Assembly (NCBI GenBank): GCA_035515795.1
Contig: DATJAY010000011.1
Coordinates: forward strand, 62,001-126,000
Direction: 5' to 3'
Source of the DNA: Candidatus Acidiferrales bacterium
GTDB lineage: Bacteria > Bacteroidota > Ignavibacteria > Kryptoniales > JAKASW01
DNA: 64,000 nucleotides
Below, piece after piece: positions 1 to 64,000 of this stretch (position 1 is its first letter; each line of letters starts with the position of its first letter). The translations under genes were made by a program, and so were the position numbers. The notes under the pieces were generated by a model, which worked only from the letters and a program-made list of their open reading frames with translations, had not been told where the DNA came from and ran no database searches.

Positions 1-2
1 CT

Positions 3-1622
3 ACAGGGTTAACAAAAGCAAATGTACTAACCATGATTGCAGCCCCGAACGGAAGTATCTACGCGATAACGGATTTCACGAATCTCGATGGCATTCATGT
101 TGGAGGCAACATTCTTCTTTCTACTGACGCTGGCGCCACATGGACCGAGATTGATTCCGGACTGGGAAGCAACTATGCAATGTCGCTTGCAGCGGTCCGG
201 ACCACTCCGGGCGGAATGGATCTTTTTGTCGGGACGGGCAGCAGAGGCGTTTTTCTTTCTACAGATAATGGCGGATCATGGATACAATCTGGATTGCCAA
301 ACACATGGATTACTGCCCTCGCTGCAAGTTCCGATGTAACAGGAGGCACGAAGTTGATTGCCGGTGATTTTAGCGGCGCCATAATGGGAGGCAGCGGTGA
401 TGTCTTTCTCACGACAGATAACGGGAGAAATTGGAGGACGAGCACCGTCAACACTCCTGTCAGCGCTCTCACTATGAGCCCCAATGGTGTGGGTGGAGCC
501 GATCTCTACGCTGACGCAGCGATGCTTTTTCTCCATAGTTCAGATAATGGTACAAGCTGGACAGCCACCGGATTTCCTAAGATGGCATTCACTCCACCAT
601 TGGCTATCTTTCCTTCGTCGGATGGGTCGGGCGGGGCCGCTATTTTTGTTGGGATCGACAGCGTTTTCCATTCGACCGATAACGGTACGAGCTGGAGAGC
701 AACCGCTGATTCTGGTCTGAATATCTTAACAGGCTCAAGCATTTCTTCCCTAGCAGCCTGCGGAACGAGCCTTTTTGCGGGTCTTAGCGGTAATGGCGGA
801 ATTTTCCTTTCGACAAACTACGGTGGAAGCTGGTCACCTGTCCCCGGACTGCCGAGGTGTGACGTAGCTTCGTTTGTCTCATGTAGCGGTAACCAGTTTG
901 TGGCCACAGACTCGGGCGTTTATCTCTCGACGGACAGCGGCAACAATTGGTTAGCGGTCAATTCCGGATTAAAGAATCTGGATGTCAACGCTCTTGCAGT
1001 GATTGGTGGTAATATCTTTGCCGGCACTAACGGCAACGGCGTTTTCCGCAGTACTAATGACGGGGCCAATTGGATTGCCGCAGGCTTGAAGACTTTGGAC
1101 GTCTGCGCTTTTGCTGCGGTCGACTCGAGCCTTTTCGCCGGAACTTCCACAGGCGGTGTTTATCTCAGTACGGACATGGGAGCACATTGGAATCCGGTGA
1201 ATAGCGGGTTGACTAACAGTGTCATCAACGCTCTCATCCAAAATGGCAAGAATATTTTTGCCGGGACGGGAAGCGGAATATGGCGGCGGCCCCTTTCGGA
1301 GATGATAACCAGCGTCAATGAACGTACACAGCTTCCCGCGAGTTTTGCACTCTTTCAAAATTATCCTAACCCATTCAATCCTTCAACCACCATCGGCTAT
1401 GACCTGCCTTCCAACAGCTTCGTCTCATTGAAGATTTATGATGTGCTTGGAAGAGAAGTCGAAACGTTGGTGAATGAACGCCAGGCAGCAGGGAGTCATT
1501 CAGTCACGTTCAACGCTTCCAATTTACCTAGCGGAGTGTACTTCTATCGCTTGCAGGTCATAGATCCCGTTCGCGGGACCGGGAGCTACACAGCGACAAA
1601 GAAACTTTTACTGCTGAAATAG
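3..1622 (+). CDS. BNR-repeat secreted protein with T9SS C-terminal sorting domain (5' partial)
   Basis: The reading frame is open to the left window edge, and the first codons already read as propeller sequence, so the true start lies upstream. The protein is built of repeated blades with the BNR/Asp-box pattern S-T-D-N-G-x-x-W (for example LSTDNGGSW, HSSDNGTSW, RSTNDGANW), as in PSII-stability-factor/sialidase-like propellers. About residue 425 onward is a T9SS type A sorting domain: QNYPNPFNPSTTIGYDLP, then a beta-rich stretch, ending in KKLLLLK. Such proteins cross the outer membrane by type IX secretion and are anchored or released at the surface. Odd: the segment VIDPVRGTG inside the sorting domain is encoded by a palindrome (1563-1580) that looks inserted in frame. 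The binding role is unknown. Confidence 0.88.
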   Translation, partial: TGLTKANVLTMIAAPNGSIYAITDFTNLDGIHVGGNILLSTDAGATWTEIDSGLGSNYAMSLAAVRTTPGGMDLFVGTGSRGVFLSTDNGGSWIQSGLPNTWITALAASSDVTGGTKLIAGDFSGAIMGGSGDVFLTTDNGRNWRTSTVNTPVSALTMSPNGVGGADLYADAAMLFLHSSDNGTSWTATGFPKMAFTPPLAIFPSSDGSGGAAIFVGIDSVFHSTDNGTSWRATADSGLNILTGSSISSLAACGTSLFAGLSGNGGIFLSTNYGGSWSPVPGLPRCDVASFVSCSGNQFVATDSGVYLSTDSGNNWLAVNSGLKNLDVNALAVIGGNIFAGTNGNGVFRSTNDGANWIAAGLKTLDVCAFAAVDSSLFAGTSTGGVYLSTDMGAHWNPVNSGLTNSVINALIQNGKNIFAGTGSGIWRRPLSEMITSVNERTQLPASFALFQNYPNPFNPSTTIGYDLPSNSFVSLKIYDVLGREVETLVNERQAAGSHSVTFNASNLPSGVYFYRLQVIDPVRGTGSYTATKKLLLLK

Positions 1623-1630
1623 GAAAGAGT

Positions 1631-1830
1631 ACTCACCCCCATAGACCCCCTCTCTACATGGTAGAGAGGGGGTCGGGAGGGTGAGTTAGCTTGTTCTCTT
1701 CTTGACATTGCATCATGGAACATCTATACTCACAATAGTTGGTTTACCGCCCACACGTCAGTACAGGCGGGATTTTCCAGAAGGGCGGGAAGAAACCAGA
1801 GAAGGAAAATGTAATTGAAAAGTCAGGGAA
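1631..1830. repeat. intergenic repeat family A, copy 1 (about 200 bp)
   Basis: This begins just after the stop codon of the T9SS gene with a perfect hairpin (CCCCCTCTCTAC/GTAGAGAGGGGG). It continues through a conserved body: TTCTTGACATTGCATCATGG, then ACAATAGTTGGTTTACCGCC, and finally GAAAAGTCAGG. A second full-length copy lies at 3219-3410 and a hairpin-only copy at 2774-2853. The hairpin could act as a terminator. The TTGACA-like hexamer within the body could be a promoter part, but this is not shown. Confidence 0.8.
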
Positions 1831-1932
1831 TTGGCAGAAACCAATAGACTTACAAGAGTCCGGTTGTTATTACGGAACAGAGTACGTGCTCGGAATATGC
1901 CGCATTCGATCAACATTCTAAGGAGATTTAAA

Positions 1933-2628
1933 TTGCAAAGAATAATCGCGTATTTAGCCGTCTTCTTAATGATAGTTGTCTTTGGATCGTGCAACAAAAG
2001 CAATCCCACCGGTCCCAACCAATCTTCCGCTTATCTAAATGGTACGGTAGTCGACAGCCAGGGAAATCCGATTGACAGCGTAAACTTTCATTATATACCG
2101 ACTCTCGTTCATCTATCGCTACAAAAGAGTGGTCCGGACAGGATATGTCCTGCAACCATGATCAAATACTCGATTCCTCGCAACTCGTTCGTGAACCTCT
2201 CGATCTATAGATGGTTTACGCGAGACCTAATAGCAACTCTGGTTAACGAAAATCAGAATGCAGGGACCTATGCGGTTACTCTTGACGCATCGAGCGTGAC
2301 CAATGGAGTTTACATTTTCCGTCTTGCTGTGGATAGTTTGGTCACCGAACATAATATGCTCCTCATCCAGGACACGACAACGCTGACATCGACGATTCCC
2401 CTTGCAACCACCAACTCATCGGGACAGTTTTCTGAGCCGATAGGTGTTTTCGGAATCGGCCTGCCGTTCTACATTAGTTCCTCATCGGGGCCGACTGTAA
2501 TTGACACTGAATACATATCGAGCACTATTCAAGTCGTCCTCTGCAAAGCGGGATACAAGACTCTGGTTCAGTCTGTAACCATCGATACTACAAAATCTCT
2601 CAGTCAACGGTTTACACTGGAAAAATGA
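1933..2628 (+). CDS. lipoprotein with an internal T9SS-CTD-like segment
   Basis: The start is taken as the TTG at 1933, because AGGAG at 1921-1925 is correctly spaced and the next residues form a signal peptide ending in a lipobox (VVFGSC, then NKSNPTGP). The upstream in-frame ATG at 1831 would put the signal peptide about 40 residues in. The mature protein (about 210 aa) starts with a carboxypeptidase-regulatory-like strand (LNGTVVDSQGNPIDSV). In mid-protein it contains a stretch resembling the body of a T9SS sorting domain (KYSIPRNSFVNLSIY, ATLVNENQNAGTY, GVYIFRL), but this is not at the C-terminus. Likely lipid-anchored in an envelope membrane. Function unknown. Its stop overlaps (ATGA) the start of a sorting-domain relic. 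Confidence 0.65.
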   Translation: MQRIIAYLAVFLMIVVFGSCNKSNPTGPNQSSAYLNGTVVDSQGNPIDSVNFHYIPTLVHLSLQKSGPDRICPATMIKYSIPRNSFVNLSIYRWFTRDLIATLVNENQNAGTYAVTLDASSVTNGVYIFRLAVDSLVTEHNMLLIQDTTTLTSTIPLATTNSSGQFSEPIGVFGIGLPFYISSSSGPTVIDTEYISSTIQVVLCKAGYKTLVQSVTIDTTKSLSQRFTLEK

Positions 2629-2765
2629 GGAAAGGAAGTCATTCACTACAGTTCAACGGAGGGAGCTTGCCGAGCGGAGTTTATTTCTACCGTCTGCAGG
2701 TCATAGATCCCGTTCGCGGGACCGGAAGCTACACTACAACGAAGAAACTTTTGCTATTGAAATAG
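2625..2765 (+). pseudogene. relic of a T9SS C-terminal sorting domain
   Basis: This 46-codon frame encodes only the last part of a sorting domain (GSHSLQFNGGSLPSGVYFY, then VIDPVRGTGSY and KKLLLLK). It closely matches the end of the protein at 3-1622, including the same in-frame palindrome (2706-2723), and is followed by the same repeat hairpin. It begins inside the lipoprotein stop codon (ATGA). It reads as a leftover of a deleted or recombined T9SS gene rather than as a working gene. Confidence 0.75.
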
Positions 2766-2773
2766 AAAATGCA

Positions 2774-2853
2774 ATCACCCTCTTTCTCGCCCTCTCTACT
2801 TAGTAGAGAGGGGGTTGGGCCTGTCCCGCAATGCTCCTATGCGGGAGGGTGAG
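2774..2853. repeat. intergenic repeat family A, partial copy
   Basis: This copy has the same hairpin CCCTCTCTACT/AGTAGAGAGGG as the full copies and the flanking TCACCC...GGGTGAG. It is interrupted by an extra small palindrome (GTCCCGCA...TGCGGGA, about 2823-2846). It lies immediately upstream of the DUF559 gene, so that gene is bracketed by two family A hairpins. Confidence 0.75.
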
Positions 2854-2868
2854 TAATAGTTAATTGGC

Positions 2869-3249
2869 ATGAAACAAATCTCCATCATTGAGAGAGCGAG
2901 AGAACTCAGGAAAAATCGGACTCCTTCCGAAGAGAAACTCTGGGTTGCGCTCCGTAACAGGAAATTACATGGGCTGAAATTCCTGCGGCAGCATCCGATT
3001 ACTTACGAGGTCAATTGCGTTGGACATTTCTTTATTGCCGATTTCTATTGTGCTGAAAAAAGGTTGGTCGTCGAACTCGATGGCAAAATCCATGATTATC
3101 AGAAGGATCGCGATGCGGAGAGAGAATTAATCATAAGAAGCCTCGGACTCAGAACGCTGCACATAAAGAACGAAGAACTTGATAACATAGAGCAGGTCAA
3201 ACAGAGAATAGAAAATGCACTCACCCTTTTTCTCCCCCTCTCTACTTAG
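2869..3249 (+). CDS. DUF559 endonuclease-domain protein
   Basis: The 126-residue protein fits the DUF559 family, a compact restriction-endonuclease-like fold related to Vsr. Seen: RKNRTPSEEKLW near the N-terminus, HPITYEV, FIADFYC, then LVVELDGKIHD (an ExD/K-type core), and RTLHIKNEEL. The length is normal for the family. The function is unproven; it is presumed to be a DNA nickase or endonuclease. The last 10 or so codons (LTLFLPLST) are made by repeat copy 3219-3410, so the gene end is built from repeat sequence. The gene is flanked on both sides by family A hairpins. Confidence 0.85.
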   Translation: MKQISIIERARELRKNRTPSEEKLWVALRNRKLHGLKFLRQHPITYEVNCVGHFFIADFYCAEKRLVVELDGKIHDYQKDRDAERELIIRSLGLRTLHIKNEELDNIEQVKQRIENALTLFLPLST

Positions 3250-3410
3250 TAGAGAGGGGGTTGGGGGTGAGTTAGCTCATCCTCTTCTTGACATTACATC
3301 ATGGAACATCTATATTCACAATAGTTGGTTTACCGCCCACGGGTCAGGGAAGTGGGATCCTCCGGAAGGGCGGAAAAGGATCGAAAGAAAGTATAACTGA
3401 AAAGTCAGGA
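3219..3410. repeat. intergenic repeat family A, copy 2
   Basis: This is a full-length copy parallel to 1631-1830: hairpin CCCCCTCTCTACT/AGTAGAGAGGGGG, TTCTTGACATTACATCATGG, ACAATAGTTGGTTTACCGCC, GAAAAGTCAGG. It overlaps the 3' end of the DUF559 gene and ends about 75 bp before the AbiTii gene. The rest of 3411-3485 shows nothing else recognisable. Confidence 0.8.
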
Positions 3411-3485
3411 GGGACTCAAGAAGATGGGTCTACACAACTCTGTTACAAAAGGATCGGGGCATTCTTAAGATAATGGGAGATACTT

Positions 3486-4400
3486 ATGTCGCTTCTCAAA
3501 GAAATTCAAAATGATGCGGTTAATCAAAATGTTGATCTTCCAACTCTACTTAGGAAATGTAAATTATTAGCGACTAAGCTAAAGAACGATGATTTTAAGC
3601 AATGGGATGACAAAGAATTGAATGGCTACAATTCAAAAGAGAAGTTGCCTGACTATCGAATCCTAAATGTTCAGTCTTACGGGCATTTTGTTGGTCCATT
3701 CGGTAGACAACTTAAGAATGCTCCTATTTCACGAACCTCTTTGCCAAAGGAACTAAGAGATCTTGTCACCAAGGCACACATATATGAGGGCGTTGGGAGC
3801 CTGTCATCACTCGTGAAGGACAAGAAATCAGATGTGTTATCTTCGTTTTGGCCCGCTGAGGTTGTCGCGAAGTATGGTCAGCAGATGTATGAGGACATGA
3901 ATTGCATTGGCGCTTGGCGAGCTATAGGTCGCAACCAAATCGAAGGTATTCTTGATACTATTCGGAACCGAGTCTTGAGTTTCGTTCTAGAGATAGAGTC
4001 AATCGTCCCAGATGTGGGTGAGGTTCAATCCGGGGATCAAAGGATATCGAAAGGCCGAATAACACAGATATACAAAACCGTTATACACGGCAATGTCGGC
4101 AATGTTTCTTCAGGTAGCGCAAATGTTTCTCAGACCGCTCAATTTGAGATAATAGAAAATGATTTTGCAACTTTGGAGAAGTACCTAGCGGGAGTGGGAA
4201 TATCTAAGGAAGATATTGCCGAATTGAAAGAGGCTATTAAGATAGATCCCCCGGCAAGCTCTCAGAACTTCGGTAAGAGGGTCGCTGGTTGGGTGGGAAA
4301 AATGGTGACAAAGGCCGCGTCGGGAGCGTGGGGGGTTTCCACCTCAGTTGCTGCAGACATAATTTCCAAAGCCCTTTGCAACTATTATGGAATACACTAA
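3486..4400 (+). CDS. AbiTii-domain protein (abortive-infection family)
   Basis: The N-terminal region of about 190 residues resembles the AbiTii domain: SLLKEIQNDAVN at the start, LLRKCKLLATKL, FKQWDDKELNGY, LPDYRIL. A glycine/serine/asparagine linker follows (around HGNVGNVSSGSANVSQTAQ) and then a C-terminal helical region with KLMVTKAASGAW-like hydrophobic helices. AbiTii proteins occur in phage-defence islands, but the mechanism is not established. The ATG at 3486 has GGGAG about 8 nt upstream. The gene is the first of three plus-strand accessory genes (3486-7069), although the gaps of about 140-180 bp argue against a single tight operon. Confidence 0.75.
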   Translation: MSLLKEIQNDAVNQNVDLPTLLRKCKLLATKLKNDDFKQWDDKELNGYNSKEKLPDYRILNVQSYGHFVGPFGRQLKNAPISRTSLPKELRDLVTKAHIYEGVGSLSSLVKDKKSDVLSSFWPAEVVAKYGQQMYEDMNCIGAWRAIGRNQIEGILDTIRNRVLSFVLEIESIVPDVGEVQSGDQRISKGRITQIYKTVIHGNVGNVSSGSANVSQTAQFEIIENDFATLEKYLAGVGISKEDIAELKEAIKIDPPASSQNFGKRVAGWVGKMVTKAASGAWGVSTSVAADIISKALCNYYGIH

Positions 4401-4577
4401 TGTTCAAACGACGATACAAATTTCCCTTATTAAAGTGTTCGATCAATGTATGCATGGGGCAGTCACTTGATGGCTCGCGTCATTCACTAAGAGAGTTACC
4501 TCTGCATAGTACGGCGAAACGCTATCAGCTATGTTCGCTAATGACAATCCAATAAAAATCTTGTGGGAGGAAGCGAA

Positions 4578-5378
4578 ATGAAAAACAGATATTTGCCACC
4601 GCTATTCAATTTCTCATTCAATCCAGACGGATGGCTTGAAGATGTCGCAAAAGATGCAAAACGGGAACCGTGGGGTAAAGATTATAAAGTCCTTGAGATT
4701 TATCTTAGAGCATCTTTTGAAATTGCCAAACAGCAAAACAAGGTCTATGAAAATAGAGATGACGGGTTTGCTTTTTGGAAAGCTGGATATTTAGTTAATG
4801 AAATGTCAGACCCCATTTGGCTTACCTACCAAACTAATAGAAGAGCCGACAAGCAGCAATGGGTTTTCAAGAAAGTCCACTCTGGGAACTGCCCCATTCC
4901 TGAAAGAAGTGTTGATGATTTTCAAATTAAGATTAGCCCCCCAGAATTTAATTCCTCCTGGAGCATTCACATTAGTCAGTCCAACATTGATCATATTTAT
5001 AAAGATACTGAAAATGTCAAACGGCTTAAACTTGTGTTTGGCAATCTAGCCGAAAACGCTCACTTAATTTTTAGAACAGTACTAGGTGAAATAGAACTTA
5101 ACCGCAAATCTGAAACAGTCATTCCGCAATGGTATTACGGAGATTATCAATTCCTGATGCCATTGTTTCTTACACAATCTGAAAAAGTAGAGTTGGCCGC
5201 GGCCCTCACGCCAAATCCTATAATGAAGCGATATGAGATACACACACTCTTGCTACCGCACTATTCTTACGCGTACGCAAGAGCTTTGGTTAAGAGTAGA
5301 GCATCCTTCGCAAACTGGATGTTACTTTCTCCAGAGGAATTGAATAACAGTTACTCTGAAGAGCAAGAAGTAGATTGA
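4578..5378 (+). CDS. DUF3825-like protein
   Basis: The start is the ATG at 4578, with GGGAGG at 4565-4570; a GTG five codons upstream overlaps that ribosome site. The pattern WGKDYKVLEIYLRASF, an AFWKAGYL segment, PIWLTYQTNR and KQQWVFKK matches the DUF3825 layout (YxVLxxYL, Axx.TGL, PIYxxFxxN, QPWxxK). DUF3825 is a poorly known domain sometimes found with OST-HTH/NYN RNA-linked proteins. The C-terminus includes PLFLTQSEKVELAAAL and LPHYSYAYARAL. The position between AbiTii and a GmrSD-like protein suggests defence, which is inference only. Confidence 0.6.
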   Translation: MKNRYLPPLFNFSFNPDGWLEDVAKDAKREPWGKDYKVLEIYLRASFEIAKQQNKVYENRDDGFAFWKAGYLVNEMSDPIWLTYQTNRRADKQQWVFKKVHSGNCPIPERSVDDFQIKISPPEFNSSWSIHISQSNIDHIYKDTENVKRLKLVFGNLAENAHLIFRTVLGEIELNRKSETVIPQWYYGDYQFLMPLFLTQSEKVELAAALTPNPIMKRYEIHTLLLPHYSYAYARALVKSRASFANWMLLSPEELNNSYSEEQEVD

Positions 5379-5518
5379 CCTCAAGTCGCTACCGAGGTCT
5401 CCGCAGTAACAAAGAGAGTGGTGCTCCGCGCGACTTTGCAGATTGCTAGGTGATCCGAAACATAGGCAAATATGTTCCCATTGACATCGTAGGGTCAAGG
5501 AAATAAGGAGTAAATGAA

Positions 5519-7069
5519 ATGGCTAGAGTAAATTTGGATGCTCTCATACCACGTGAAGATTTTGAAGTGTCGGAGTCCGTGAGTCCGGGGAGAAAGAAAG
5601 AGACGATCTCAATTGAAGATCTGAAGAGTGATTCATTCTTTCTGCCACTTGTCAGGAAGCCGGATTTTCAGCGTGAGACAAACGAGTGGGATGCAGACAA
5701 AATTGTTCAATTTATTGAGAGTTTCGTGAGTGGAGACCTGATACCTGCGCTCATCTTATGGAGAAGCCCAAGTGGGCTACTCTTCGTGATCGATGGTTCA
5801 CATCGTCTTAGTTCTTTGCTGGCATGGATCAACGATGACTACGGGGATGGCAACGTATCAAAATCCTTCTATGATCTAAGCATACCAGATGAACAAATCT
5901 ACGCTGCTGAAGAAGCAAGGAAACTTGTCAGGAAACGAATCGGGACCTACTCTGATCTTAGGCAGGCATCCATTAAACCCGAAAAGGTACCACCTGAGAT
6001 CTTAAGTAGAGCGAAAAATCTCGGTGCGTTAGCGATACAACTTCAATGGGTAGAGGGAGACGTCAAAACCGCCGAGAAATCCTTTTTCAAGATCAATCAA
6101 GAGGCTGTGCCAATTGATCCTACGGAGTTGAAGCTTCTTGAGTCAAGAAAAAAGCCCAATTGCATCGCTGCAAGAGCCATCATTCGCGCTGGCACTGGGC
6201 ATAAATACTGGTCTAAATTTGCTGGGGAAAACCAAGCAAAGATACAGGAACTTGCAAAGGAAATAAACGACATTCTCTTCTCGCCAAAGCTAGAGACACC
6301 AGTAAAGACTCTTGATATTCCAATTGGCGGAAAACTCTATTCTGCGCAGACCCTACCCCTCGTATTGGAATTCGTCAACATGACGAACAACGTACCTTCT
6401 GATTTCAAGGAGAATCTACCCGACGATGACGATGGGTCTGAAACTATAAAAATGTTGGTAAATGCTAGAAAAGTTGCACAGCAGATTAACAGTATGCACC
6501 CCAGTTCACTCGGCCTCCATCCAATAGTATATTTTTATTCTCAAGATGGCCGCCACAAGGTTGCTTCATTCTACGCCACAGTATCCTTTGTGATGGAACT
6601 GTATGAGCGTAAAAAAATCAACGACTTCATCAAGGTTCGGGCACTATTTGAGAAAGCTATCATTGAAAATGACTACCTCATTCAACAAATCAATCGAAGG
6701 TTTAGACTTGCACAAGCAAGTTATCCACATATCAGAGATTTCTTTTTTGCTCTTATTGACTTGCTTAATGGGGGTACGAAACCAGAAGAATTGATTACAC
6801 GGATAATTCAAAATACTAAGTTCGATTATCTAACTCTTCAGCAAGATACAGCAGAAGTCACGTCACCAGATTTCAGCTCACAAAGAAAGAGTGCTGCGTT
6901 TATTCGCGACGCTGTTAGGCATGCGCCAAAATGCAAAATTTGTGGAGGGTACATGCACAAGAACTCTATCACCATAGATCACATTCAACGCAAGGAAGAT
7001 AAAGGTGTAGGTTCCATTGATAACGCTCAGTTGGCACATCCTTATTGTAACACAACTTTTAAAAATTGA
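5519..7069 (+). CDS. DUF262 (ParB/Srx-like) protein with C-terminal HNH domain, GmrSD-like
   Basis: The N-terminal DUF262-type NTP-binding domain has FQRETNEWDADKIVQFIES followed by the signature FVIDGSHRLSSLLAW (about residues 88-102), the counterpart of the DGQQR motif. Next comes LQWVEGDVKTAEKSFFKIN, then a long helical middle. At about residues 470-516 is a zinc-type HNH: CKICGG, then TIDHIQRK, then LAHPYCN. DUF262 plus HNH is the plan of GmrSD-type, modification-dependent restriction proteins, in which NTP hydrolysis drives cleavage of modified phage DNA. The ATG has AAGGAG upstream. It could act alone, since fused GmrSD forms do. Its exact specificity is unknown. Confidence 0.75.
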   Translation: MARVNLDALIPREDFEVSESVSPGRKKETISIEDLKSDSFFLPLVRKPDFQRETNEWDADKIVQFIESFVSGDLIPALILWRSPSGLLFVIDGSHRLSSLLAWINDDYGDGNVSKSFYDLSIPDEQIYAAEEARKLVRKRIGTYSDLRQASIKPEKVPPEILSRAKNLGALAIQLQWVEGDVKTAEKSFFKINQEAVPIDPTELKLLESRKKPNCIAARAIIRAGTGHKYWSKFAGENQAKIQELAKEINDILFSPKLETPVKTLDIPIGGKLYSAQTLPLVLEFVNMTNNVPSDFKENLPDDDDGSETIKMLVNARKVAQQINSMHPSSLGLHPIVYFYSQDGRHKVASFYATVSFVMELYERKKINDFIKVRALFEKAIIENDYLIQQINRRFRLAQASYPHIRDFFFALIDLLNGGTKPEELITRIIQNTKFDYLTLQQDTAEVTSPDFSSQRKSAAFIRDAVRHAPKCKICGGYMHKNSITIDHIQRKEDKGVGSIDNAQLAHPYCNTTFKN

Positions 7070-7113
7070 ATGATGAGGATAGACTGCGGTGTTCTTTCAC
7101 ACTAATTAATCGC

Positions 7114-7178
7114 CAACGGGGCAGTACCTGTGCGCCTCTGGCGCAGAGAGCGTCCCTGAAGATCCCGCTTCGCGGGAT
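7114..7178. repeat. short dispersed repeat B, copy 1, with palindrome
   Basis: CAACGGGGCAGTA, then GAGAGCGTCCCTGAAG, then the palindrome GATCCCGCTTCGCGGGAT (7161-7178). A shorter copy lies at 7749-7792. The two copies flank the antitoxin/broken-toxin locus. Confidence 0.65.
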
Positions 7179-7308
7179 AGGTACGTGCATGCTATCGCAT
7201 TCATTATGCAAAATAGACTGGCTTGATAAGTCGTAAGCCAACAGTGGTTTTCTAAAGAGTATTTCATTAATCTTTTTAAGATTAACAACGGTTGAGGAGG
7301 AGATTTTC

Positions 7309-7560
7309 ATGGCGAAAATAAAGGAGCAACAAGGTGTGTACAGGGCAAAGCGAGATATGTCAGAATCCGAAATGATATCAAACGCAAAAGCGTCGGCGCT
7401 TCATGCGCTGGAAAAACTTCCCGGCGATGCGACTTACGATGACATCATGTATGAGCTTTATGTCCTGCAAAAGATCGAGCGCGGACAGGACGATGTAAGG
7501 AAAAGAAGAACCGTGGCTCATAAAGAAGTCAAGAAGCGTCTGCATCGATGGCTAAAGTAA
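7309..7560 (+). CDS. antitoxin-like small protein (type II TA)
   Basis: The protein has 83 residues, with an ATG after GGAGGAGA (good ribosome site). The C-terminal half reads LPGDATYDDIMYELYVLQK, then EVKKRLHRWLK. This is a layout I associate with small antitoxins that precede RelE/ParE toxins. The coding end overlaps the ATG (7548) of a frame that starts like a RelE/ParE toxin. That toxin is disrupted, so this may be an orphan antitoxin. Confidence is high that it is a gene and moderate for the role. Confidence 0.7.
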   Translation: MAKIKEQQGVYRAKRDMSESEMISNAKASALHALEKLPGDATYDDIMYELYVLQKIERGQDDVRKRRTVAHKEVKKRLHRWLK

Positions 7561-7733
7561 TATGGACGGCAAATGCCATGGACTTGTCATTGCGAGGAGC
7601 GTAGCGACGTGGCAATCTCCAGTTCCGAATTGATTTCAAACCTGAGATTGCTTCGCTTTGCTCGCAATGACGATTAGGCGATCCGATCAACAAGATGGTC
7701 GTCAGAATCTTTTCTCTTTTGAGCGTTCTTTAA
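7548..7733 (+). pseudogene. RelE/ParE-like toxin relic, interrupted by a MITE-like repeat
   Basis: The ATG at 7548 overlaps the antitoxin end and encodes MAKVIWTANAMD, a typical start of RelE/ParE toxins. After 12 codons the frame enters an 86-bp inverted-repeat element (7586-7671) and stops at 7602-7604. Just beyond the element another frame encodes LGDPINKMVVRIFSLLS (7674-7730), similar to the mid part of ParE-like toxins, then a stop. The gene was probably broken by the insertion with loss of some sequence. The toxin identity is inferred from two short pieces. Confidence 0.6.
7586..7671. mobile_element. 86-bp MITE-like inverted-repeat element
   Basis: The ends are perfect inverted repeats GTCATTGCGAG/CTCGCAATGAC. 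Inside are more matching arms (GGCAATCTC/GAGATTGCTTCG), giving one long imperfect hairpin. Elements of this sequence type are common in many bacterial genomes. It codes for no protein. It sits inside a toxin-like frame. Confidence 0.8.
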
Positions 7734-7748
7734 TAGTATAATAAACAT

Positions 7749-7792
7749 CAACGGGGCAGTAGAGAGCGTCCCTGAAGTTCCCGCACACCCGT
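7749..7792. repeat. short dispersed repeat B, copy 2
   Basis: CAACGGGGCAGTA followed by GAGAGCGTCCCTGAAG and CCCGC matches 7114-7178 but lacks the inner spacer and the complete palindrome. The remainder of 7734-7897 holds a second GC-rich hairpin-like stretch and the ribosome site AAAGGAGGTGA for the next gene. Confidence 0.6.
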
Positions 7793-7897
7793 CCTAACCT
7801 CCGCGGGAGGGGGCCCCTTTATCGCCTCCATTTTCCCGACAAAAGCATTCGGGAATGACAAACCACACAAAAGCCAACAGAAAGGAGGTGAAACATT

Positions 7898-8605
7898 ATG
7901 GCACACGCAACACCCGAAGGATTAACACAGGAACAAGGCGCACTGTGCATCCTCGCGACAACCCACCTTGCCGACCTGCAGAAGCGCGGCGTCACCGCCG
8001 ACTTTCTTACGGCCTACGCCGCCAAGCTGAAAACAATGCAGGACGCGTTCGCTGCCCACACAGGCATGACTTCCGATAAGGAGCAGCTGACCGTCAGTGA
8101 ACAGGTCGCGAAGGACCAATTGCTCGCAGACGTCCGCAGGATGCAGCATGGCGCAAGGCGCACGTTCCCCAAAGGGAGCCCGCAGCTGAAGGAATTCCAT
8201 GTCGGCGAAGACTACAATCGCTCGACCGGACTTCTCGGCAAGTGGGCAGGCGAAATCGCGACGGCATGGGACAAGTACAAAATGAACCTGATTGCCAACG
8301 GCAACCTGATACAGGACGACTTCGACTCCATGGTTGCAAACGCGGCGGTATTAAAAAATACCGACGCCGCACAGGAGAACGCCAAGCACGTCGACTCGCC
8401 CGGAGCCACCGTCGCTGCACTCAGCGCGATGGCCGCCGTCGAAAAAGCCGCAGACTTCATTTACGGAGCGGCTGAAGCGGCGTATGCGAAAGATCCGGCG
8501 ATGCTCGGCGAGTTCGAGAAGCTGAAGCCGCTGCGCTATGCAGTACCGCCGCGCCCGAAAGCGGCGCCCCAGCCGCCTCAACCATCGGCAGGGACAAAGA
8601 AGTAA
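7898..8605 (+). CDS. hypothetical helical protein
   Basis: The gene starts at an ATG with a very strong ribosome site, AAAGGAGGTGA. The 235-residue product has no signal peptide and no recognised motif. It is alanine-rich and predicted by eye to be mostly helical, with a Pro/Ala-rich tail (PPRPKAAPQPPQPSAGTKK). Codon use is GC-richer than in the accessory genes upstream. I do not recognise the family. No clear operon partner. Confidence 0.6.
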   Translation: MAHATPEGLTQEQGALCILATTHLADLQKRGVTADFLTAYAAKLKTMQDAFAAHTGMTSDKEQLTVSEQVAKDQLLADVRRMQHGARRTFPKGSPQLKEFHVGEDYNRSTGLLGKWAGEIATAWDKYKMNLIANGNLIQDDFDSMVANAAVLKNTDAAQENAKHVDSPGATVAALSAMAAVEKAADFIYGAAEAAYAKDPAMLGEFEKLKPLRYAVPPRPKAAPQPPQPSAGTKK

Positions 8606-9186
8606 TAAGGGCAAACCGCCCAATTGTCAGGAGGGACCAGACTGACCGTCGGTCATGGAGATGATTGTAGCCGCCCCTCTCCTCCCCGCGATCATGACGC
8701 GGGCTTCGGCTTGTTACCGGAGCGATTGTCCATGGAGGGGCGGCCATTATATCTTTCCCAAACTTGGCCTCGAGCATCACTTTCCTTCCCAAATCTCTTG
8801 TCTCAACGGCATTAGAAAAAATGGCGTGAAAAAAATTTCGGAGCTGAGCGTCAAGTCCCGCCTTGCGGGACGCCGCATCAATTCATGAAACTTTGATGAC
8901 GGGGTGGCAAAACAAATATTGGTTTCCTTTGCTATTTGGAGTTGAGAGGTGTTTCATTTGTTTTAGCGAAGCGGAGAAATTTTTAGCCATTTTTTCTCCA
9001 GCCTTGATTTTTCTCCCGCTCAATTATCGTATACGAGAATGCGGGATGGCGCATACTGCGCTCACTTTGGTTCTTTCCGGCGCCTGTCCCGATAACTATC
9101 GGGATATCAAGACAAAGGAAAGAACAGTCTGAAACAACGATGAAGACGAATACGGGGAGAGGATATGTCTTAAAAGGTTGTTCATT
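8606..9186. other. gene-poor stretch with small palindromes
   Basis: No convincing gene. There are separated inverted arms GCCGCCCCTC (8670-8679)/GAGGGGCGGC (8735-8744). A palindrome GTCCCGCCTTGCGGGAC lies at 8855-8871, and a CCCGATAACTATCGGG palindrome at about 9092-9107. Short frames here look spurious. Confidence 0.6.
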
Positions 9187-9425
9187 TTCTTTTGCTCGCC
9201 CAAAAGAATGTGAACAGTGGAGAATCAACAAACGTTGTGAGGATTTATAGTACTTTCTCTTGTCTTGGCACAAGAGAAAGTACGAAAGAGAAAGTCAAGG
9301 CTTACGGAAAAAATGGCTGGAAATTCCCCCTCGGAAGAAACGAATAAACTAGGCGCCTTCGGCGCCGTCGGACAGTATTCGTTTCTTAAACCAAAGAAGG
9401 GAATTTCCTAATCGCCATTTTTTCC
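9187..9425. repeat. composite element of three consecutive hairpins
   Basis: Hairpin 1: TTCTTTTG/CAAAAGAA (9187-9208). Hairpin 2: GTACTTTCTCTTGT/ACAAGAGAAAGTAC (9250-9283), a perfect 14-bp stem. Hairpin 3 is 120 bp (9306-9425) with stacked arms GGAAAAAATGGC/GCCATTTTTTCC, GGAAATTCCC/GGGAATTTCC and AAGAAACGAATA/TATTCGTTTCTT, capped by GGCGCCTTCGGCGCC. No coding frame explains it. The layout fits a non-autonomous repeat or a structured RNA. Confidence 0.75.
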
Positions 9426-9509
9426 TGATGCCATACCCCACACTCTTCCATTCCGATTCAAACTGAACCACCTAAAGGCAAATTGAGCCAATACCAGGAA
9501 TCGCACAAA

Positions 9510-9803
9510 TACTTGCATCTCTTTCCGAACTACCTGCATCTTCGTCCCAACTACCTGCATCTCTTTCCCGACTACCTGCATCTTCGTCCCAACCACTTGC
9601 ATCTCTTTCCCGACTACCTGCATCTTCGTCCCAACCACTTGCATCTCTCTCCGAACCACCTGCATCTCCGTCCCGACGACTTGCATCTCTTTCCCGACCA
9701 CCTGCATCTCTTTCCCAACCACTTGCATCTCCGTCCGAACTACTTGCATCTCTGTCCCGACGAGTGTCGCCCTCTTCCGAATTACCGTCGCCTTTGTCCG
9801 AAC
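9510..9803. repeat. 21-bp minisatellite, 14 units
   Basis: Fourteen head-to-tail units of exactly 21 bp follow the plan (TA/CA)C(C/T)TGCATCTCTTTCCCGAC. The last two are degenerate. Because 21 is a multiple of three, frames stay open on both strands: plus gives a seven-residue repeat like YLHLFPN, minus gives MQVVGKE. Neither has a clear ribosome site, so I treat it as noncoding repeat. It ends 18 bp before the stop codon of the next minus-strand gene. Confidence 0.85.
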
Positions 9804-9821
9804 TCTAAGACTTTCAGAGCA

Positions 9822-12800
9822 TCACCTATTCGTCTCTTGAATTCTCTTCAACCTCGCCAGGAGCTCATCTAGCTTCTGCTTGTAATCCTTGTAAACGTCC
9901 TTCTCGCCCTGTGTCGGGGCGGCGTCGGCTCCTTCGACCGCAGTCACCAGATTCGCCATGACTGCTGCGACAGCCGATAGACTCGGCCTGTCCTTGTCCG
10001 CAATCGCCGAGACGGAATCAGCCGGAGCGCCGGTTATTTTCTTATCCTTGAGAGCCTCCTCAGCGCCTTTATAAGCCGATACTCCTTCTTGAAGAGCGGC
10101 ATAGATCGACTGTGCAAGAGTCAACTGTTCCTGAAGCGCGGTCTGACTGGCGTGGATGCGTGGATCGAGCCGTACCGTGAAAGGCTCCGTATAGTCTTTG
10201 CCGTCGACCGTCAGCGTCGCGGTGTATTTGCCGGGCACGGCGAGCGGTCCTTCCGGGTCGAGCGGCGTACCGCCGTTGTCTTCATCCCATACGGCGGCAA
10301 TATCGAAATCGTATTCGAGTGCGGGCGGTCTCGGATATTTCAAATCCCAGACGAACCGGTGTGCGCCTGCAGCTGCCTGGAGCTCCTTTTCAGGTCTGAC
10401 CCATCCTTTCTGGAAATATCTGAACTCGGTCGGAAGCTCCTCGGGTTTTTCATCGCTTGAGAATTTCTCCACGATGCTTCCTTTCGAGTCGCGGATAGTC
10501 AATGTGATCGGACTTCTCGAATCGTTCTTCAGCCAGTAATCTATGACCGCACCTGTCGGAGGATTCTGTCCGAGCGGAGTTTCGGGCGGCCATGGTGTGT
10601 CCTTGTTTTCGTTTGCGCGGACTCGAATTGCGTCTACGGGCTGGAATAGATGAACATCTTCCGATTTCAGTATTGTAATCCCGGCGCGCTCATGACGCGA
10701 ATCGGGAGTAAGCTCTCTCAGCGGCTCGATGTCGTCTAATGTCCAGATGCCACGGCCCTCCGTGCAGACTATCAGATCGTTGTCGTGCACAAGCATGTCG
10801 CGCACTGTAGTTGTGGGAAAACCGAGCGTGATCGGCTGCCAGTGTTCGCCATCGTCAAAAGACGTATAAACGCTCCGGTTTGTGCCGGCGAACAAAAGTC
10901 CTTTCCTTACGTTATCTGTCCTCACGACGTACGTATGTTCATCCTGAGGGAGCCCGCCTGTAATTGTTGCCCATGTCCTTCCGTCGTCGCTTGTCTTGAG
11001 TACGATCGGCTTCGAGTAACCGAGTCTTTCCGTGTTCACGGAAACGTATGCCGCGCTTGCGGAGAAGGGCGAAGCGTCGATTGAGCTTATCATTCCCCAT
11101 AACGGAACATTTGTGGGGGTAACATTTTTCCAATGGCTTCCGCCGTCGGTCGTGAGTTGAATCAGGCCATCGTCGGTTCCGACCCAGATTACTTTCTCTG
11201 ACACCGGGGAAGGCGCGATGCTGTAGATGACGCCATAGCCGCCATCTTTTGCCTGGAAGAGGTCGGGATCGTTATTGTCTTTCGCGCCCGCCATCGCTCC
11301 GCTGAGGTCGGGACTGATCTTCTCCCAATTATCTCCGTCATCGGTCGACTTAAATAAGAATTGATTGCCGAGGTAAAGAGCGTGCTTCCCGATCGGAGAA
11401 AATACAAGCGGCGTGAGCCATGTGTAGCGATACTTCACCTCAGTTTGTCTTTGACCGTAGCTCGAGACAGGCCACGGCGATATTTCTGCGACCTGCCGCG
11501 TGACTTCATCGAAGCGCGAGACATGACCGCCGAGTCCGCTTCCGAAAACCAGGTTCGGATTGCCAGGCTTCGGAACCATGTAGTCGCGCTCGTCGCCGCC
11601 GACCGGATGCCAATCGCGGTCTTCGATGACTCCGTAAGGTCCGCGGCTGAGTATTCCGACTGTGCCATTGTCCTGCTGGCCGCTGTAGATTTTATATGGG
11701 AACTGATCGTCGACAGCGACATGATAAAATTGTCCGGTTGGCTGGTTGTACCAGCTTGACCAGCTCTTGCCGCTGTCGACACTGACGACGCATCCCTGGT
11801 CAACACCCGTGATCATGTAAGCGGCATTGGAAGGATTTATCCAGAGGAAATGATAATCATCGCCTCCCGGCGCACCCTTGAACATCTCAAAATTCTTTCC
11901 GCCGTCAGCTGAGCGGTGGATCGAGCGGTCCATGACGTAAACGATATCCGAGTCCTTCGGATCCACGGTGACCCGGCTGAAATATGCATTTGCAAGGTCG
12001 GCATCTTTGTTCACGAAGTCCCATGTCTTGCCGCCGTCGTTCGAACGGTATAATCCGCTTTTCCCATCCGAAGCAATGATGGTCGCGTATATAATGTTCC
12101 CGCTGCTGCCGCGTGCAACTCCGAGTCCGATTCTGCCGATCGGGCCATCCGGAAGCCCGCCGCCTGAAAGTTTTTCCCAGTGAGATCCTCCATCCGTACT
12201 TTTATAAATCCCCGAGCCTTGTCCCGTCTGCGGCATGAAGTAATCCAGCCACGGGTGCATCTCCATTTGCCAGAGAGCAGCATATACCACTGAAGGATGG
12301 AGCGGGTCGCACGCGAGATCGACTCCGCCCGTACTGTCGTTCACGTACAGAACCTTCTGCCAGTTTCCTCCGCCGTCCGTTGTCAAATAAACTCCGCGAT
12401 CGGAGTTCGGTGCAAAGACATTTCCCAGCGCTGCAACCAAAACTTTCTGAGGATCGTTCGGGTCGATGAGGATTCTGCCGATGTGCAGTGTCTCCTTCAG
12501 TCCGACATTTGACCATGTTTCTCCGCCATCGCTGGATCGATAGACGCCGTCGCCGGATGAGATATCCCATCTGAAATCCACCTGGCCTGTTCCAACGTAG
12601 ATGACGTTCGGATTTGATGGAGCGATGTCGATTGCCCCGACCGACGATGACTTCTCGTGCTGCATGAGGCCTTCCCATGTTTGTCCTGCGTCCGTGGTCT
12701 TCCAGACTCCGCCGCCTGCTGCACCGAAGTAGAAAACTTCCGGTTGATCCGCAATTCCGACGGCCATGGTTGCCCAGCCGGCGCGATACGGACCGACCAA

Positions 12801-12911
12801 ACGCCAGTGCAGGTCGGCAGGCACTTGCGCATCGGCAATAGCGCAAAAGCCTACGCAGAAAATTGATATTGAAAAGCAACTGCGTCTGAGAAACATCGAA
12901 AGGTCCTTCAT
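9822..12911 (-). CDS. large secreted VPS10/BNR-repeat protein
   Basis: The start is placed at the ATG at 12911 (MKDLSMFLRRS...), because the next 30 residues are a signal peptide ending at ADAQ and the frame upstream is unlike the family. The 1029-residue protein has two groups of BNR/Asp-box blades (KTTDAGQTWEGL, RSSDGGETWSN, RSNDGGKTWDF, TTDGGSHWKN, SFDDGEHWQP), as in sortilin/VPS10-like 'glycosyl hydrolase' proteins of about 1000-1100 aa common in Bacteroidota and Acidobacteria. A C-terminal region has a beta domain (KYTATLTVDGKDYTEPF) and helices. No T9SS sorting domain is visible. Ligand and enzyme role are unknown. The gene is divergent from the T9SS trio at 13122. Confidence 0.88.
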   Translation of the reverse strand: MKDLSMFLRRSCFSISIFCVGFCAIADAQVPADLHWRLVGPYRAGWATMAVGIADQPEVFYFGAAGGGVWKTTDAGQTWEGLMQHEKSSSVGAIDIAPSNPNVIYVGTGQVDFRWDISSGDGVYRSSDGGETWSNVGLKETLHIGRILIDPNDPQKVLVAALGNVFAPNSDRGVYLTTDGGGNWQKVLYVNDSTGGVDLACDPLHPSVVYAALWQMEMHPWLDYFMPQTGQGSGIYKSTDGGSHWEKLSGGGLPDGPIGRIGLGVARGSSGNIIYATIIASDGKSGLYRSNDGGKTWDFVNKDADLANAYFSRVTVDPKDSDIVYVMDRSIHRSADGGKNFEMFKGAPGGDDYHFLWINPSNAAYMITGVDQGCVVSVDSGKSWSSWYNQPTGQFYHVAVDDQFPYKIYSGQQDNGTVGILSRGPYGVIEDRDWHPVGGDERDYMVPKPGNPNLVFGSGLGGHVSRFDEVTRQVAEISPWPVSSYGQRQTEVKYRYTWLTPLVFSPIGKHALYLGNQFLFKSTDDGDNWEKISPDLSGAMAGAKDNNDPDLFQAKDGGYGVIYSIAPSPVSEKVIWVGTDDGLIQLTTDGGSHWKNVTPTNVPLWGMISSIDASPFSASAAYVSVNTERLGYSKPIVLKTSDDGRTWATITGGLPQDEHTYVVRTDNVRKGLLFAGTNRSVYTSFDDGEHWQPITLGFPTTTVRDMLVHDNDLIVCTEGRGIWTLDDIEPLRELTPDSRHERAGITILKSEDVHLFQPVDAIRVRANENKDTPWPPETPLGQNPPTGAVIDYWLKNDSRSPITLTIRDSKGSIVEKFSSDEKPEELPTEFRYFQKGWVRPEKELQAAAGAHRFVWDLKYPRPPALEYDFDIAAVWDEDNGGTPLDPEGPLAVPGKYTATLTVDGKDYTEPFTVRLDPRIHASQTALQEQLTLAQSIYAALQEGVSAYKGAEEALKDKKITGAPADSVSAIADKDRPSLSAVAAVMANLVTAVEGADAAPTQGEKDVYKDYKQKLDELLARLKRIQETNR

Positions 12912-13121
12912 GGTGTGTCCTTCATTTGTTGAGTGTGCACGCCTGCGTACCGAAACTTCTCCGACAGCACTTCGGCGTGCAGGCACGTGATAAAAACGTC
13001 TTTCGTAGTGGAACGGTTCCGGGTTCTTCGATTTGCTTCTTTCCTGGTGAAATCCTAATATTATACAGGGATAAGGGATGACACTTCCGCGTCGTTTCAA
13101 GCAATAAGTTAGGAGGTAGGT

Positions 13122-14684
13122 ATGAAAAAGTCGATATGCCTGCTGGTGACATTCTTTATTGCACTTTCATCGGGTAAAGCTCAACAATTTTCGTGTAACT
13201 TTCTAACCAGCCATGCGAATGCCACGCTGAACAGAGTTCGGCATTCGAATCCACTTCTCTTTCCGAATTCCGATAATGGCTTTCTTCTTGTCTGGGACGA
13301 CTACCGAAATGATAGCCTGGCATACTATGCACAGCTATTCGATTCACTCGGAAATGCCATTGGGAAGAACTTCCCGATCTTCTCAAATACACTGATTGCA
13401 TTCGCTCCGGATAGTTCGTTTTTCACCGAGAAGTATAATGACGTTGACATCGGCGGCCCGTATTTCGAAATCAATTTTATTGGTTACCTGTGCAAACTCG
13501 ATGGGACATGGTCGCTGTCTTTCTTTAACCGCGGTGACCCGGAGACGGGCACGGACTGCGTGGGGATCTGTGCAGGAGGTCAGGACGACTTGCTCGGCTC
13601 AGCAAATGGCTACATCAACTTATCAAGCGATAACGGAAGACTTTCAGTGTCCGCGAGTGATTGGACGAATAAGGGCCTCTGGAATTGGTTTACGGGATAC
13701 GACATGGTGATTTACGTGACTAACTATTCCGCCACGAATGATTCAGAAGGTAATTTTGCAGTCGCCTGGCTTAACGCCAGATTTCAGGGTTCTTCTAACA
13801 TTCCGATCTATGAGATCATGGGCTCTTTCTTCGACAAGAATGGCGATACTCTCGCGACGAACGTCCTATTAAGATCGGATACTTTGTCCAACCTCGACCT
13901 GGGTTGGTGGCAGGATGAGAGACTCACGATCGTTCCTTTAGCTGATTCTCTTTACGAACTCTTTGATTATGATCCTTATTCTTTTGCTTTGAGCTATTGG
14001 AAGGTCGATCCCTTCGGGCATACTGTCGGAAAGATCAATACGTTCGAAGTGTATCATGATACAAGCGCAAACAATGTCTCAGCGGAGCACGCCGCGAATC
14101 TTGCCTTAACACCCTTGATAAAAGATAGATTTTCTTCGGTGATAACTGTATACGAGTCTGGCACTAGCGCTCCACGGAACTACAATTCGGTTCTCAACTT
14201 TGATGGGAATGGTGATCCGACAGGAATGATGTTGGAGGATACAACCATCAATTTCCTAAATCAGAAATATTTGTTTGTGACTCCCGACTCAGTTCTGTTG
14301 GTTCCAGCTGTCAAAGATAGTGACATTTACCTGATCGCTTATCAGGGGCTTACACTTAAGTGGAGCAAGAAGATCAACGATGATATCGTTGGAGTCAAAG
14401 AAACAGGGTCAACCCTTCCAACTAGTTTCATGTTGTCACAGAACTATCCGAATCCCTTCAATCCTTCGACGACGATCAGTTATCAAATACCAGAGATGAG
14501 TCACGTTACAATGAAAATTTTTGATGTGCTCGGCAGGGAAGTGGCGACAATCGTGGATGAAAGGAAGATGCCCGGAACATACGAAGTGAAATTCGACGGG
14601 AGCAGATTCGCAAGCGGAGTTTATTTCTGTCGGATGAACGCGGGGAATTACCTAGCTACAAAGAAATTGATGCTTCTGAAATGA
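13122..14684 (+). CDS. secreted T9SS-sorted protein, paralog 1
   Basis: A signal peptide (KKSICLLVTFFIALSSGKAQQ) is followed by a domain of about 400 residues with repeated 'xLVWDDYRNDSLAYYAQLFDS'-like strands, seen also in the next gene. The C-terminal T9SS type A domain is NYPNPFNPSTTISYQIP ... GVYFCRM ... KKLMLLK. GTTAGGAGGTAGGT precedes the ATG. The same leader precedes the 14755 gene, so the two arose by duplication. The function of the main domain is unknown; it is presumably a surface or released protein. Confidence 0.85.
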   Translation: MKKSICLLVTFFIALSSGKAQQFSCNFLTSHANATLNRVRHSNPLLFPNSDNGFLLVWDDYRNDSLAYYAQLFDSLGNAIGKNFPIFSNTLIAFAPDSSFFTEKYNDVDIGGPYFEINFIGYLCKLDGTWSLSFFNRGDPETGTDCVGICAGGQDDLLGSANGYINLSSDNGRLSVSASDWTNKGLWNWFTGYDMVIYVTNYSATNDSEGNFAVAWLNARFQGSSNIPIYEIMGSFFDKNGDTLATNVLLRSDTLSNLDLGWWQDERLTIVPLADSLYELFDYDPYSFALSYWKVDPFGHTVGKINTFEVYHDTSANNVSAEHAANLALTPLIKDRFSSVITVYESGTSAPRNYNSVLNFDGNGDPTGMMLEDTTINFLNQKYLFVTPDSVLLVPAVKDSDIYLIAYQGLTLKWSKKINDDIVGVKETGSTLPTSFMLSQNYPNPFNPSTTISYQIPEMSHVTMKIFDVLGREVATIVDERKMPGTYEVKFDGSRFASGVYFCRMNAGNYLATKKLMLLK

Positions 14685-14754
14685 ACTCTGATTTTAAATA
14701 GGGTCACGGGACGACGCTCAAACTTCTAATCACTATCAAAGTTAGGAGGTAGGT

Positions 14755-17250
14755 ATGAAAAAGTCGATATGCCTGCTGATATCTTTTATCATGGCAGCTG
14801 CATCGGGTCAGGCGCAGCAAAGCCCGCAAAACTTTCCAATAAGCCAGGAGGACACTTCCTGTCGCTTCAATCACAGTTACCCGCTTATCTTCCCCGATGG
14901 GGATAAAAGGTTCCTTGTTATCTGGCAGGATTACAGAAATGGACCTGTCGAATATTACGCTCAACTGTTCGATTCCGTTGGGAACTCCGTTGGAAACAAT
15001 TTTCACATTTACTCGGACGCCGACGTCGCTTTTGCTCCGGACAATTCCTTCCTTGTGCTTGGTGAGGAAGACATGAGCTACGATCCGTACTTCGATGACG
15101 AGCAGCTTTACCTCGTCGCGAGGTTGTGTAAATCAGATGGGAGCTGGAGTGACTCGGTCACACTGGGACAGACTTACATCCCCTGGTGTGGGACCGGTTG
15201 GCTCGGCATTTCTTACGACTTGAAACCTTTTTCCGGCGGATACCTGGACGCATTTGACGCAGACGGAAATCTGTCATTGGCAAAACGAGAATGGACCGGC
15301 GACACGCTCTGGACCTGGAACTTGGGCGGAGTATATCCGCCCCCCGATTCCATCGCTCCTGTAAATGTTTCTGCTTGTTTCAATTCGAGGGAAGATTTCG
15401 CCGTGGTTTATTATGCAGTCGATCCTCGTGCCGACACGATCCGTGGCATCGCAGGGACTTTTTTTAATTCGAACGATTCCGTGCTGGGAAGAAATGTAAT
15501 TCTGAAGAATCGAGATTTCTTTGGAGCAAGTCACCGCTGGCAATATGATGATCTGACCGGCGTTCCCGTATCAGATTCTCTGTACGAGGTTTTCGCGCTC
15601 GACAGAGATTCTAGTGCGATAAGATATTGGAAGGTTGATCGCCTCGGCTCCGCAGTTGGGACTACTAGCGTGACTGCTCTTGCCTCGCGCACGCCGACAT
15701 CAGTAAATTCATATTCATGGATCAGAAATTTTGCTCGAAGTCCAGTCGTTGATGGAAGGTTCTCCATCTTTGTCTCTATCGGAAGAGGCGACGGAGGTGC
15801 AACCGTCCTTTACAATTCCGTTTTGAATTTTGATAGGGATGGGAATTTGAGCGGCGATGTCGTTCATGATACCACAACCGATTTGAGCTTTACTCTGGGA
15901 AAATGGTTCGCGACGATGTCCGATCAGTCATTTCTTCTTCCCACCACTGTTGGCGGCGAGATATACTTAAATGACTACCGTGATTTTTCGCTTCAGTGGC
16001 TCAAGAAGGTGAGTGACAATCTTGCCGGCGGCAATGATCTCGTGTCAAATTCGGCGAGTTACGACGACAACTCCTTTTTCATAACATGGAACAACGAAAA
16101 GCATGTTCTAGGGAGGCGGATAAGCAATGACGGAATTCCTGTGACGAATTCAGTTATGGTCCCGGGAGATAACCTCCTCTTTCTTCCGGGCGGGCACTCC
16201 ATTCAACTCGTAGCTTTCAACCCGAGCGACACAGCGGTCGCATATGGATACAAAGTCTACGACTCTAATTTCTCGCTCGAGAGAACGGACACCGTTATCA
16301 GGAGTGGGTATTCGGAAGTGGCAATGGTGATGAAAGATACTTCTTTCCTCATTCTTTCCACGGACGGCAACATTCTAAAGTTGAGGCGGGTTTTGCCGAA
16401 TTGGAAGTACAATGAGATCAGCATACCTACGACAAGCAAACCGTCTTACCTGCAGATCATAGAAGACACCGATAGTTCCTTTTGGGTCGGATACAATAAT
16501 GAGATCAGACTGGTAACGAAGTCGCTCAATCTGGTCGGTGGTGAGGCAGTTGCTCCGTCAGGGACCTACCTGGGCAACAACCGGTTCCTTCTGCTTTCAG
16601 AGAGTACATACACCTCTGATTTCTACCATGGCACAATTGTTTCTCCGACGGGCGACACTCTCGTCGGAACATTTCCAATTTCTGATTTTGTCAATTTCAT
16701 TTCCTGCAGAAGGCTGTCGGATGATTATTTCTTAGTTCTGACCCGGAAAGGGAATCAGATATATGTGAGAACCTTCAATAGTCAGGGACTCCCGAGAATT
16801 GATCCTCTTCTCGTCTCATCAGGAGACGATATTCCACGGCTTGATCCGATTTCATGTCAAAACGGGAACAAGCTCCTTGTTTCCTGGTCGGAATCCCGCA
16901 CACCCGGCAATGGGTTCGACGTCTACGGGACAATGTTGGATATCGACAAAATCACGTCCGTCGGAGATATGAAGCCTGATGCTCCGAGCAGTTTCACGTT
17001 ATTCCAGAACTATCCGAATCCCTTCAACCCATCGACGACGATCAGTTATCGAATACCGGCCATGAGCCACGTTACATTGAAGATTTATGATGTGCTTGGG
17101 AGGGAAGTGGCGACAATCGTAGATGAGAAGAAGATGCCCGGAACATACGAAGTGAAATTCGACGGAAGCAAATTCGCAAGCGGAGTTTATTTCTGTCGGA
17201 TGAACGCGGGGAATTACCTAGCTACAAAGAAATTGATGCTCCTGAAATAA
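14755..17250 (+). CDS. secreted T9SS-sorted protein, paralog 2 (831 aa)
   Basis: It has the same signal peptide start and ribosome leader as the preceding gene. The N-terminal half aligns with it (FLVIWQDYRNGPVEYYAQL; DSLYEVF; YWKVDRLG). The additional middle region of about 300 residues has beta-propeller-like strands (WGYN..., FYHGTIVSPTGDTLVG, QIYVRTFNSQGLP, KLLVSWSESRTPGNGFDVYG). The last 90 residues are a T9SS type A domain nearly identical, even in DNA, to that of paralog 1. Function unknown. Confidence 0.85.
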   Translation: MKKSICLLISFIMAAASGQAQQSPQNFPISQEDTSCRFNHSYPLIFPDGDKRFLVIWQDYRNGPVEYYAQLFDSVGNSVGNNFHIYSDADVAFAPDNSFLVLGEEDMSYDPYFDDEQLYLVARLCKSDGSWSDSVTLGQTYIPWCGTGWLGISYDLKPFSGGYLDAFDADGNLSLAKREWTGDTLWTWNLGGVYPPPDSIAPVNVSACFNSREDFAVVYYAVDPRADTIRGIAGTFFNSNDSVLGRNVILKNRDFFGASHRWQYDDLTGVPVSDSLYEVFALDRDSSAIRYWKVDRLGSAVGTTSVTALASRTPTSVNSYSWIRNFARSPVVDGRFSIFVSIGRGDGGATVLYNSVLNFDRDGNLSGDVVHDTTTDLSFTLGKWFATMSDQSFLLPTTVGGEIYLNDYRDFSLQWLKKVSDNLAGGNDLVSNSASYDDNSFFITWNNEKHVLGRRISNDGIPVTNSVMVPGDNLLFLPGGHSIQLVAFNPSDTAVAYGYKVYDSNFSLERTDTVIRSGYSEVAMVMKDTSFLILSTDGNILKLRRVLPNWKYNEISIPTTSKPSYLQIIEDTDSSFWVGYNNEIRLVTKSLNLVGGEAVAPSGTYLGNNRFLLLSESTYTSDFYHGTIVSPTGDTLVGTFPISDFVNFISCRRLSDDYFLVLTRKGNQIYVRTFNSQGLPRIDPLLVSSGDDIPRLDPISCQNGNKLLVSWSESRTPGNGFDVYGTMLDIDKITSVGDMKPDAPSSFTLFQNYPNPFNPSTTISYRIPAMSHVTLKIYDVLGREVATIVDEKKMPGTYEVKFDGSKFASGVYFCRMNAGNYLATKKLMLLK

Positions 17251-17321
17251 ATTCTGATTTTACCTAGGGCGATGGGACGATACAAATGGTTCCGGTTAAA
17301 TGACAAAGCTAGGAGGAAGTC

Positions 17322-18611
17322 ATGAGAAAGTCGATGTGTTTGCCGGTATTAATGTTATTGATCCTTACCATGCCCGCACTTGGCCAGTGGCTGAAGATTG
17401 ATACCGTGACATCTGGAGTTTACGATGATCATTCACCACAAGTTGACCACGGCGGAATTGGGGGAACTTCGTTTTTTGATCCAACGTTCGGATGGGTAAT
17501 CTTTGAAAGAAACCAAGGCCATGGAAATTCCATAGCCGCAATCAGGTATTGGAGCAGCCGTGAGGCATGGGATTCATCTGCCACGACAATATCCCCTGCA
17601 TCTCTGGATACAGAGCAGGAATCTCCCGACGTTTGTTCGTTGTCGACATATGAAGGAGGAAATTACGTTACAACTACCCTGGCGGCATGGCAGAAGAAAC
17701 TAAGTGGAATTTGGAATATATGGTACTGCATATCGGACAACGACAGCGCCGGTTGGTCTCAACCACAAGCACTTACTTCAGATTCACTGAGCAACAGGAG
17801 TGTGAAGATTCGGACTTTGTCGGGCTCGGAACTTATAGCAATGTGGAGAAAGAGCAATGCCGTTCTCTACTCAATATTTGATGGAGAACATCTGACAAGA
17901 CCCGAAACTCTGGTTGTGTCCAATTTTGATTCCGTTGAATATGACGTAAGCAAGAATAACAAATTCGTTTGGACGACTTTGGATTCTGCCACGGGTAAGG
18001 TTTGTCTCGCGACAGGTAAGATAACATCTGTCGTGCCACCGTCAATGCTTTGTGGAGACACAATAAGATTTGACGGAAATATTCGTGACGTAGCCTCGAT
18101 GTACGACTGGTACAATCCGTTTTTCACATTTGATGTTGAATCATTAGGCATTTCAAAGGCACATTTTCTGTCTTGCGACCCTTGGTCAGATTCCTGGACC
18201 ACCGACTCAATTAACAATTTTAGTTATGATGTGTCAACAGTCCATCCCTCTTACTTTGGTCCTTTTTCCGGTCCCGGTGAGTTCTGGATCTGGGAAACGC
18301 AAACATCAAAAGATACTTCTATTGTATTTACCGTCCATGATACAGCAAGTACGTTTGCAAGTGGACACAATCCATCGATGGGGATACTTTTTTTATGTGA
18401 TTCCATCGTTGCAGAAACGACTTGGAATTTTACCTCCAGCGTCGCTGTTTGGGAATCCGTGTCCGGAGGATACTCACACATCTGTGGGAGAGCTTTTCTT
18501 TTCTCCATAATTGATGAAGGGGTGAAACCACGTACCGAAATACACGAATTTAACTTGTCCCAAAACTATCCTAAAGGATACGTTACCAATGATGCCGAAT
18601 TGAGGGCTTGA
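17322..18611 (+). CDS. secreted protein whose T9SS sorting domain is cut off by the mobile element
   Basis: The signal peptide is MRKSMCLPVLMLLILTMPALGQ, with a leader GCTAGGAGGAAGTC like those of the two preceding paralogs. The body of about 380 residues includes WKSNAVLYSIFDGEHL-like strands. The end reads EIHEFNLSQNYPKGY...: the expected NYPNPFNPST motif stops after NYP, exactly at the junction with the recombinase-bearing element, and a frame of element DNA supplies the last dozen or so residues. The protein would be exported to the periplasm but lacks the signal for T9SS passage, so it is probably non-functional in its original role. Confidence 0.8.
   Translation: MRKSMCLPVLMLLILTMPALGQWLKIDTVTSGVYDDHSPQVDHGGIGGTSFFDPTFGWVIFERNQGHGNSIAAIRYWSSREAWDSSATTISPASLDTEQESPDVCSLSTYEGGNYVTTTLAAWQKKLSGIWNIWYCISDNDSAGWSQPQALTSDSLSNRSVKIRTLSGSELIAMWRKSNAVLYSIFDGEHLTRPETLVVSNFDSVEYDVSKNNKFVWTTLDSATGKVCLATGKITSVVPPSMLCGDTIRFDGNIRDVASMYDWYNPFFTFDVESLGISKAHFLSCDPWSDSWTTDSINNFSYDVSTVHPSYFGPFSGPGEFWIWETQTSKDTSIVFTVHDTASTFASGHNPSMGILFLCDSIVAETTWNFTSSVAVWESVSGGYSHICGRAFLFSIIDEGVKPRTEIHEFNLSQNYPKGYVTNDAELRA
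18561..18586. other. left attachment junction of the integrated element (attL candidate)
   Basis: Host T9SS coding sequence (CAAAACTATCC for QNYP) changes to element sequence after about 18574. Imperfect dyad TATCCT-AA-AGGATA spans 18567-18580. The recombinase gene ends inside it (stop 18566-18568), as is usual for serine integrases that lie against their att site. The core may be CCTAA, shared with the lost host codons. The matching right end (a sorting-domain remainder beginning NPFNPS) was not found in the window. Confidence 0.7.
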
Positions 18612-20062
18612 GGAAGCGTAGATAAATGAATGGAAACCTCGTCAGAGGATACGATTATCTTTTCAGTGATAGTTTCAACGATTATTCTTTTCTCGTTGAA
18701 GGTCATATCCTTCCAGTGGCTTTGTAGGTCCTTCGCTTCATACACCACTTCGTCCCGGGAAATCTTCTCTATTTTTATAAAATCAATTTCCGCTTGAATC
18801 TTCGGTATTTCATCGGCTATTGATTTAGCACGTTCTTCCAGGGGACGGTAATGGGAGCCGACCGCCTCTTGGCTCATCGTATGGTCAAGGTACAATCTCA
18901 CAATTTGGTTCATTTCTTCCCTCAGCCTTTTCGATTCATCTTCGAGGGATTTCAAAAGCTTCTCTTTTTCCTTCATTGCCTCATCGGTTTTTTCAAAATA
19001 TTCCTTTATGTCTTTTTCCGAGAACACGAAAGATTTGAGCTGCTCTTGAAAGATGGTTTCAAGGTCGTCGATATTGATCCGATTCTTGCATTTCTTGCAG
19101 GTATAGCTCTTTGATTTGGATGGTACTTTCATCCTTTCCCCGCAAACACAAGAGATGAATCCGGTGAAAAGGTACAAGGATGGTTTTGATTTCGGGACGA
19201 CCTTCTTTTGCTGCTCGTCGAGGATGCGGTTGCATTCATCCCATATTTCTGGGGAGACAATGGGTTCGACTTCGGTATATATCCATTCCGTTTCGGGCTT
19301 GAACTCCCATTTATTACCTTTCCCCAAGGTATGGGTGTAATTGGCACGGTACTGACCTTTCGCGCTCGGATCGCGGAGGATGCGCTTCACCGTTGCATGG
19401 GTGAACTTCTTCCCGACACGGGTACGGTATCCGCGGTTATTGAGTTCTCTTGCAACGACCTTGATTCTTCTTTTCTCGATGAAAAGGTCATAAACGAGTT
19501 TCCGGATGGGGGCCCACTTGGAATCTATGACAAGCTTATTTTCGACCCATTGGTATCCTAAGGGGGAGGCACCTCCTAATCGCTTGCCAAGCTTTGCCCT
19601 GATAGGCACAGATGCCGCAACCCTGTCGGCAATTTCTTCTCTTTCCCATTGAGCCATGGCGGCGATCATGGTATAGAAAAACCTTCCCGATGGTGAAGAG
19701 GTGTCAATTGATTCCTGCAAGGATATGAGATCAGCATCGTGGTCACGGAAAAAGTCCGCGAACTCAAGAAGTTCCTTAGTGTTCCGGGCAAGGCGGGCCA
19801 ATTTGGAAAATATCAACCCCGTTACATGTCCCGACTTGATGTCGCTTAGCATTCTCTGTGCTTCGGGATGCTCTTTGACTGATTTACCCGACACCGCTTC
19901 AAGATGGTACACCTCAAGGACATTCCAGCCTTTGGAATCGGCATAATATCGGGCACGTTTCTCGTGATGTTCGGGGCTTTCGCCTTTAGCCTGGTCCTCG
20001 GTTGAGACCCGAATCCAGATTCCGACGTTCTTTGCTTGGCCATTTGATTTTCCATTGTTCAT
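18566..20062 (-). CDS. large serine recombinase (site-specific integrase)
   Basis: The resolvase-type catalytic domain begins GIWIRVSTEDQAKGES, with S20 as the likely nucleophile, and SKLARLARNTKELLEF is typical. It is followed by a recombinase domain (GGASPLGYQWVEN, RDPSAKGQYRANYTHTLGKG), a zinc ribbon (CVCGERM ... CKKCKN) and a coiled coil (about 360-450). At 498 aa it is of ordinary length for this class. It probably catalyses integration and excision of the element that begins at its own stop codon. The last six residues (VTYPLG) are encoded across the junction dyad. Confidence 0.92.
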   Translation of the reverse strand: MNNGKSNGQAKNVGIWIRVSTEDQAKGESPEHHEKRARYYADSKGWNVLEVYHLEAVSGKSVKEHPEAQRMLSDIKSGHVTGLIFSKLARLARNTKELLEFADFFRDHDADLISLQESIDTSSPSGRFFYTMIAAMAQWEREEIADRVAASVPIRAKLGKRLGGASPLGYQWVENKLVIDSKWAPIRKLVYDLFIEKRRIKVVARELNNRGYRTRVGKKFTHATVKRILRDPSAKGQYRANYTHTLGKGNKWEFKPETEWIYTEVEPIVSPEIWDECNRILDEQQKKVVPKSKPSLYLFTGFISCVCGERMKVPSKSKSYTCKKCKNRINIDDLETIFQEQLKSFVFSEKDIKEYFEKTDEAMKEKEKLLKSLEDESKRLREEMNQIVRLYLDHTMSQEAVGSHYRPLEERAKSIADEIPKIQAEIDFIKIEKISRDEVVYEAKDLQSHWKDMTFNEKRIIVETITEKIIVSSDEVSIHLSTLPQALNSASLVTYPLG

Positions 20063-20135
20063 TTCATATCCCTCCAGAAGAAGTTACGGAAAAATATAGA
20101 GACCAATTTTGACCGATACAAGTATCAAAAATGGA

Positions 20136-20232
20136 GGTTGCCGCTTTAGCAGAATTTGCCCATCTTATTATGTTCACCAACCACTTGATAAGATGGATAC
20201 CAGCTCATTAAAAGAAAGGAAGTTGAATTGCC
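20136..20232 (+). promoter_or_regulatory. conserved element leader, copy 1
   Basis: Conserved blocks: TTGCCGCTTTAGCAG, AATTTGCCCATCTTA, a block near ACTTGATAAGATGGAT, CCAGCTCATTAAAAGAAAGGA. The blocks align with the leaders at 21758 and 23344 and more loosely at 29205. It sits directly before the macrodomain-like gene and ends in its ribosome site. Probably a shared promoter/operator or RNA leader. Confidence 0.65.
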
Positions 20233-20661
20233 ATGAACATTTCAAGTGATAATATTACTGAGTTGCAAGCGAACGAGATATTTGTTTTCGGTTCCAATGA
20301 GGGTGGACGGCACGGAAAAGGTGCGGCAAAAACTGCTTTCAAGTGGGGAGCAGTTTACGGACGAGCAAGCGGGTTGCAAGGACAGACCTATGCCATCCCT
20401 ACCATGAACGCGAACATTACGAGAAAGCTTTCAATTCGTGAAGTGAACCAGTATGTTGAGAGGTTCTATGAATTTGCCAAGAAGCACCCGGAATTGAAAT
20501 TTCTCGTGACTGAGATCGGATGTGGTCTCGCTGGATTTACACCGAGTGAGATCGCACCGTTATTTGAGAATTGCAGCGGATTGGAGAACGTTTATCTTCC
20601 TCGCAGTTTCTGGAATATTATTATGCCATTGCCGAATCAGAAAGAGGAGACTAAAGGATAA
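20233..20661 (+). CDS. A1S_2505-like phage/element protein (macrodomain-like)
   Basis: Its 142 residues start with ELQANEIFVFGSNEGGRHG, then KGAAKTAFKWGAVYGRASG and QTYAIPTMN, ending in an EIGCGLAGFTPSEIAPLF segment. This is the layout of the 'A1S_2505' phage non-structural family, which resembles a macrodomain (ADP-ribose-type ligand site: GSN...GRHGKGAA; GCGLAG). It may bind or process a nucleotide or ADP-ribose derivative. The activity is unknown. It is the first gene inside the element and carries the shared leader. Confidence 0.72.
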   Translation: MNISSDNITELQANEIFVFGSNEGGRHGKGAAKTAFKWGAVYGRASGLQGQTYAIPTMNANITRKLSIREVNQYVERFYEFAKKHPELKFLVTEIGCGLAGFTPSEIAPLFENCSGLENVYLPRSFWNIIMPLPNQKEETKG

Positions 20662-20700
20662 ATATTTTCGGATCGGAGCGTTATTGAATACGCCTTCTCG

Positions 20701-20729
20701 CCAGCCTTGACCAAACGGCTGGTTTTTGT
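20701..20729 (+). terminator. rho-independent terminator
   Basis: CCAGCC-loop-GGCTGG followed by TTTTTGTTTT, 40 bp after the stop codon of the macrodomain-like gene. Confidence 0.85.
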
Positions 20730-20927
20730 TTTGGCTGTTTCCAATCTCACATCAAGAAATTCAGACAGTTGCTTCCTAATTTGTTGGACCGGTTTACTTT
20801 CAAAAAGTTGACATAGGTGTCTTGAGTTGCTATCGTGGGTATGGTAAATTGAAATAAAGGCCATAATATTTGGCATGCATATATGAGTAAAAATTCTATA
20901 ACCAAACCTATAAAAGGAGGAACGGAA

Positions 20928-21122
20928 ATGACCACCAACATTGACGTTCACGATCTGCCGGAGGAAAAAGTCAATATTATCCAGAAGATCGTGGAACTCT
21001 TCCGCCGAGATGAGGAAACAAAGCGAGAGAAAGATGAAGGACCGGAGAATATCGATTTCCTGAGCAAGCCGATGGGCAAGATCAAGGGTACGCTTAGCCG
21101 AAAGGAAATGTATGACTTCTGA
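20928..21122 (+). CDS. antitoxin of a PIN-toxin pair
   Basis: The ATG at 20928 is chosen because AGGAGGA lies 7-8 nt upstream; a longer in-frame start at 20883 lacks this. The 64-residue product (MTTNIDVHDLPEEKVNIIQ, ... PMGKIKGTLSRKEMYDF) has the charged, two-part build of small antitoxins: an N-terminal DNA-binding or dimer part and a C-terminal toxin-binding tail with the frequently seen G-x-I-K-G-x-L-S/T-R-x-E-x-Y-D pattern. The stop overlaps the toxin start by 11 nt, so translation is coupled. Confidence 0.8.
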   Translation: MTTNIDVHDLPEEKVNIIQKIVELFRRDEETKREKDEGPENIDFLSKPMGKIKGTLSRKEMYDF

Positions 21123-21567
21123 AACTGCTCTACTCGACACAAACGTTCTTATCTATGCCGCAAACGACAGCTCGCCATTCCATAAAGCAGCGGTCGCACT
21201 TCGGGACAAAGGGTTGAGGGGAGAATTATCGCTTTGCATTACACCTCAGGTGCTTCACGAATTCTATGCCAACGTGACGAACCCGAAACAAATAGAATCT
21301 CCGTTTACCCAGGCAGAAGCGAGGCTCGAAATGGAGAAGTATTTTCATTCGGGAAGGATATTGAAAATACATCCTCAGCTGGATACCGAACTCACTGTCT
21401 TGGATTTCCTCAAGCGATACAACGTCGTTCGCCAAGAAATCTATGACCTGCAAATCGTAGCTACCATGCTTTCCAATGGCATAAGACGGATATACACCTA
21501 CAACGCAGACGACTTTTCAAAGTACCCTGACATTGAAGTTCTAACCCCCGACGCAGTACTTGGATAG
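21112..21567 (+). CDS. PIN-domain toxin (VapC-like RNase)
   Basis: Its 151 residues have the PIN-domain acidic signature: ALLDTNVLIYAAND (first Asp of the metal site), then a central Glu in VLHEFYANVTNP, and ETYDLQIVATML-type (here EIYDLQIVATML) plus YTYNADDFSKYPDIEVLTP near the end. Such toxins cleave tRNA or rRNA when freed from the antitoxin. The gene overlaps the antitoxin gene by 11 nt. It probably stabilises the mobile element. A terminator follows. Confidence 0.87.
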   Translation: MTSETALLDTNVLIYAANDSSPFHKAAVALRDKGLRGELSLCITPQVLHEFYANVTNPKQIESPFTQAEARLEMEKYFHSGRILKIHPQLDTELTVLDFLKRYNVVRQEIYDLQIVATMLSNGIRRIYTYNADDFSKYPDIEVLTPDAVLG

Positions 21568-21577
21568 TACGTTCTGA

Positions 21578-21605
21578 CCAGCCTAACCAACAGGCTGGTT
21601 TTTAT
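21578..21605 (+). terminator. rho-independent terminator
   Basis: CCAGCCT-aaccaac-AGGCTGG followed by TTTTTATT, 10 bp after the PIN toxin. The stem resembles that of the terminator at 20701. Confidence 0.87.
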
Positions 21606-21757
21606 TCGTCTCACCCCCCAATCTCATTCAACCAATCCAATCAATTTCCCTCATGATGTTCCATCTTGCTCGCTGCTGTGCCAGCTTATTAGATCCAACA
21701 AAACACAAGACTAACTAGCTATTCACGATTTGCCAAGAGCAAAGCGGCGGATAAGCG

Positions 21758-21849
21758 AGTTGTCACTTTCGTAAAATTCGCCCACCTTACGTGCCCTTAT
21801 CTCACTTGGTACGATGGACTTCAGTTCATCAAAAAAAGGAGATAAGATT
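21758..21849 (+). promoter_or_regulatory. conserved element leader, copy 2
   Basis: TTGTCACTTTCGTAA, ATTCGCCCACCTTACGT, ATCTCACTTGGTACGATGGA, CAGTTCATCAAAAAAAGGAG. It is nearly collinear with the leader at 23344, as are the two downstream paralogous genes. The preceding gap (21606-21757) has nothing recognised. Confidence 0.7.
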
Positions 21850-22563
21850 ATGGGAATTACTATCCATTACGCCGGTAAGGCAAAGAGCCTCGCCGCAATC
21901 GGCGAACTCATAAATGCAATGACAGGACGGGCAAGGATCATGGGCTGGCGAACATCGCTGGTCAACCGTGATGTCATCGGGAGGTTCTACCCTAACTGGG
22001 GAATCGGCTACGGATTCATCCCGTCGGAGGACATGATCAAGGAGAGCAAGATCGAATTCTTCCCGAACATGGTTTCATCCGACTGTAACGGCTATTTCAG
22101 GATCATCGACACGCCGTTCGCAGAGAGCTACCGTGAGGCGTTCAGGAAGGGACGATACCCGACATTCAAGATTGACACCCACGTCAAAGGGATAATTCTC
22201 TATCCTCACGAAAAGTGCGAACCCTTGGAGTTCGTGTTCGACCTGAATTCACTTGAGCTTGCGAGCTATCAAATCGCTGACGACAAACCAGGAGTCATAT
22301 ATGGTTACAACTCATGCTGGTCGAAGACTCAGTGTGCCGGATTCAAGACCCACGTCTTGGTCTGCGAGACAATCAGACTTGCCGAGAAGTATGTCGATTT
22401 CTCTAAGATCAAGGACGAAGCCGAGTACTACCACACCAGAGACCTTCTGGTCGGAATCAAGAACTTCAACGAACTGAAGTTCAGCATCAGGAACTTCGGA
22501 AAACTTCTCAACGATGTCGCTAAGAAGCACGGATTGTCGGCCAAATCGGGAGACGAGATATGA
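21850..22563 (+). CDS. element protein of unknown function, paralog A
   Basis: The ATG at 21850 follows AAAGGAGATAAGATT. The 237-residue product begins GITIHYAGKAKSLAAIGEL and is paralogous over its whole length to the gene at 23438. Conserved parts are F-Y-P-x-W-G, IEFFP.MVS....GYFRIID, FKIDTHVKGIILYPHEKCEPLEFVFDL, CWSKTQCAGFKTHVLVC and VDFSKIKDEAEYYHTRDL. No domain recognised. The invariant Cys and His residues (H in DTHVKG and YPHEKC; C and H in TQCAGFKTH) could bind metal. It carries the shared leader. Confidence 0.7.
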   Translation: MGITIHYAGKAKSLAAIGELINAMTGRARIMGWRTSLVNRDVIGRFYPNWGIGYGFIPSEDMIKESKIEFFPNMVSSDCNGYFRIIDTPFAESYREAFRKGRYPTFKIDTHVKGIILYPHEKCEPLEFVFDLNSLELASYQIADDKPGVIYGYNSCWSKTQCAGFKTHVLVCETIRLAEKYVDFSKIKDEAEYYHTRDLLVGIKNFNELKFSIRNFGKLLNDVAKKHGLSAKSGDEI

Positions 22564-22571
22564 TGGTATAT

Positions 22572-22600
22572 AGCCTTACCGATTGGTAAGGCTTTTAATT
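22572..22600 (+). terminator. rho-independent terminator
   Basis: AGCCTTACC-gatt-GGTAAGGCT followed by TTTAATTT, just after paralog A. Confidence 0.85.
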
Positions 22601-22771
22601 TGAAAACGAATGATCTTTCATTACGATTGTCTCGCAATAACGTAACAGGAATCCATCATTGCTTTGTTCTCGCTCAGACGTGTCACTCCGCTCGACACTC
22701 AAGGAAAGTTCACAGATTTGTTCGATAGCCGGTGAGATATGTTTTGGGGAGGATATACCATTTCAAAAATA

Positions 22772-22803
22772 AAAACCTGAATGAATGGTGTCATTCAGGT
22801 TTT
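22772..22803 (-). terminator. terminator of the radC-like gene
   Basis: Stem AAAACCTGAATGA/TCATTCAGGTTTT. On the minus strand it is followed by TTTTTATTTTTG and starts at the RadC stop codon, so it serves that gene. The stretch 22601-22771 shows nothing else. Confidence 0.85.
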
Positions 22804-23261
22804 CAGATTAGTCCCCGCTCTTTGAAGCTCATGTAACCGCACCCATCGGAAACAACAAGATGGTCACGGAGTTCAATGTCGAGAATCTTTCCTGCATCCT
22901 TCAACTGTTTGGTTATATCGATATCTTCCCGTGACGGTTCTAAATTTCCTGACGGGTGGTTGTGCGCAACGATAACCGAGTCGGCATTCACCATGATCGC
23001 CATCTTGAAGACCTCTCTTGGATGGACGAGCGAAGCGTTGAGGATTCCGATGGAGATCGTGTGGATCGCGATGAGCTTATTCGCTGTACTGAGGTAGAGT
23101 CCGACAAGGTGTTCCCGGTCGGCACCCTTCAGATACTCGGTCGCAATCCCTGCGGCATCTTCAGGCTTCCTGATTATTTTCTCTTGCACCGGAACATTCT
23201 TTTCCCGAATGAGCATCACTTTGTAGAGCGGAGTCTGGCAGATAAGTTTCACTTTTGCCAT
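22803..23261 (-). CDS. radC: RadC-like JAB/MPN domain protein
   Basis: Its 152 residues consist mostly of the JAB domain of RadC, with the metal motif HNHPSGNLEPSREDID (H100, H102, D113) and the following DHLVVSDGCGYMSFKERGLI that ends RadC proteins. It lacks the N-terminal helix-hairpin-helix of full RadC (about 220 aa), like the short forms found on plasmids and islands. The biochemical activity is unsettled. It is the only minus-strand gene between two copies of the leader-bearing paralogs. Confidence 0.88.
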   Translation of the reverse strand: MAKVKLICQTPLYKVMLIREKNVPVQEKIIRKPEDAAGIATEYLKGADREHLVGLYLSTANKLIAIHTISIGILNASLVHPREVFKMAIMVNADSVIVAHNHPSGNLEPSREDIDITKQLKDAGKILDIELRDHLVVSDGCGYMSFKERGLI

Positions 23262-23343
23262 GACTATATACCTTGGGGATTTGTTTGTGAAAGAACTATT
23301 CCCCTTAAGCGTAGGACATATCGAACATGAACATAAGGAGGGC

Positions 23344-23437
23344 GAATTTGCCGCTTCAGTAAGATTCGCCCACCTTACGTAGCACTATCTCACTCGTTAC
23401 ACTGGATTCCAGTTCACCAAAAGAAAGGAGATTGGAA
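23344..23437 (+). promoter_or_regulatory. conserved element leader, copy 3
   Basis: TTTGCCGCTTCAGTAAG, ATTCGCCCACCTTACGT, ATCTCACTCGTTACACTGGA, CCAGTTCACCAAAAGAAAGGAG. It shares long blocks with 21758-21849 and with 20136-20232. It ends with the ribosome site of paralog B. Confidence 0.7.
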
Positions 23438-24151
23438 ATGGGAATCAAGATTTTCTACGCAGGCAAGGCGAAAAGTCCTGAGTCGATCAGTGAACTCGTG
23501 AGGGCTTTGCTTGATCGGGCCACTGCCCTTCGTTGGCGATTAAAGCTGGTCGATGAAGACCTGAAAGGGAACTTCTATCCAAGTTGGGGAGAGATTTGCA
23601 GCCGCATCCCCACAGAGGAGGAAAAGGAAAGGTTTCACATCGAATTCTTCCCCGCCATGGTCTCTGCCAATTCCAACGGATATTACAGGATCATCGATTC
23701 GCCCTTTGCGAACCCGGTACGAGAATTCTTCAGGAGGGGAGAATATCCGCATTTCACTTTGGACACTCACGTCAAAGGAATAATCCTTTATCCTCACAAG
23801 AATTGTGATCCTCTGGATTTCGTCTTTGACCTAAAAACAAAGGAACTCTTCTGCTACGAATTCGACGAAAAATATCCCGATGTGATACACGGGTATCCTG
23901 CATGTAGCTGCAAGACACAGTTCGCCGGGTTCAAGAATCATGTCCTCGTCTGCAAGACGGTCAAGCTTGCCGAAAACTTCGTTGACTTTTCCCTGATTGA
24001 CGACGAGGCCTTGTACTATCACTCGAAGGATTTGTCAACCGGTTTGAAGAACTTCAATGAGAAACTGCAGGCGATACGGGAAGAAGTGAATCGAATGAAC
24101 GAGCGTGGTGGGCCATCCGGATGGGTGACCTTCGCAGGAGATGAGATCTGA
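23438..24151 (+). CDS. element protein of unknown function, paralog B
   Basis: The start is the ATG at 23438 (AAAGGAG upstream, and equivalent to the start of paralog A) rather than the in-frame TTG two codons before. The 237-residue product aligns with 21850-22563 end to end (MGIKIFYAGKAKSPESISE; NFYPSWGEI; IEFFPAMVSAN; LDTHVKGIILYPHKNCDPL; CKTQFAGFKNHVLVCK; VDFSLIDDEALYYHSKDL) and also ends AGDEI. No recognised domain. The pair with duplicated leaders shows a segmental duplication that left RadC between the copies. Confidence 0.7.
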   Translation: MGIKIFYAGKAKSPESISELVRALLDRATALRWRLKLVDEDLKGNFYPSWGEICSRIPTEEEKERFHIEFFPAMVSANSNGYYRIIDSPFANPVREFFRRGEYPHFTLDTHVKGIILYPHKNCDPLDFVFDLKTKELFCYEFDEKYPDVIHGYPACSCKTQFAGFKNHVLVCKTVKLAENFVDFSLIDDEALYYHSKDLSTGLKNFNEKLQAIREEVNRMNERGGPSGWVTFAGDEI

Positions 24152-24158
24152 TCACATT

Positions 24159-24183
24159 AGCCTCACCATGATGGTGGGGCTAT
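24159..24183 (+). terminator. likely terminator
   Basis: TAGCCTCACCAT-GATGGTGGGGCTA stem just after paralog B, followed by a short T-rich tail (TTACTTTG). Weaker than the other terminators. Confidence 0.6.
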
Positions 24184-24340
24184 TACTTTGAGGCTTGTTG
24201 CCAAGTTCAAAGACTCGATTCCTTTTTCAAACGACACTATATTGAAACAGTTTGTGATGCACTCTCGTTCATCTCAAGTGGACTTGATTTCATATAGCTG
24301 ATTTGTCCTTCATGGGTAAAAGAAATAGGTTTGGAGAAAA

Positions 24341-24436
24341 ATGGGCGACGTGGAAAGAGATAAGAAGAATAAAAACGTAATACAGTTTTACAGCCAGATT
24401 GGAAGTAAGAACGTAGTGGGTGATTATGGTAGTTAG
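24341..24436 (+). CDS. possible 31-residue small protein
   Basis: The ATG follows TTGGAGAAAA. The product, MGDVERDKKNKNVIQFYSQ plus 12 more residues, is hydrophilic. It precedes the zinc-ribbon/HEPN-like gene by 24 bp, so it could be a small partner or leader. No homology recognised. Otherwise 24184-24460 holds no gene. Confidence 0.3.
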   Translation: MGDVERDKKNKNVIQFYSQIGSKNVVGDYGS

Positions 24437-24460
24437 CCGCCATTTGCGGGAGGAATTCAT

Positions 24461-25243
24461 ATGATAGGAGACGCTGCGATCCCTTTCGTCCGAAGGAAAT
24501 CATCTACCTATGAGAATTTCTATGTCGATTGTCCGTACTGTGGCTTTCCCAACACCTTCAACCGTGCCACCGATTTCCAGTCATTCGAGCCGATCGCGCG
24601 GCTACAAGTGACCTGCCAGAAAGCAGATTGCGCGAAGTCCTTCTTCATCGGAGGTGATCTCGTCAACCCCGCTTGGCAAATGCTTATCGTTGACTGCCAC
24701 GCCCTCAAGTCCCAGAAACATTATGCTTACTGCATTCTCAACCTTGCTCAGGCGTTCGAGGTGTACTTGAGCCTGTTCTTGCGGGTCGAACTCCTGTATA
24801 AACCTTATGCTAAAGAGGGAACCCATGACCTGGACCACCTCAATCGCTTGTTTGAGCTCCTCTACTGCAAGACCAAAAAGTTTACCTTCAATCCACTATC
24901 AAACGTGTTTATGAACATGATCGTTGGCCCCCCGAACTTGAGAGACTTATCCGAAGCTGAAGTTTTTATTAACTGTCTTCCAAGCAAAACCACATGTCCC
25001 TCCGACGACTCAATCGGAACGCTGTCTGACAAAGCCCTTTCGCAACTCCTGGTCGATCTGAAGAACCCGTTTGTTATGACGTTCCGACACCAAGTTGTCC
25101 ACAAGCGAGCTTACCGTCCGACCCTCCAAGAAGTTGAATCGTCAATGGACGAAACGCAGCGTCTCCTTTACGGACTAGATCATAAGCTCGGGCTTTTAAA
25201 CGACGATCTTAATTACTATGTGGGACTCGCAAACGGGGGCTAA
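24461..25243 (+). CDS. zinc-ribbon protein with HEPN-like RxxxxH motif
   Basis: The start is the ATG at 24461 with GGGAGGA upstream. Residues 22-56 carry a treble-cysteine zinc ribbon (VDCPYCGFPNTFN ... VTCQKADCAKSFF). A helical region follows, with SQKHYAYCILNLAQAFEVYL early and FRHQVVHKRAY late (RHQVVH at 209-214). R-x4-H in a helical domain is the mark of HEPN ribonucleases used in toxin and defence systems. The assignment is by motif only. The neighbouring gene at 25378 may be a partner. Confidence 0.5.
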   Translation: MIGDAAIPFVRRKSSTYENFYVDCPYCGFPNTFNRATDFQSFEPIARLQVTCQKADCAKSFFIGGDLVNPAWQMLIVDCHALKSQKHYAYCILNLAQAFEVYLSLFLRVELLYKPYAKEGTHDLDHLNRLFELLYCKTKKFTFNPLSNVFMNMIVGPPNLRDLSEAEVFINCLPSKTTCPSDDSIGTLSDKALSQLLVDLKNPFVMTFRHQVVHKRAYRPTLQEVESSMDETQRLLYGLDHKLGLLNDDLNYYVGLANGG

Positions 25244-25377
25244 CATGCAGAAGAAAGACGCTCATCATTTCTATGTTTGGAGTTCGCTTCATGGCGCGCA
25301 CATTAGATGAAGAAGGAGAACGCCACGACTTTCTTCTGCAATACGTTCTACGCCATTTGCGCTGAGGGGTGAATAAT

Positions 25378-26049
25378 ATGTCAGTCAAAATCATACGACA
25401 ACCAACAAACTACCTACTTACCGGCGCGAGTAGGGGGCTGCTCCTCACGGTTGATTGTTGTGAGCAGCTGTCACGCTACAACCGAAGTAACAAACTCTTA
25501 AACGTTGACCTCAACCTCCTCAATGCCTTCACGGCTGCAAATAATATTCAATCCCTGGCCCATGCAATAGACACATTGATTCAAAGCTATCGTTTGCATC
25601 GAAAGCCGCCCTTCAACGGCGACGAGTTCGCTCCAATACTCTTTCAACATTTGGAGGAAATTCATGGCCTACCTGAGGCGACAATCCAAACTGTAGACCA
25701 AATAGCAAACTCATTTCAAGAGTTGCGACAACACTTTTCCGAGCAGATGAACCGAGACTTGCTGTTGCCCAACGTTACGCTTTCCAAGCTTCTCCACTTT
25801 GTTCAGCCAATTTCATTTTGGATTCTCGACAGCCGAGTTAAGACAGTCATGGATATATGGGGGTACGCTACCACGTTCGTTGGTTTCGGAGAGATGCTGC
25901 GGGATCTGTTTTCTGCCCCCGATTTCGGCGACTTCAGAACATTTGTTGAAAACAGGAATGCCGAACTTGTCGCTGAGCACCCAATTCACACCCTTCCTTG
26001 TTCGTTCCTTAAACTCGTTGATAAGATATTATGGTTCACTAAAGACTGA
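25378..26049 (+). CDS. hypothetical helical protein
   Basis: The ATG at 25378 is preceded by GAGGGGTG; a GTG three codons upstream is an alternative. The product of about 223 residues is predicted all-helical (LAHAIDTLIQSYRLHRKPP, DQIANSFQELRQHFSEQMN, ILDSRVKTVMDIWGYATTF). No family recognised. It lies 134 bp after the zinc-ribbon protein in the same direction. The two gaps around it contain weakly similar sequence (AAGACGCTCATCATTTCTATGT near 25254; AAGATGCTCAGTTTCTGTATGT near 26067). Confidence 0.55.
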   Translation: MSVKIIRQPTNYLLTGASRGLLLTVDCCEQLSRYNRSNKLLNVDLNLLNAFTAANNIQSLAHAIDTLIQSYRLHRKPPFNGDEFAPILFQHLEEIHGLPEATIQTVDQIANSFQELRQHFSEQMNRDLLLPNVTLSKLLHFVQPISFWILDSRVKTVMDIWGYATTFVGFGEMLRDLFSAPDFGDFRTFVENRNAELVAEHPIHTLPCSFLKLVDKILWFTKD

Positions 26050-26146
26050 CAGGTCAAACGGCGTGAAAAAGATGCTCAGTTTCTGTATGTCATGAAGCTA
26101 AAACGAAATATAAAAATGACGAGCGTCTTTGTCGGGCTTCCTGTTA

Positions 26147-26749
26147 TCAGCCGTTCTTGCCTGGCGGTTGTTTTAGATTCTTCGCAAGGTTTGGGTTTCC
26201 ATGCTTCTCGTCGACGAGCCACTGTACAGCACTCATGTCTGTGGTTTGGAGACCGCTGGAAGAGCGATTTTCTGCCACTGTCATACCCACGCCGAGTTGA
26301 ATCTGTTCATCCTCCAACTTCCTGATTTGCGCGTTAATGGCATCAATGATCTGCTGGTATTCGATGGCTATTTGAAGGACTTGATCGGTGGTAATTTCGC
26401 TGATGATGTATGTGTGTACCACTTTGTTTCTTCTTGCGTAGAGATCTTCCAATTGATCGAATTGATCCTGAGGTATGACGTTATTTTCAAGAGCTTGCTT
26501 ATAGATGGCTCGCTCTGCGATGATACGGTCATCGTCGCCTTGGTAGACGAACTGAGTTGGAATGTCGTTGGTCTTGGAGGCTAGTTGATGCTTGAGGACT
26601 AAACCTGTCCTTAAGAGTGCATCAACAACGGATGTAGCAAGACATACGAACTCAACAAAGTAGCCGTTATCGCCCGCCCTGTTCATGAGTTGAACGGCGG
26701 CGTAAAAACCTTTCATGAAATCTATGAACTTCCAGCCATTCAATGACAA
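26147..26749 (-). CDS. helical protein with HEPN-like RxxxxH motif
   Basis: The 200-residue protein resembles HEPN/Abi-type proteins: FVEFVCLATSVVDALLRTGL early, then YARRNKVVHTYIISEITTDQV with RNKVVH at 107-112, and VLQIAIEYQQIIDAINAQI. HEPN domains with this motif are ribonucleases or nucleotide-transfer partners. The C-terminal 50 residues look disordered. It is convergent with the gene at 25378 and lies downstream of the methyltransferase, 160 bp away. Role in the element: defence or maintenance, by inference. Confidence 0.5.
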   Translation of the reverse strand: MSLNGWKFIDFMKGFYAAVQLMNRAGDNGYFVEFVCLATSVVDALLRTGLVLKHQLASKTNDIPTQFVYQGDDDRIIAERAIYKQALENNVIPQDQFDQLEDLYARRNKVVHTYIISEITTDQVLQIAIEYQQIIDAINAQIRKLEDEQIQLGVGMTVAENRSSSGLQTTDMSAVQWLVDEKHGNPNLAKNLKQPPGKNG

Positions 26750-26909
26750 TCCCTTTGTCTATAGTCTTGGAGTATAAATGGCAACTACTGAACTCTGACA
26801 TTATGTCATTTTTCCCGAAATACAACCATGATATACGACATATGTTGTTTATTTCCTTTTTGAATGTTGCCCATTTTCATCCAAAGTTATCCACCTTCCT
26901 TATTGAGAA

Positions 26910-27803
26910 TCAAGCCGTCTCTGGCACTGAAGGCATAATGAGTTCCTTGATGTATCGTTCGTTTAGTTCAATCCCAAGCGGGACTCTATCTAGCCTTGCA
27001 GCTGTTTCCAAAGTCGTTCCCGATCCGGCAAACGGATCGAGTACGATGTCGCCGGTCTTGCTTCCGGCCTTGATGCAGGTTTCGGGGATTTGATGCGGGA
27101 ACGTCGCTGAGTGGTTTCCCCTGAAGCCACGCTTCGGAATAGTCCACACCGACCGCTTGTTTCGCCCCAAAGGATGGCACATGCGGTCGGGGTTCCGATA
27201 ATGTGGGAGAGATGAAAGTGACTTTGCCTTTCGGTAGCCTTGATACTTGTATGTCATCCGCTTTAGACTCACCAGTTTGTGCGGTTCCCTGATCTCATCG
27301 GGGTTGTAATAATAATTCCTGCTTTTGGTCAGGAGAAAAATATATTCGTGGGCCCTGGTCGGTCTGTCGTTTACGCCTTCCGGCATCGCATCGGGCTTGT
27401 GCCATATTATGTCGGAGCGGAGATACCAGCCCCCTTTGTGGAGCGCAAAGGCCACTCTCCAGGGAATCCCCACAAGTTCTTTCGGCCTCAGTCCGCAGCT
27501 CTTTCCGCCCCGACAATAAGTGTCACCAAGATTGAGCCACAATGTACCGTCGTCTTTCATCACGCGCCGCACTTCATGGAGCACATAAGCAAGCTTTTCG
27601 ATGTATTCCTCTGGTGATTTCTCAAGCCCGATCTGACCCGGTACCCCATAATCTTTCATTGACCAATATGGAGGGCTTGTAATGCAGCATTGAACAATCC
27701 TGTCGGGCAACCTCCTCAGTACCTCCAAGGCATCGCCATGGAACACGCCCCCGGCACCAACGGGAAAGAAATCTTTCCTGAGTTTGTCAGGAATCTTGAA
27801 CAT
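26910..27803 (-). CDS. beta-class DNA methyltransferase
   Basis: Motif IV TSPPYW (residues 42-47) comes first and motif I DPFAGSGTT (256-264) near the end, the order of beta-class N6-adenine/N4-cytosine enzymes. Also seen: LWLNLGDTYCRGG and the RSDIIWHKPDAMPEGV segment typical of this group. At 297 aa it is full-length. No cognate restriction enzyme is adjacent, so it is likely an orphan methylase protecting or regulating the element. The start lies 9 bp downstream of the VirD4-like ATPase stop, so the two are probably co-transcribed. Confidence 0.88.
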   Translation of the reverse strand: MFKIPDKLRKDFFPVGAGGVFHGDALEVLRRLPDRIVQCCITSPPYWSMKDYGVPGQIGLEKSPEEYIEKLAYVLHEVRRVMKDDGTLWLNLGDTYCRGGKSCGLRPKELVGIPWRVAFALHKGGWYLRSDIIWHKPDAMPEGVNDRPTRAHEYIFLLTKSRNYYYNPDEIREPHKLVSLKRMTYKYQGYRKAKSLSSLPHYRNPDRMCHPLGRNKRSVWTIPKRGFRGNHSATFPHQIPETCIKAGSKTGDIVLDPFAGSGTTLETAARLDRVPLGIELNERYIKELIMPSVPETA

Positions 27804-27812
27804 ACGCCATGG

Positions 27813-29156
27813 CTAAAAGAGTCGATGCTGAGCCGATCCAGAAGTTCCTTTCGGCTTTTCTTCATCGTCGATTCTGTATCTGGAAAGTATCTCATGTTCG
27901 ACCAACTGTCTCGGTTTTCCGTATCTCTGTTTTGATTCATTTACGATTTCTGCCTCATGCGAAGTTGTGCTGTTCTCGAACGGCAATGTGGTTGCACTGA
28001 ACGGTTGGGAAGTCACCCCATCTACCATGAGCTTTAGATAAATGTGGTAGTTGGGGAGGTTCAAAAGGTCTGACTCCTCAAATGTCGGACGGAGTTCCCT
28101 TGCAAGGTACTTAGCATCCTCCGCCCCGACCCTGAACATTATCATAGAGGCTACATTACCGAATACCGCATCTCTTATTTTTTCGTGGAGCTGGTTTATA
28201 TACTGGTGGGCGAGCACCAAGTTCAAACCATACTTGCGGCATTCGCTAAGAATATCCGCGAACGAGGTGGTCACGAAGTTGTGGAACTCATCGACATAGA
28301 GATAGAAAGACCTGCGCTTGTCTTCAGATGTGTTGACGCGACTCAATGCCGAGAGGAATATCTCCGTGACTATCATTGAACCCAAGAGCGACGAGCAGTC
28401 TTCTCCGACCTTCCCTTTGGCAAGATTCACGATAAGGATTTTTCCCGTATCCATCACGTCTTTGAGACCGAACGTGTTCTTGCTTTGTCCCACAACATTC
28501 CGCAAGGGGAGGCTTGTCAGGAACTGTCCCACCTTATTCAAGATGGGAGCTACAGCTTCCGACCTAAGCCATTGGCTGTATTTATCGAACTCGTAAGTCC
28601 AGAAAGCCCGTATCTCAGGACGCTTAACGTAGCCCAATACCTTGTTCCTGAACCCAACTTCGGTGAGGAGCCTCGTGATGTCGAGAAGCGTGGCACCAGG
28701 GTATTCCAAGAGAGTGAATAGTGAGTAACGAAGTATGTGTTCCAGCCTCGGCCCCCAGAATTCAGACCATATCTTTTTGAAAACAGAAATAAGCCCCGAT
28801 ACAACGAGGTGATGAAAATCCTTTGAAATATCTTCTAGAGGATTAAAAGCTATCGGATACTCAAGCTCTCCAGGATTGAAATATATGACATCTCTAATCC
28901 GTTCCTTCGGAACATGATGGAGCAATGATTCAGCTAGGTCTCCATGGGGATCAAGAATGGCGAGTCCATTTCCTTGAGCTATGTCAGAGGCGGCCATGTT
29001 AGCTATGAGGCTCGACTTTCCAGTGCCCGTCTTCCCAATGATATACATGTGCCCCCTCCGGTTCTTCTGTTTGATTCCGAATTTCTTCCTTATGTCACGC
29101 CAATTCGTGACAGCGACGGGGGTGACCTGCTGTTTGGTTGAATCTTTTTCATCCAT
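27813..29156 (-). CDS. VirD4/TraD-like (HerA-FtsK superfamily) ATPase
   Basis: Walker A GKTGTGKSS (41-49), LAILDPHGDLAE, and Walker B YLYVDEFHNF (DEFHNF 289-294), followed by ILSECRKYGLNLVLAHQYI, as in type IV secretion DNA-binding ATPases. There are no N-terminal transmembrane helices (447 aa), so it is the soluble form often found on integrative elements. No relaxase or mating-pair genes are visible, so mobilisation would need help from elsewhere, or the role is DNA handling in the cell. It is divergent from the leader-bearing operon at 29294. Confidence 0.85.
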   Translation of the reverse strand: MDEKDSTKQQVTPVAVTNWRDIRKKFGIKQKNRRGHMYIIGKTGTGKSSLIANMAASDIAQGNGLAILDPHGDLAESLLHHVPKERIRDVIYFNPGELEYPIAFNPLEDISKDFHHLVVSGLISVFKKIWSEFWGPRLEHILRYSLFTLLEYPGATLLDITRLLTEVGFRNKVLGYVKRPEIRAFWTYEFDKYSQWLRSEAVAPILNKVGQFLTSLPLRNVVGQSKNTFGLKDVMDTGKILIVNLAKGKVGEDCSSLLGSMIVTEIFLSALSRVNTSEDKRRSFYLYVDEFHNFVTTSFADILSECRKYGLNLVLAHQYINQLHEKIRDAVFGNVASMIMFRVGAEDAKYLARELRPTFEESDLLNLPNYHIYLKLMVDGVTSQPFSATTLPFENSTTSHEAEIVNESKQRYGKPRQLVEHEILSRYRIDDEEKPKGTSGSAQHRLF

Positions 29157-29204
29157 GTTTGGATGATAGAGCCTCGGTTAACCCTCACATAAGAGAGGCA
29201 TAAT

Positions 29205-29293
29205 TGACGGGTGAAGCAAAATTGCCCGCCTTATGGGCCTTGTGCCATGACGGTACGATTCATATCAGAATAATTAACAAAAGGAGAACTGAT
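29205..29293 (+). promoter_or_regulatory. conserved element leader, divergent copy 4
   Basis: GCAAAATTGCCCGCCTTA, then GGTACGATTCATATCAG and AACAAAAGGAG match the spacing of the other three leaders but with more changes. It lies in the divergent gap between the ATPase (minus) and the nuclease operon (plus). Confidence 0.5.
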
Positions 29294-29731
29294 ATGAAAA
29301 AGACGACTAAGCTCATCGAGGTTCAGACCCCGAAAGGAGAGCCGTTATTCCAACTCAGGATTGTTGAGAGCCTACTCTCGGAAGGCGAAGACACGGTGAA
29401 GTCACAACCGTCGGCAAATCCTTCCACATCAAAGTCGCCGGTTCCCTCAGGTGGAAACGGAATGAAGCCTCGGAACGGTAACGGGAAAACGACGACCGAA
29501 GAGATGATGACGGAACCTCAGAAGAAATATCTCTTCCGAATTATGGCCATGCGCGAAAAGACTGGAGAAGCGGCTCATGACGAACTGAAGAATCTTTTTA
29601 AGGTCAAGACTTTGAAAGAGGTCACTAAGCTCGAAGCAAGCCGAATGATCGAGGACCTTCTGAAGGAGGAAAATGACGGAGAATCCACTAAGGTTCCCGG
29701 AAATGGAGGGGAAGATGGATCATCTTTCTAG
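29294..29731 (+). CDS. element protein with C-terminal recombination-linked helical domain
   Basis: The ATG at 29294 has AAGGAG upstream and is preferred to in-frame starts inside the leader. Of 145 residues, the first 35 are a beta stretch. A disordered Ser/Pro/Gly/Asn linker follows (about 35-72). Then comes a helical domain, MTEPQKKYLFRIMAMREK ... KTLKEVTKLEASRMIEDLL, a pattern seen at the ends of phage and plasmid single-strand annealing and nuclease-associated proteins. The stop overlaps the nuclease start by 17 nt, suggesting joint action. Confidence 0.6.
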   Translation: MKKTTKLIEVQTPKGEPLFQLRIVESLLSEGEDTVKSQPSANPSTSKSPVPSGGNGMKPRNGNGKTTTEEMMTEPQKKYLFRIMAMREKTGEAAHDELKNLFKVKTLKEVTKLEASRMIEDLLKEENDGESTKVPGNGGEDGSSF

Positions 29732-30524
29732 CAGCCAGATCAACCTCTTTCTTCTCTGCGGTCTCAAGTACAGGTACTCGTACGTTGATAAACTTCCCAA
29801 GCCTTTCAAATCGTCCGGGTTGGCATTTGGAACTGCTCTTCACTCAACCATTTCTTGGTTACACAAGCAGGAAATGAAGGGGAAGAAGGTATCACCCGAC
29901 CTGGTTTTGAGGATCTTCGATGCCGACTGGTACAGCCAGAAGACCGACATGGAGATACGTTTCAAGGATAGCGAGAGAGAATTAGGACTCATCATTCTTG
30001 CTAAGCAGATGCTCCAGATGTTCCTCGAAGAACCAAGGAATCCGGTGAAAGGGACGGAAGTTCCGTTTACGGTTCCTCTTGTGAATCCAAGAACCAAGGA
30101 AAACCTTGGGATCACCTTCGAGGGGTTCTTCGATGTCATTGAATCTGACGATACGATAACCGACTACAAGACTTCCGCTTCAACCATGAACCAGGACGAT
30201 GTCGATAATCATCTTCAGCTGACCGCCTACGGTTATGCCTACGAGCAGCTTTTCCACAAGCCGCCGAAAGGGTTCAGAATCGTGAACTTCGTGAAGAACA
30301 AGAAGCCGAAGATCGCGACGTTCGAGACCGTACGGAGTAGTGTCAACTACGAGGCTTTCTTCTTCCTTGTCAAGGAAGTCCTGAAGGCCATCAAGGTAGG
30401 CACATTCCATCCGAGACCAGGGTACTGGTGCAAGGATTGCGAATATCGAGACGTCTGTCCGTTAACCAGAGGAATGAAACCAAAAGCTGAAAAGCTGGAA
30501 GAGGTTGAAGCCAATGGACAATAA
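29715..30524 (+). CDS. PD-(D/E)XK nuclease with Fe-S-type cysteine cluster (RecB/Cas4-like)
   Basis: The start is the ATG at 29715 with GGAGGGG upstream. Of 270 residues: FGTALHS (H43), FFDVIESDDTITDYKTS (D140, D150 and K152 catalytic), then the QLTAYGYAYE helix. Cysteines C15 and C239-x2-C242-x5-C248 fit the four-cysteine iron-sulfur cluster of AddB/Cas4-type nucleases. It probably processes DNA ends for recombination or replication of the element. There is no CRISPR array nearby. It overlaps the preceding gene and the following SymE-like gene. Confidence 0.87.
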   Translation: MDHLSSSQINLFLLCGLKYRYSYVDKLPKPFKSSGLAFGTALHSTISWLHKQEMKGKKVSPDLVLRIFDADWYSQKTDMEIRFKDSERELGLIILAKQMLQMFLEEPRNPVKGTEVPFTVPLVNPRTKENLGITFEGFFDVIESDDTITDYKTSASTMNQDDVDNHLQLTAYGYAYEQLFHKPPKGFRIVNFVKNKKPKIATFETVRSSVNYEAFFFLVKEVLKAIKVGTFHPRPGYWCKDCEYRDVCPLTRGMKPKAEKLEEVEANGQ

Positions 30525-30765
30525 CGGAGGGATGAGAAAACTTCGGAAGGTCCAGTATGCTTTTTACGAGGACAAGTTAGCTAAGCCTCATCCGGTCATT
30601 CGGATCGCCGGGAAGTATCTTGAACGGTTTGGATTCAGGATAGGGGATACCGTCGAAGTCGAGATCGCAGATGGCAGGATCATGGTGCAGAAGTTATCCG
30701 AACCGGATGGCAATTACACCACCGCGAAAGGGAATCCCAGAGAGTCAAGCAGCGAGAAGCGATGA
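30514..30765 (+). CDS. SymE/AbrB-like small protein
   Basis: The ATG at 30514 overlaps the nuclease end. The core PVIRIAGKYLERFGFRIGDTV, then VEIADGRIMVQKL, is the swapped-hairpin pattern of SymE-type and AbrB-type proteins. SymE in E. coli is an SOS-induced toxin, but these domains also act as regulators. Here, in an operon of DNA-handling genes, a DNA- or RNA-binding role is plausible. An internal ATG at 30532 has no proper ribosome spacing. Confidence 0.7.
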   Translation: MDNNGGMRKLRKVQYAFYEDKLAKPHPVIRIAGKYLERFGFRIGDTVEVEIADGRIMVQKLSEPDGNYTTAKGNPRESSSEKR

Positions 30766-30818
30766 CCAGCTTATCTTGCTGATTCAATTCATCCACCAAA
30801 AACCAAAGGAGAAAAGCC

Positions 30819-31040
30819 ATGGCAAACGAGAATGGCCTCTATTCCTCTGTGATCAAGTCGGGAAAGAACACGTACTTCGTGGACGTGAAGGAAGCGAAGA
30901 ACGGGAACAAGTACCTCGCGATTACCGAGAGCCAGGCCGGTGACCCTCAGAGGAAGACCATAAGGATCTTCGGAGAGGCAATCGGCAAGTTCAGGGATGC
31001 AGTAGCGGAAGCATCTGCCACTATTCCTGAGCAGCAATAA
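30819..31040 (+). CDS. PUR/DUF3276-like nucleic-acid-binding protein
   Basis: Its 73 residues read SSVIKSGKNTYFVDVKEAK, NGNKYLAITES, RKTIRIFGEAIGKFRDAV. This is one PUR repeat (beta-beta-beta-beta-alpha), as in DUF3276 and PurA-type single-strand DNA/RNA-binding proteins of Bacteroidota and spirochaetes. It follows CAAAGGAGAAAAGCC. It could be the element's small ssDNA-binding protein. Confidence 0.65.
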   Translation: MANENGLYSSVIKSGKNTYFVDVKEAKNGNKYLAITESQAGDPQRKTIRIFGEAIGKFRDAVAEASATIPEQQ

Positions 31041-31109
31041 CCAGCATGTCCGCCCATATTTTCATGGACGGACATTTCTTTAACGACTAAATACAAAGGA
31101 GAATTAATT

Positions 31110-32120
31110 ATGCCACATAATCTAAACATTACAAACGGTGACCCTTCAATGATGTATGTCGGAGAACCACCGTGGCACAGCTTAGGTACCAAGCTTGACA
31201 AGCCTGCAACCGCTGAGGAAGCAATCCAAGCAGCAGGTCTCGATTTCACAGTTAGTAAGTTCCCTCTCTTAGCGTCAACGAATGGTCTTTCACCTGAGAG
31301 TCACTTCCTTCCTGTCGATAGTCACTTTGCTATCGTGAGAACGGACACAAAGGAGGTCTTGGGAGTTGTCGGTTCACGTTATGAACCTATACAAAACAAG
31401 GATGCATTTACGACATTCGATGCGCTGGTCGGAGAAGGTGAAGCGATTTACCACACCGCTGGAGCGCTCGGCAAAGGTGAGCGCATCTGGATTCTTGCGA
31501 AGCTCCCGGATTACATAAGGGTCAACGGTAATGACATCGTGGAGAAGTACCTGCTTCTCGTGAACTCACATGATGGAAGCAGCACGGTGAGAGTAAAGCT
31601 CACGCCGATCAGAGTCGTGTGTGAAAATACTCTATGGTTGGCTTTGAGTGGATCGGAACAAGAAGTCCATGTCCGGCATACTTTGAATGCAAAGGAGAAA
31701 CTGAAGGAAGCCCATGAAATACTCGGCCTCACGAACAAGCTTTATGCACAGCTTGATGCGATATTCAATCGCATGGGCGAGACCATGATACATGGAAAGA
31801 CTCTAACGGACTATATAGAAGCTGTTTTCCCAAACAAGCCCGAATCCCAGGATAACTTTTGGGTCGCGAAGGTTCGCCACAAGATCGTGGAGCTTACCGA
31901 ATCCGGACAAGGTTCGGAAATGGCAAAAGGCAGTCTTTGGGGAGCGTACAACGCCGTTACCGAGTATGTTGATCACTATCGGAATCCGAATGGAGATGAA
32001 ACACAGCGGTTGAAGTCGATGTGGTTCGGCTCCGGTGAGAGGATCAAAAAGAATGCCTTTCGATCCGCCGTCAACATACTGGAACGGGAACGCGTGGTGC
32101 CGACCGGAACTTATCGGTGA
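31110..32120 (+). CDS. DUF932 phage/plasmid-like protein
   Basis: The 336-residue protein matches the DUF932 (TIGR03299) family: YVGEPPWHSLGTKLDKPAT at the start, LGVVGSRYEPIQNKDAF, GERIWILAKLPD, YLLLVNSHDGSSTVRVKLT and RVVCENTL. Members are common on plasmids and phages, with unknown activity, possibly in recombination or replication. The gene closes the plus-strand operon and is followed by a strong terminator. Confidence 0.87.
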   Translation: MPHNLNITNGDPSMMYVGEPPWHSLGTKLDKPATAEEAIQAAGLDFTVSKFPLLASTNGLSPESHFLPVDSHFAIVRTDTKEVLGVVGSRYEPIQNKDAFTTFDALVGEGEAIYHTAGALGKGERIWILAKLPDYIRVNGNDIVEKYLLLVNSHDGSSTVRVKLTPIRVVCENTLWLALSGSEQEVHVRHTLNAKEKLKEAHEILGLTNKLYAQLDAIFNRMGETMIHGKTLTDYIEAVFPNKPESQDNFWVAKVRHKIVELTESGQGSEMAKGSLWGAYNAVTEYVDHYRNPNGDETQRLKSMWFGSGERIKKNAFRSAVNILERERVVPTGTYR

Positions 32121-32135
32121 TGGCACAAAGACATA

Positions 32136-32164
32136 AAGGGAGTAATTTTACTCCCTTTTAAAAT
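32136..32164 (+). terminator. rho-independent terminator
   Basis: AAAGGGAGT-aattttACTCCCTTT then TTAAAATT, 15 bp after the DUF932 stop codon. Confidence 0.85.
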
Positions 32165-32178
32165 TGCAAAAAGAAATA

Positions 32179-32348
32179 AGAGACCACGGGTGGGTCTCTT
32201 AATTTAAATGGGAGGGCAGGTGCCCTTTCCGATTTTCAGTTGGTCCAATTCCTGGGATATATATAGGATCCCAGCAAAGACTGAAAATACGGAAAGGTTC
32301 GAGAATTATTTGAATAAATAAAAAAATAATGTAATGATAATTCTCGAA
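32179..32348. repeat. hairpin-rich noncoding segment
   Basis: Three separate structures follow one another. First, AAGAGACC/GGTCTCTT (32179-32201). Second, a long stem CCTTTCCGATTTTCAGT/ACTGAAAATACGGAAAGG (32224-32297), which encloses the inner hairpin CTGGGAT/ATCCCAG (32252-32274). Third, a perfect 12-bp stem TTCGAGAATTAT/ATAATTCTCGAA (32298-32348). The rest of 32349-32602 has no gene. It lies between two convergent operons, so terminators explain part. The nested second and third stems look like more: an origin, a transfer site or a structured RNA. Confidence 0.65.
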
Positions 32349-32602
32349 TTTGTGAGCTAGTACTGCCGCAACCTTTACCTTTCTATGTGAAAGAGCATTT
32401 GAAAGTCCATGTCTTGGGTTTCCAAGTCCTACACTTTTTAAGAAGTAGGGAGGGCCTTCCAGAAAGGATGTATCATATTCCTTCTACTTTAATTGTACTA
32501 CGGACAGTTTCGCTTGTCGACTGTTGTCATTAGATCGTATTTTAAAAAAAACATGACAGCGATGACCATTACTCTGCTGTACTGTCTCATTTTTCTGGAG
32601 AT

Positions 32603-34279
32603 TTAAATATTATCTCGCATCCATGGCCATTCTGTAGTTGAGCAATCTCTCCACGATTGTTCAAATTCTTGTGTAATGGAACGCAAATCGTGATCCTTCA
32701 AAATTCTGTGCAAGTACGTATTCAACAAATAAAGTGCCTGGTTTATGTACGGATTTGGTTTGAAGTCTTCCGAGTCCCAGACCATTGAGTCTCTTTCTGA
32801 AATGCGAGTGTAGGGAAATAAAATTGTCTTATGGATCATTTCCAAAAGTTGTTGAATTCTATCCTTCCCTTTCAGAATCTCCTCTTTGTTTGTCAAGTTA
32901 CAGAACGACAAACTTAAAAGGATGAGCATATCAGATATCTTGCGTGCAGTGAGTTGAGCGGCATTGGAGCCATAGAACAGATCTTCAATCACGTGGAGCA
33001 AATCATTACATGCATTTTTCCACTTAGACCAAGTGGACTCCGTGGAATGCAACAGCATATGCAACATGATTGTCAGTGTCAGCTGAGCCTTCGATTCAAA
33101 TATGTTGGATGGTCCAGCCTCTTTGGGGTAACTCAGCCTTGACACAGATTCCGGAATAATTCTCATCAATTTTGCAATGTAATTCTTGTGAATGTCGCAA
33201 ATAGATTCGATTACCCAGTCTTCAATGGTCACTTGCATTTTTCGGTCTTGAAACCAGCTGATCCATCCCGCGAAAGCCTCAAAATCTTCGGGCCATTCGA
33301 AGCATTGGACATAACCTTTCAGCCTGTCTGCATAATCGTCCACCGTTTCTACAATTCGTCTTATCTCTTTGTCACAACCGATCTCCAGCTTCGATTTCAC
33401 CTCTGCATTTATTCTTCTGTAATACGATCCGAAGGTTCTTCTGAAGATTAGTCTTCCAGCATCGATCCACGATTTCTTCAATATCCATTCCAATACTTCA
33501 TTGAGAAACCATCCCGCTTCTGTAGCGTTTCGTGCTTCCATATGATAGAAGTATGCAATCCAAAAATCCGGCTTCTCTCTTCCGTCTTCAAGAAAATTTA
33601 TTAACCTTTGCTCCTTCAACTTCGCGAATAAAGTCGGTAAGCTGGCAAGCAGAGTTCTGGGCACAGCTTGAAGACTCGATAGAGTTTCAACATAGTCAAT
33701 ATCAGGATTGAACTCTTCGATAAAATCCTCAAATAATTCCACTGGATTTGAAAAGCTGTCGGCGTATTCCACTGCTCTGAATAGACTTTCCCAAGTTTCC
33801 AGAGATGTCGGAATGTCTATTTGCGAGTTCGGGAACCAATCTTGCTTGTTCAACCATTCGAGAAAACAGTTAAGCGAATCGACCGGGGTGACATTGCCTG
33901 TCGATCTTCTCAGAATATCTAATGGCCGCGATTTGATGTTATCTCCAATTGTGAGCCGTTTAAGAAAACAGAAGGCAGTTACAAGCCCACCATGGTTGGC
34001 ATGTCCCACATAAAACAGTTCCGATAAGAGGAATTCCAAATCAGCTACTATTTCATTTTGGGCTGCCTCTGGGAGGTTTAACCAACCTAGACTCCTGCCA
34101 AGCGGATCCAAATGTCTGTTGTCAAAAAATTGCAACCGCCATTCACCAATATTGATTCCGCTTTTCCGTAAATCTTGCATTATGTCAACATGGCACAACC
34201 GATCACTAATTATATTTTCGAACCAATCGACAAACTGGCCCGGTAGCGAACTAAACCTCACCGGCACCTCCGAACGCAT
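32603..34279 (-). CDS. large helical protein of unknown function (third gene of the HDR/PLD-like operon)
   Basis: The 558 residues are almost all helical by eye, with no signal peptide or membrane segment. Seen: FVDWFENIISDRLCHVD near the start, LLSELFYVGHANHGGLV, WFLNEVLEWILKKSWID, and a Leu-rich C-terminal half. No motif for an enzyme was found. The start overlaps the previous gene by 22 nt, so the three genes form one operon. It may be the scaffold, sensor or regulator of that system. I do not recognise the family. Confidence 0.65.
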   Translation of the reverse strand: MRSEVPVRFSSLPGQFVDWFENIISDRLCHVDIMQDLRKSGINIGEWRLQFFDNRHLDPLGRSLGWLNLPEAAQNEIVADLEFLLSELFYVGHANHGGLVTAFCFLKRLTIGDNIKSRPLDILRRSTGNVTPVDSLNCFLEWLNKQDWFPNSQIDIPTSLETWESLFRAVEYADSFSNPVELFEDFIEEFNPDIDYVETLSSLQAVPRTLLASLPTLFAKLKEQRLINFLEDGREKPDFWIAYFYHMEARNATEAGWFLNEVLEWILKKSWIDAGRLIFRRTFGSYYRRINAEVKSKLEIGCDKEIRRIVETVDDYADRLKGYVQCFEWPEDFEAFAGWISWFQDRKMQVTIEDWVIESICDIHKNYIAKLMRIIPESVSRLSYPKEAGPSNIFESKAQLTLTIMLHMLLHSTESTWSKWKNACNDLLHVIEDLFYGSNAAQLTARKISDMLILLSLSFCNLTNKEEILKGKDRIQQLLEMIHKTILFPYTRISERDSMVWDSEDFKPNPYINQALYLLNTYLHRILKDHDLRSITQEFEQSWRDCSTTEWPWMRDNI

Positions 34280-34824
34280 GCTAAATGCCAGACCGTTTCA
34301 AATCTAGATATCACCTCATCCAGCATACAATCATCAAATTCCGTCATGGTTACATCCTTATCGTAAATATCAGCCAATGATGGCCCCATGTGCACCCCTT
34401 TCCTTTCCTCGCCGTTTTCTTTGAGAATCCACCTGTCGTGCAAACTTCTCGGGTAGTTGTTTACGCTTTGAGCATATCTTGCGATCTCAATACTGCAACT
34501 AGGGAACTCAGGAATGTGGAAAATCACCGGATAAGCATCTCCGGCCTGATAGTTCAAAGGTTCCTTTGTCAAAATTCTAATCTTAAGGTTCTGAGTTGAT
34601 TCACAAAGGGACACGATGAATAGTTTCCAAATAAATTTCTCGCTAGATTTCTCTTTGTCACTCATAGGTGCAGTCAATTGTTCGACGGCTGAGAAAAAAG
34701 GATCTACAAGCATTAAGCTATCGCCAACATTTACAGAAAGACAGGTCAATAAATGGTAAACGACATCCAAATTTCGATCTTCCGCCAGCGTGTACTCCAA
34801 ATCAATATCAAGCTTCCCGCTCAT
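34258..34824 (-). CDS. HDR-motif phospholipase-D-like protein (188 aa)
   Basis: After DSLMLVDPFFSAVEQL and a strand LKIRILTKEPL comes YPRSLHDRWILKENGEE, then KGVHMGPSLADIYDKD. This HDR-W...G.S-L-xDI pattern belongs to PLD-like domains in which the HKD motif is replaced by HDR (as in MIT_C-type domains). The 188-residue protein is little more than this domain. The C-terminal region of the preceding gene product has the same layout, so two half-enzymes may pair. It overlaps its neighbours by 17 and 22 nt. Function is inferred from the motif only. Confidence 0.55.
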   Translation of the reverse strand: MSGKLDIDLEYTLAEDRNLDVVYHLLTCLSVNVGDSLMLVDPFFSAVEQLTAPMSDKEKSSEKFIWKLFIVSLCESTQNLKIRILTKEPLNYQAGDAYPVIFHIPEFPSCSIEIARYAQSVNNYPRSLHDRWILKENGEERKGVHMGPSLADIYDKDVTMTEFDDCMLDEVISRFETVWHLACVRRCR

Positions 34825-36394
34825 ACAACTTGTACTTTTTAGAATGTTCCAATCGTTCGATTAACCGAGTTATTGTCCGTTGAGCTTCAGGGGATTGATC
34901 GGGAATTATTGACACCTCTCCACTGCTTAGTAGGCCGCTGATACTAGTTGAGACTCTCCAGAGTTCTTCCGTCCCCGACTTCCTCAAAGCCAACCAGTGA
35001 CGATCATGGAACGGCTTTTCTGAAAAGCAAAGAGTCACTTTTTCAATGCCCATTCGCTCCACTTCCTTGGAGAGCATTCTATACACTTGAACGATCTTGA
35101 TCTCATCCGATCCAACATCTCTTTTCATGAGGCTCTTCGTGCCGATAATTGTAATTTCTTTCAACCACCCGAATTTTGTCGCGAGCAACATGGCGTTAAG
35201 GAAAGGGCGCTGGTTTACTGATGTGGTTCTTACAAGATCATTCTCCACGCGGATACCCCCAAGCGCATACGGATCTGAGACCACGATCATGGGTCCCATA
35301 TACTTGAAGAGGTCTAACATGTCGTCAGACAAAGAAAGCTCAGCCACATCAGAACTGGAAAAAACATCTGAGTGCCAAATGATAGTCTTAGGATGTTGAT
35401 GAGGTGCTTCCTCTCCAGCCTGAGATGGCGGTAGGTTGTGTTCGCGACCATACATGTCTTTGATTCTTCCAGAGATCATATGCGTCTGCACATTGATTCT
35501 TTTGATCAGATGAAACTCGCTTGAGCACATGAGTTCCCTAGTCGTTTCGTTCTCCAAGTTGATTTTACCTTCGCTCGCGGAGAATGCAGTTCTCAATTTC
35601 CAGACTCCGCTCTTCGAATCCACCTTAGCTTCACCCATTGGTCTATCTTCCAAATCTGTCAAGCGAACCTTAACTGAAGATCTGAAATTGTCATTGTCTT
35701 GAACAAAACCAACAAATTCTGATGGGTCTTCATCTTCTTTCAGACCTTCTCTTCGACCCCTAAGGGTTGAAAAGCGAACACGTCCTTCATGAATCAGGAC
35801 AATTTTCTGCTTGAACATTTCATATAATTCACCCTTATCTAATAAGCCGGGTGGATATATGATAGATGGCTTATCTTCCGGCGATAGCTGATGTGGGACT
35901 TCATGCCCTTGCAATAGCAGGCAATTATCTTCATCCATTAAAGGGTCTATGCGCCTCCCGATTTCGGTATCCCAATCTTCAATGGTGAAAAAAGCCTTTG
36001 ATTTATCTGACGTGCACGGCTTGGGCCCGTTAGACTTCTCGGATTTGGAATCCTCAACTTGCTTGAGTGGCTTGCCTATCGGCAGACGAAATTCTTTCCG
36101 AATAACATCTGTCTTTCCTTTGAAGCTAATTTCCAACTTGTTTTCTTGAACAAGAATTTGCCACATGTCCCGAATTAAACCATCTTCCCCAGTCACTAGC
36201 CATTGGCAGAGATTAGAAACCCGCGGATGCTTGGGCCATATCTTCTTTGCTATGCCATCTCTTCCTAAACCATCGTGCCAATAAATATCGTCAGCTACAG
36301 AATCATCCACTTCGCGAAGTAAGCCAAATATGATTTGTTCGTGTGATTTCTCTGACAACGTTAAGAAAGTTAGGAACGATGCATTCGATTGCAT
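34808..36394 (-). CDS. HDR-motif phospholipase-D-like protein with long N-terminal region (528 aa)
   Basis: This is the first gene of the minus-strand operon. The N-terminal region starts FLTFLTLSEKSHEQIIFGLL and contains IYWHDGLGRDGIAKKIWPKHP and VSNLCQWLVTGEDGLIRDMW, probably helical. The middle has beta strands and a disordered KSEKSNGPKPCTSDKSK linker. The C-terminal part reads MIVVSDPYALGG, EITIIGTKS, VTLCFSEKPFHDRHWLALR, ELWRVSTSISGLL. These are the DP-x..., HDR and 'S-I-x-x-L' features also found in the 188-residue neighbour. It could be the substrate-recognition or effector protein. It lies 178 bp from recombinase 2, transcribed the same way. Confidence 0.6.
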   Translation of the reverse strand: MQSNASFLTFLTLSEKSHEQIIFGLLREVDDSVADDIYWHDGLGRDGIAKKIWPKHPRVSNLCQWLVTGEDGLIRDMWQILVQENKLEISFKGKTDVIRKEFRLPIGKPLKQVEDSKSEKSNGPKPCTSDKSKAFFTIEDWDTEIGRRIDPLMDEDNCLLLQGHEVPHQLSPEDKPSIIYPPGLLDKGELYEMFKQKIVLIHEGRVRFSTLRGRREGLKEDEDPSEFVGFVQDNDNFRSSVKVRLTDLEDRPMGEAKVDSKSGVWKLRTAFSASEGKINLENETTRELMCSSEFHLIKRINVQTHMISGRIKDMYGREHNLPPSQAGEEAPHQHPKTIIWHSDVFSSSDVAELSLSDDMLDLFKYMGPMIVVSDPYALGGIRVENDLVRTTSVNQRPFLNAMLLATKFGWLKEITIIGTKSLMKRDVGSDEIKIVQVYRMLSKEVERMGIEKVTLCFSEKPFHDRHWLALRKSGTEELWRVSTSISGLLSSGEVSIIPDQSPEAQRTITRLIERLEHSKKYKLYEREA

Positions 36395-36510
36395 GGACGA
36401 AACTCGATAAGCGGACGATTAGTGAAAGTAATTTTCAAAATAAATTAATTCTTCTTCATGTAATGAACAATAACATCGCGTACCACTGCTACCTCACAAA
36501 ACACCTGGGC

Positions 36511-36540
36511 AAAAAAGGACAATTCGTCAATTTTGTCCGC
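36511..36540 (-). terminator. terminator of recombinase 2
   Basis: On the minus strand: GGACAAAATTGACGAATTGTCC followed by TTTTTT. It lies downstream of the recombinase 2 stop codon. The rest of 36395-36572 holds only the promoter region of the operon starting at 36394. Confidence 0.8.
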
Positions 36541-36572
36541 CTTTAATTGTAGATAGAATTCTTGTACCATGA

Positions 36573-38204
36573 TCACATATTGAGACTAGAGGATTTTTCT
36601 TCTCGCATCTTATCCAAGAAAAAAGTTCGAACATCATTCACTAAGGCACCCCAGATGAAAAATTGAGGTTGTGGAGGGTTTAAGAACGTTGTAATGACGG
36701 GATTATTTTGAGGTTCGAGGCTTCTATTTTCTTCTTTAGGGCCATGATACATTTCCTGAATGATTTTGAACGGTTTTCCCACATCAATACTGAGTTTTTT
36801 ATCCCTCAAGAAAAAGTTCGAGCCGAGTTCTCTGATGACCGCTTTCTTCAATTCAAGTGGACTTTTCAAGAAGCGTTCCTTCGCCTCGTGAGCGAAAGTG
36901 AAGACTCGTGCAGCTGAAGCGATTGCGCCCTCAGTACCATTTCTTACCCCTTCTAGGCTCTTTTCCAAACGCGTCTTTTCATCGGTAAGTTTTCTTTTTC
37001 CTTTCAAGTATTCTTCGTCATCCAGCAGTTCTCGGAGCCTCATCTCATTAAGGTTTTCCAGCTTTCGTTCACAGTCATGCAAGGCCTTCTCAAGTGATTT
37101 TTGGGTTATCAATTCTTGCTCGCGATTCTCTACTTGTTCGTTTTCTAACTGGTCCAAAGCGAAATCAAGAAACTCTTTGGAGACTTGTATCCTATCAAGA
37201 TAATCCAGCATCTGGCGTTCCAGTTCCTGCGCTTGGATATACTCTTGCGAGCACTTCACATCAAGTTTCTTTTTTGTGCAATGGTAATAAATGTAATGAG
37301 AACCATAATAGTTCACCCGTTCTTCGGCTGTGATGCCACATCCACACTCGCCGCATTTCATCAGCCCTGTGAAGGCAAACTTGTGGTATTGGGGACGCGG
37401 TTTCCCTTTGCTGCCCAAAAGTTCTTGCGCCTTCCAGAACTCTTCCTCTGTGATCATCGGACGGTGTTTCCCTTGATGCAGACTTCCATTGTATTGAATT
37501 ACGCCGTAATAAAACGGATTGGTGAAAATCCTGTAGATCGAGCTTACGCTTAGCATCTTGCTTATACGCTCGCTGTGCGTTCTCCGCCTTAATCCTAGTT
37601 CGTTGGATGCGATATAGTGGATGCGTTTTGGGTTGTATCCTTCGAGCAGCATATCCCACATTTTGCGGACTGTAGAAAATCGATCTGGATCGGGGATAAT
37701 TGTGTGATCTCTCAATTCATTCAAGTAACCGATTGGAGCGAGGCCCGGCTTCCATCCCTTCTCAAGTTTCATTCTATTGCCTCGCTTCACATTGTCTGAA
37801 AGATCGTCAACATATTTTTTTGCCATTCCGAACTCAAGCTGCATGATAAATTTATCATTACTGTTATTATGAAGTTGGTTATAGGGGGTTATAATTTCTT
37901 CGATCTTTCCCTGATCGAGTGCCCATACGACCGCCGCTCCATCAAGCGGATTACGTGCTAAGCGATCCAACTTCCAGCAGATAATACCTTTGACATCACC
38001 GTGAGAGATTTGTTCCATGACACGACCGAAAACAGGACGACCGGGGTACTTAGCTGATCGAGATTCGGTAAGAACATCCGATGCCGAAATCTTAAGTCTT
38101 TCGGAAAGCTCCTTAAGTTCTTTAATCTGTGCTTCGATGGAGAGTACCTGCTTCTCTTCCGACTCAGTTGATTTTCTGCAATAAATGATGTATTTCTGTG
38201 CCAT
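36573..38204 (-). CDS. large serine recombinase 2
   Basis: The N-terminal catalytic domain is IIYCRKSTESEEKQVLS (S12 as nucleophile), with GIICWKLDRLARNPLDG. The recombinase domain reads GWKPGLAPIGYLNE and RIFTNPFYYGVIQYNGS, followed by the zinc ribbon CGECGCGITAEE ... YYHCTKK and a long coiled coil (about 360-430). It has 543 residues. It is only distantly related to recombinase 1 and has the look of recombinases on small elements in candidate-phylum genomes. A small gene just upstream accompanies it. Either a second element is nested here, or this is a second recombinase of the same element. Confidence 0.9.
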   Translation of the reverse strand: MAQKYIIYCRKSTESEEKQVLSIEAQIKELKELSERLKISASDVLTESRSAKYPGRPVFGRVMEQISHGDVKGIICWKLDRLARNPLDGAAVVWALDQGKIEEIITPYNQLHNNSNDKFIMQLEFGMAKKYVDDLSDNVKRGNRMKLEKGWKPGLAPIGYLNELRDHTIIPDPDRFSTVRKMWDMLLEGYNPKRIHYIASNELGLRRRTHSERISKMLSVSSIYRIFTNPFYYGVIQYNGSLHQGKHRPMITEEEFWKAQELLGSKGKPRPQYHKFAFTGLMKCGECGCGITAEERVNYYGSHYIYYHCTKKKLDVKCSQEYIQAQELERQMLDYLDRIQVSKEFLDFALDQLENEQVENREQELITQKSLEKALHDCERKLENLNEMRLRELLDDEEYLKGKRKLTDEKTRLEKSLEGVRNGTEGAIASAARVFTFAHEAKERFLKSPLELKKAVIRELGSNFFLRDKKLSIDVGKPFKIIQEMYHGPKEENRSLEPQNNPVITTFLNPPQPQFFIWGALVNDVRTFFLDKMREEKSSSLNM

Positions 38205-38225
38205 AATATTGACAAAGTTTTGGCT

Positions 38226-38402
38226 TTATGGCCCTAGATTATCACCTTTTTGTGCCGTGTCAAGTCGTCCATATACTACAATTCTAACCACGTTGATAAG
38301 CCTTGAGAACCTTTCAAAGGCAGCTTCATCAGTAAGTTCTTCACCGAATTCTTCCTTGTATATTTTCTTGAACCTGTCCAATGCCTCAGGTGATGGTTTC
38401 AT
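38226..38402 (-). CDS. 58-residue protein upstream of recombinase 2
   Basis: The product begins MKPSPEALDRFKKIYKEEF and contains GEELTDEAAFERFSRLINVV. The pattern 'xALxxFKxIYKxEFGEELTDEEA...A..L..L' is one I have often seen as a short gene just before serine recombinases in small mobile elements. The spacing of 21 bp to the recombinase ATG supports an operon. Function unknown; possibly a recombination directionality factor or regulator. Confidence 0.65.
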   Translation of the reverse strand: MKPSPEALDRFKKIYKEEFGEELTDEAAFERFSRLINVVRIVVYGRLDTAQKGDNLGP

Positions 38403-38674
38403 GTTCCTATGTATCCACGATAGTGGAACATGCTCTTACTCATAAGGAGGGCATTTTTGATACTTGCAGCAAAATCACCATTCATCCTTGGCGCAGAGGG
38501 TTTGAAAGGGGATAACTCGTAAAGTAAATTGCGAGAGGTTGAAATGAATTAGCTTTTTGTCATGAATTTTCTTGCGTGATAATAATGATTCCGCCTCTTC
38601 TCATAATCTATCTTGTATAGGAGTAATCAATGTGAAAGTGTTTAACAAGACAATTTTTCGATAGTGGTACGATC

Positions 38675-39865
38675 ATGGATGAACAAGAAGAAATGTTCAA
38701 CCGTGCCCATGATGCTTTAATGACGGAGTTCAATCGATTAATCCGTGAACGAGTAAATCAACAGGCGAAAGAGATGGTCGCGCTTGCCCGTAGTTCCCAA
38801 TTTCAGAAGTCGGCGACACCGTATGTAGGCAGAAATAAGATCTACGAGGAAACATTAGCGAACGTTGGAAATGATTATATCAATGCCCTGAGAAACATTT
38901 TGTTTCCCAATTGCGACCTCGTAACTGAAGTGCAGACCTCGATGTTGGTCAAGGAACTAACAAAGATAATTGAAACAATGATGGAAAATGCGAAAAGAGG
39001 AACTGCTCAGTTTGCTGCGAGCATCGGATTAACCAAAAATCTTGGATCGTTCAACGCGCCATTGGAAAATATGTATCGGTCCGCAGCCTCGAGATTTGGC
39101 GACCATATTGTATCGGAGGTCAAGCAATCAAATTTGGCAAAAGCTCATGGAAAGGTGACGCTTGCAAGTTCGATGGTCGCTCAATCTAACCACGAGAAAG
39201 TGCAAGTTTTCTTCAGCCATTCGACAAAGGACAAGAAGAGAGTGCAGGCGGTAGCCGACTTCTTTGATGATACTTGGTTTGAAGTTTTCGTGGCACATAG
39301 AGATATATCCGTATCCTCTTTGTGGCGCGGTGAGATACTAAAGCATCTGAAAGCTTGTGATGTTTTCGTCTCATTCTTAACGACTAATTTTCATAAGTCG
39401 GACTGGACAGATCAAGAAGCAGGCATTGCAATAGGTGAAAATAAGGCAGCAATCATAGGGCTCCAATTTAGCAAAAAGCCATATGGGTTCCTTGAGCAGT
39501 ACCAGTGTATCAACTGCCGAAATGTTAGCCCACGAGATATAGCAGAATCCATAATAGAAGCGGTACTCAAAAAATCTCCAGACGATCAGAAAACAAGGCG
39601 CGCGTTTATCGAAAGCCTAATCGAAACCAAATCTTTTGATCAATCAATTATGTTTTCAAATCTACTCTCTGAGATTAAGAATTTCTCCAATGAAGAATTT
39701 AAGAAAATTATTGTCGGAGCTTGTAAGAACGATCAAATCAGTAATTCTCCGAGGACGGTTAAAAATATCTCGACAATCCTTGAGCAACACAGAAAACAAA
39801 TACCCGAGCAATTGATAGCTGACTATGAAAACAAAGTTGCACTTCTCGATCTGCCTAAGGGGTGA
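38675..39865 (+). CDS. TIR-domain protein
   Basis: The helical N-terminal region (about 1-170) starts MDEQEEMFNRAHDALMTEF. The TIR domain (about 175-285) reads VQVFFSHSTKDKKRVQAVADFF, FVAHRDISVSSLWRGEIL, CDVFVSFLTTNFHKSDW and TDQEAGIAIGENKAAIIG, with E248 as the probable NADase glutamate. A C-terminal helical tail follows. TIR proteins of bacteria degrade NAD+ or make signal molecules during phage attack. No SIR2 (ThsA), CBASS cyclase or Argonaute partner is nearby, so it may act alone. The stretch 38403-38674 before it holds no other gene. Confidence 0.82.
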   Translation: MDEQEEMFNRAHDALMTEFNRLIRERVNQQAKEMVALARSSQFQKSATPYVGRNKIYEETLANVGNDYINALRNILFPNCDLVTEVQTSMLVKELTKIIETMMENAKRGTAQFAASIGLTKNLGSFNAPLENMYRSAASRFGDHIVSEVKQSNLAKAHGKVTLASSMVAQSNHEKVQVFFSHSTKDKKRVQAVADFFDDTWFEVFVAHRDISVSSLWRGEILKHLKACDVFVSFLTTNFHKSDWTDQEAGIAIGENKAAIIGLQFSKKPYGFLEQYQCINCRNVSPRDIAESIIEAVLKKSPDDQKTRRAFIESLIETKSFDQSIMFSNLLSEIKNFSNEEFKKIIVGACKNDQISNSPRTVKNISTILEQHRKQIPEQLIADYENKVALLDLPKG

Positions 39866-40368
39866 TTCGTTGCGGTAAGGATAGAGAATAGACTACATGT
39901 AGTCAATCAGATTGAAATCTGATATTTGCTGACATAATCTGATATACCTTGTTGGCAGTGTTTTATCTATTGTGCCCAATAAACTAAGTATAGTGGTCAG
40001 AAAAGGCTTATTTTGACCACTATGAAATTGAAAAAGCCATTTAGTGGCATCTTTCCGGGAATGTCAACGAAAGCGACCAAAACGTTGACATTGCTATTGT
40101 AAACATTGATTGACTTTAATATCACATCCTCGACAAAGAATTTCGGGCTGCGTGTCGTTATGGTCGTAGTACGGCTACTTGATGGAACGGCTAATTTAAA
40201 TTGGCGACCGAAGCGCGTAGGCCGATGCTGTGAATCAGAGTATGTAAAATTGTAAATTAGAATGCTGCGGACAATAAAAGGTTGAACGGCGTGAGAATAA
40301 ATCGTTCTGATGGCGATATTGCGTGGTCATTAATGAGCCATAATGGGTATTTACTGGCAAGAGGTTAG
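39866..40368. other. 503-bp noncoding gap with palindromes
   Basis: Contains GACTACATGTAGTC (39891-39904), ATCAGATT-ga-AATCTGAT (39906-39923) and a longer hairpin ATAGTGGTCA(g)AAAA/TTTTGACCACTAT (39990-40023). No ORF of note. The first two may stop transcription of the TIR gene. The third resembles the inverted repeats of a small element. The second half (40024-40368) shows nothing I can name. Confidence 0.55.
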
Positions 40369-42693
40369 ATGCCTGAACTCTTTACCATCTTGACGGTCAC
40401 TTTCGTTGTTGTTGTTGTTGTCATTATCTCGATAGCTGTAGTAATCCACGTTAGAAAGCTTGGAACCGATACACAAGCTGGCACATCTAACGAGCACGCA
40501 GCCTCAACAAACCCCATAGACATCACAGAACCGGTGGATTCAGATCGTTTGCCACAACAAACAGTCGATGAGAAAGAACAAGAACCGCTTCGATCAACTA
40601 ATCCGACACCAAGTTCGTTAATCAACACAGAAGAAGAGGAAGGAACCAAGCAGGCAGCCATTGAAACAGAAATCAATTTTAGGAAAAGCGCTGACCCAAC
40701 GATCGCTGATTCGAATAAACCCAAAAGTGATGAACCTGCAAACGGTTTAAACGGAATAGGGTCATCAGAACCTTTGACGCAGCTCGAAGGTGGAGAAGCA
40801 GAATCTAAGAGCGATCACCAACCAAAACAGGTAAGAAACATTTCACCTGAAAATCGTGGTGGTGCACGTCGCGGGAAACGAACAAACGATGCAAAAGAAT
40901 CAGACTCAGGAAAGAAGCAACGCGTTAGAAGACCGGAAATAGTTTGTTGGCTACAGTCAAGAAAATGGTTTGTGGGCATTGAGATGCCAACCGATATCGG
41001 GGGGATATTTCAGGGTACAGCAACGTTGGGTGGTACTCCGCTAACAAAAGTATCAGATTCACACTGGACCGTTCCATGTTTGTTAGGGAATATAAGAATT
41101 TCTGGATTGCGGGGAGTTGATATTGTTGACCTCCCTTTAGGAACAGAGCAAGTGCCGTATCTTTTGTTCAAGCTTTCTGGCGAGACTCTGAATGTTGGAA
41201 GGCGCGTTCGTTATACAACATCAGGCATGTACCTCGTGGTGGCACCATTGGAGTGGTCGCGCGATGAAAAACAATCTGGCCTTCCGCGAGTGCCACCGTA
41301 TCCGTGCCATCTTAGCGGGTTTCAAGCACATTACTTCCATCTGGATTCTGAAAACGATGGACGTATCGCTTTTATCGCGTCAGACGGTGAGATAATCCAA
41401 ATTCCTAGCAGCAACTCTCACTTTGATTTTGAAGGTTGCAGAATAATAGATGATGCAAATGATGAAATGGGACCTTTATTTGGACAAAACCCACCTTTCT
41501 TAGTAGCCAGCGACAAATCGATTTGGAAAAACGTGGAGACCATCGTAATAGGTGAAGAAGGAAAAAGCTCAAGTGGATGGAGAACGGCATTTAAGCTAAA
41601 TGCTGAAGATGCACGAGTTGATCTTTGTTCGTCTTTGCAAGTCAAAGATGGTGGCTGGTTTTTTGTGAGAATTTATGATTCAAATGATGAGTTGATAGAT
41701 AGTCTTGATTTCCGTTTCATTAGAAACTTGCGCTCCATAAAAACTGACGAGCATAGTGTCCTTCCAATTGAAACAGGACATCAGCCCACAAAAATAACAC
41801 TTGAATGTGAAGAAACATCTTCGTTCAAAGTTGTTCCGTTTGCACATAACTTGAAGTCGGGAAGAAGTGATGAGACAAAAATTGAGATAGAAATTCCATC
41901 CCAGCCAGAATACGACCGGACAGAATGGACACTTGTGTCATCGACTAAATCGAGGGTGAATGTCTCTTTGCTTGTTGAAAGGGTATGGTGGGCTATTTGC
42001 GAGAAAGGTACTTCATTAAAACTATCACAATGGAAAGACAAATATTTGTCACTAACATCTGAGCACCTGAAGGCGTCATCAGATTTGGTTCTTCGCATTC
42101 GATTCCCTAAACCGAAATGGGCAAGACAAGTCCAAGTTGGTTTCCACAAAGGGCATGCACGGACATATCCTGTTGAGGTTACTAAGAATACAGTCGATAT
42201 TCCTCTAAATCATTTTGAAGGAGTGAGTCAGCTTGAGGATCCTTCAAAGGATCATCCCTTATTTCTATCATTAGAAGGTTTTTCGGAACAGGTCATGGCG
42301 CTTTTAACATGCAGACGAGAAAAAAAGAAAACGCATCAGCAAAAGAGAAAGACGAAAATTCGTCTGAATGTACCTCGGTTACTTAAATATTTGAATCGCC
42401 TTGGACGGTATACTAAAGATGACAAACTATCCTCATTGATAAATGAATGCAAACAGAAATGGTCGTCGCCAGAAGTGCGGGAACGGCGAGATGAATATTT
42501 GAGCGAGACAGCGTGCGTGATAGCTCTGTCATGGAAACTTTTGAAAGCGAAGGAATTAAAAGTAATTGGAAAAAGAAAAGGGTGGATCAGGAACTTGGTC
42601 AAACTCGCAGACGCCGAACCTTATTCGTTTTCATCGACCATGGAAAAATACAAAATGTTATCAGGCAACGATAAAGTTGCCTCATCAAATTAA
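40369..42693 (+). CDS. membrane-anchored defence-island protein of unknown function (774 aa)
   Basis: One N-terminal transmembrane helix (residues 3-28, very Val/Ile-rich) is followed by a disordered, acidic/Ser-rich linker (about 30-175) with QPKQ and basic RRGKR stretches. A folded part follows with beta-rich repeats (VCWLQSRKWFVGIEMP; WTVPCLLGNIRISGL; LNVGRRVRYTTSGMYLVVAPLEW; PPFLVASDKSIW). A lysine-rich helical C-terminus (KRKTKIRLNVP, WKLLKAKELKV) ends it. No family recognised. It ends 14 bp before the DUF1998 helicase, so they are co-expressed. A helicase partner tethered to the membrane, with a ligand-binding beta part, is an inference. Confidence 0.6.
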   Translation: MPELFTILTVTFVVVVVVIISIAVVIHVRKLGTDTQAGTSNEHAASTNPIDITEPVDSDRLPQQTVDEKEQEPLRSTNPTPSSLINTEEEEGTKQAAIETEINFRKSADPTIADSNKPKSDEPANGLNGIGSSEPLTQLEGGEAESKSDHQPKQVRNISPENRGGARRGKRTNDAKESDSGKKQRVRRPEIVCWLQSRKWFVGIEMPTDIGGIFQGTATLGGTPLTKVSDSHWTVPCLLGNIRISGLRGVDIVDLPLGTEQVPYLLFKLSGETLNVGRRVRYTTSGMYLVVAPLEWSRDEKQSGLPRVPPYPCHLSGFQAHYFHLDSENDGRIAFIASDGEIIQIPSSNSHFDFEGCRIIDDANDEMGPLFGQNPPFLVASDKSIWKNVETIVIGEEGKSSSGWRTAFKLNAEDARVDLCSSLQVKDGGWFFVRIYDSNDELIDSLDFRFIRNLRSIKTDEHSVLPIETGHQPTKITLECEETSSFKVVPFAHNLKSGRSDETKIEIEIPSQPEYDRTEWTLVSSTKSRVNVSLLVERVWWAICEKGTSLKLSQWKDKYLSLTSEHLKASSDLVLRIRFPKPKWARQVQVGFHKGHARTYPVEVTKNTVDIPLNHFEGVSQLEDPSKDHPLFLSLEGFSEQVMALLTCRREKKKTHQQKRKTKIRLNVPRLLKYLNRLGRYTKDDKLSSLINECKQKWSSPEVRERRDEYLSETACVIALSWKLLKAKELKVIGKRKGWIRNLVKLADAEPYSFSSTMEKYKMLSGNDKVASSN

Positions 42694-42707
42694 CGTATGG
42701 ATGAAAA

Positions 42708-45700
42708 ATGAATCCAGCCGAATTAGCTACCCTCATTGAAGATCGGTACCGACGATACCTTAAGACAACATTCTATTTCCGCGATCCGATTTTTAGGAAA
42801 TCATTTGAAGATGCGCTCAAAAACGAAGGAAGCCTGAGCAAGGGGCCTTACCTCGAAGCAACACCTATATTCAAGAAAGGCAAAAGTTCGCGAGATTTAT
42901 TCAAAGAACTACTTGGAACATTGCCCGATGAAGGATTTCTTAAGGCGACAGACAAGGAACTGTACACTCATCAAGAAGAAGCCATTCGCCGGGTTTTGCA
43001 GTGTCGCAACGTTGTCATTGCCACCGGCACCGGAAGCGGAAAAACGGAGGCGTTCCTATATCCGATTTTGCTTCACCTCTACAGACAGTTTAAGGAAGGT
43101 TCGCTCAATTCTAAAGTCGGGGTTCGCGCTTTGGTTTTGTATCCAATGAACGCGCTTGTAAACGATCAACGCGACCGGCTTGGTTCAAAAGATGATAAGG
43201 CGCGTGGCATATGCAACTTGATGGAACACCACCATTCCCCCTTTAGGTTCACTTATGGGCAGTACACAGGCGATACGCCTGAAGATGAGAATGACTCTTC
43301 TAGAGGCGCAAAAAATAAGATTGTCAACAGGTATGCTGGAGAACTCTTATTGAGAAAAGAAATGCGGCAAACGCCGCCCCATATTCTCTTGACAAATTAT
43401 TCAATGCTTGAATATTTGTTGCTCAGGCCTGACGACAGCGAGCTTTTCGATAACGGCAGAGGTGAGCAATGGACATATTTAGTCTTGGACGAAGCGCATC
43501 AGTACCGTGGTTCCAAAGGGATCGAAATGGCCATGCTGGTGCGGAGGCTTAAGCAAAGGTTAAGAGAAGGCGGAAAGGCAGGCGAATTTAGATGCATTGC
43601 TACGAGTGCGACAATTGCAGGTGGCGAGAAGGACCGTGGAAAAGTCGCTGAGTTTGCCTCCGATCTGTTCGGAGAGCCTTTTGAGGATGACGATGTGATC
43701 TTCGGGGAAACCGAACCATTGCCAGTTGAAGGTACGATAGACATACCGACAGATGCCTACGCCGTGTTGAAAGAATCTCTCCCTGGAACCAATTCGACCA
43801 ATCCAAGTCTTGCACATTTGGTAAATCAATTCGGAATCCCGACACAATCCAACGAACGTGTCGACAGTGTCATAGGAAAGCTATTGCAAAGAGACAAGCG
43901 TACACTGAACTTGAGAAATAGAATAACTGCTTCTCCTGTACCAGTAAGCGACTTATCACGTGAACTCTTTGATGAGTTACCGTTCGACAGACAAATAACA
44001 TCGCTTGTCGATTTAGTTGATCTGTGCTTAAACGGTGTAGACGAAAAGACGAATTCACCATTGATGTCAGCGCGATATCATCTTTTTCTTCGGTCCTTGG
44101 AGGGGGCAACGATAGCGTATCAGCCATCGAAAATGGTTTTGCTGAATCGGCAATCAGACTCGGGTGAATTTAAGTTGTTCGAAGTCGCACTTTGTCGGGA
44201 ATGTGGTCAACATTATTTTGTTGGTAAAAACATTGGAGGCAAACTGGTCGAAGCGGTAAGAGATCCAGGGCGCGATGATTTTGGCGCAGAATATTACCTT
44301 CCTATTGAAGGGGACACTTTCGAAATCGGAAATTCAGATGAGGAAGACAACGGCTCGAATTTTCTTCTCCTTGACCTTTGTTTAAGATGCTCTTCGATCT
44401 CGCCCGTGAATAATGGCACACCGAAACTCCAATGCGGACATTCGGAAACAATTCGAGTAGTCAAGGTGGAAACCCCTCCGGCGACAAAGGATGAAGATAA
44501 AGCGCCGAAGTGCATCGTTTGCGGGTACAGCGGGGCTGATCCTGTTAGGGAAGTCCTTTACGGAACCGATGGACCGCATGCAGTCATAGCTACGACCCTA
44601 CATCAGAACTTACCTCGTGATAGAAAGAAAGTCCTCGCCTTTGCAGACGGAAGGCAAGAGGCAGCTTTTTTCGCGTGGTATCTTGAACAATCGTATCTTG
44701 ACATAAGAAACAGGAACCTCATTTATAAAGCAGTCACGAAGGCAGCACCACATGATGGAGATGGGTTATCACTTCGTGATGTTGCCAAAGATCTGCGCGA
44801 TGTTTTTAAAGAATCAAAGGCTTTTGATGCATCCCGAAGTGAGCGGGACCTCCTAAGAGAATCTTGGATCGCACTCTATCGTGAATTCTTAACAGATGAA
44901 CCGAGAATATCTCTGGAAGGTGTGGGATTAGTCCGATGGATGATTGCATGGCCCAAAGATTTTGAAGTTCCCAAAATTCTCTTTCAACCACCTTGGTCAT
45001 TAACTCAAGAGAAAGCAATAAACCTTCTCACTTTGCTCTTCGGTTACATGCGTCGAGAGCGTTGCGTTGAAGTGCAAACAGACAACTCGGTTTCCATTTC
45101 TTGGCCCGACCTATCGTTGCAGGTACCTCAGAAATCAACACAGCTTGTCAAAGCTCGCAGTGCAAAGTATATCAATAGCTGGAAAGGCAAAACTACCGCA
45201 CGTGCTGGATTGTTGAAAAGGATACTCAACACTTCTGTTTCAAAAGAACAAATTGAGTCCCATGTAGATGACACACTAACACAAATCTGGGAATCTGTCA
45301 GAATCTGGAACGATGAACATTCTTCCAACGAACGCTTTTGGATTCGTGTTGGTGATGCAGAAAGGTTGAACCCCGACTGGTGGCGAGTTTCCCCGCTCAG
45401 AGATTCAGAATCTGTTTTTCAATGCGATACCTGTGGACGCATATCAACTATCTCTGTGCGGAGCGTTTGTCCTCGACATAAATGTCCTGGTACGCTTCAG
45501 GAAATAAGAATTGAAGAGACAGACTTACTAAGAAATCATTATCGAGTGCTATACCAAGAAGAATTACCCGCTAGACTAGTGGTAGAAGAACACACCGCAC
45601 AGATAGATAAAGAGAAAGCGCGCGAGTTCCAAAACGATTTCAAGAAAAACAAAATAGATGTTCTAAGTTGCTCCACGACCTTTGAAGTCGGTGTTGATTT

Positions 45701-47399
45701 GGGCGACCTCGATGTTATTTTCTTACGGAATGTTCCACCTGAGGCGTTCAACTATGCACAACGCGTTGGAAGAGCCGGTAGGAGGCAAGGTTATCCAGGA
45801 ATAGCCATAACATACTCGCGGAGGTCACCGCACGATCTCTATCACTTCAACGAACCACTGAAGATGATAAGAGGCATAACAAAAGCCCCTTCTCTCAGTT
45901 TGCGGAACGAGAAGATTATCCTTCGACACATCACGGCTATTGCACTTTCCAAGTACTTCCGGGCGAATCAAAGCAGATTTGACTCTGCGCAAACATTTGT
46001 TGGAGATTTTCAGTCGCCGACTGGAGTTTCCGACATCATAAAATTTTCTAAAGCCAACAGAGAAGAATTAGAAAAATCTATGTGGCCTATTGTACCAGAG
46101 GAATTGAAATCGGGAGTCGGATTAGATGATGGCTCATGGGTCGATAAAATTGCCGGAGAGAGATCTCGACTCTTCCTTGCGGAGGCAGAAGTTTGCAGCG
46201 ACTATTGCGAACTGAGAAAATTAAGGCAATCAGCGTTTGACTCAGGGAATGACGAAACGGTTAAATGGGCAGGTGCCCGCGCCAAGACCATCGCTGAGGA
46301 AGACATCATTTCCTTTCTGTCCCGCAAGACTATCATACCCAAATATGGTTTTCCAGTTGATGTCGTGGAACTTGAAACTCAGTCAATCAGAAACCAGAAC
46401 CAGAAATCAGCAGAAACATCACTGCAGCGAGACCTCTCGATTGCAATCGCAGAGTTTGCACCCACAAGTAAATTGATTGCAAACAAAAAAGAATGGACAT
46501 CGGCTGGACTAAAAAGAGTTGCAGGAAAAGAATGGGAGCGGCGGAAATATGTGCGATGCGCGGTTCATAATATTTATAAACAATGGGAAATAAATGAGAC
46601 GCCGCCGAGTATTCCCTTTTGCGGTTGCAACCAAATGATCCAGAGTGAATACATTGATCCGATGTTCGGTTTCGTCACAAGTAAAGGAGCGCCTGATGAA
46701 CCGAAAGGGCGACCACAGAAAAGCTTCACTACGCGACCATACTTCGTTGAATTCAATGCAGGCGAACCGGTTGTAACGAAATTCAATGGGATAGAAATAT
46801 CGAAAGCTGTTCCAGCAAAAATGGTAGTTTTGTGTGAGGGCCGACGGGGCCAAGGATTCTATATCTGTACAGCATGCGGTAAAGGAGAGAAACATCTGAC
46901 CAAAAAGTTGATAAAAGAACATTTATCGCCGCTCGGCTTGAAGTGTTCCGGTCAATGGACAGGACAGGTTTCGCTAGGTCACGAGTTTGAAACTGATGTC
47001 GTTCGAGTCAAGTTTTTGCTCCAGCCAGAGGAGACCGATTTAATTTGGTTTGGATATTCGCTGGCGTACGCTCTCGTTGAAGGGATCGCTGACATTTTAG
47101 AAGTTCCCTCATCCGACCTAAACGCGACTGTAGGACATGTTGACGATGTTGGAGCTATTCCTCCGATCATTCTATACGACAACGTTCCGGGAGGTGCTGG
47201 TCTTGTGGCTCGAATAGAAGATAAGACGATGCTAGGAGAAGCACTCAGGACTGCATATGAACGGGTCAGCCAATGTACCTGTGGTGAAAATGAAAGTTGC
47301 TATACCTGCCTGCGAAATTATCGAAATCAATTTGCACACGAACACCTGCGAAGGGGTCCGGTGGCAAAATATCTGGATCAATTGCTTAGCCAATGGTAA
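42708..47399 (+). CDS. DEAH-box helicase with C-terminal DUF1998 domain (1563 aa)
   Basis: Superfamily 2 helicase: Q-like KELYTHQEEAI; Walker A ATGTGSGKTEAF (about 106-117); LVLYPMNALVNDQRDRL; DEAH (about 261-264); SATIA (about 298). A second RecA domain has STTFEVGVDLGDLDVIFL and QRVGRAGRR (about 1018-1026). A zinc ribbon CDTCGR ... CPRHKCPG lies between, and the C-terminal DUF1998 (about 1480-1561) has CTCGENESCYTCLRNYRNQ. DUF1998 helicases occur in DISARM-, Druantia- and MrfA-type systems; this one is shorter than DruE (about 2000 aa). It probably unwinds or translocates on invading DNA. The protein paired with it at 40369 does not match the partners I know. Confidence 0.88.
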   Translation: MNPAELATLIEDRYRRYLKTTFYFRDPIFRKSFEDALKNEGSLSKGPYLEATPIFKKGKSSRDLFKELLGTLPDEGFLKATDKELYTHQEEAIRRVLQCRNVVIATGTGSGKTEAFLYPILLHLYRQFKEGSLNSKVGVRALVLYPMNALVNDQRDRLGSKDDKARGICNLMEHHHSPFRFTYGQYTGDTPEDENDSSRGAKNKIVNRYAGELLLRKEMRQTPPHILLTNYSMLEYLLLRPDDSELFDNGRGEQWTYLVLDEAHQYRGSKGIEMAMLVRRLKQRLREGGKAGEFRCIATSATIAGGEKDRGKVAEFASDLFGEPFEDDDVIFGETEPLPVEGTIDIPTDAYAVLKESLPGTNSTNPSLAHLVNQFGIPTQSNERVDSVIGKLLQRDKRTLNLRNRITASPVPVSDLSRELFDELPFDRQITSLVDLVDLCLNGVDEKTNSPLMSARYHLFLRSLEGATIAYQPSKMVLLNRQSDSGEFKLFEVALCRECGQHYFVGKNIGGKLVEAVRDPGRDDFGAEYYLPIEGDTFEIGNSDEEDNGSNFLLLDLCLRCSSISPVNNGTPKLQCGHSETIRVVKVETPPATKDEDKAPKCIVCGYSGADPVREVLYGTDGPHAVIATTLHQNLPRDRKKVLAFADGRQEAAFFAWYLEQSYLDIRNRNLIYKAVTKAAPHDGDGLSLRDVAKDLRDVFKESKAFDASRSERDLLRESWIALYREFLTDEPRISLEGVGLVRWMIAWPKDFEVPKILFQPPWSLTQEKAINLLTLLFGYMRRERCVEVQTDNSVSISWPDLSLQVPQKSTQLVKARSAKYINSWKGKTTARAGLLKRILNTSVSKEQIESHVDDTLTQIWESVRIWNDEHSSNERFWIRVGDAERLNPDWWRVSPLRDSESVFQCDTCGRISTISVRSVCPRHKCPGTLQEIRIEETDLLRNHYRVLYQEELPARLVVEEHTAQIDKEKAREFQNDFKKNKIDVLSCSTTFEVGVDLGDLDVIFLRNVPPEAFNYAQRVGRAGRRQGYPGIAITYSRRSPHDLYHFNEPLKMIRGITKAPSLSLRNEKIILRHITAIALSKYFRANQSRFDSAQTFVGDFQSPTGVSDIIKFSKANREELEKSMWPIVPEELKSGVGLDDGSWVDKIAGERSRLFLAEAEVCSDYCELRKLRQSAFDSGNDETVKWAGARAKTIAEEDIISFLSRKTIIPKYGFPVDVVELETQSIRNQNQKSAETSLQRDLSIAIAEFAPTSKLIANKKEWTSAGLKRVAGKEWERRKYVRCAVHNIYKQWEINETPPSIPFCGCNQMIQSEYIDPMFGFVTSKGAPDEPKGRPQKSFTTRPYFVEFNAGEPVVTKFNGIEISKAVPAKMVVLCEGRRGQGFYICTACGKGEKHLTKKLIKEHLSPLGLKCSGQWTGQVSLGHEFETDVVRVKFLLQPEETDLIWFGYSLAYALVEGIADILEVPSSDLNATVGHVDDVGAIPPIILYDNVPGGAGLVARIEDKTMLGEALRTAYERVSQCTCGENESCYTCLRNYRNQFAHEHLRRGPVAKYLDQLLSQW

Positions 47400-47639
47400 T
47401 TCTAACTGATTATCGAATATGGATAGTAATGATGATGGGCCATGATCGTGACGGCATACGTAGTTCGCAGAGATAATTCCATTTCCATAATCGTTTTTGT
47501 CAGCAAGCAAACGAGTGGTTTCAGAGTTTGAAGCGCATTCCGATAATCGAGCTTTACACCTTTGTCACGGACAGATTGCGGACATTTGTGCAAAAAGTCG
47601 GCATTCACCATTTGTATAGCGACCATGGTTTCCTTCTTT

Positions 47640-48035
47640 CTATCTTTGGCCTTTTCTCTTTTTCCCTTTACTCATGTTGGGGATCGTTTTGTTCAGCAAA
47701 ACATATACTTGTGTCCCATCATAATCGTCAATATGGCCTTTCCCTGAGAAGTAAACGAGGTCAAAACATAACTTGTAAATCTCAGTATCTTTCAAGTCTT
47801 TGACTTTTGCTCTTAGAAGCTGTTCAATTGAGAATTCAGATTTCTTAATAGGTTGTCGCTTTTGATTGTTGTCAAAGGGATGAAGTGACTGGGTCAGAAA
47901 TTGCTGAACCATTCCCCTCAATATCTCGCCTCGAAGGTCACTGATTTCACTTAAGAGGGTCAGAATAGAATTATCGTTGATCAAACTTATGTCGGTGCGG
48001 AGATAATGGTAACGGTGTTCCTCTGAAAGATACAT
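47640..48035 (-). CDS. hypothetical protein, third gene of the ImmA/IrrE operon
   Basis: 131 residues: LRTDISLINDNSILTLLSEI, then a basic middle, then ELYKLCFDLVYFSGKGH-like (EIYKLCFDLVYFSGKGHID), KGKKRKGQR at the end. Not recognised. It starts 9 bp after the ImmA/IrrE stop codon in the same direction, so it is presumably the partner of that protease. Between its end and the helicase gene (47400-47639) are only shadow frames. Confidence 0.6.
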   Translation of the reverse strand: MYLSEEHRYHYLRTDISLINDNSILTLLSEISDLRGEILRGMVQQFLTQSLHPFDNNQKRQPIKKSEFSIEQLLRAKVKDLKDTEIYKLCFDLVYFSGKGHIDDYDGTQVYVLLNKTIPNMSKGKKRKGQR

Positions 48036-48044
48036 TTTCTTTAT

Positions 48045-48764
48045 TTAAAGAATATCAGCGAAAATTTTTGAGATGTGAACGACGTTCGCCAACCGCATAT
48101 CATCCAGATAACCCAAATCTTTCAACCTATAGATGACGTTCGTTTTATTGACTTGGTATCTGTAAGCAAGATCCTTCACGATTCTTTTGAAGTCTCTACG
48201 GTTCCCTTGTTGCTCATCCAAATAAATATAACCTTTCCGAGTAATGCCCATCTCCTCTTGTATTTTCACAAGTTCGTTGCGGAATGTCGTCGAAGGCATA
48301 AGGAATGAGGATGCGAATCTATTTGCCTGCCATTCAGCCCAATCCTCATCGGTTTGCAATATCTTTTTACCTGTTATCACATCGAAAACCTCGTCGGTAT
48401 CTTCCCACCTGTCCTGTGTATTTTCAAATGCGCATTTTCGATGAAGAACCAAATGGCCGATCTCATGAGCTAATGCGAAATTCAATCTATCAGTACCCAC
48501 AAGCGATTTGTCAATGTAAATTGCAAATGACTTTGGAAGAAATTGTCCAAGAATCTTGCCGCCCAAAGTGGTACACCCGAGATCGCGATTAAAGTCAAAA
48601 GTGATTGGATGAGCCGGAGAAATTGCTTTGAGCCGTTCCACTATGGATATAACTGGCGTTGGCTGTTGTGTAAGCAACACGTTTTCGTCAAAAAGTTTTA
48701 TGAAACTCTGAGATTTTTCTTCTATGTCATCCGCTCTGAGTCGTCTTAGACCGGCAATATTCAT
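48045..48764 (-). CDS. ImmA/IrrE-family metalloprotease
   Basis: The zinc-protease motif HEIGH is at residues 100-104 (FALAHEIGHLVLHRK), followed by EWQANRFASSFLMP, where the Glu is the usual third ligand. ImmA/IrrE proteins cleave XRE-type repressors in response to DNA damage or phage. The ATG overlaps the previous stop (ATGA). No free XRE repressor is encoded in this operon. The only XRE domain nearby is fused to the HsdM methylase encoded divergently 650 bp away, which makes that fusion a possible target. Confidence 0.87.
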   Translation of the reverse strand: MNIAGLRRLRADDIEEKSQSFIKLFDENVLLTQQPTPVISIVERLKAISPAHPITFDFNRDLGCTTLGGKILGQFLPKSFAIYIDKSLVGTDRLNFALAHEIGHLVLHRKCAFENTQDRWEDTDEVFDVITGKKILQTDEDWAEWQANRFASSFLMPSTTFRNELVKIQEEMGITRKGYIYLDEQQGNRRDFKRIVKDLAYRYQVNKTNVIYRLKDLGYLDDMRLANVVHISKIFADIL

Positions 48765-49333
48765 TTCTCTCCGTTATCAGATTTATCCTGAATTACTTGA
48801 GGAAGGACAACATTCTGGTCGGGTTTCGTTTCAGAATCCACGGCTTGCATAATTTTGCCTGGTGTGCCTGCAATTTCTTCGTAGTGTTCTTGTATTTTGT
48901 CCTGCAAGTTCGGGCCGAGGTTGTGACTAGAGTTAAGATGATTGTAAGCGTCGAACGATTTGAATCCTGCGTTCAATGCGCTCCTGGCATCAGCACTCAG
49001 ATATAAGGCTCTTGTTCTGAATAGGTCCCAGTACGAGTCCTTTACTTTCTTAATTTCTTCTTGGTTGTCAGACCCAACCGAACGAATCATATCAAGGCTT
49101 ATCGCATAAGCTTCTTGGTGCGCTTTTAGTCTTTCATCAAGGCAAGCCAGCTTAAATTTATCCTCACGTTCTCTGCGAAATAGTTCCGCTTCAAACTTTT
49201 GTCTAAATTCTTGAAGCTTAGTGTCGAACTGATTGCCGATGCTTTTCTCCGTAAGTACTTTGTACCTTATCATCAAGAGAATCAGCAATAGTTGCAGAAC
49301 GGCGATTATCACCTGCCACCAAATCATGACCAT
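48761..49333 (-). CDS. membrane coiled-coil protein
   Basis: One transmembrane helix (IIAVLQLLLILLMIRY) is at the N-terminus. A coiled coil follows (FRQKFEAELFRREREDKFKLA...KVKDSYWDLFR), then a soluble, charged tail. An internal start two codons down (ATG at 49327) is possible. Not recognised as a family. It is the first gene of the trio with ImmA/IrrE and lies only 74 bp from the divergent hsdM gene, so they share a control region. Confidence 0.6.
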   Translation of the reverse strand: MVMIWWQVIIAVLQLLLILLMIRYKVLTEKSIGNQFDTKLQEFRQKFEAELFRREREDKFKLACLDERLKAHQEAYAISLDMIRSVGSDNQEEIKKVKDSYWDLFRTRALYLSADARSALNAGFKSFDAYNHLNSSHNLGPNLQDKIQEHYEEIAGTPGKIMQAVDSETKPDQNVVLPQVIQDKSDNGEK

Positions 49334-49362
49334 AGCGCTCCAAGAATTAGAAATTGACTCTT

Positions 49363-49410
49363 CATAACTTGACTTCCTATTTGTTATAGCATAACTTAAT
49401 AATTGTTATG
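49363..49410. promoter_or_regulatory. operator-like array between the divergent operons
   Basis: The 74-bp gap holds four half-sites of one sequence: CATAACTT at 49363 and 49390, GTTATA at 49383, and GTTATG at 49405 overlapping the hsdM start codon. They form a close pair GTTAT-agc-ATAAC (49383-49395). The array suits autoregulation by the XRE domain fused to HsdM, which is an inference. Confidence 0.45.
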
Positions 49411-51252
49411 ACAAAATCCAATCCTTTCAGCAAACAACTACACAAATTACGTGAAAAACTAAATCTGAGCCAAGAACAGCTTGCCTCGCGTCTGAATGTC
49501 TCATTCGCCACCGTAAATCGTTGGGAGACTGGTAAGTCCAAGCCGCAAAAGGCGCAGATGGAAGCCATTCAAAAGCTCTTTGAGGAAGCCGGAACCGGCC
49601 AGATTAGCGCAGAAAGCAACTCAGAAGAAGATACCGGAGCCATTCAAGGAAGGAGGCGGCGAGGTATTTCAAGAAGTGCCGTACTCTCAAATAGGAGTAT
49701 GGAACAAATGCTCTGGGATGCGGCGTGCTCCATCCGAGGAGAAAAGGACGCGCCGAAGTTCAAGGACTACATTATCCCTCTCCTTTTCATCAAGCGTCTT
49801 TCCGATGTCTTTGATGATGAAGTGCAGCGACTCACAGAACGCTTCGGGGAACAGAAAACTGCGCTCGACATTCTTGAACACGATCATTCACTAGTTCGTT
49901 TCTATATCCCACCTGAAGCACGATGGCTCGTTGTCAGCAATCGCGAGCCGTTCAAATGGGCAAAAGGAAAAGAGCCAAAATCCCTCGGTGAACAACTGAC
50001 CACGACCATCCGCGCCATCGTAAAGTACAATCCCTCGCTTGCCGGCGTGATTGATATTGTTGATTACAACGAGACGCGGAATGGCGAACGCGAAATCAGC
50101 GACGGGGCACTGCGAGGCGTTATCGAAACTTTTTCCGATCCACGATACAGACTTGGCTTACATGATGTTGAACCGGATTTTCTCGGGCGCTGCTACGAAT
50201 ATCTCTTGCGGAAATTCGCAGAAGGACAGGGACAAAGTGCTGGCGAGTTCTTCACTCCGACAGAAGTTGGTTTCTTGATTGCAGAGATCATGCGTCCGCG
50301 GCCTGGCGAAGAATGTTACGACTATGCCTGCGGCTCGTGCGGCTTGCTCATCAAACTTCAACTCGTTTGCCGCGAACTTGATCGACTTTCCAAAGTACCG
50401 CTAAAACTTTACGGTCAAGAACTCCAAGCAGATAACTATGCCATCGGCTGCATGAACCGTATTATCCATGACATGGATGCAGAGATACTTCGCGGAGACT
50501 CGATGCGTAATCCGAAGTTTAGAGACAGCGATACTCGGCTGAAAAAGTTTGACATCGTGGTCGCCAATCCAATGTGGAATCAAGGGTTCGATCCGGATGT
50601 TTATGAGAACGATCCATTTGAGCGTTTTGAGGAGCAAGGTGGTATCACGACCAGCAAAGGTGATTGGGCGTGGCTACAGCATACCATGGCATCGTTAAAA
50701 GACAGTGGCCGCGCGGCAGTAGTGCTCGACACGGGCGCAGTGACAAGAGGAAGTGGGAGTAAGAACGAGGACAAAGAACGCAATATTAGAAAATGGTTCG
50801 TAGAGCATGACTTTGTTGATGGTGTGATTCTTTTGCCTGATAACCTTTTCTACAACACAACCGCTGCCGGCATCATTATCGTTTTAAGAAAGAACAAGCC
50901 TAAAAACCGCAAAGGTAAAATTGGTTTGGTCAATGCGAGCCAACAATTTCTAAAAGGGACTCCGAAAAACTATTTGCCCGATGAAGCGATTAAGAAAATA
51001 GCCGATGCGTTCAAGGGAGGCGAGTTGCAGGACGGGTTCGTCAGCACGATCACAAATGAAGAGGCAGCGAAGAATGATTACAATCTTTCGCCGTCGAGGT
51101 ATCTCACGAGCAACGGATATTCCGAAGTCAAAGACTTGATTACTGCCATCGCTCACTATGAAGCCGCTTTGAAGGAGGAGGCAAAGATTGCGATGGACGT
51201 GAATAAGGTCATTGGTCAAATCAAAGCTCTTACAAACCACAACCAAAAATAA
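49408..51252 (+). CDS. hsdM: XRE-HTH/type I methylase fusion (HsdM)
   Basis: The N-terminal XRE helix-turn-helix (about 6-62: [22 protein letters not shown]) is fused to an HsdM body. The HsdM N-terminal helical domain starts near residue 95 ([17 protein letters not shown]); the methylase core has [16 protein letters not shown] and the binding motif [14 protein letters not shown] (about 290-317) and [10 protein letters not shown] (about 386-395) in place of NPPF. It methylates adenine in the sequence chosen by HsdS. The fused HTH is unusual and may let the methylase regulate the operon. It ends in TAATG with hsdS. Confidence 0.88.
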
Positions 51253-52493
51253 TGAAGCGCTTTCGTGAACTTTGCAGTTGCATAAATGACCAATGTGATC
51301 CGGCGACCAGCGGAGCGTCTGTTTATATCGGTTTGGAGCATATGGACAGCGGCGCGTTTTTCCTGTCTCGGCAGGGTAAGTCAACTGAAGTTAAGAGCGC
51401 CAAAAGTCGCTTCAAGAAAGGGGACATCCTTTACGGAAAGCTTCGTCCGTATCTCGACAAAGCGGTGATTGCTCCTACCGACGGCATTTGCTCAACTGAT
51501 ATCTTGGTTTTTCGTCCGGCGCAGGATATTTGCGTTGCATATCTGCTTGGTCTTATACATTCGCCGGAATTCTTGAACCATGCGATTCAGACGACGAACG
51601 GTGTCAATCATCCGCGAACATCATGGACAGGATTATCAACCTTTTCTTGGAATGTGCCGCGGGAAGTGGAACAGGAAAAAATCGCAGCGGTGCTTTGGAA
51701 GATTCAACGTGCAATTGATATAGAAGAAAAACTCATTGCCACAGCGCGTGAATTGAAGCATTCCACAATGCATCAGCTGTTCGGACGCGGACTTCACGGC
51801 GAGAAGCTGAAAGAAACGGAAATAGGAATGATTCCGGATAGTTGGGAGGTCGTGCCCTTGGGTAGGCATCTCCTTTTAGCTCAATACGGATTATCAATCC
51901 GTGGCCAACAAGTGGGACGTTATCCTATTCTTCGCATGAATTGCCAACTTGATGGCAAAACAATATTTCGTGATTTGCAATTTGTTGAACTTGATCAAAA
52001 GACGTTTGCCGCATTTCAAGTCAAAGACGGAGATCTGCTTTTCAATCGTACTAACAGCTTCGAGCTTGTCGGCAGGACCTCCATTTTCCGATCTAACCGT
52101 GAAGCCGTCTTTGCATCATATCTTATCCGCCTCACATTGGACCAGTCTGAGTACTATCCAGAATTTGTAAATTTCTATTTCAATCAGCCGTCAGTTCAGG
52201 CCGATCTGAAACGTCTCGCAAGTCGCGGTGTTAGCCAGTCGAACATTAGCGCGAGCAAGTTGAAAGAATATTATATCCCCAAGACATCTTTGGACGAACA
52301 GCGTGAGATTTCAGGAATCCTCCAATCTATTGACAGTAAAATAGAAATTCTCGAGCGCAAGCGTGCCACTTTGCAGGACTTATTCAAGACAATGCTCCAC
52401 AAGTTAATGACTGGAGAAATCCGAGTTGTTGACCTTGATATAGACGTAAGTGAAATCACTGATGGCGCAGACCATGAAACCATTAGAATTTGA
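51252..52493 (+). CDS. hsdS: type I specificity subunit HsdS
   Basis: Two target-recognition domains, each followed by a conserved helix: KGDILYGKLRPYL ... REVEQEKIAAVLWKIQRAI and DGDLLFNRTNSFELVG ... LDEQREISGILQSIDSKI. Each carries the usual 'xGDLL...R' pattern and a coiled-coil dimer arm. It has 413 residues, the normal size. The start codon overlaps the hsdM stop (TAATG). It determines which DNA sequence the complex recognises. The sequence cannot be predicted here. Confidence 0.9.
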   Translation: MKRFRELCSCINDQCDPATSGASVYIGLEHMDSGAFFLSRQGKSTEVKSAKSRFKKGDILYGKLRPYLDKAVIAPTDGICSTDILVFRPAQDICVAYLLGLIHSPEFLNHAIQTTNGVNHPRTSWTGLSTFSWNVPREVEQEKIAAVLWKIQRAIDIEEKLIATARELKHSTMHQLFGRGLHGEKLKETEIGMIPDSWEVVPLGRHLLLAQYGLSIRGQQVGRYPILRMNCQLDGKTIFRDLQFVELDQKTFAAFQVKDGDLLFNRTNSFELVGRTSIFRSNREAVFASYLIRLTLDQSEYYPEFVNFYFNQPSVQADLKRLASRGVSQSNISASKLKEYYIPKTSLDEQREISGILQSIDSKIEILERKRATLQDLFKTMLHKLMTGEIRVVDLDIDVSEITDGADHETIRI

Positions 52494-53382
52494 TATCCCG
52501 GCTACGAGAGAGTTTTTCTCTGGCTATTTGATTGACCATTTTCTGTATAAACAATATACGTTGTTCAATGCACTTGAGAAATTGCCAGAGCTGAAGTCCA
52601 AAATTCTAGATGGTCTGGTTGAAATCAATGAAGCCGAGTATGCGAAGACCCTTCGTCTCGAAATCAGAGCCACGTATTTCCAAGCAATTGAAACTCTTTT
52701 CGAGTTAATTTTCAGCCTTGAGCCAAGAAGCAATGTTATCGACAACAGACAGGTATGGTACTTTTTATCAACATCGCGATGGCGTGAAAACTACAAACGT
52801 ATTGAATCTATTGCGGCATCTGACACTGCATTCCTCGACCAGGAAATTAATGCAAACGAGAATCTGAAGGTTCCATTTATTCAATATCTTTTCTACTTTG
52901 GGGTAACTAATCCTTCAATGCAGGATGCGGTTCGTAGGAGCCTTAATCCTATCAAGAAGTTTTTGATTGAATTCGCGAAAGAATTTTCTGATCGGGATGA
53001 GTACAATGCGTTTAAACATTCACTTCGTATTCTTCCTACGTTACAAAAGGTAGAATTTGGCACTTCAGAGTCCGAAAAGCCTGTAATGGCTTTGGACATG
53101 AGCAACTCAATGACATATTTGGTCGAAGAGGGAGAATCGATATCCTTCAGAACCAAACCTTTAGATACGTTACGAGATATGCGAATGGGGCTAGTCTGTT
53201 CTTATTTGATTTCGAATATTGTTAGAAGCAGACGCGTACACTTTACGAAGAAACCTGAAGGCCATCTGCATACTTTCTCTGATGAAACATTTCCTTCCGC
53301 AAACGCACGAAATGTCAACTGGACAAATTTCAGGTTGACAATAAAACCGATATACGACACGCCAACAGACTCTTCAAAATGA
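52474..53382 (+). CDS. hypothetical protein inside the type I RM operon
   Basis: The start at 52474 is chosen as the natural N-terminus (MKPLEFDIPATREFF), but no ribosome site is strong. ATGs at 52450 and 52462 are alternatives. It overlaps hsdS by 20 nt. The product of about 302 residues is helical, with EIRATYFQAIETLFELIFSL, NPIKKFLIEFAKEF and RDEYNAFKHSLRILP. The YNAFKH part (177-182) resembles HEPN-like or Abi-type families seen in other RM operons. Not recognised more exactly. It may be an accessory toxin or regulator of the RM system. Confidence 0.6.
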   Translation: MKPLEFDIPATREFFSGYLIDHFLYKQYTLFNALEKLPELKSKILDGLVEINEAEYAKTLRLEIRATYFQAIETLFELIFSLEPRSNVIDNRQVWYFLSTSRWRENYKRIESIAASDTAFLDQEINANENLKVPFIQYLFYFGVTNPSMQDAVRRSLNPIKKFLIEFAKEFSDRDEYNAFKHSLRILPTLQKVEFGTSESEKPVMALDMSNSMTYLVEEGESISFRTKPLDTLRDMRMGLVCSYLISNIVRSRRVHFTKKPEGHLHTFSDETFPSANARNVNWTNFRLTIKPIYDTPTDSSK

Positions 53383-53404
53383 AACCTTTCGCTCAAAAGA
53401 GAAC

Positions 53405-56329
53405 ATGAGTAAAACACTTACTTCAGAAGCTGGTACGACCCAATTTCCGCTCATCAAATACGCCGAGGAAATCGGTTGGACTGTCGTTTCCAGTACAGAT
53501 GCTTTGACTAAACGTGGCGGCGAAGCAGGCCTGTTTTTCTACAAGGAGCTTGAGGATGCTCTTCTCCGCCTCAATCCAGGCGTCGTCACGGCGGATAACG
53601 TTCAGTCTATCATTCAGCGCATAGAGAGTGTGCCGAGTACCATTAACGGCAACCGTGAAATCCTTGAATGGCTGCGCGGCAACAGAACCGTATTTGTCGA
53701 AAGCGAAAAACGCCATCGCAATGTAACGCTCGTGGATTTTAGGAACCTTGATCGTAACGTTTATCAAGTAACTTATGAATGGACTTATCGGGCTTTAAGC
53801 AAGAAAGGCAATCGTGCAGATATAATGTTCCTTGTGAACGGCGTCCCAGTTGCAATCGTTGAAAATAAAAGTCCAAGACTGCCCGACGGCATGGAGCGTG
53901 CCATCATACAGATCAAACGCTATGAAAAGGAAACGCCGGAATTGCTGACGATGCCTCAGGTGTTCAACGTGACTCACCTAATCGAATATTTCTATGGCGT
54001 TACCTGGAATTATTCCCGCAAGAATATATTTGAGTGGAAGACACCGCGAGACGAAGCGTACAAAAACGCTGTTCAAAGCTTCTTTGAGTTTGAGCATTTT
54101 CTCAAGATGCTTGGGGAATGGATCATATTTTACCAGAAAGACGATGAATTACAGAAGACTGTTTTGCGGCAGCATCAGACGCGTGCCGTTGAAAAAGTAG
54201 TGCAGCGCTGCGCAGATCCAGAGAAGAAAACCGGACTTGTCTGGCACACGCAGGGTTCAGGAAAAACCTTCACGATCATCACAGCAGCGCGGCTGATTCT
54301 CGAGAATAAGGAACATTTTCCCGGTGCAACGGTAATGCTCGTCGTTGATCGGAACGAACTCGAAGGACAATTGTCGGGATGGGTTGAACGTCTCGTTGGC
54401 GAAATGCAAGGGCACGACATCAAAATCGCATACGCGGAAAGTCGAGCGAGGTTGCAGCAATTGTTGGATCAAGATTTTCGTGGACTCATCATATCGATGA
54501 TCCACAAATTCGATGACATAAGAAAAGATTCGTGCAAGCGATCTGACTTCTTTATCCTAATTGACGAAGCTCATCGTTCAACTGGAGGCGATCTTGGCAA
54601 TTATCTTATGGGCGCGTTGCCTAACGCGACACTCATAGGCTTTACCGGCACGCCGATAGACAAGACGGCCTATGGCAAAGGCACTTTCAAGATTTTCGGT
54701 AAGGAGGATGAGAAGGGGTATTTAGACAAATATTCAGTCAGAGAATCGATCAAAGATGGAACGACTGTAAAACTCCGCCACACTCTTGCCCGCAGCGAAT
54801 TACAGGTTCCTGAAGAACTGCTTAACAAGGAATTCTTAAGTATCGCCGAGGGGGAGGGTGTCAGCGATATAGATGATCTAAACCGCATTCTCGACCGTGC
54901 TGTGAACTTGAAAGCATTTCTCAAAGCGGGCGACCGTGTGGATAAAGTGGCACAGTTTATTGCTAAGCACTTCAAAGAAAATGTCGAGCCGCTCGGCTAC
55001 AAAGCGTTTCTCGTTGCGGTGGATCGCGAGGCGTGTGCGCTTTACAAGAATGCTCTCGATAAATATCTACCGCCGGAATACTCGACTCCGGTTTATACAA
55101 AAAATGTTGATGATTCAATTGAACGCCCGCTCGTCGCAAAGCTGCAATTGACCGAGACCGATGAGAAAAAAGTGCGGAAGGCATTTCCGAAGCCCGACCA
55201 ACTGCCGAAAATCTTCATTGTTACGGACAAGCTTCTCACAGGTTACGATGCGCCGATTCTCTACTGCATGTATCTCGACAAGCCCATGCGCGACCATGTC
55301 CTGCTGCAAGCCGTGGCGCGTGTGAATCGTCCTTATGAAGATGAGCAAGGCATCAAGAAAACTTGCGGTCTCATCGTGGACTTCATTGGAATCCTGAAGG
55401 AACTAAACAAGGCACTTGCTTTCGATTCCGATGAAGTGAGCGGAGTGATTGAAGACCTTGATTTACTCTTCGCGCATTTCAAAGCACTTATGGATGGGAA
55501 GGGAAAGAAATATTTGCAGGCCGCCGGCACGAACGGAAGCAGCAATGAGAAGTTAGAAAAGCTTCTTTATGAGACATTCCTCGACAAGAAGGAACGACAG
55601 GAATTCACAGACTTCTTCCAAGAGATTGAAGACCTTTATGAAATACTTTCACCTGATCCTCAATTGCGTGATTACATAGACGATTACTATTGTCTGAAGG
55701 AGATATACAAGGCTCTTCGTAACGCATACGGGAGGAAAACAACTTTCTTATCGGATGTAGCACATAAAACCGAAAAGTTAGTTCGCGAAAATGCCATGGT
55801 GTATGGGCTTGCTGAGATGACTAAGACGGTAGAGTTTGATGAAGCAGCATTGGAAGCACTAATGGCAAAGAAGGGATCTGAGAACGCGAAGGTGATCAAC
55901 CTGATCAATAGCCTTGTCAGAATCGCTGATGACCGTGGTACGACCGAGCCATATTTGCGATCCATTGCCGAACGTGCAGAAAAAGTAAAAGAGAATTTGG
56001 AAGATCGTCAGATGTCCACGACAGATGCGCTTACTCAAATAGAAGCCCTGATGAAGGAAAAGCATGAAGCCGATAAAGCTCGAAAAGAAAGTGGTCTCGA
56101 TCCAGCGACATTTGAGATATTTTGGTTCTTGCGGCAGGAACAATTGCCTGACGCCGTGGTGCTTGCAAAAGAAATCAGTGCAGCTTACCTGCGTTTTCCA
56201 AATTCCGCCGCCAACGCGGACGAGCAACGCCAATTGAAAGCAGAGATTTACAAATCATTGCTACGCGTCGTAAGCGGCAAACGAATGGTCGATCTTGCGG
56301 ATGAGATATTGAGACTTCGACAACAATGA
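53405..56329 (+). CDS. hsdR: type I restriction subunit HsdR
   Basis: The N-terminal nuclease domain has RNRADIMFLVN-like (GNRADIMFLVNGVPVAIVENK, about 134-156) with the D...ExK catalytic layout. The motor has Walker A WHTQGSGKTFT (about 278-288), LMLVVDRNELEGQL-type motif Ia, DEAHRS (about 387-392), GFTGTPI and QAVARVNRPY. The C-terminal region is helical with a coiled coil. At 974 aa it is the normal size. It forms the R2M2S complex that cuts unmodified DNA after translocation. The ATG at 53405 follows the unknown gene by 22 bp. The stop overlaps the next gene (ATGA). Confidence 0.94.
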   Translation: MSKTLTSEAGTTQFPLIKYAEEIGWTVVSSTDALTKRGGEAGLFFYKELEDALLRLNPGVVTADNVQSIIQRIESVPSTINGNREILEWLRGNRTVFVESEKRHRNVTLVDFRNLDRNVYQVTYEWTYRALSKKGNRADIMFLVNGVPVAIVENKSPRLPDGMERAIIQIKRYEKETPELLTMPQVFNVTHLIEYFYGVTWNYSRKNIFEWKTPRDEAYKNAVQSFFEFEHFLKMLGEWIIFYQKDDELQKTVLRQHQTRAVEKVVQRCADPEKKTGLVWHTQGSGKTFTIITAARLILENKEHFPGATVMLVVDRNELEGQLSGWVERLVGEMQGHDIKIAYAESRARLQQLLDQDFRGLIISMIHKFDDIRKDSCKRSDFFILIDEAHRSTGGDLGNYLMGALPNATLIGFTGTPIDKTAYGKGTFKIFGKEDEKGYLDKYSVRESIKDGTTVKLRHTLARSELQVPEELLNKEFLSIAEGEGVSDIDDLNRILDRAVNLKAFLKAGDRVDKVAQFIAKHFKENVEPLGYKAFLVAVDREACALYKNALDKYLPPEYSTPVYTKNVDDSIERPLVAKLQLTETDEKKVRKAFPKPDQLPKIFIVTDKLLTGYDAPILYCMYLDKPMRDHVLLQAVARVNRPYEDEQGIKKTCGLIVDFIGILKELNKALAFDSDEVSGVIEDLDLLFAHFKALMDGKGKKYLQAAGTNGSSNEKLEKLLYETFLDKKERQEFTDFFQEIEDLYEILSPDPQLRDYIDDYYCLKEIYKALRNAYGRKTTFLSDVAHKTEKLVRENAMVYGLAEMTKTVEFDEAALEALMAKKGSENAKVINLINSLVRIADDRGTTEPYLRSIAERAEKVKENLEDRQMSTTDALTQIEALMKEKHEADKARKESGLDPATFEIFWFLRQEQLPDAVVLAKEISAAYLRFPNSAANADEQRQLKAEIYKSLLRVVSGKRMVDLADEILRLRQQ

Positions 56330-56637
56330 AAGCGCGACGCAAACGAAAATCGATTTCCGAAGAATCCTTCAAAGCAACGGTCCAAACATGGGCGTTGAAG
56401 GTACGTGTGAAGCCGAAACAGATTCGTGTGCAGAAGATGACTCGAAAGTGGGCGTCATGCTCGACAAAGGGCTATTTAACTTTTTCCGCAAAACTCCTCC
56501 ATGAAGCTCCAATGTTTCAAGACTTCGTAATTGTCCATGAACTGCTTCATTTAAAAATTCCGAATCACGGGAAACTTTTTAAGAGTTTGCTATCTGCCCA
56601 TGTTTCTGGGTGGAGAAGGTGGGAAAAGAAAATCTGA
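56326..56637 (+). CDS. YgjP-like (M48/DUF45) metallopeptidase, short form
   Basis: The zinc motif HELLHLKIPNHGKLF (HExxH...H) follows VQKMTRKWASCSTKGYLTFSAKL, as in the YgjP family. YgjP is about 230-260 aa; this protein has 103, keeping only the catalytic end. Such genes are often the last in type I RM operons. The start overlaps the hsdR stop (ATGA), so it is translated with it. The role in restriction is unknown. Confidence 0.82.
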   Translation: MKARRKRKSISEESFKATVQTWALKVRVKPKQIRVQKMTRKWASCSTKGYLTFSAKLLHEAPMFQDFVIVHELLHLKIPNHGKLFKSLLSAHVSGWRRWEKKI

Positions 56638-56712
56638 GTGCAAAACCAACAGTTATTCCGAAAGCAATAAAACTTGATTTTTTTCTACCAGATTGGCACA
56701 CAGAAACAACTT

Positions 56713-56742
56713 TTGACACTCTGATGTCTGCGGAAGTATAGT
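56713..56742 (+). promoter_or_regulatory. sigma70-like promoter
   Basis: TTGACA (56713-56718), an 18-bp spacer, then TATAGT (56737-56742). It faces the liv operon 226 bp downstream. The rest of 56638-56968 has no gene except the small frame at 56762. Confidence 0.6.
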
Positions 56743-56761
56743 AAAGAAATGAGGAGGTTTA

Positions 56762-56821
56762 GTGAACAAGCCGAGGATTAATTATCAAAGCAGGCATGTC
56801 TATTTTCAAACTCAACAATAA
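56762..56821 (+). CDS. possible 19-codon leader peptide
   Basis: GTG start with a perfect AGGAGG four bases upstream and a promoter-like sequence just before. The product is MNKPRINYQSRHVYFQTQQ. There is no run of Leu/Ile/Val codons, so a classic attenuator is unlikely. It may be a leader or a relic. Confidence 0.3.
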   Translation: MNKPRINYQSRHVYFQTQQ

Positions 56822-56968
56822 TTCCTTTATTCTGCGCGTTCTGATCACTCTTCCCAAAGCTTAAATTTGGCGAAATTTCAGGTCCTCGTTCACAGCTAAC
56901 TTCAGCTAACTCAAGATGTCTTTTATTGAGAATACACATAATGGACGAATTGTGACCACACTTAGACT

Positions 56969-57877
56969 ATGACGTCAATCTTTTTGCAGATATTTATAAA
57001 CGGGCTCATCGTAGGGTTGGTTTACGCACTTGTTGCGTTAGGATTCAATATTATTTATCGAGGAACAAAGGTCTTTCATATTGCACACGGTGCTATATAC
57101 ACCTCGGCGCCCTACTTCTTTTTAGGTTGGGTGTTACTCACAGGTTCAACTCATTTCACAAACATTGGATCTTCGTTATTCCTTGGCTTGGTGTCCGCGA
57201 TCGTCATCACCTGTCTACTATCGGCTCTAATAGAGCTTATCGTTTATCGTCCTCACTTTATGAAAGGTTCGTCTTCTGTAATTACATTTGTTTCGTCGCT
57301 TGGGGTATATATCGTTGTCATCAATCTAATCGCAATTTTTTTTGGCAATACCATAAGGTACTTATACCCTGGGTTACAGCCAACTCTTACGTTCTGGGGT
57401 GTTAGAGTAACTCAAATGCAGGTTATCGAGTTCATTGTATCAATAATTAGTATCATCGGATTTTTCATACTCTTAGAAAAAAGTTCTCTTGGCCGTAAGA
57501 TAAGAGCTGTTTCGGATAATTCAACTTTGGCAAACGTGTTAGGTATCAGCGCAAAAAGAATTAGAGTTCAAGTATTTTTGGTTGGGTCGCTCCTTGCTTC
57601 CATAGCATCACTCCTAATAGCATTTGACGTCGGCGTTACTCCCTTTGTTGGAATGTCTGCAGTCCTGACCGCTGCCGTAGCTGTCATTATAGGTGGAGTT
57701 AATTCTTATCGTGGTTCAGTCGTGGGGGCAATTCTTCTTGGATTATCTCAAAATGTAGTAATATGGTTTCTTTCCGATCAATGGAAAGATGCTGTAACTT
57801 TTTTAATTCTTGTAATTGTTCTTGTATGTAGACGACAAGGCCTTTTATCCGCTAAGATGAGATTGGAAGAGAAATGA
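56969..57877 (+). CDS. livH: branched-chain amino-acid-type ABC permease LivH
   Basis: The 302-residue membrane protein has about eight helices, beginning LQIFINGLIVGLVYALVALG and the family signature FNIIYRGTKVFHIAHGA. The late loop FVGMSAVLTAAVAVIIGGVNSYRG is the LivH consensus for contact with the ATPase. With LivM it forms the channel for uptake of branched-chain or related amino acids, or small amides/urea. It is the first gene of an operon with overlapping neighbours. Substrate unknown. Confidence 0.92.
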   Translation: MTSIFLQIFINGLIVGLVYALVALGFNIIYRGTKVFHIAHGAIYTSAPYFFLGWVLLTGSTHFTNIGSSLFLGLVSAIVITCLLSALIELIVYRPHFMKGSSSVITFVSSLGVYIVVINLIAIFFGNTIRYLYPGLQPTLTFWGVRVTQMQVIEFIVSIISIIGFFILLEKSSLGRKIRAVSDNSTLANVLGISAKRIRVQVFLVGSLLASIASLLIAFDVGVTPFVGMSAVLTAAVAVIIGGVNSYRGSVVGAILLGLSQNVVIWFLSDQWKDAVTFLILVIVLVCRRQGLLSAKMRLEEK

Positions 57878-58746
57878 GTTACATGCTGTACATAGTAATC
57901 CTGATAGAGATATATACTGTTCTATCACTTTCGCTAAACGTTGTTGTTGGCTACGCTGGTCTTGTGACTTTAGCTCAGGCCGCTCTATATGGTGTTGGTG
58001 CATATGTCGCAACCTTATTAATGGTCAACCTGCATTGGGGATTTCTACCGGCTTTACTGCTTGCCGTAGTCGGTACGGTTTTATCGAGCTTTTTAATAAC
58101 CGCAGCATCTATGAGATTCAAGGGAGATTATTTTATTCTTGCCGCATTAGCGTTTCAGGTAATCGTTTATTCAGTCATAAACAATTGGGTAACGGTCACC
58201 AAAGGTCCCTTCGGCATCGCAGGAATTCCTAAACCTGATCTCTTTGGAATACATTTAGATTCGCTATTAACGTTCTCATTGTTCGGGTTGGTCATAACAG
58301 TGATGGTTGGCGGCTTAATCTATATGGTGCTACACTCGGCATTCGGCCGTACACTACAGGCCATCCGTGACGATGAAATTGCCGCGACAACGTTAGGAAA
58401 AAAGGCCAGCTCATTTAAAATACGTAGCATCGCTATTTCGGCTGGGTGTGCTGCGGTGGCTGGAACTCTTTATGCAACCTTCATAACCTATATAGACCCA
58501 TCAACTTTTACCACAGATGATTCTTTGCTTTTGCTTTGCATGGTTTTATTAGGTGGAACAGGAAACTTTAAGGGCCCCATTGTGGGCGCCGTCATTTTGG
58601 TTTTATTACCCGAGGCACTGCGATTATTGGCAATTCCCGACTCAGTTTCAGCAAATTTGCGAATGATAATCTATGGCATTGCCTTAATTGTTATGATGCT
58701 TGTTCGTCCCCAGGGGATTGCCGGAAAATACAAATTTGAATCCTAA
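57874..58746 (+). CDS. livM: ABC permease LivM
   Basis: The 290-residue membrane protein has the LivM pattern: SLSLNVVVGYAGLVTLAQAAL and YGVGAYVATLL at the N-terminus, RFKGDYFILAALAF, GRTLQAIRDDEIAATTLG (the EAA-type loop for ATPase contact) and a C-terminal VRPQGIAGKY. It overlaps livH (ATGA). It pairs with LivH in the membrane. Confidence 0.92.
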   Translation: MSYMLYIVILIEIYTVLSLSLNVVVGYAGLVTLAQAALYGVGAYVATLLMVNLHWGFLPALLLAVVGTVLSSFLITAASMRFKGDYFILAALAFQVIVYSVINNWVTVTKGPFGIAGIPKPDLFGIHLDSLLTFSLFGLVITVMVGGLIYMVLHSAFGRTLQAIRDDEIAATTLGKKASSFKIRSIAISAGCAAVAGTLYATFITYIDPSTFTTDDSLLLLCMVLLGGTGNFKGPIVGAVILVLLPEALRLLAIPDSVSANLRMIIYGIALIVMMLVRPQGIAGKYKFES

Positions 58747-58747
58747 T

Positions 58748-59512
58748 ATGGCAAGCAATTTTTTGTTAGAAACAGTATCTCTTTCCAAATCCTTTGATGG
58801 CGTGAAAGCCGTGGATTCGGTATCTATTCAAATTCCGGAACGAACTATAACCACCATTATTGGTCCAAACGGTGCCGGTAAAACCACTCTGTTTAATATC
58901 ATTTCGGGACTTATAGTTGAAGACTCCGGTGTAGTTCGTTACAAAGATAAATCTCTTAATGATACACCGGCTTGGAATCGATCTGCGGCTGGCATTGGCA
59001 GATTGTGGCAGGATGTTAGGTTATTTAAGAATATGACAGCCATGGAAAATCTCCTCGTTGCAGGAAGAAAGCAAGCAGGAGAAAAGATCTTGGACTTGTT
59101 CTTTCAGCCGCATAAAGTTGGAGCTATTGAGAAGGAGAATAGACAGCAGGCACTCGAGATTTTAGAATTGTTTGGACTCGCAGAAAAACGGAATACTATC
59201 AGCGAGGACTTGTCGTATGGACAGCAAAAGCTGATTGCTCTTGGGAGACTTCTTATGAATAATTCGGATCTGCTGTTACTTGACGAACCAACTGCCGGTG
59301 TTAATCCAGTCATTATTGAGAAACTTTTGGAGCATATACTCAATCTTGTGAAAAATGGGAAAACAGTCCTTATGATCGAACACGATGTCCCTAAAGCAAT
59401 GGCTATCTCAGATATGATCTATGTAATGGATAACGGAAGAATCGCTCTTTCTGGTTCACCTTCTGAGATTTTATCAAACACCCAACTTAAAGAAATATAT
59501 GTAGGAGTATGA
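58748..59512 (+). CDS. livG: ABC ATPase LivG
   Basis: The start ATG at 58748 sits just after the livM stop; the longer frame from 58700 overlaps livM and looks false. Walker A GPNGAGKTT, a signature LSYGQQKLIALGR, Walker B LLLLDEPTAGVNP and the H-loop IEHDV are all present. LivG-type ATPases carry the extra helical insert seen here (about 105-145). 254 aa. It energises transport with LivF. Confidence 0.93.
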   Translation: MASNFLLETVSLSKSFDGVKAVDSVSIQIPERTITTIIGPNGAGKTTLFNIISGLIVEDSGVVRYKDKSLNDTPAWNRSAAGIGRLWQDVRLFKNMTAMENLLVAGRKQAGEKILDLFFQPHKVGAIEKENRQQALEILELFGLAEKRNTISEDLSYGQQKLIALGRLLMNNSDLLLLDEPTAGVNPVIIEKLLEHILNLVKNGKTVLMIEHDVPKAMAISDMIYVMDNGRIALSGSPSEILSNTQLKEIYVGV

Positions 59513-60249
59513 AGACTGAAGTGTTAACTCGTCGAGCATATCTTAAGATCGAAGACATCAGTGTTCGATACTATAAAAAGGATATTTTATCTGAAGTATC
59601 TCTTGAGGTAATGCCCGGGGAGATAGTTGCAATAATTGGAGCGAACGGTGCAGGGAAATCAACCCTTTTAAAAGCAATCTCAGGTGTAGTACCACCCCAT
59701 AAGGGGAAAATTATTGTAGAAGGAAGAAATGTTACTGGTATGGAAACTACGTTGTTATTTAACCTCGGTATCAGTTCCTTGCTACAGGGCAATAATACAT
59801 TTCCAAGCCTGACAGTCTTGGAACACCTTCTTCTGATTAATAAGACAAAAAGCAAGATTGACAATAAGAATGATTCAGATAGTATGAATGAAGTTTGGAG
59901 CATATTTCCCGAGCTGTACGAAGTGAGAAACAAAAGAGCAGGACTCCTCAGCGGAGGTGAAAGGCAGAAACTATCAATAGCCACGATGCTGGTGCAGGAT
60001 GCAAAGATGTGGCTGCTTGATGAACCATCAGGTGGCCTTGCCCCACAAGCTGTTAAGAACGTCATGAATATAATCAGACGGCTTAGCACGGAAAGGGGGA
60101 TAGCGGTATTGTTGGCAGAGCAGAACTTACGAGAAGCGTTAAAGATTGCTGACCATGCTTATGTGCTTAAAGGTGGCAAAGTGTTTCATGAGGAAAACCC
60201 TTCTGAAATATTGAACAATGGAAAGATGGAAGAGATATTCTTTAAGTAG
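59509..60249 (+). CDS. livF: ABC ATPase LivF
   Basis: Walker A GANGAGKST, signature LLSGGERQKLSIATML, Walker B WLLDEPSGGLAP, then LLAEQNLREAL for the switch region (Q in place of His, as is usual in LivF). 246 aa. It overlaps livG (ATGA). The distance to the binding protein gene is 82 bp, with a TATAAT-like hexamer at 60285 but no good -35. Confidence 0.92.
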   Translation: MKTEVLTRRAYLKIEDISVRYYKKDILSEVSLEVMPGEIVAIIGANGAGKSTLLKAISGVVPPHKGKIIVEGRNVTGMETTLLFNLGISSLLQGNNTFPSLTVLEHLLLINKTKSKIDNKNDSDSMNEVWSIFPELYEVRNKRAGLLSGGERQKLSIATMLVQDAKMWLLDEPSGGLAPQAVKNVMNIIRRLSTERGIAVLLAEQNLREALKIADHAYVLKGGKVFHEENPSEILNNGKMEEIFFK

Positions 60250-60331
60250 CAGTAGAAGGTGGTGCCATGAAATGACAAATTTGCTATAATTTCAAAAAAG
60301 GTCGTTAATCACGAGATAAATGGAGAAAAAA

Positions 60332-61474
60332 ATGAAAAGAAAATTTTGGATAGCGGCAACAGCTGTAATAATCATAGGGTTGATAATAGCTGCCGTCACT
60401 ACCTTGGTACAAAGAAAACCCAATGATGTAAAATTTGGCGCTATTCTTTCTCTCACAGGGGATGCTGCTTCCTACGGCACCATGATGAAAAATGGGATGG
60501 AAATTGCTCAGGATGAGGTAAATACTTCTGGAGGTATAAATGGGAAAAAGCTCGATATGATTTATGAGGACTCCCAATTCGATCCAACCGATGCTGCTTC
60601 TGCCGCTCAGAAGCTTATCAATGTTGATCATGTGCAGGTAATTACAGGAATTACCGGCAGCAAAAATGCTCTGGCAGTTGCTCCTATCGCAAATGCGAAT
60701 AAGGTTGTGATTGTCGATGCCTTATCGTCCGCGGCTGAGTTGACTACAAAGGGTGGAAAGTATTATTTCCGTATAATGCCTTCAGATGACTTCAGCGGAA
60801 TGTACGTTGCGCAATGGGCCATCAGCAATGCATGGAAGAACGGCGTGATTCTGTACGCAGACGACGATTGGGGGAAAGGAATCGAAAATTCCGCGGCCTC
60901 AAAGTTTGAGTCCCTCGGTGGAAAGATTGCTCTATCAGAACCGGTGGAAACTGGCACAAATGATTTCAGAACGGTGGTGACAAAAGTGGCTATGGCAAAA
61001 CCAGATGTAGTGTTCCTCTTTGCTTATGCACCTGAAGCAGCTATCTTCGTAAAGCAAATGAGAGAATTCAACGTTAAGACTCACTACATCGGAAGCGATA
61101 ACCTTAGCGCGGGTGAATTTGCCAAAGTTGGTGCTGATGTGGTGGATGGCGTAATGTTTGATCTTCCAGCCGAAGGCTCAGGTCCAGCATACGATAGTTT
61201 CCGTAGTGCTTATAAGGCTAAGTTTGGGGAGTATCCAAGTGTAAATTCCATAAAAGCGTATGATGTTGTTAAACTTGCTGCCTTTGTTGTTTCCAAGGTA
61301 GGATACGACGGAGTGAAGATACAAGAATTCCTCGCAGATAGTCTTGCCAATGATAATTACCATGGAGCTTCTGGGAAGATTGTTTTTGACCAGAACGGCG
61401 ATATCGAGAATCCACAGTATGACAAAATGATATATGAGAACGGGCAATACGTAAAAATGAGTACGGAGAAGTGA
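60332..61474 (+). CDS. ABC transporter substrate-binding protein (LivK/type I periplasmic fold)
   Basis: The ATG at 60332 is chosen because GGAG lies 6 nt upstream; an in-frame ATG at 60320 is possible. An N-terminal hydrophobic segment (FWIAATAVIIIGLIIAA) is a signal or anchor. Then FGAILSLTGDAASYG, GINGKKLDMIYEDSQFDPT, FGVTGSKN-like VITGITGSKNALAV, and NDFRTVVTKVAMAKPDVV, typical of the Leu/Ile/Val-binding family. No lipobox. It delivers the substrate to LivHM. The ligand cannot be predicted; an amide or short amino acid is likely. Confidence 0.85.
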   Translation: MKRKFWIAATAVIIIGLIIAAVTTLVQRKPNDVKFGAILSLTGDAASYGTMMKNGMEIAQDEVNTSGGINGKKLDMIYEDSQFDPTDAASAAQKLINVDHVQVITGITGSKNALAVAPIANANKVVIVDALSSAAELTTKGGKYYFRIMPSDDFSGMYVAQWAISNAWKNGVILYADDDWGKGIENSAASKFESLGGKIALSEPVETGTNDFRTVVTKVAMAKPDVVFLFAYAPEAAIFVKQMREFNVKTHYIGSDNLSAGEFAKVGADVVDGVMFDLPAEGSGPAYDSFRSAYKAKFGEYPSVNSIKAYDVVKLAAFVVSKVGYDGVKIQEFLADSLANDNYHGASGKIVFDQNGDIENPQYDKMIYENGQYVKMSTEK

Positions 61475-62440
61475 GTGGACAAGACTAATATCACGATAAG
61501 AGATGTAATTTCAGCGCGAAAGTTTCTAGAACAGTACGATGTAAAAACTCCATTACGTTTCAATACGATCCTCTCTCAAGAGACTGGAGCAGAGATCTAT
61601 ATAAAGCATGAAAACTTTAATCTTTCGGGTGCGTTCAAGATCAGAGCAGCGCTGTATTATGTTGGTACGCTTCCAGAAGTTGATCGCAAGAAGGGCCTCA
61701 TTGCGGTCACGCGGGGCAATCATGGCGCAGCCCTGGCCATTGCTGGAAAGAGATTTTGCACTAGTGTAACGGTGGTCGTTCCCGTAGGAAATTCTATAGG
61801 CAAAAACAGACTTATAAAATCTTATGGCGCTGAACTTGTGGAATATGGCAAGGATTATGATGAAGCAAAAGAGCACTGCGAGAAACTTGCAGCAGAAACC
61901 GGAAAGGTTTATGTCCACACTGCAAACATCCCAGGAATAATAGCCGCTGCCGGCACATGCGCATACGAAGTCTTTGAGGAGCTTTCCGATCCTGATGTCT
62001 TAATTGTTCCGATCGGCAGCGGAGGGCTTATTTCAGGTACCGCGATTGTAAGAAATGCCATTAACCCGAGCACAAAAATTATCGGAGTACAAGCCGAGAA
62101 GGCGAACGCCGTTTATAGGTCATTGAAGGAAGGGAGAACCATCCAGCTTGAATCATGCGACACCATAGCTGATGGGCTAGCGACTCGTTCCGTATTCGAA
62201 CTTCCCTTCTCCATAATCAAAAGCAACGTTAACGAAGTCGTCACTGTATCCGAAGAAGAAATTAAAGCAGCCATCTGTCGCGGTATCGAGTCAACCCATT
62301 CGTTGATCGAAGGGGCTTCGGCGTCAACCATAGCTGCCTTGGGAAAGGTTTCATCATATCTTAAAGGAATGAAGGTTGTGCTCTTTATTACCGGTGCAAA
62401 TATCGACAAAGAGATTTTATCCGCTGCGGTTAATGCGTAA
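61475..62440 (+). CDS. threonine/serine dehydratase-like PLP enzyme
   Basis: Fold-type II PLP enzyme: LSGAFKIRAAL carries the Schiff-base lysine, TRGNHGAALAIAGKRF is the phosphate/Asn motif, and PIGSGGLISGTAIV is the glycine-rich PLP loop. It has 321 aa, the single-domain catabolic type without an ACT domain. It begins with GTG immediately after the binding protein stop codon. It may deaminate the amino acid brought in by the transporter (threonine, serine or a beta-hydroxy amino acid). Relatives include 3-hydroxyaspartate ammonia-lyase and ectoine-derived dehydratases. Confidence 0.82.
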   Translation: MDKTNITIRDVISARKFLEQYDVKTPLRFNTILSQETGAEIYIKHENFNLSGAFKIRAALYYVGTLPEVDRKKGLIAVTRGNHGAALAIAGKRFCTSVTVVVPVGNSIGKNRLIKSYGAELVEYGKDYDEAKEHCEKLAAETGKVYVHTANIPGIIAAAGTCAYEVFEELSDPDVLIVPIGSGGLISGTAIVRNAINPSTKIIGVQAEKANAVYRSLKEGRTIQLESCDTIADGLATRSVFELPFSIIKSNVNEVVTVSEEEIKAAICRGIESTHSLIEGASASTIAALGKVSSYLKGMKVVLFITGANIDKEILSAAVNA

Positions 62441-62463
62441 TAGGGGTATGAGAGGAGAGTAAG

Positions 62464-63312
62464 ATGCTAAAGCTAATGATGAATCCCAATTTACGGATTG
62501 AAGAAAAGCTTGAGCCAAGATTTGAGATTTTATTCCAAAATAGAATAGACTACAAAGATGAGCCGTCGAAATTAGATGCTGCCCAAAATACCGCAAACGA
62601 ACTCGCGCTTTACCATGAAAGTAAGAGGACAGTCCAGAAACTTTTTCAAAAAAGTAAGGAACCGCTCCTAGTTGTCGATTTCTGCGCCGGCACAGGATTG
62701 TTCTCTGAACACATCCTGGAGGTGGCAAATGTTGGTAAGGTCGTTTGCGTGGACACAGACGATCAGTTCCTTGATGCTTCACGCCAAAGGCTTACAAAAC
62801 ATGCAAACATTGAATTCGAGTTTCGTAATGAAGATGCCACAACTTTTAGATATCCTGAGAAGGTGGATCTCATCTTGATGGGATCGGCGTACCACCATGT
62901 ACTTAACGAAGAGAAGGTACAGTTTTTGAAGAACGCTAAGGAACTATTAAAGCCAGATGGCCATATCCTGGTGAATGAAAATTTTTTACCACCATATTCC
63001 AATTCGTTAGAATCGTACCGGGAGGCGGTATACCTTTTCTATTCAGAGCTTATAAAATATCTCGAGAAAATGGGAACGCCGGATAATGCCGTTGACATAA
63101 TTAGACAGGTGGCATGGTACGGATACCAGTATGATTATGAGTATAAGGTGTCGTACAATGTGTTCCATGACCATGTTAAGAAGGCTGGATTGAAAATATC
63201 TCGCAAGATTAGGGTTTGGCCTCATAAATACCCTAATGCTTTTCCTAGCGATAATGTTGGAAGTTTCGTTGTAGTGGTTGGTATGCACGAAAGAGTCCAC
63301 CGTGAATTATAA
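62464..63312 (+). CDS. class I SAM-dependent methyltransferase
   Basis: The SAM-binding motif I LLVVDFCAGTGLFSEHIL, acidic end KVVCVDTDDQFLDASRQR, then FRNEDATTFRYPEKVDLILMGSAYHHV and LLKPDGHILVNENF are the normal class I pattern. 282 aa. The substrate is unknown; small molecules are likely from the fold. It follows the dehydratase by 23 bp. The next gene starts within its end (GTG 63302, overlap 11 nt). Confidence 0.85.
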   Translation: MLKLMMNPNLRIEEKLEPRFEILFQNRIDYKDEPSKLDAAQNTANELALYHESKRTVQKLFQKSKEPLLVVDFCAGTGLFSEHILEVANVGKVVCVDTDDQFLDASRQRLTKHANIEFEFRNEDATTFRYPEKVDLILMGSAYHHVLNEEKVQFLKNAKELLKPDGHILVNENFLPPYSNSLESYREAVYLFYSELIKYLEKMGTPDNAVDIIRQVAWYGYQYDYEYKVSYNVFHDHVKKAGLKISRKIRVWPHKYPNAFPSDNVGSFVVVVGMHERVHREL

Positions 63313-64000
63313 ACAAGTACTAGTAGATCATATTGTAGCGCAGACGGTTGCTACTGTCATTTCTTCCGAGCGGTTCTTCGCTATTGCAGAATCGCCATAT
63401 AGTGCTCTTCCTGATCTTTACGATGACTTATTTGAAAGAGGGTTGGTGGACCTGATAGATAAACCAAATGGTCAGACGGAACTAAATCGTCTCAACCGTT
63501 CGTATTACGATTTACTCGCAAGAATACTAACGTACCATCTGGCTCCGCTTGGCATCCACCTGGTAGCCATACCATGGAAAGGAGAGTACCTTCATTCTTA
63601 CCGTAGGTATTTTTCTCCCGAAAAGGGTGTGAGCAAGGTTTTTTCCGATTTCATTAAAGACTGGTGTGATAAGTGTAGTACTCGGAGGGGACACGTTAAT
63701 GTTGGTGGCAGGCAAGTCCCACCAAGATTAATTGGCACAAGTGTCAGAAAGTTAACAATTAAAATCACTAAAAAGGATCCTACTTCATTAGCTACTGCAT
63801 TTACTAAAGAGAAAGTGGACTTGGAATTGTTCGTTTTCAAAAGGGCAGACGAAGATGTTTCTGTGATCAAAACCATTTGCGAAAATGTTTTTGAAAGGGT
63901 TGAATTTATACGAAATAAATTTTCAATACTCTGGCAATGGATTGTGGTTCACGAGGGAACAAAGCATTACGATGAGGTGGTTGAGGGGAGACCGGAGAAT
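63302..64000 (+). CDS. unrecognised protein, 3' partial
   Basis: The frame opens with GTG inside the methyltransferase end and stays open to the window edge (233 codons). It begins MNYKQVLVDHIVAQTVATV and contains IPWKGEYLHSYRRYFSPEKG and WCDKCSTRRGHVNVGG. The overlap and the absence of stops support it as the last visible member of the operon. No family recognised. Confidence 0.65.
   Translation, partial: MNYKQVLVDHIVAQTVATVISSERFFAIAESPYSALPDLYDDLFERGLVDLIDKPNGQTELNRLNRSYYDLLARILTYHLAPLGIHLVAIPWKGEYLHSYRRYFSPEKGVSKVFSDFIKDWCDKCSTRRGHVNVGGRQVPPRLIGTSVRKLTIKITKKDPTSLATAFTKEKVDLELFVFKRADEDVSVIKTICENVFERVEFIRNKFSILWQWIVVHEGTKHYDEVVEGRPEN

Follow-up and report, generated by a model that had tools for sequence, protein, structure and literature searches.

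Architecture and genomic setting of the locus

The window, i.e. the whole stretch of 64,000 nucleotides that was analysed, carries two adjacent genes on the forward strand. The first (40369..42693) encodes a protein of 774 aa, here termed the partner, which has eight homologues and for which a scan of PADLOC, Pfam and NCBIfam returned no family above noise; the second (42708..47399) encodes a DruE-like SF2 helicase of the DUF1998 (YprA) family with 1563 aa, assigned on the basis of PADLOC, Pfam and a phylogenetic tree. Both open reading frames had been described in an earlier, sequence-only reading, and both were recovered from the ORF list of the window on the same strand and 14 bp apart. The locus is a two-gene operon that, judged by kinship and context, probably serves as an anti-virus defence system.

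A TIR-domain gene (38675-39865, forward strand; 396 aa) precedes the pair by about 500 bp, with a TIR_2 domain at residues 178-284 (Pfam, 3.2e-13) and a ThsB-like match in PADLOC (4.8e-10); no Thoeris partner was seen for it. As a candidate third component this gene was rejected, since no TIR gene occurs among the flanking genes scanned in four related loci (L013, L014, L027 and L002), and the system is therefore taken to consist of two genes. Just downstream, the opposite strand (48045-49333, reverse strand) encodes an M78 peptidase of the IrrE-like kind and a 190-aa protein whose N-terminus forms a hydrophobic helix. Beyond them lies a type I restriction-modification operon (49408-56329, forward strand), comprising HsdM with an N-terminal HTH, HsdS, an unassigned 310-aa protein and HsdR. 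Because the TIR, M78 peptidase and restriction-modification genes adjoin the pair, the region is a defence island. Two large serine recombinases, each with Resolvase and Recombinase domains, one at 36573-38204 (reverse strand; related to XisF and the Ccr recombinases) and one at 18566-20062 (reverse strand), may bound mobile elements carrying this island. Between 32603 and 36394 (reverse strand) three consecutive genes gave no significant Pfam or PADLOC match; two of them weakly resemble the model for the N-terminal domain of VPA1262 (6e-5 and 0.0025). It had been claimed that no other Druantia or DISARM genes are present; indeed, the neighbouring genes scanned yielded only chance-level or helicase-domain cross-matches, for Dpd as well, and none of the genes of Druantia I, II or IV (DruA-D, DruM/F/G, DruF/L) was found among them. 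The marks of DISARM and ARMADA, namely a separate DrmB, or a BrxHII-like helicase with a PglX-like methylase, are absent from the two-gene operon.

The helicase

The four DruE models of PADLOC are the top matches of the helicase by a wide margin (DruE1 5.7e-186, DruE3 5e-166, DruE2 1e-142, DruE4 3e-125), the best model outside DruE being DpdJ at 6.5e-25. The earlier description as a DISARM/Druantia-like helicase thus stands as to the Druantia kinship and was too generic, the protein being specifically DruE-like. Of the SF2 motifs and DUF1998 cysteines that had been ascribed to it, all those sought were found within this one protein, with Pfam matches to DEAD (9e-21), Helicase_C (2e-10) and MZB (1.6e-11). 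A motif check located the Walker A motif TGTGSGKT (43023..43046), the DEAH box (43488..43499), SAT and motif VI QRVGRAGRR (45759..45785), and the DUF1998/MZB zinc domain with its conserved cysteines (PF09369, residues 1452-1535) occupies 47061..47312, all on the forward strand; in an alignment, motifs and zinc-domain cysteines are kept, or nearly so, in six relatives. Pfam gave no match to a nuclease domain, the C-terminal PLD-like nuclease domains that mark Druantia type III-A are absent, and the protein stops 28 residues past the MZB domain.

In a tree of 26 helicases, in which the labels Druantia III and ARMADA I were taken from neighbouring genes and III-B is without a reference sequence, the window helicase groups with its closest relatives at a support of 100/100. 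This clade lies inside the ARMADA/Druantia set, apart from the Druantia III DruE of E. coli and Marinobacter and from two presumed ARMADA I helicases. Going by its sequence, the helicase is a member of the ARMADA/Druantia lineage, a defence branch.

Homologues, pairing and distribution

The eight relatives of the partner all come from genomes of the same phylum, so that nine copies are available with that of the window. A Bacteroidota MAG encodes a helicase 66% identical to that of the window, together with an 802-aa partner homologue whose gene overlaps the helicase gene by 4 bp, and whole-genome searches brought up seven further homologues (L027, L013, L014, L055, L053, L056 and the distant L028); L026 and L002 denote the same locus. 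L028 is linked to the family via its C-terminal 300 residues, which match L014 at E = 6e-20. The helicase had been named as the sole operon mate of the partner and a survey of their adjacency proposed: each of the nine partners (691-831 aa) immediately precedes a related helicase, at distances of -32 to +14 bp, the contig of L053 stopping within the helicase gene. Of 395 genomes drawn evenly from the phylum, seven carry this kind of helicase at a match of 1e-60 or better and four carry the partner, all of them among the seven (hypergeometric, about 3.5e-8), and the partner was never encountered without the helicase. The twelve other genomes of the genus all have neither gene. From the adjacency in nine out of nine cases, the nested occurrence and the absence elsewhere in the genus it follows that the two genes are inherited and gained together, with a patchy distribution. 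In the closest pair, helicases are 66% and partner cores 45% identical, i.e. the partner diverges faster.

It is against this background that a function outside defence has to be considered, with the pair acting as a DNA-repair or replication accessory of the MrfAB kind. MrfA, a member of the same helicase family, works in excision repair (PMC12458937), and the copies in L002, L013 and L014 are located amid ordinary chromosomal genes. Against this speak the placement of the helicase in the defence branch by PADLOC and the tree, a patchy presence, the defence-island setting at the window and a fast-evolving, modular partner; we hold this explanation to be very improbable. A defence function of the pair, resting on kinship and context, is likely.

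Searches of plasmids and viral contigs revealed no partner. In Ruminococcus phage NatCom_28274 (L034:3245-10668) a DruE-like helicase, 30% identical to that of the window over its full length, follows directly on a gene for a 916-aa partner that resembles the partner of L029 (E 1e-8) and has no PADLOC match. On two cyanobacterial plasmids (L032:2364-12240 and L035:2122-12318) a DruE-like helicase is preceded by two conserved unannotated genes of about 900-970 and 310 aa, and the 898-aa gene of these loci has no PADLOC match. At L018:6190-10504 a gene in the partner position contains Ns, and further along a frame fuses a repeated partner fragment and a repeated helicase C-terminus; this layout looks like a duplication or an assembly artefact.

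Architecture of the partner

As had been noted from the sequence, the partner begins with an N-terminal transmembrane helix, its one strong hydrophobic segment (residues 5-27, 40381..40449, forward strand; Kyte-Doolittle 3.26 over 19 residues), followed by the basic residues VRK in a layout shared with L026, L027 and L013. According to the positive-inside rule, basic residues beside a membrane helix mark the cytoplasmic side, and the bulk of the partner is therefore predicted to be cytoplasmic. The transmembrane N-terminus is confined to these four of the nine partners; the other five (L028, L053, L056, L014 and L055) have an amphipathic N-terminal helix with moments of 0.45-0.77, succeeded in L014 and L055 by a coiled-coil-like stretch. 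Such N-termini would also suit a membrane effector, in that the helicase would sense phage DNA and the partner would then cluster via its core and disrupt the membrane, leading to abortive infection. A precedent of a kind exists in Druantia III, where DruH by itself is toxic to M. smegmatis and DruE neutralises it (PMC13316683). However, a single short helix, weakly hydrophobic in some partners, a long linker and C-termini resembling nucleic-acid-binding domains suit a tether rather than a pore, and the effector explanation appears quite improbable.

The linker (residues 30-185, 40456..40923, forward strand) is of low complexity and poorly conserved, in agreement with its earlier description as disordered, with 9-27% identity to the relatives as against 16-45% in the core. 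Alignment and motif scan revealed AT-hook-like sequences, RGGRPR or RVGRPR, in the linkers of five relatives, and in the window copy the basic patch RGGARRGKR (40855..40881, forward strand) as a degenerate version. Low complexity and AT-hook-like motif together suggest a linker that is DNA-binding-like.

The conserved core (residues 186-640, 40924..42288, forward strand) is defined by invariant columns and by strands that AlphaFold (AF2) predicts at low confidence. The model of the whole partner, built from two sequences, has a mean pLDDT of 49, with the first beta domain mostly at about 55-78, and as a query for fold searches it led to no usable result. The phrase "unrecognised beta-rich domains", used in the sequence-only reading, accordingly stands in so far as no domain is recognised; the beta character derives from this low-confidence model, and the last ~100 residues are in fact helical (pLDDT 85.8). 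PADLOC contains no Druantia, DISARM or Dpd component matching the 774-aa protein.

At this point one has to ask whether the partner might be a highly diverged DruH of the YjiT family, which would make the locus an ordinary Druantia III. Both share the order of partner followed by DruE, with genes that overlap or nearly do so, and the beta-rich core would be compatible with DruH, which contains Ig-like domains and diverges faster than DruE (PMC13192584); a helicase without nuclease would, moreover, fit the "Druantia Type III-like" branch (PMC12458937). On the other hand, none of the partners scanned matches the DruH models of PADLOC, which recognise two real DruH controls at E=0, and the profile-profile probability in hhalign stayed under 1%, with profiles so shallow (9 sequences) that a remote homology to the Ig-like domains of DruH may escape. 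The partners, at 691-831 aa, have a membrane helix and a linker where DruH has its N-terminal domain, and in the tree the window helicase falls outside the branch of the E. coli Druantia III enzymes. With PADLOC and hhalign both negative, the identification as DruH was rejected on the level of sequence, and we consider it unlikely; given the poor core model, a modest chance remains to it. By its sequence, the partner is best described as a member of a new, modular and often membrane-anchored protein family.

Exchange of C-terminal modules

In the window copy the C-terminal module is a basic helical bundle (residues 668-766, 42370..42666, forward strand; pI about 10; AF2 pLDDT 85.8), shared with L026. 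A fold search with this bundle returned only matches of the kind that any helical bundle would give (best VIA, Z 6.1, 6.8 Å rmsd over 111 residues; Foldseek E about 1), and no particular fold is assigned to it. Designed repeat proteins, the only matches of a PDB sequence search, were dismissed as chance (E 0.0085 or worse, 24 residues). In L013 the C-terminus is a uS9-like ribosomal domain (Pfam 2.7e-14; PDB S9 chains 3e-12), and the regular S9 gene sits at another place in that genome, which is a single contig. In L027 it is an eL13-like ribosomal domain (Pfam 2e-7; PDB eL13 chains 2e-9); a similar stretch at the end of L053 and L056 stays below the Pfam cut-off, with genome-search values of 4.6e-4 and 2.5e-4, and in L056 it comes after a domain matched by the profile of a phage virion protein (2e-8). 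L13e matches in the seven genomes searched fall exclusively in partner genes, and 14 control genomes gave none; bacterial ribosomes are not known to carry eL13. The C-termini of L014, L055 and L028 contain three C2H2-type finger motifs each.

L013 and L027 have helicases 65% and cores 40% identical, yet uS9- and eL13-like modules, respectively, whereas the C-termini are more alike than the cores in L027/L056 (30% vs 27% identity) and in L014/L028 (26% vs 18%). These relationships point to an exchange of the C-terminal module between close relatives. This modularity of the partner, with a C-terminus seemingly swapped from genome to genome, is what the present comparison adds to the earlier reading.

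The modules may be pictured as interchangeable infection readers, the uS9- and eL13-like ones being captured ribosomal domains that would bait or probe those phage factors or RNAs that act on translation, coupled to a membrane-tethered helicase. The literature searched offered no paper on defence proteins with L13e or ribosomal domains. We regard this idea as speculative and distinctly unlikely; if true, it would represent a new trigger route for DNA-targeting defence.

Proposed mode of action

The explanation we prefer, and consider rather likely, is a compact anti-phage system of a Druantia III-like kind, in which DruH has been replaced by an unrelated-looking, modular partner. In such a system the N-terminus of the partner, transmembrane or amphipathic, would hold the complex on the cytoplasmic side of the membrane and off the chromosome, the C-terminal module would read the trigger by recognising a phage-specific nucleic acid or protein, and the core would load the helicase onto invading or replicating DNA. 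ATP-driven 3'-5' translocation would then disrupt the DNA, aided by a nuclease encoded elsewhere, or replication might simply be blocked. Self-protection by membrane tethering would have a precedent in SNIPE, where it spares the host DNA (PMC13190303). That the pair acts where the DNA enters, as had been suggested for a helicase with a membrane-tethered partner, is possible. It is not favoured by analogy with Druantia III, because electroporated phage DNA is still stopped there (PMC13316683), and a transmembrane helix is present in only four of the nine partners.

As to the wider meaning, the role of the partner in Druantia III is still being worked out in the field. A second, unrelated-looking partner of DruE would identify the helicase as the fixed part and the sensor or tether as the exchangeable part, and the swapped modules, among them a bacterial eL13-like domain, constitute a natural experiment on the triggers of such systems.

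Comparison with known systems

The locus had been put forward as a possible new two-gene defence system. An inherited pair, a partner outside PADLOC and a defence island support this view; the type of system is not entirely new, because the helicase belongs to the ARMADA/Druantia lineage and pairs of a partner with DruE are known from Druantia III. It is a real unit and represents a Druantia III-like variant so far undescribed in the literature searched. In Druantia type IV, which consists of DruE, DruF and DruL (PMC8565338), DruE is likewise paired with an unannotated protein, whereas the present system is without a third gene and its partner matches no Dru model of PADLOC. SNIPE (PMC13190303) resembles it by functional analogy, in its mode of working, with varied membrane-anchoring N-termini, a DNA-binding part and self-protection by location; unlike the pair described here, it is a single protein with its own nuclease.

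Two-gene systems of a partner and DruE are assigned to Druantia type III (PMC13316683, PMC13192584 and PMC12458937). The E. coli system was called late-acting; DruH is the likely sensor and DruE engages intermediates containing ssDNA (PMC13192584). DruH was pulled down with a DruE homologue, and circularisation was blocked (PMC13316683). The window system shares with type III the two genes, with a large, faster-diverging partner immediately ahead of the DruE-family helicase. It differs in that its partner is without detectable similarity to DruH and combines a membrane helix with a linker and a C-terminus that can be exchanged, and in that its helicase of 1563 aa is without the C-terminal nuclease region of the E. 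coli-type enzyme (2104 aa in L031). Also close is the "Druantia Type III-like" or III-B branch of YprA helicases, DruE-like and mostly without nuclease; the passages of PMC12458937 consulted mention no membrane-anchored or ribosomal-domain partner. The window helicase is also DruE-like, with no nuclease domain found, and its clade may belong there.
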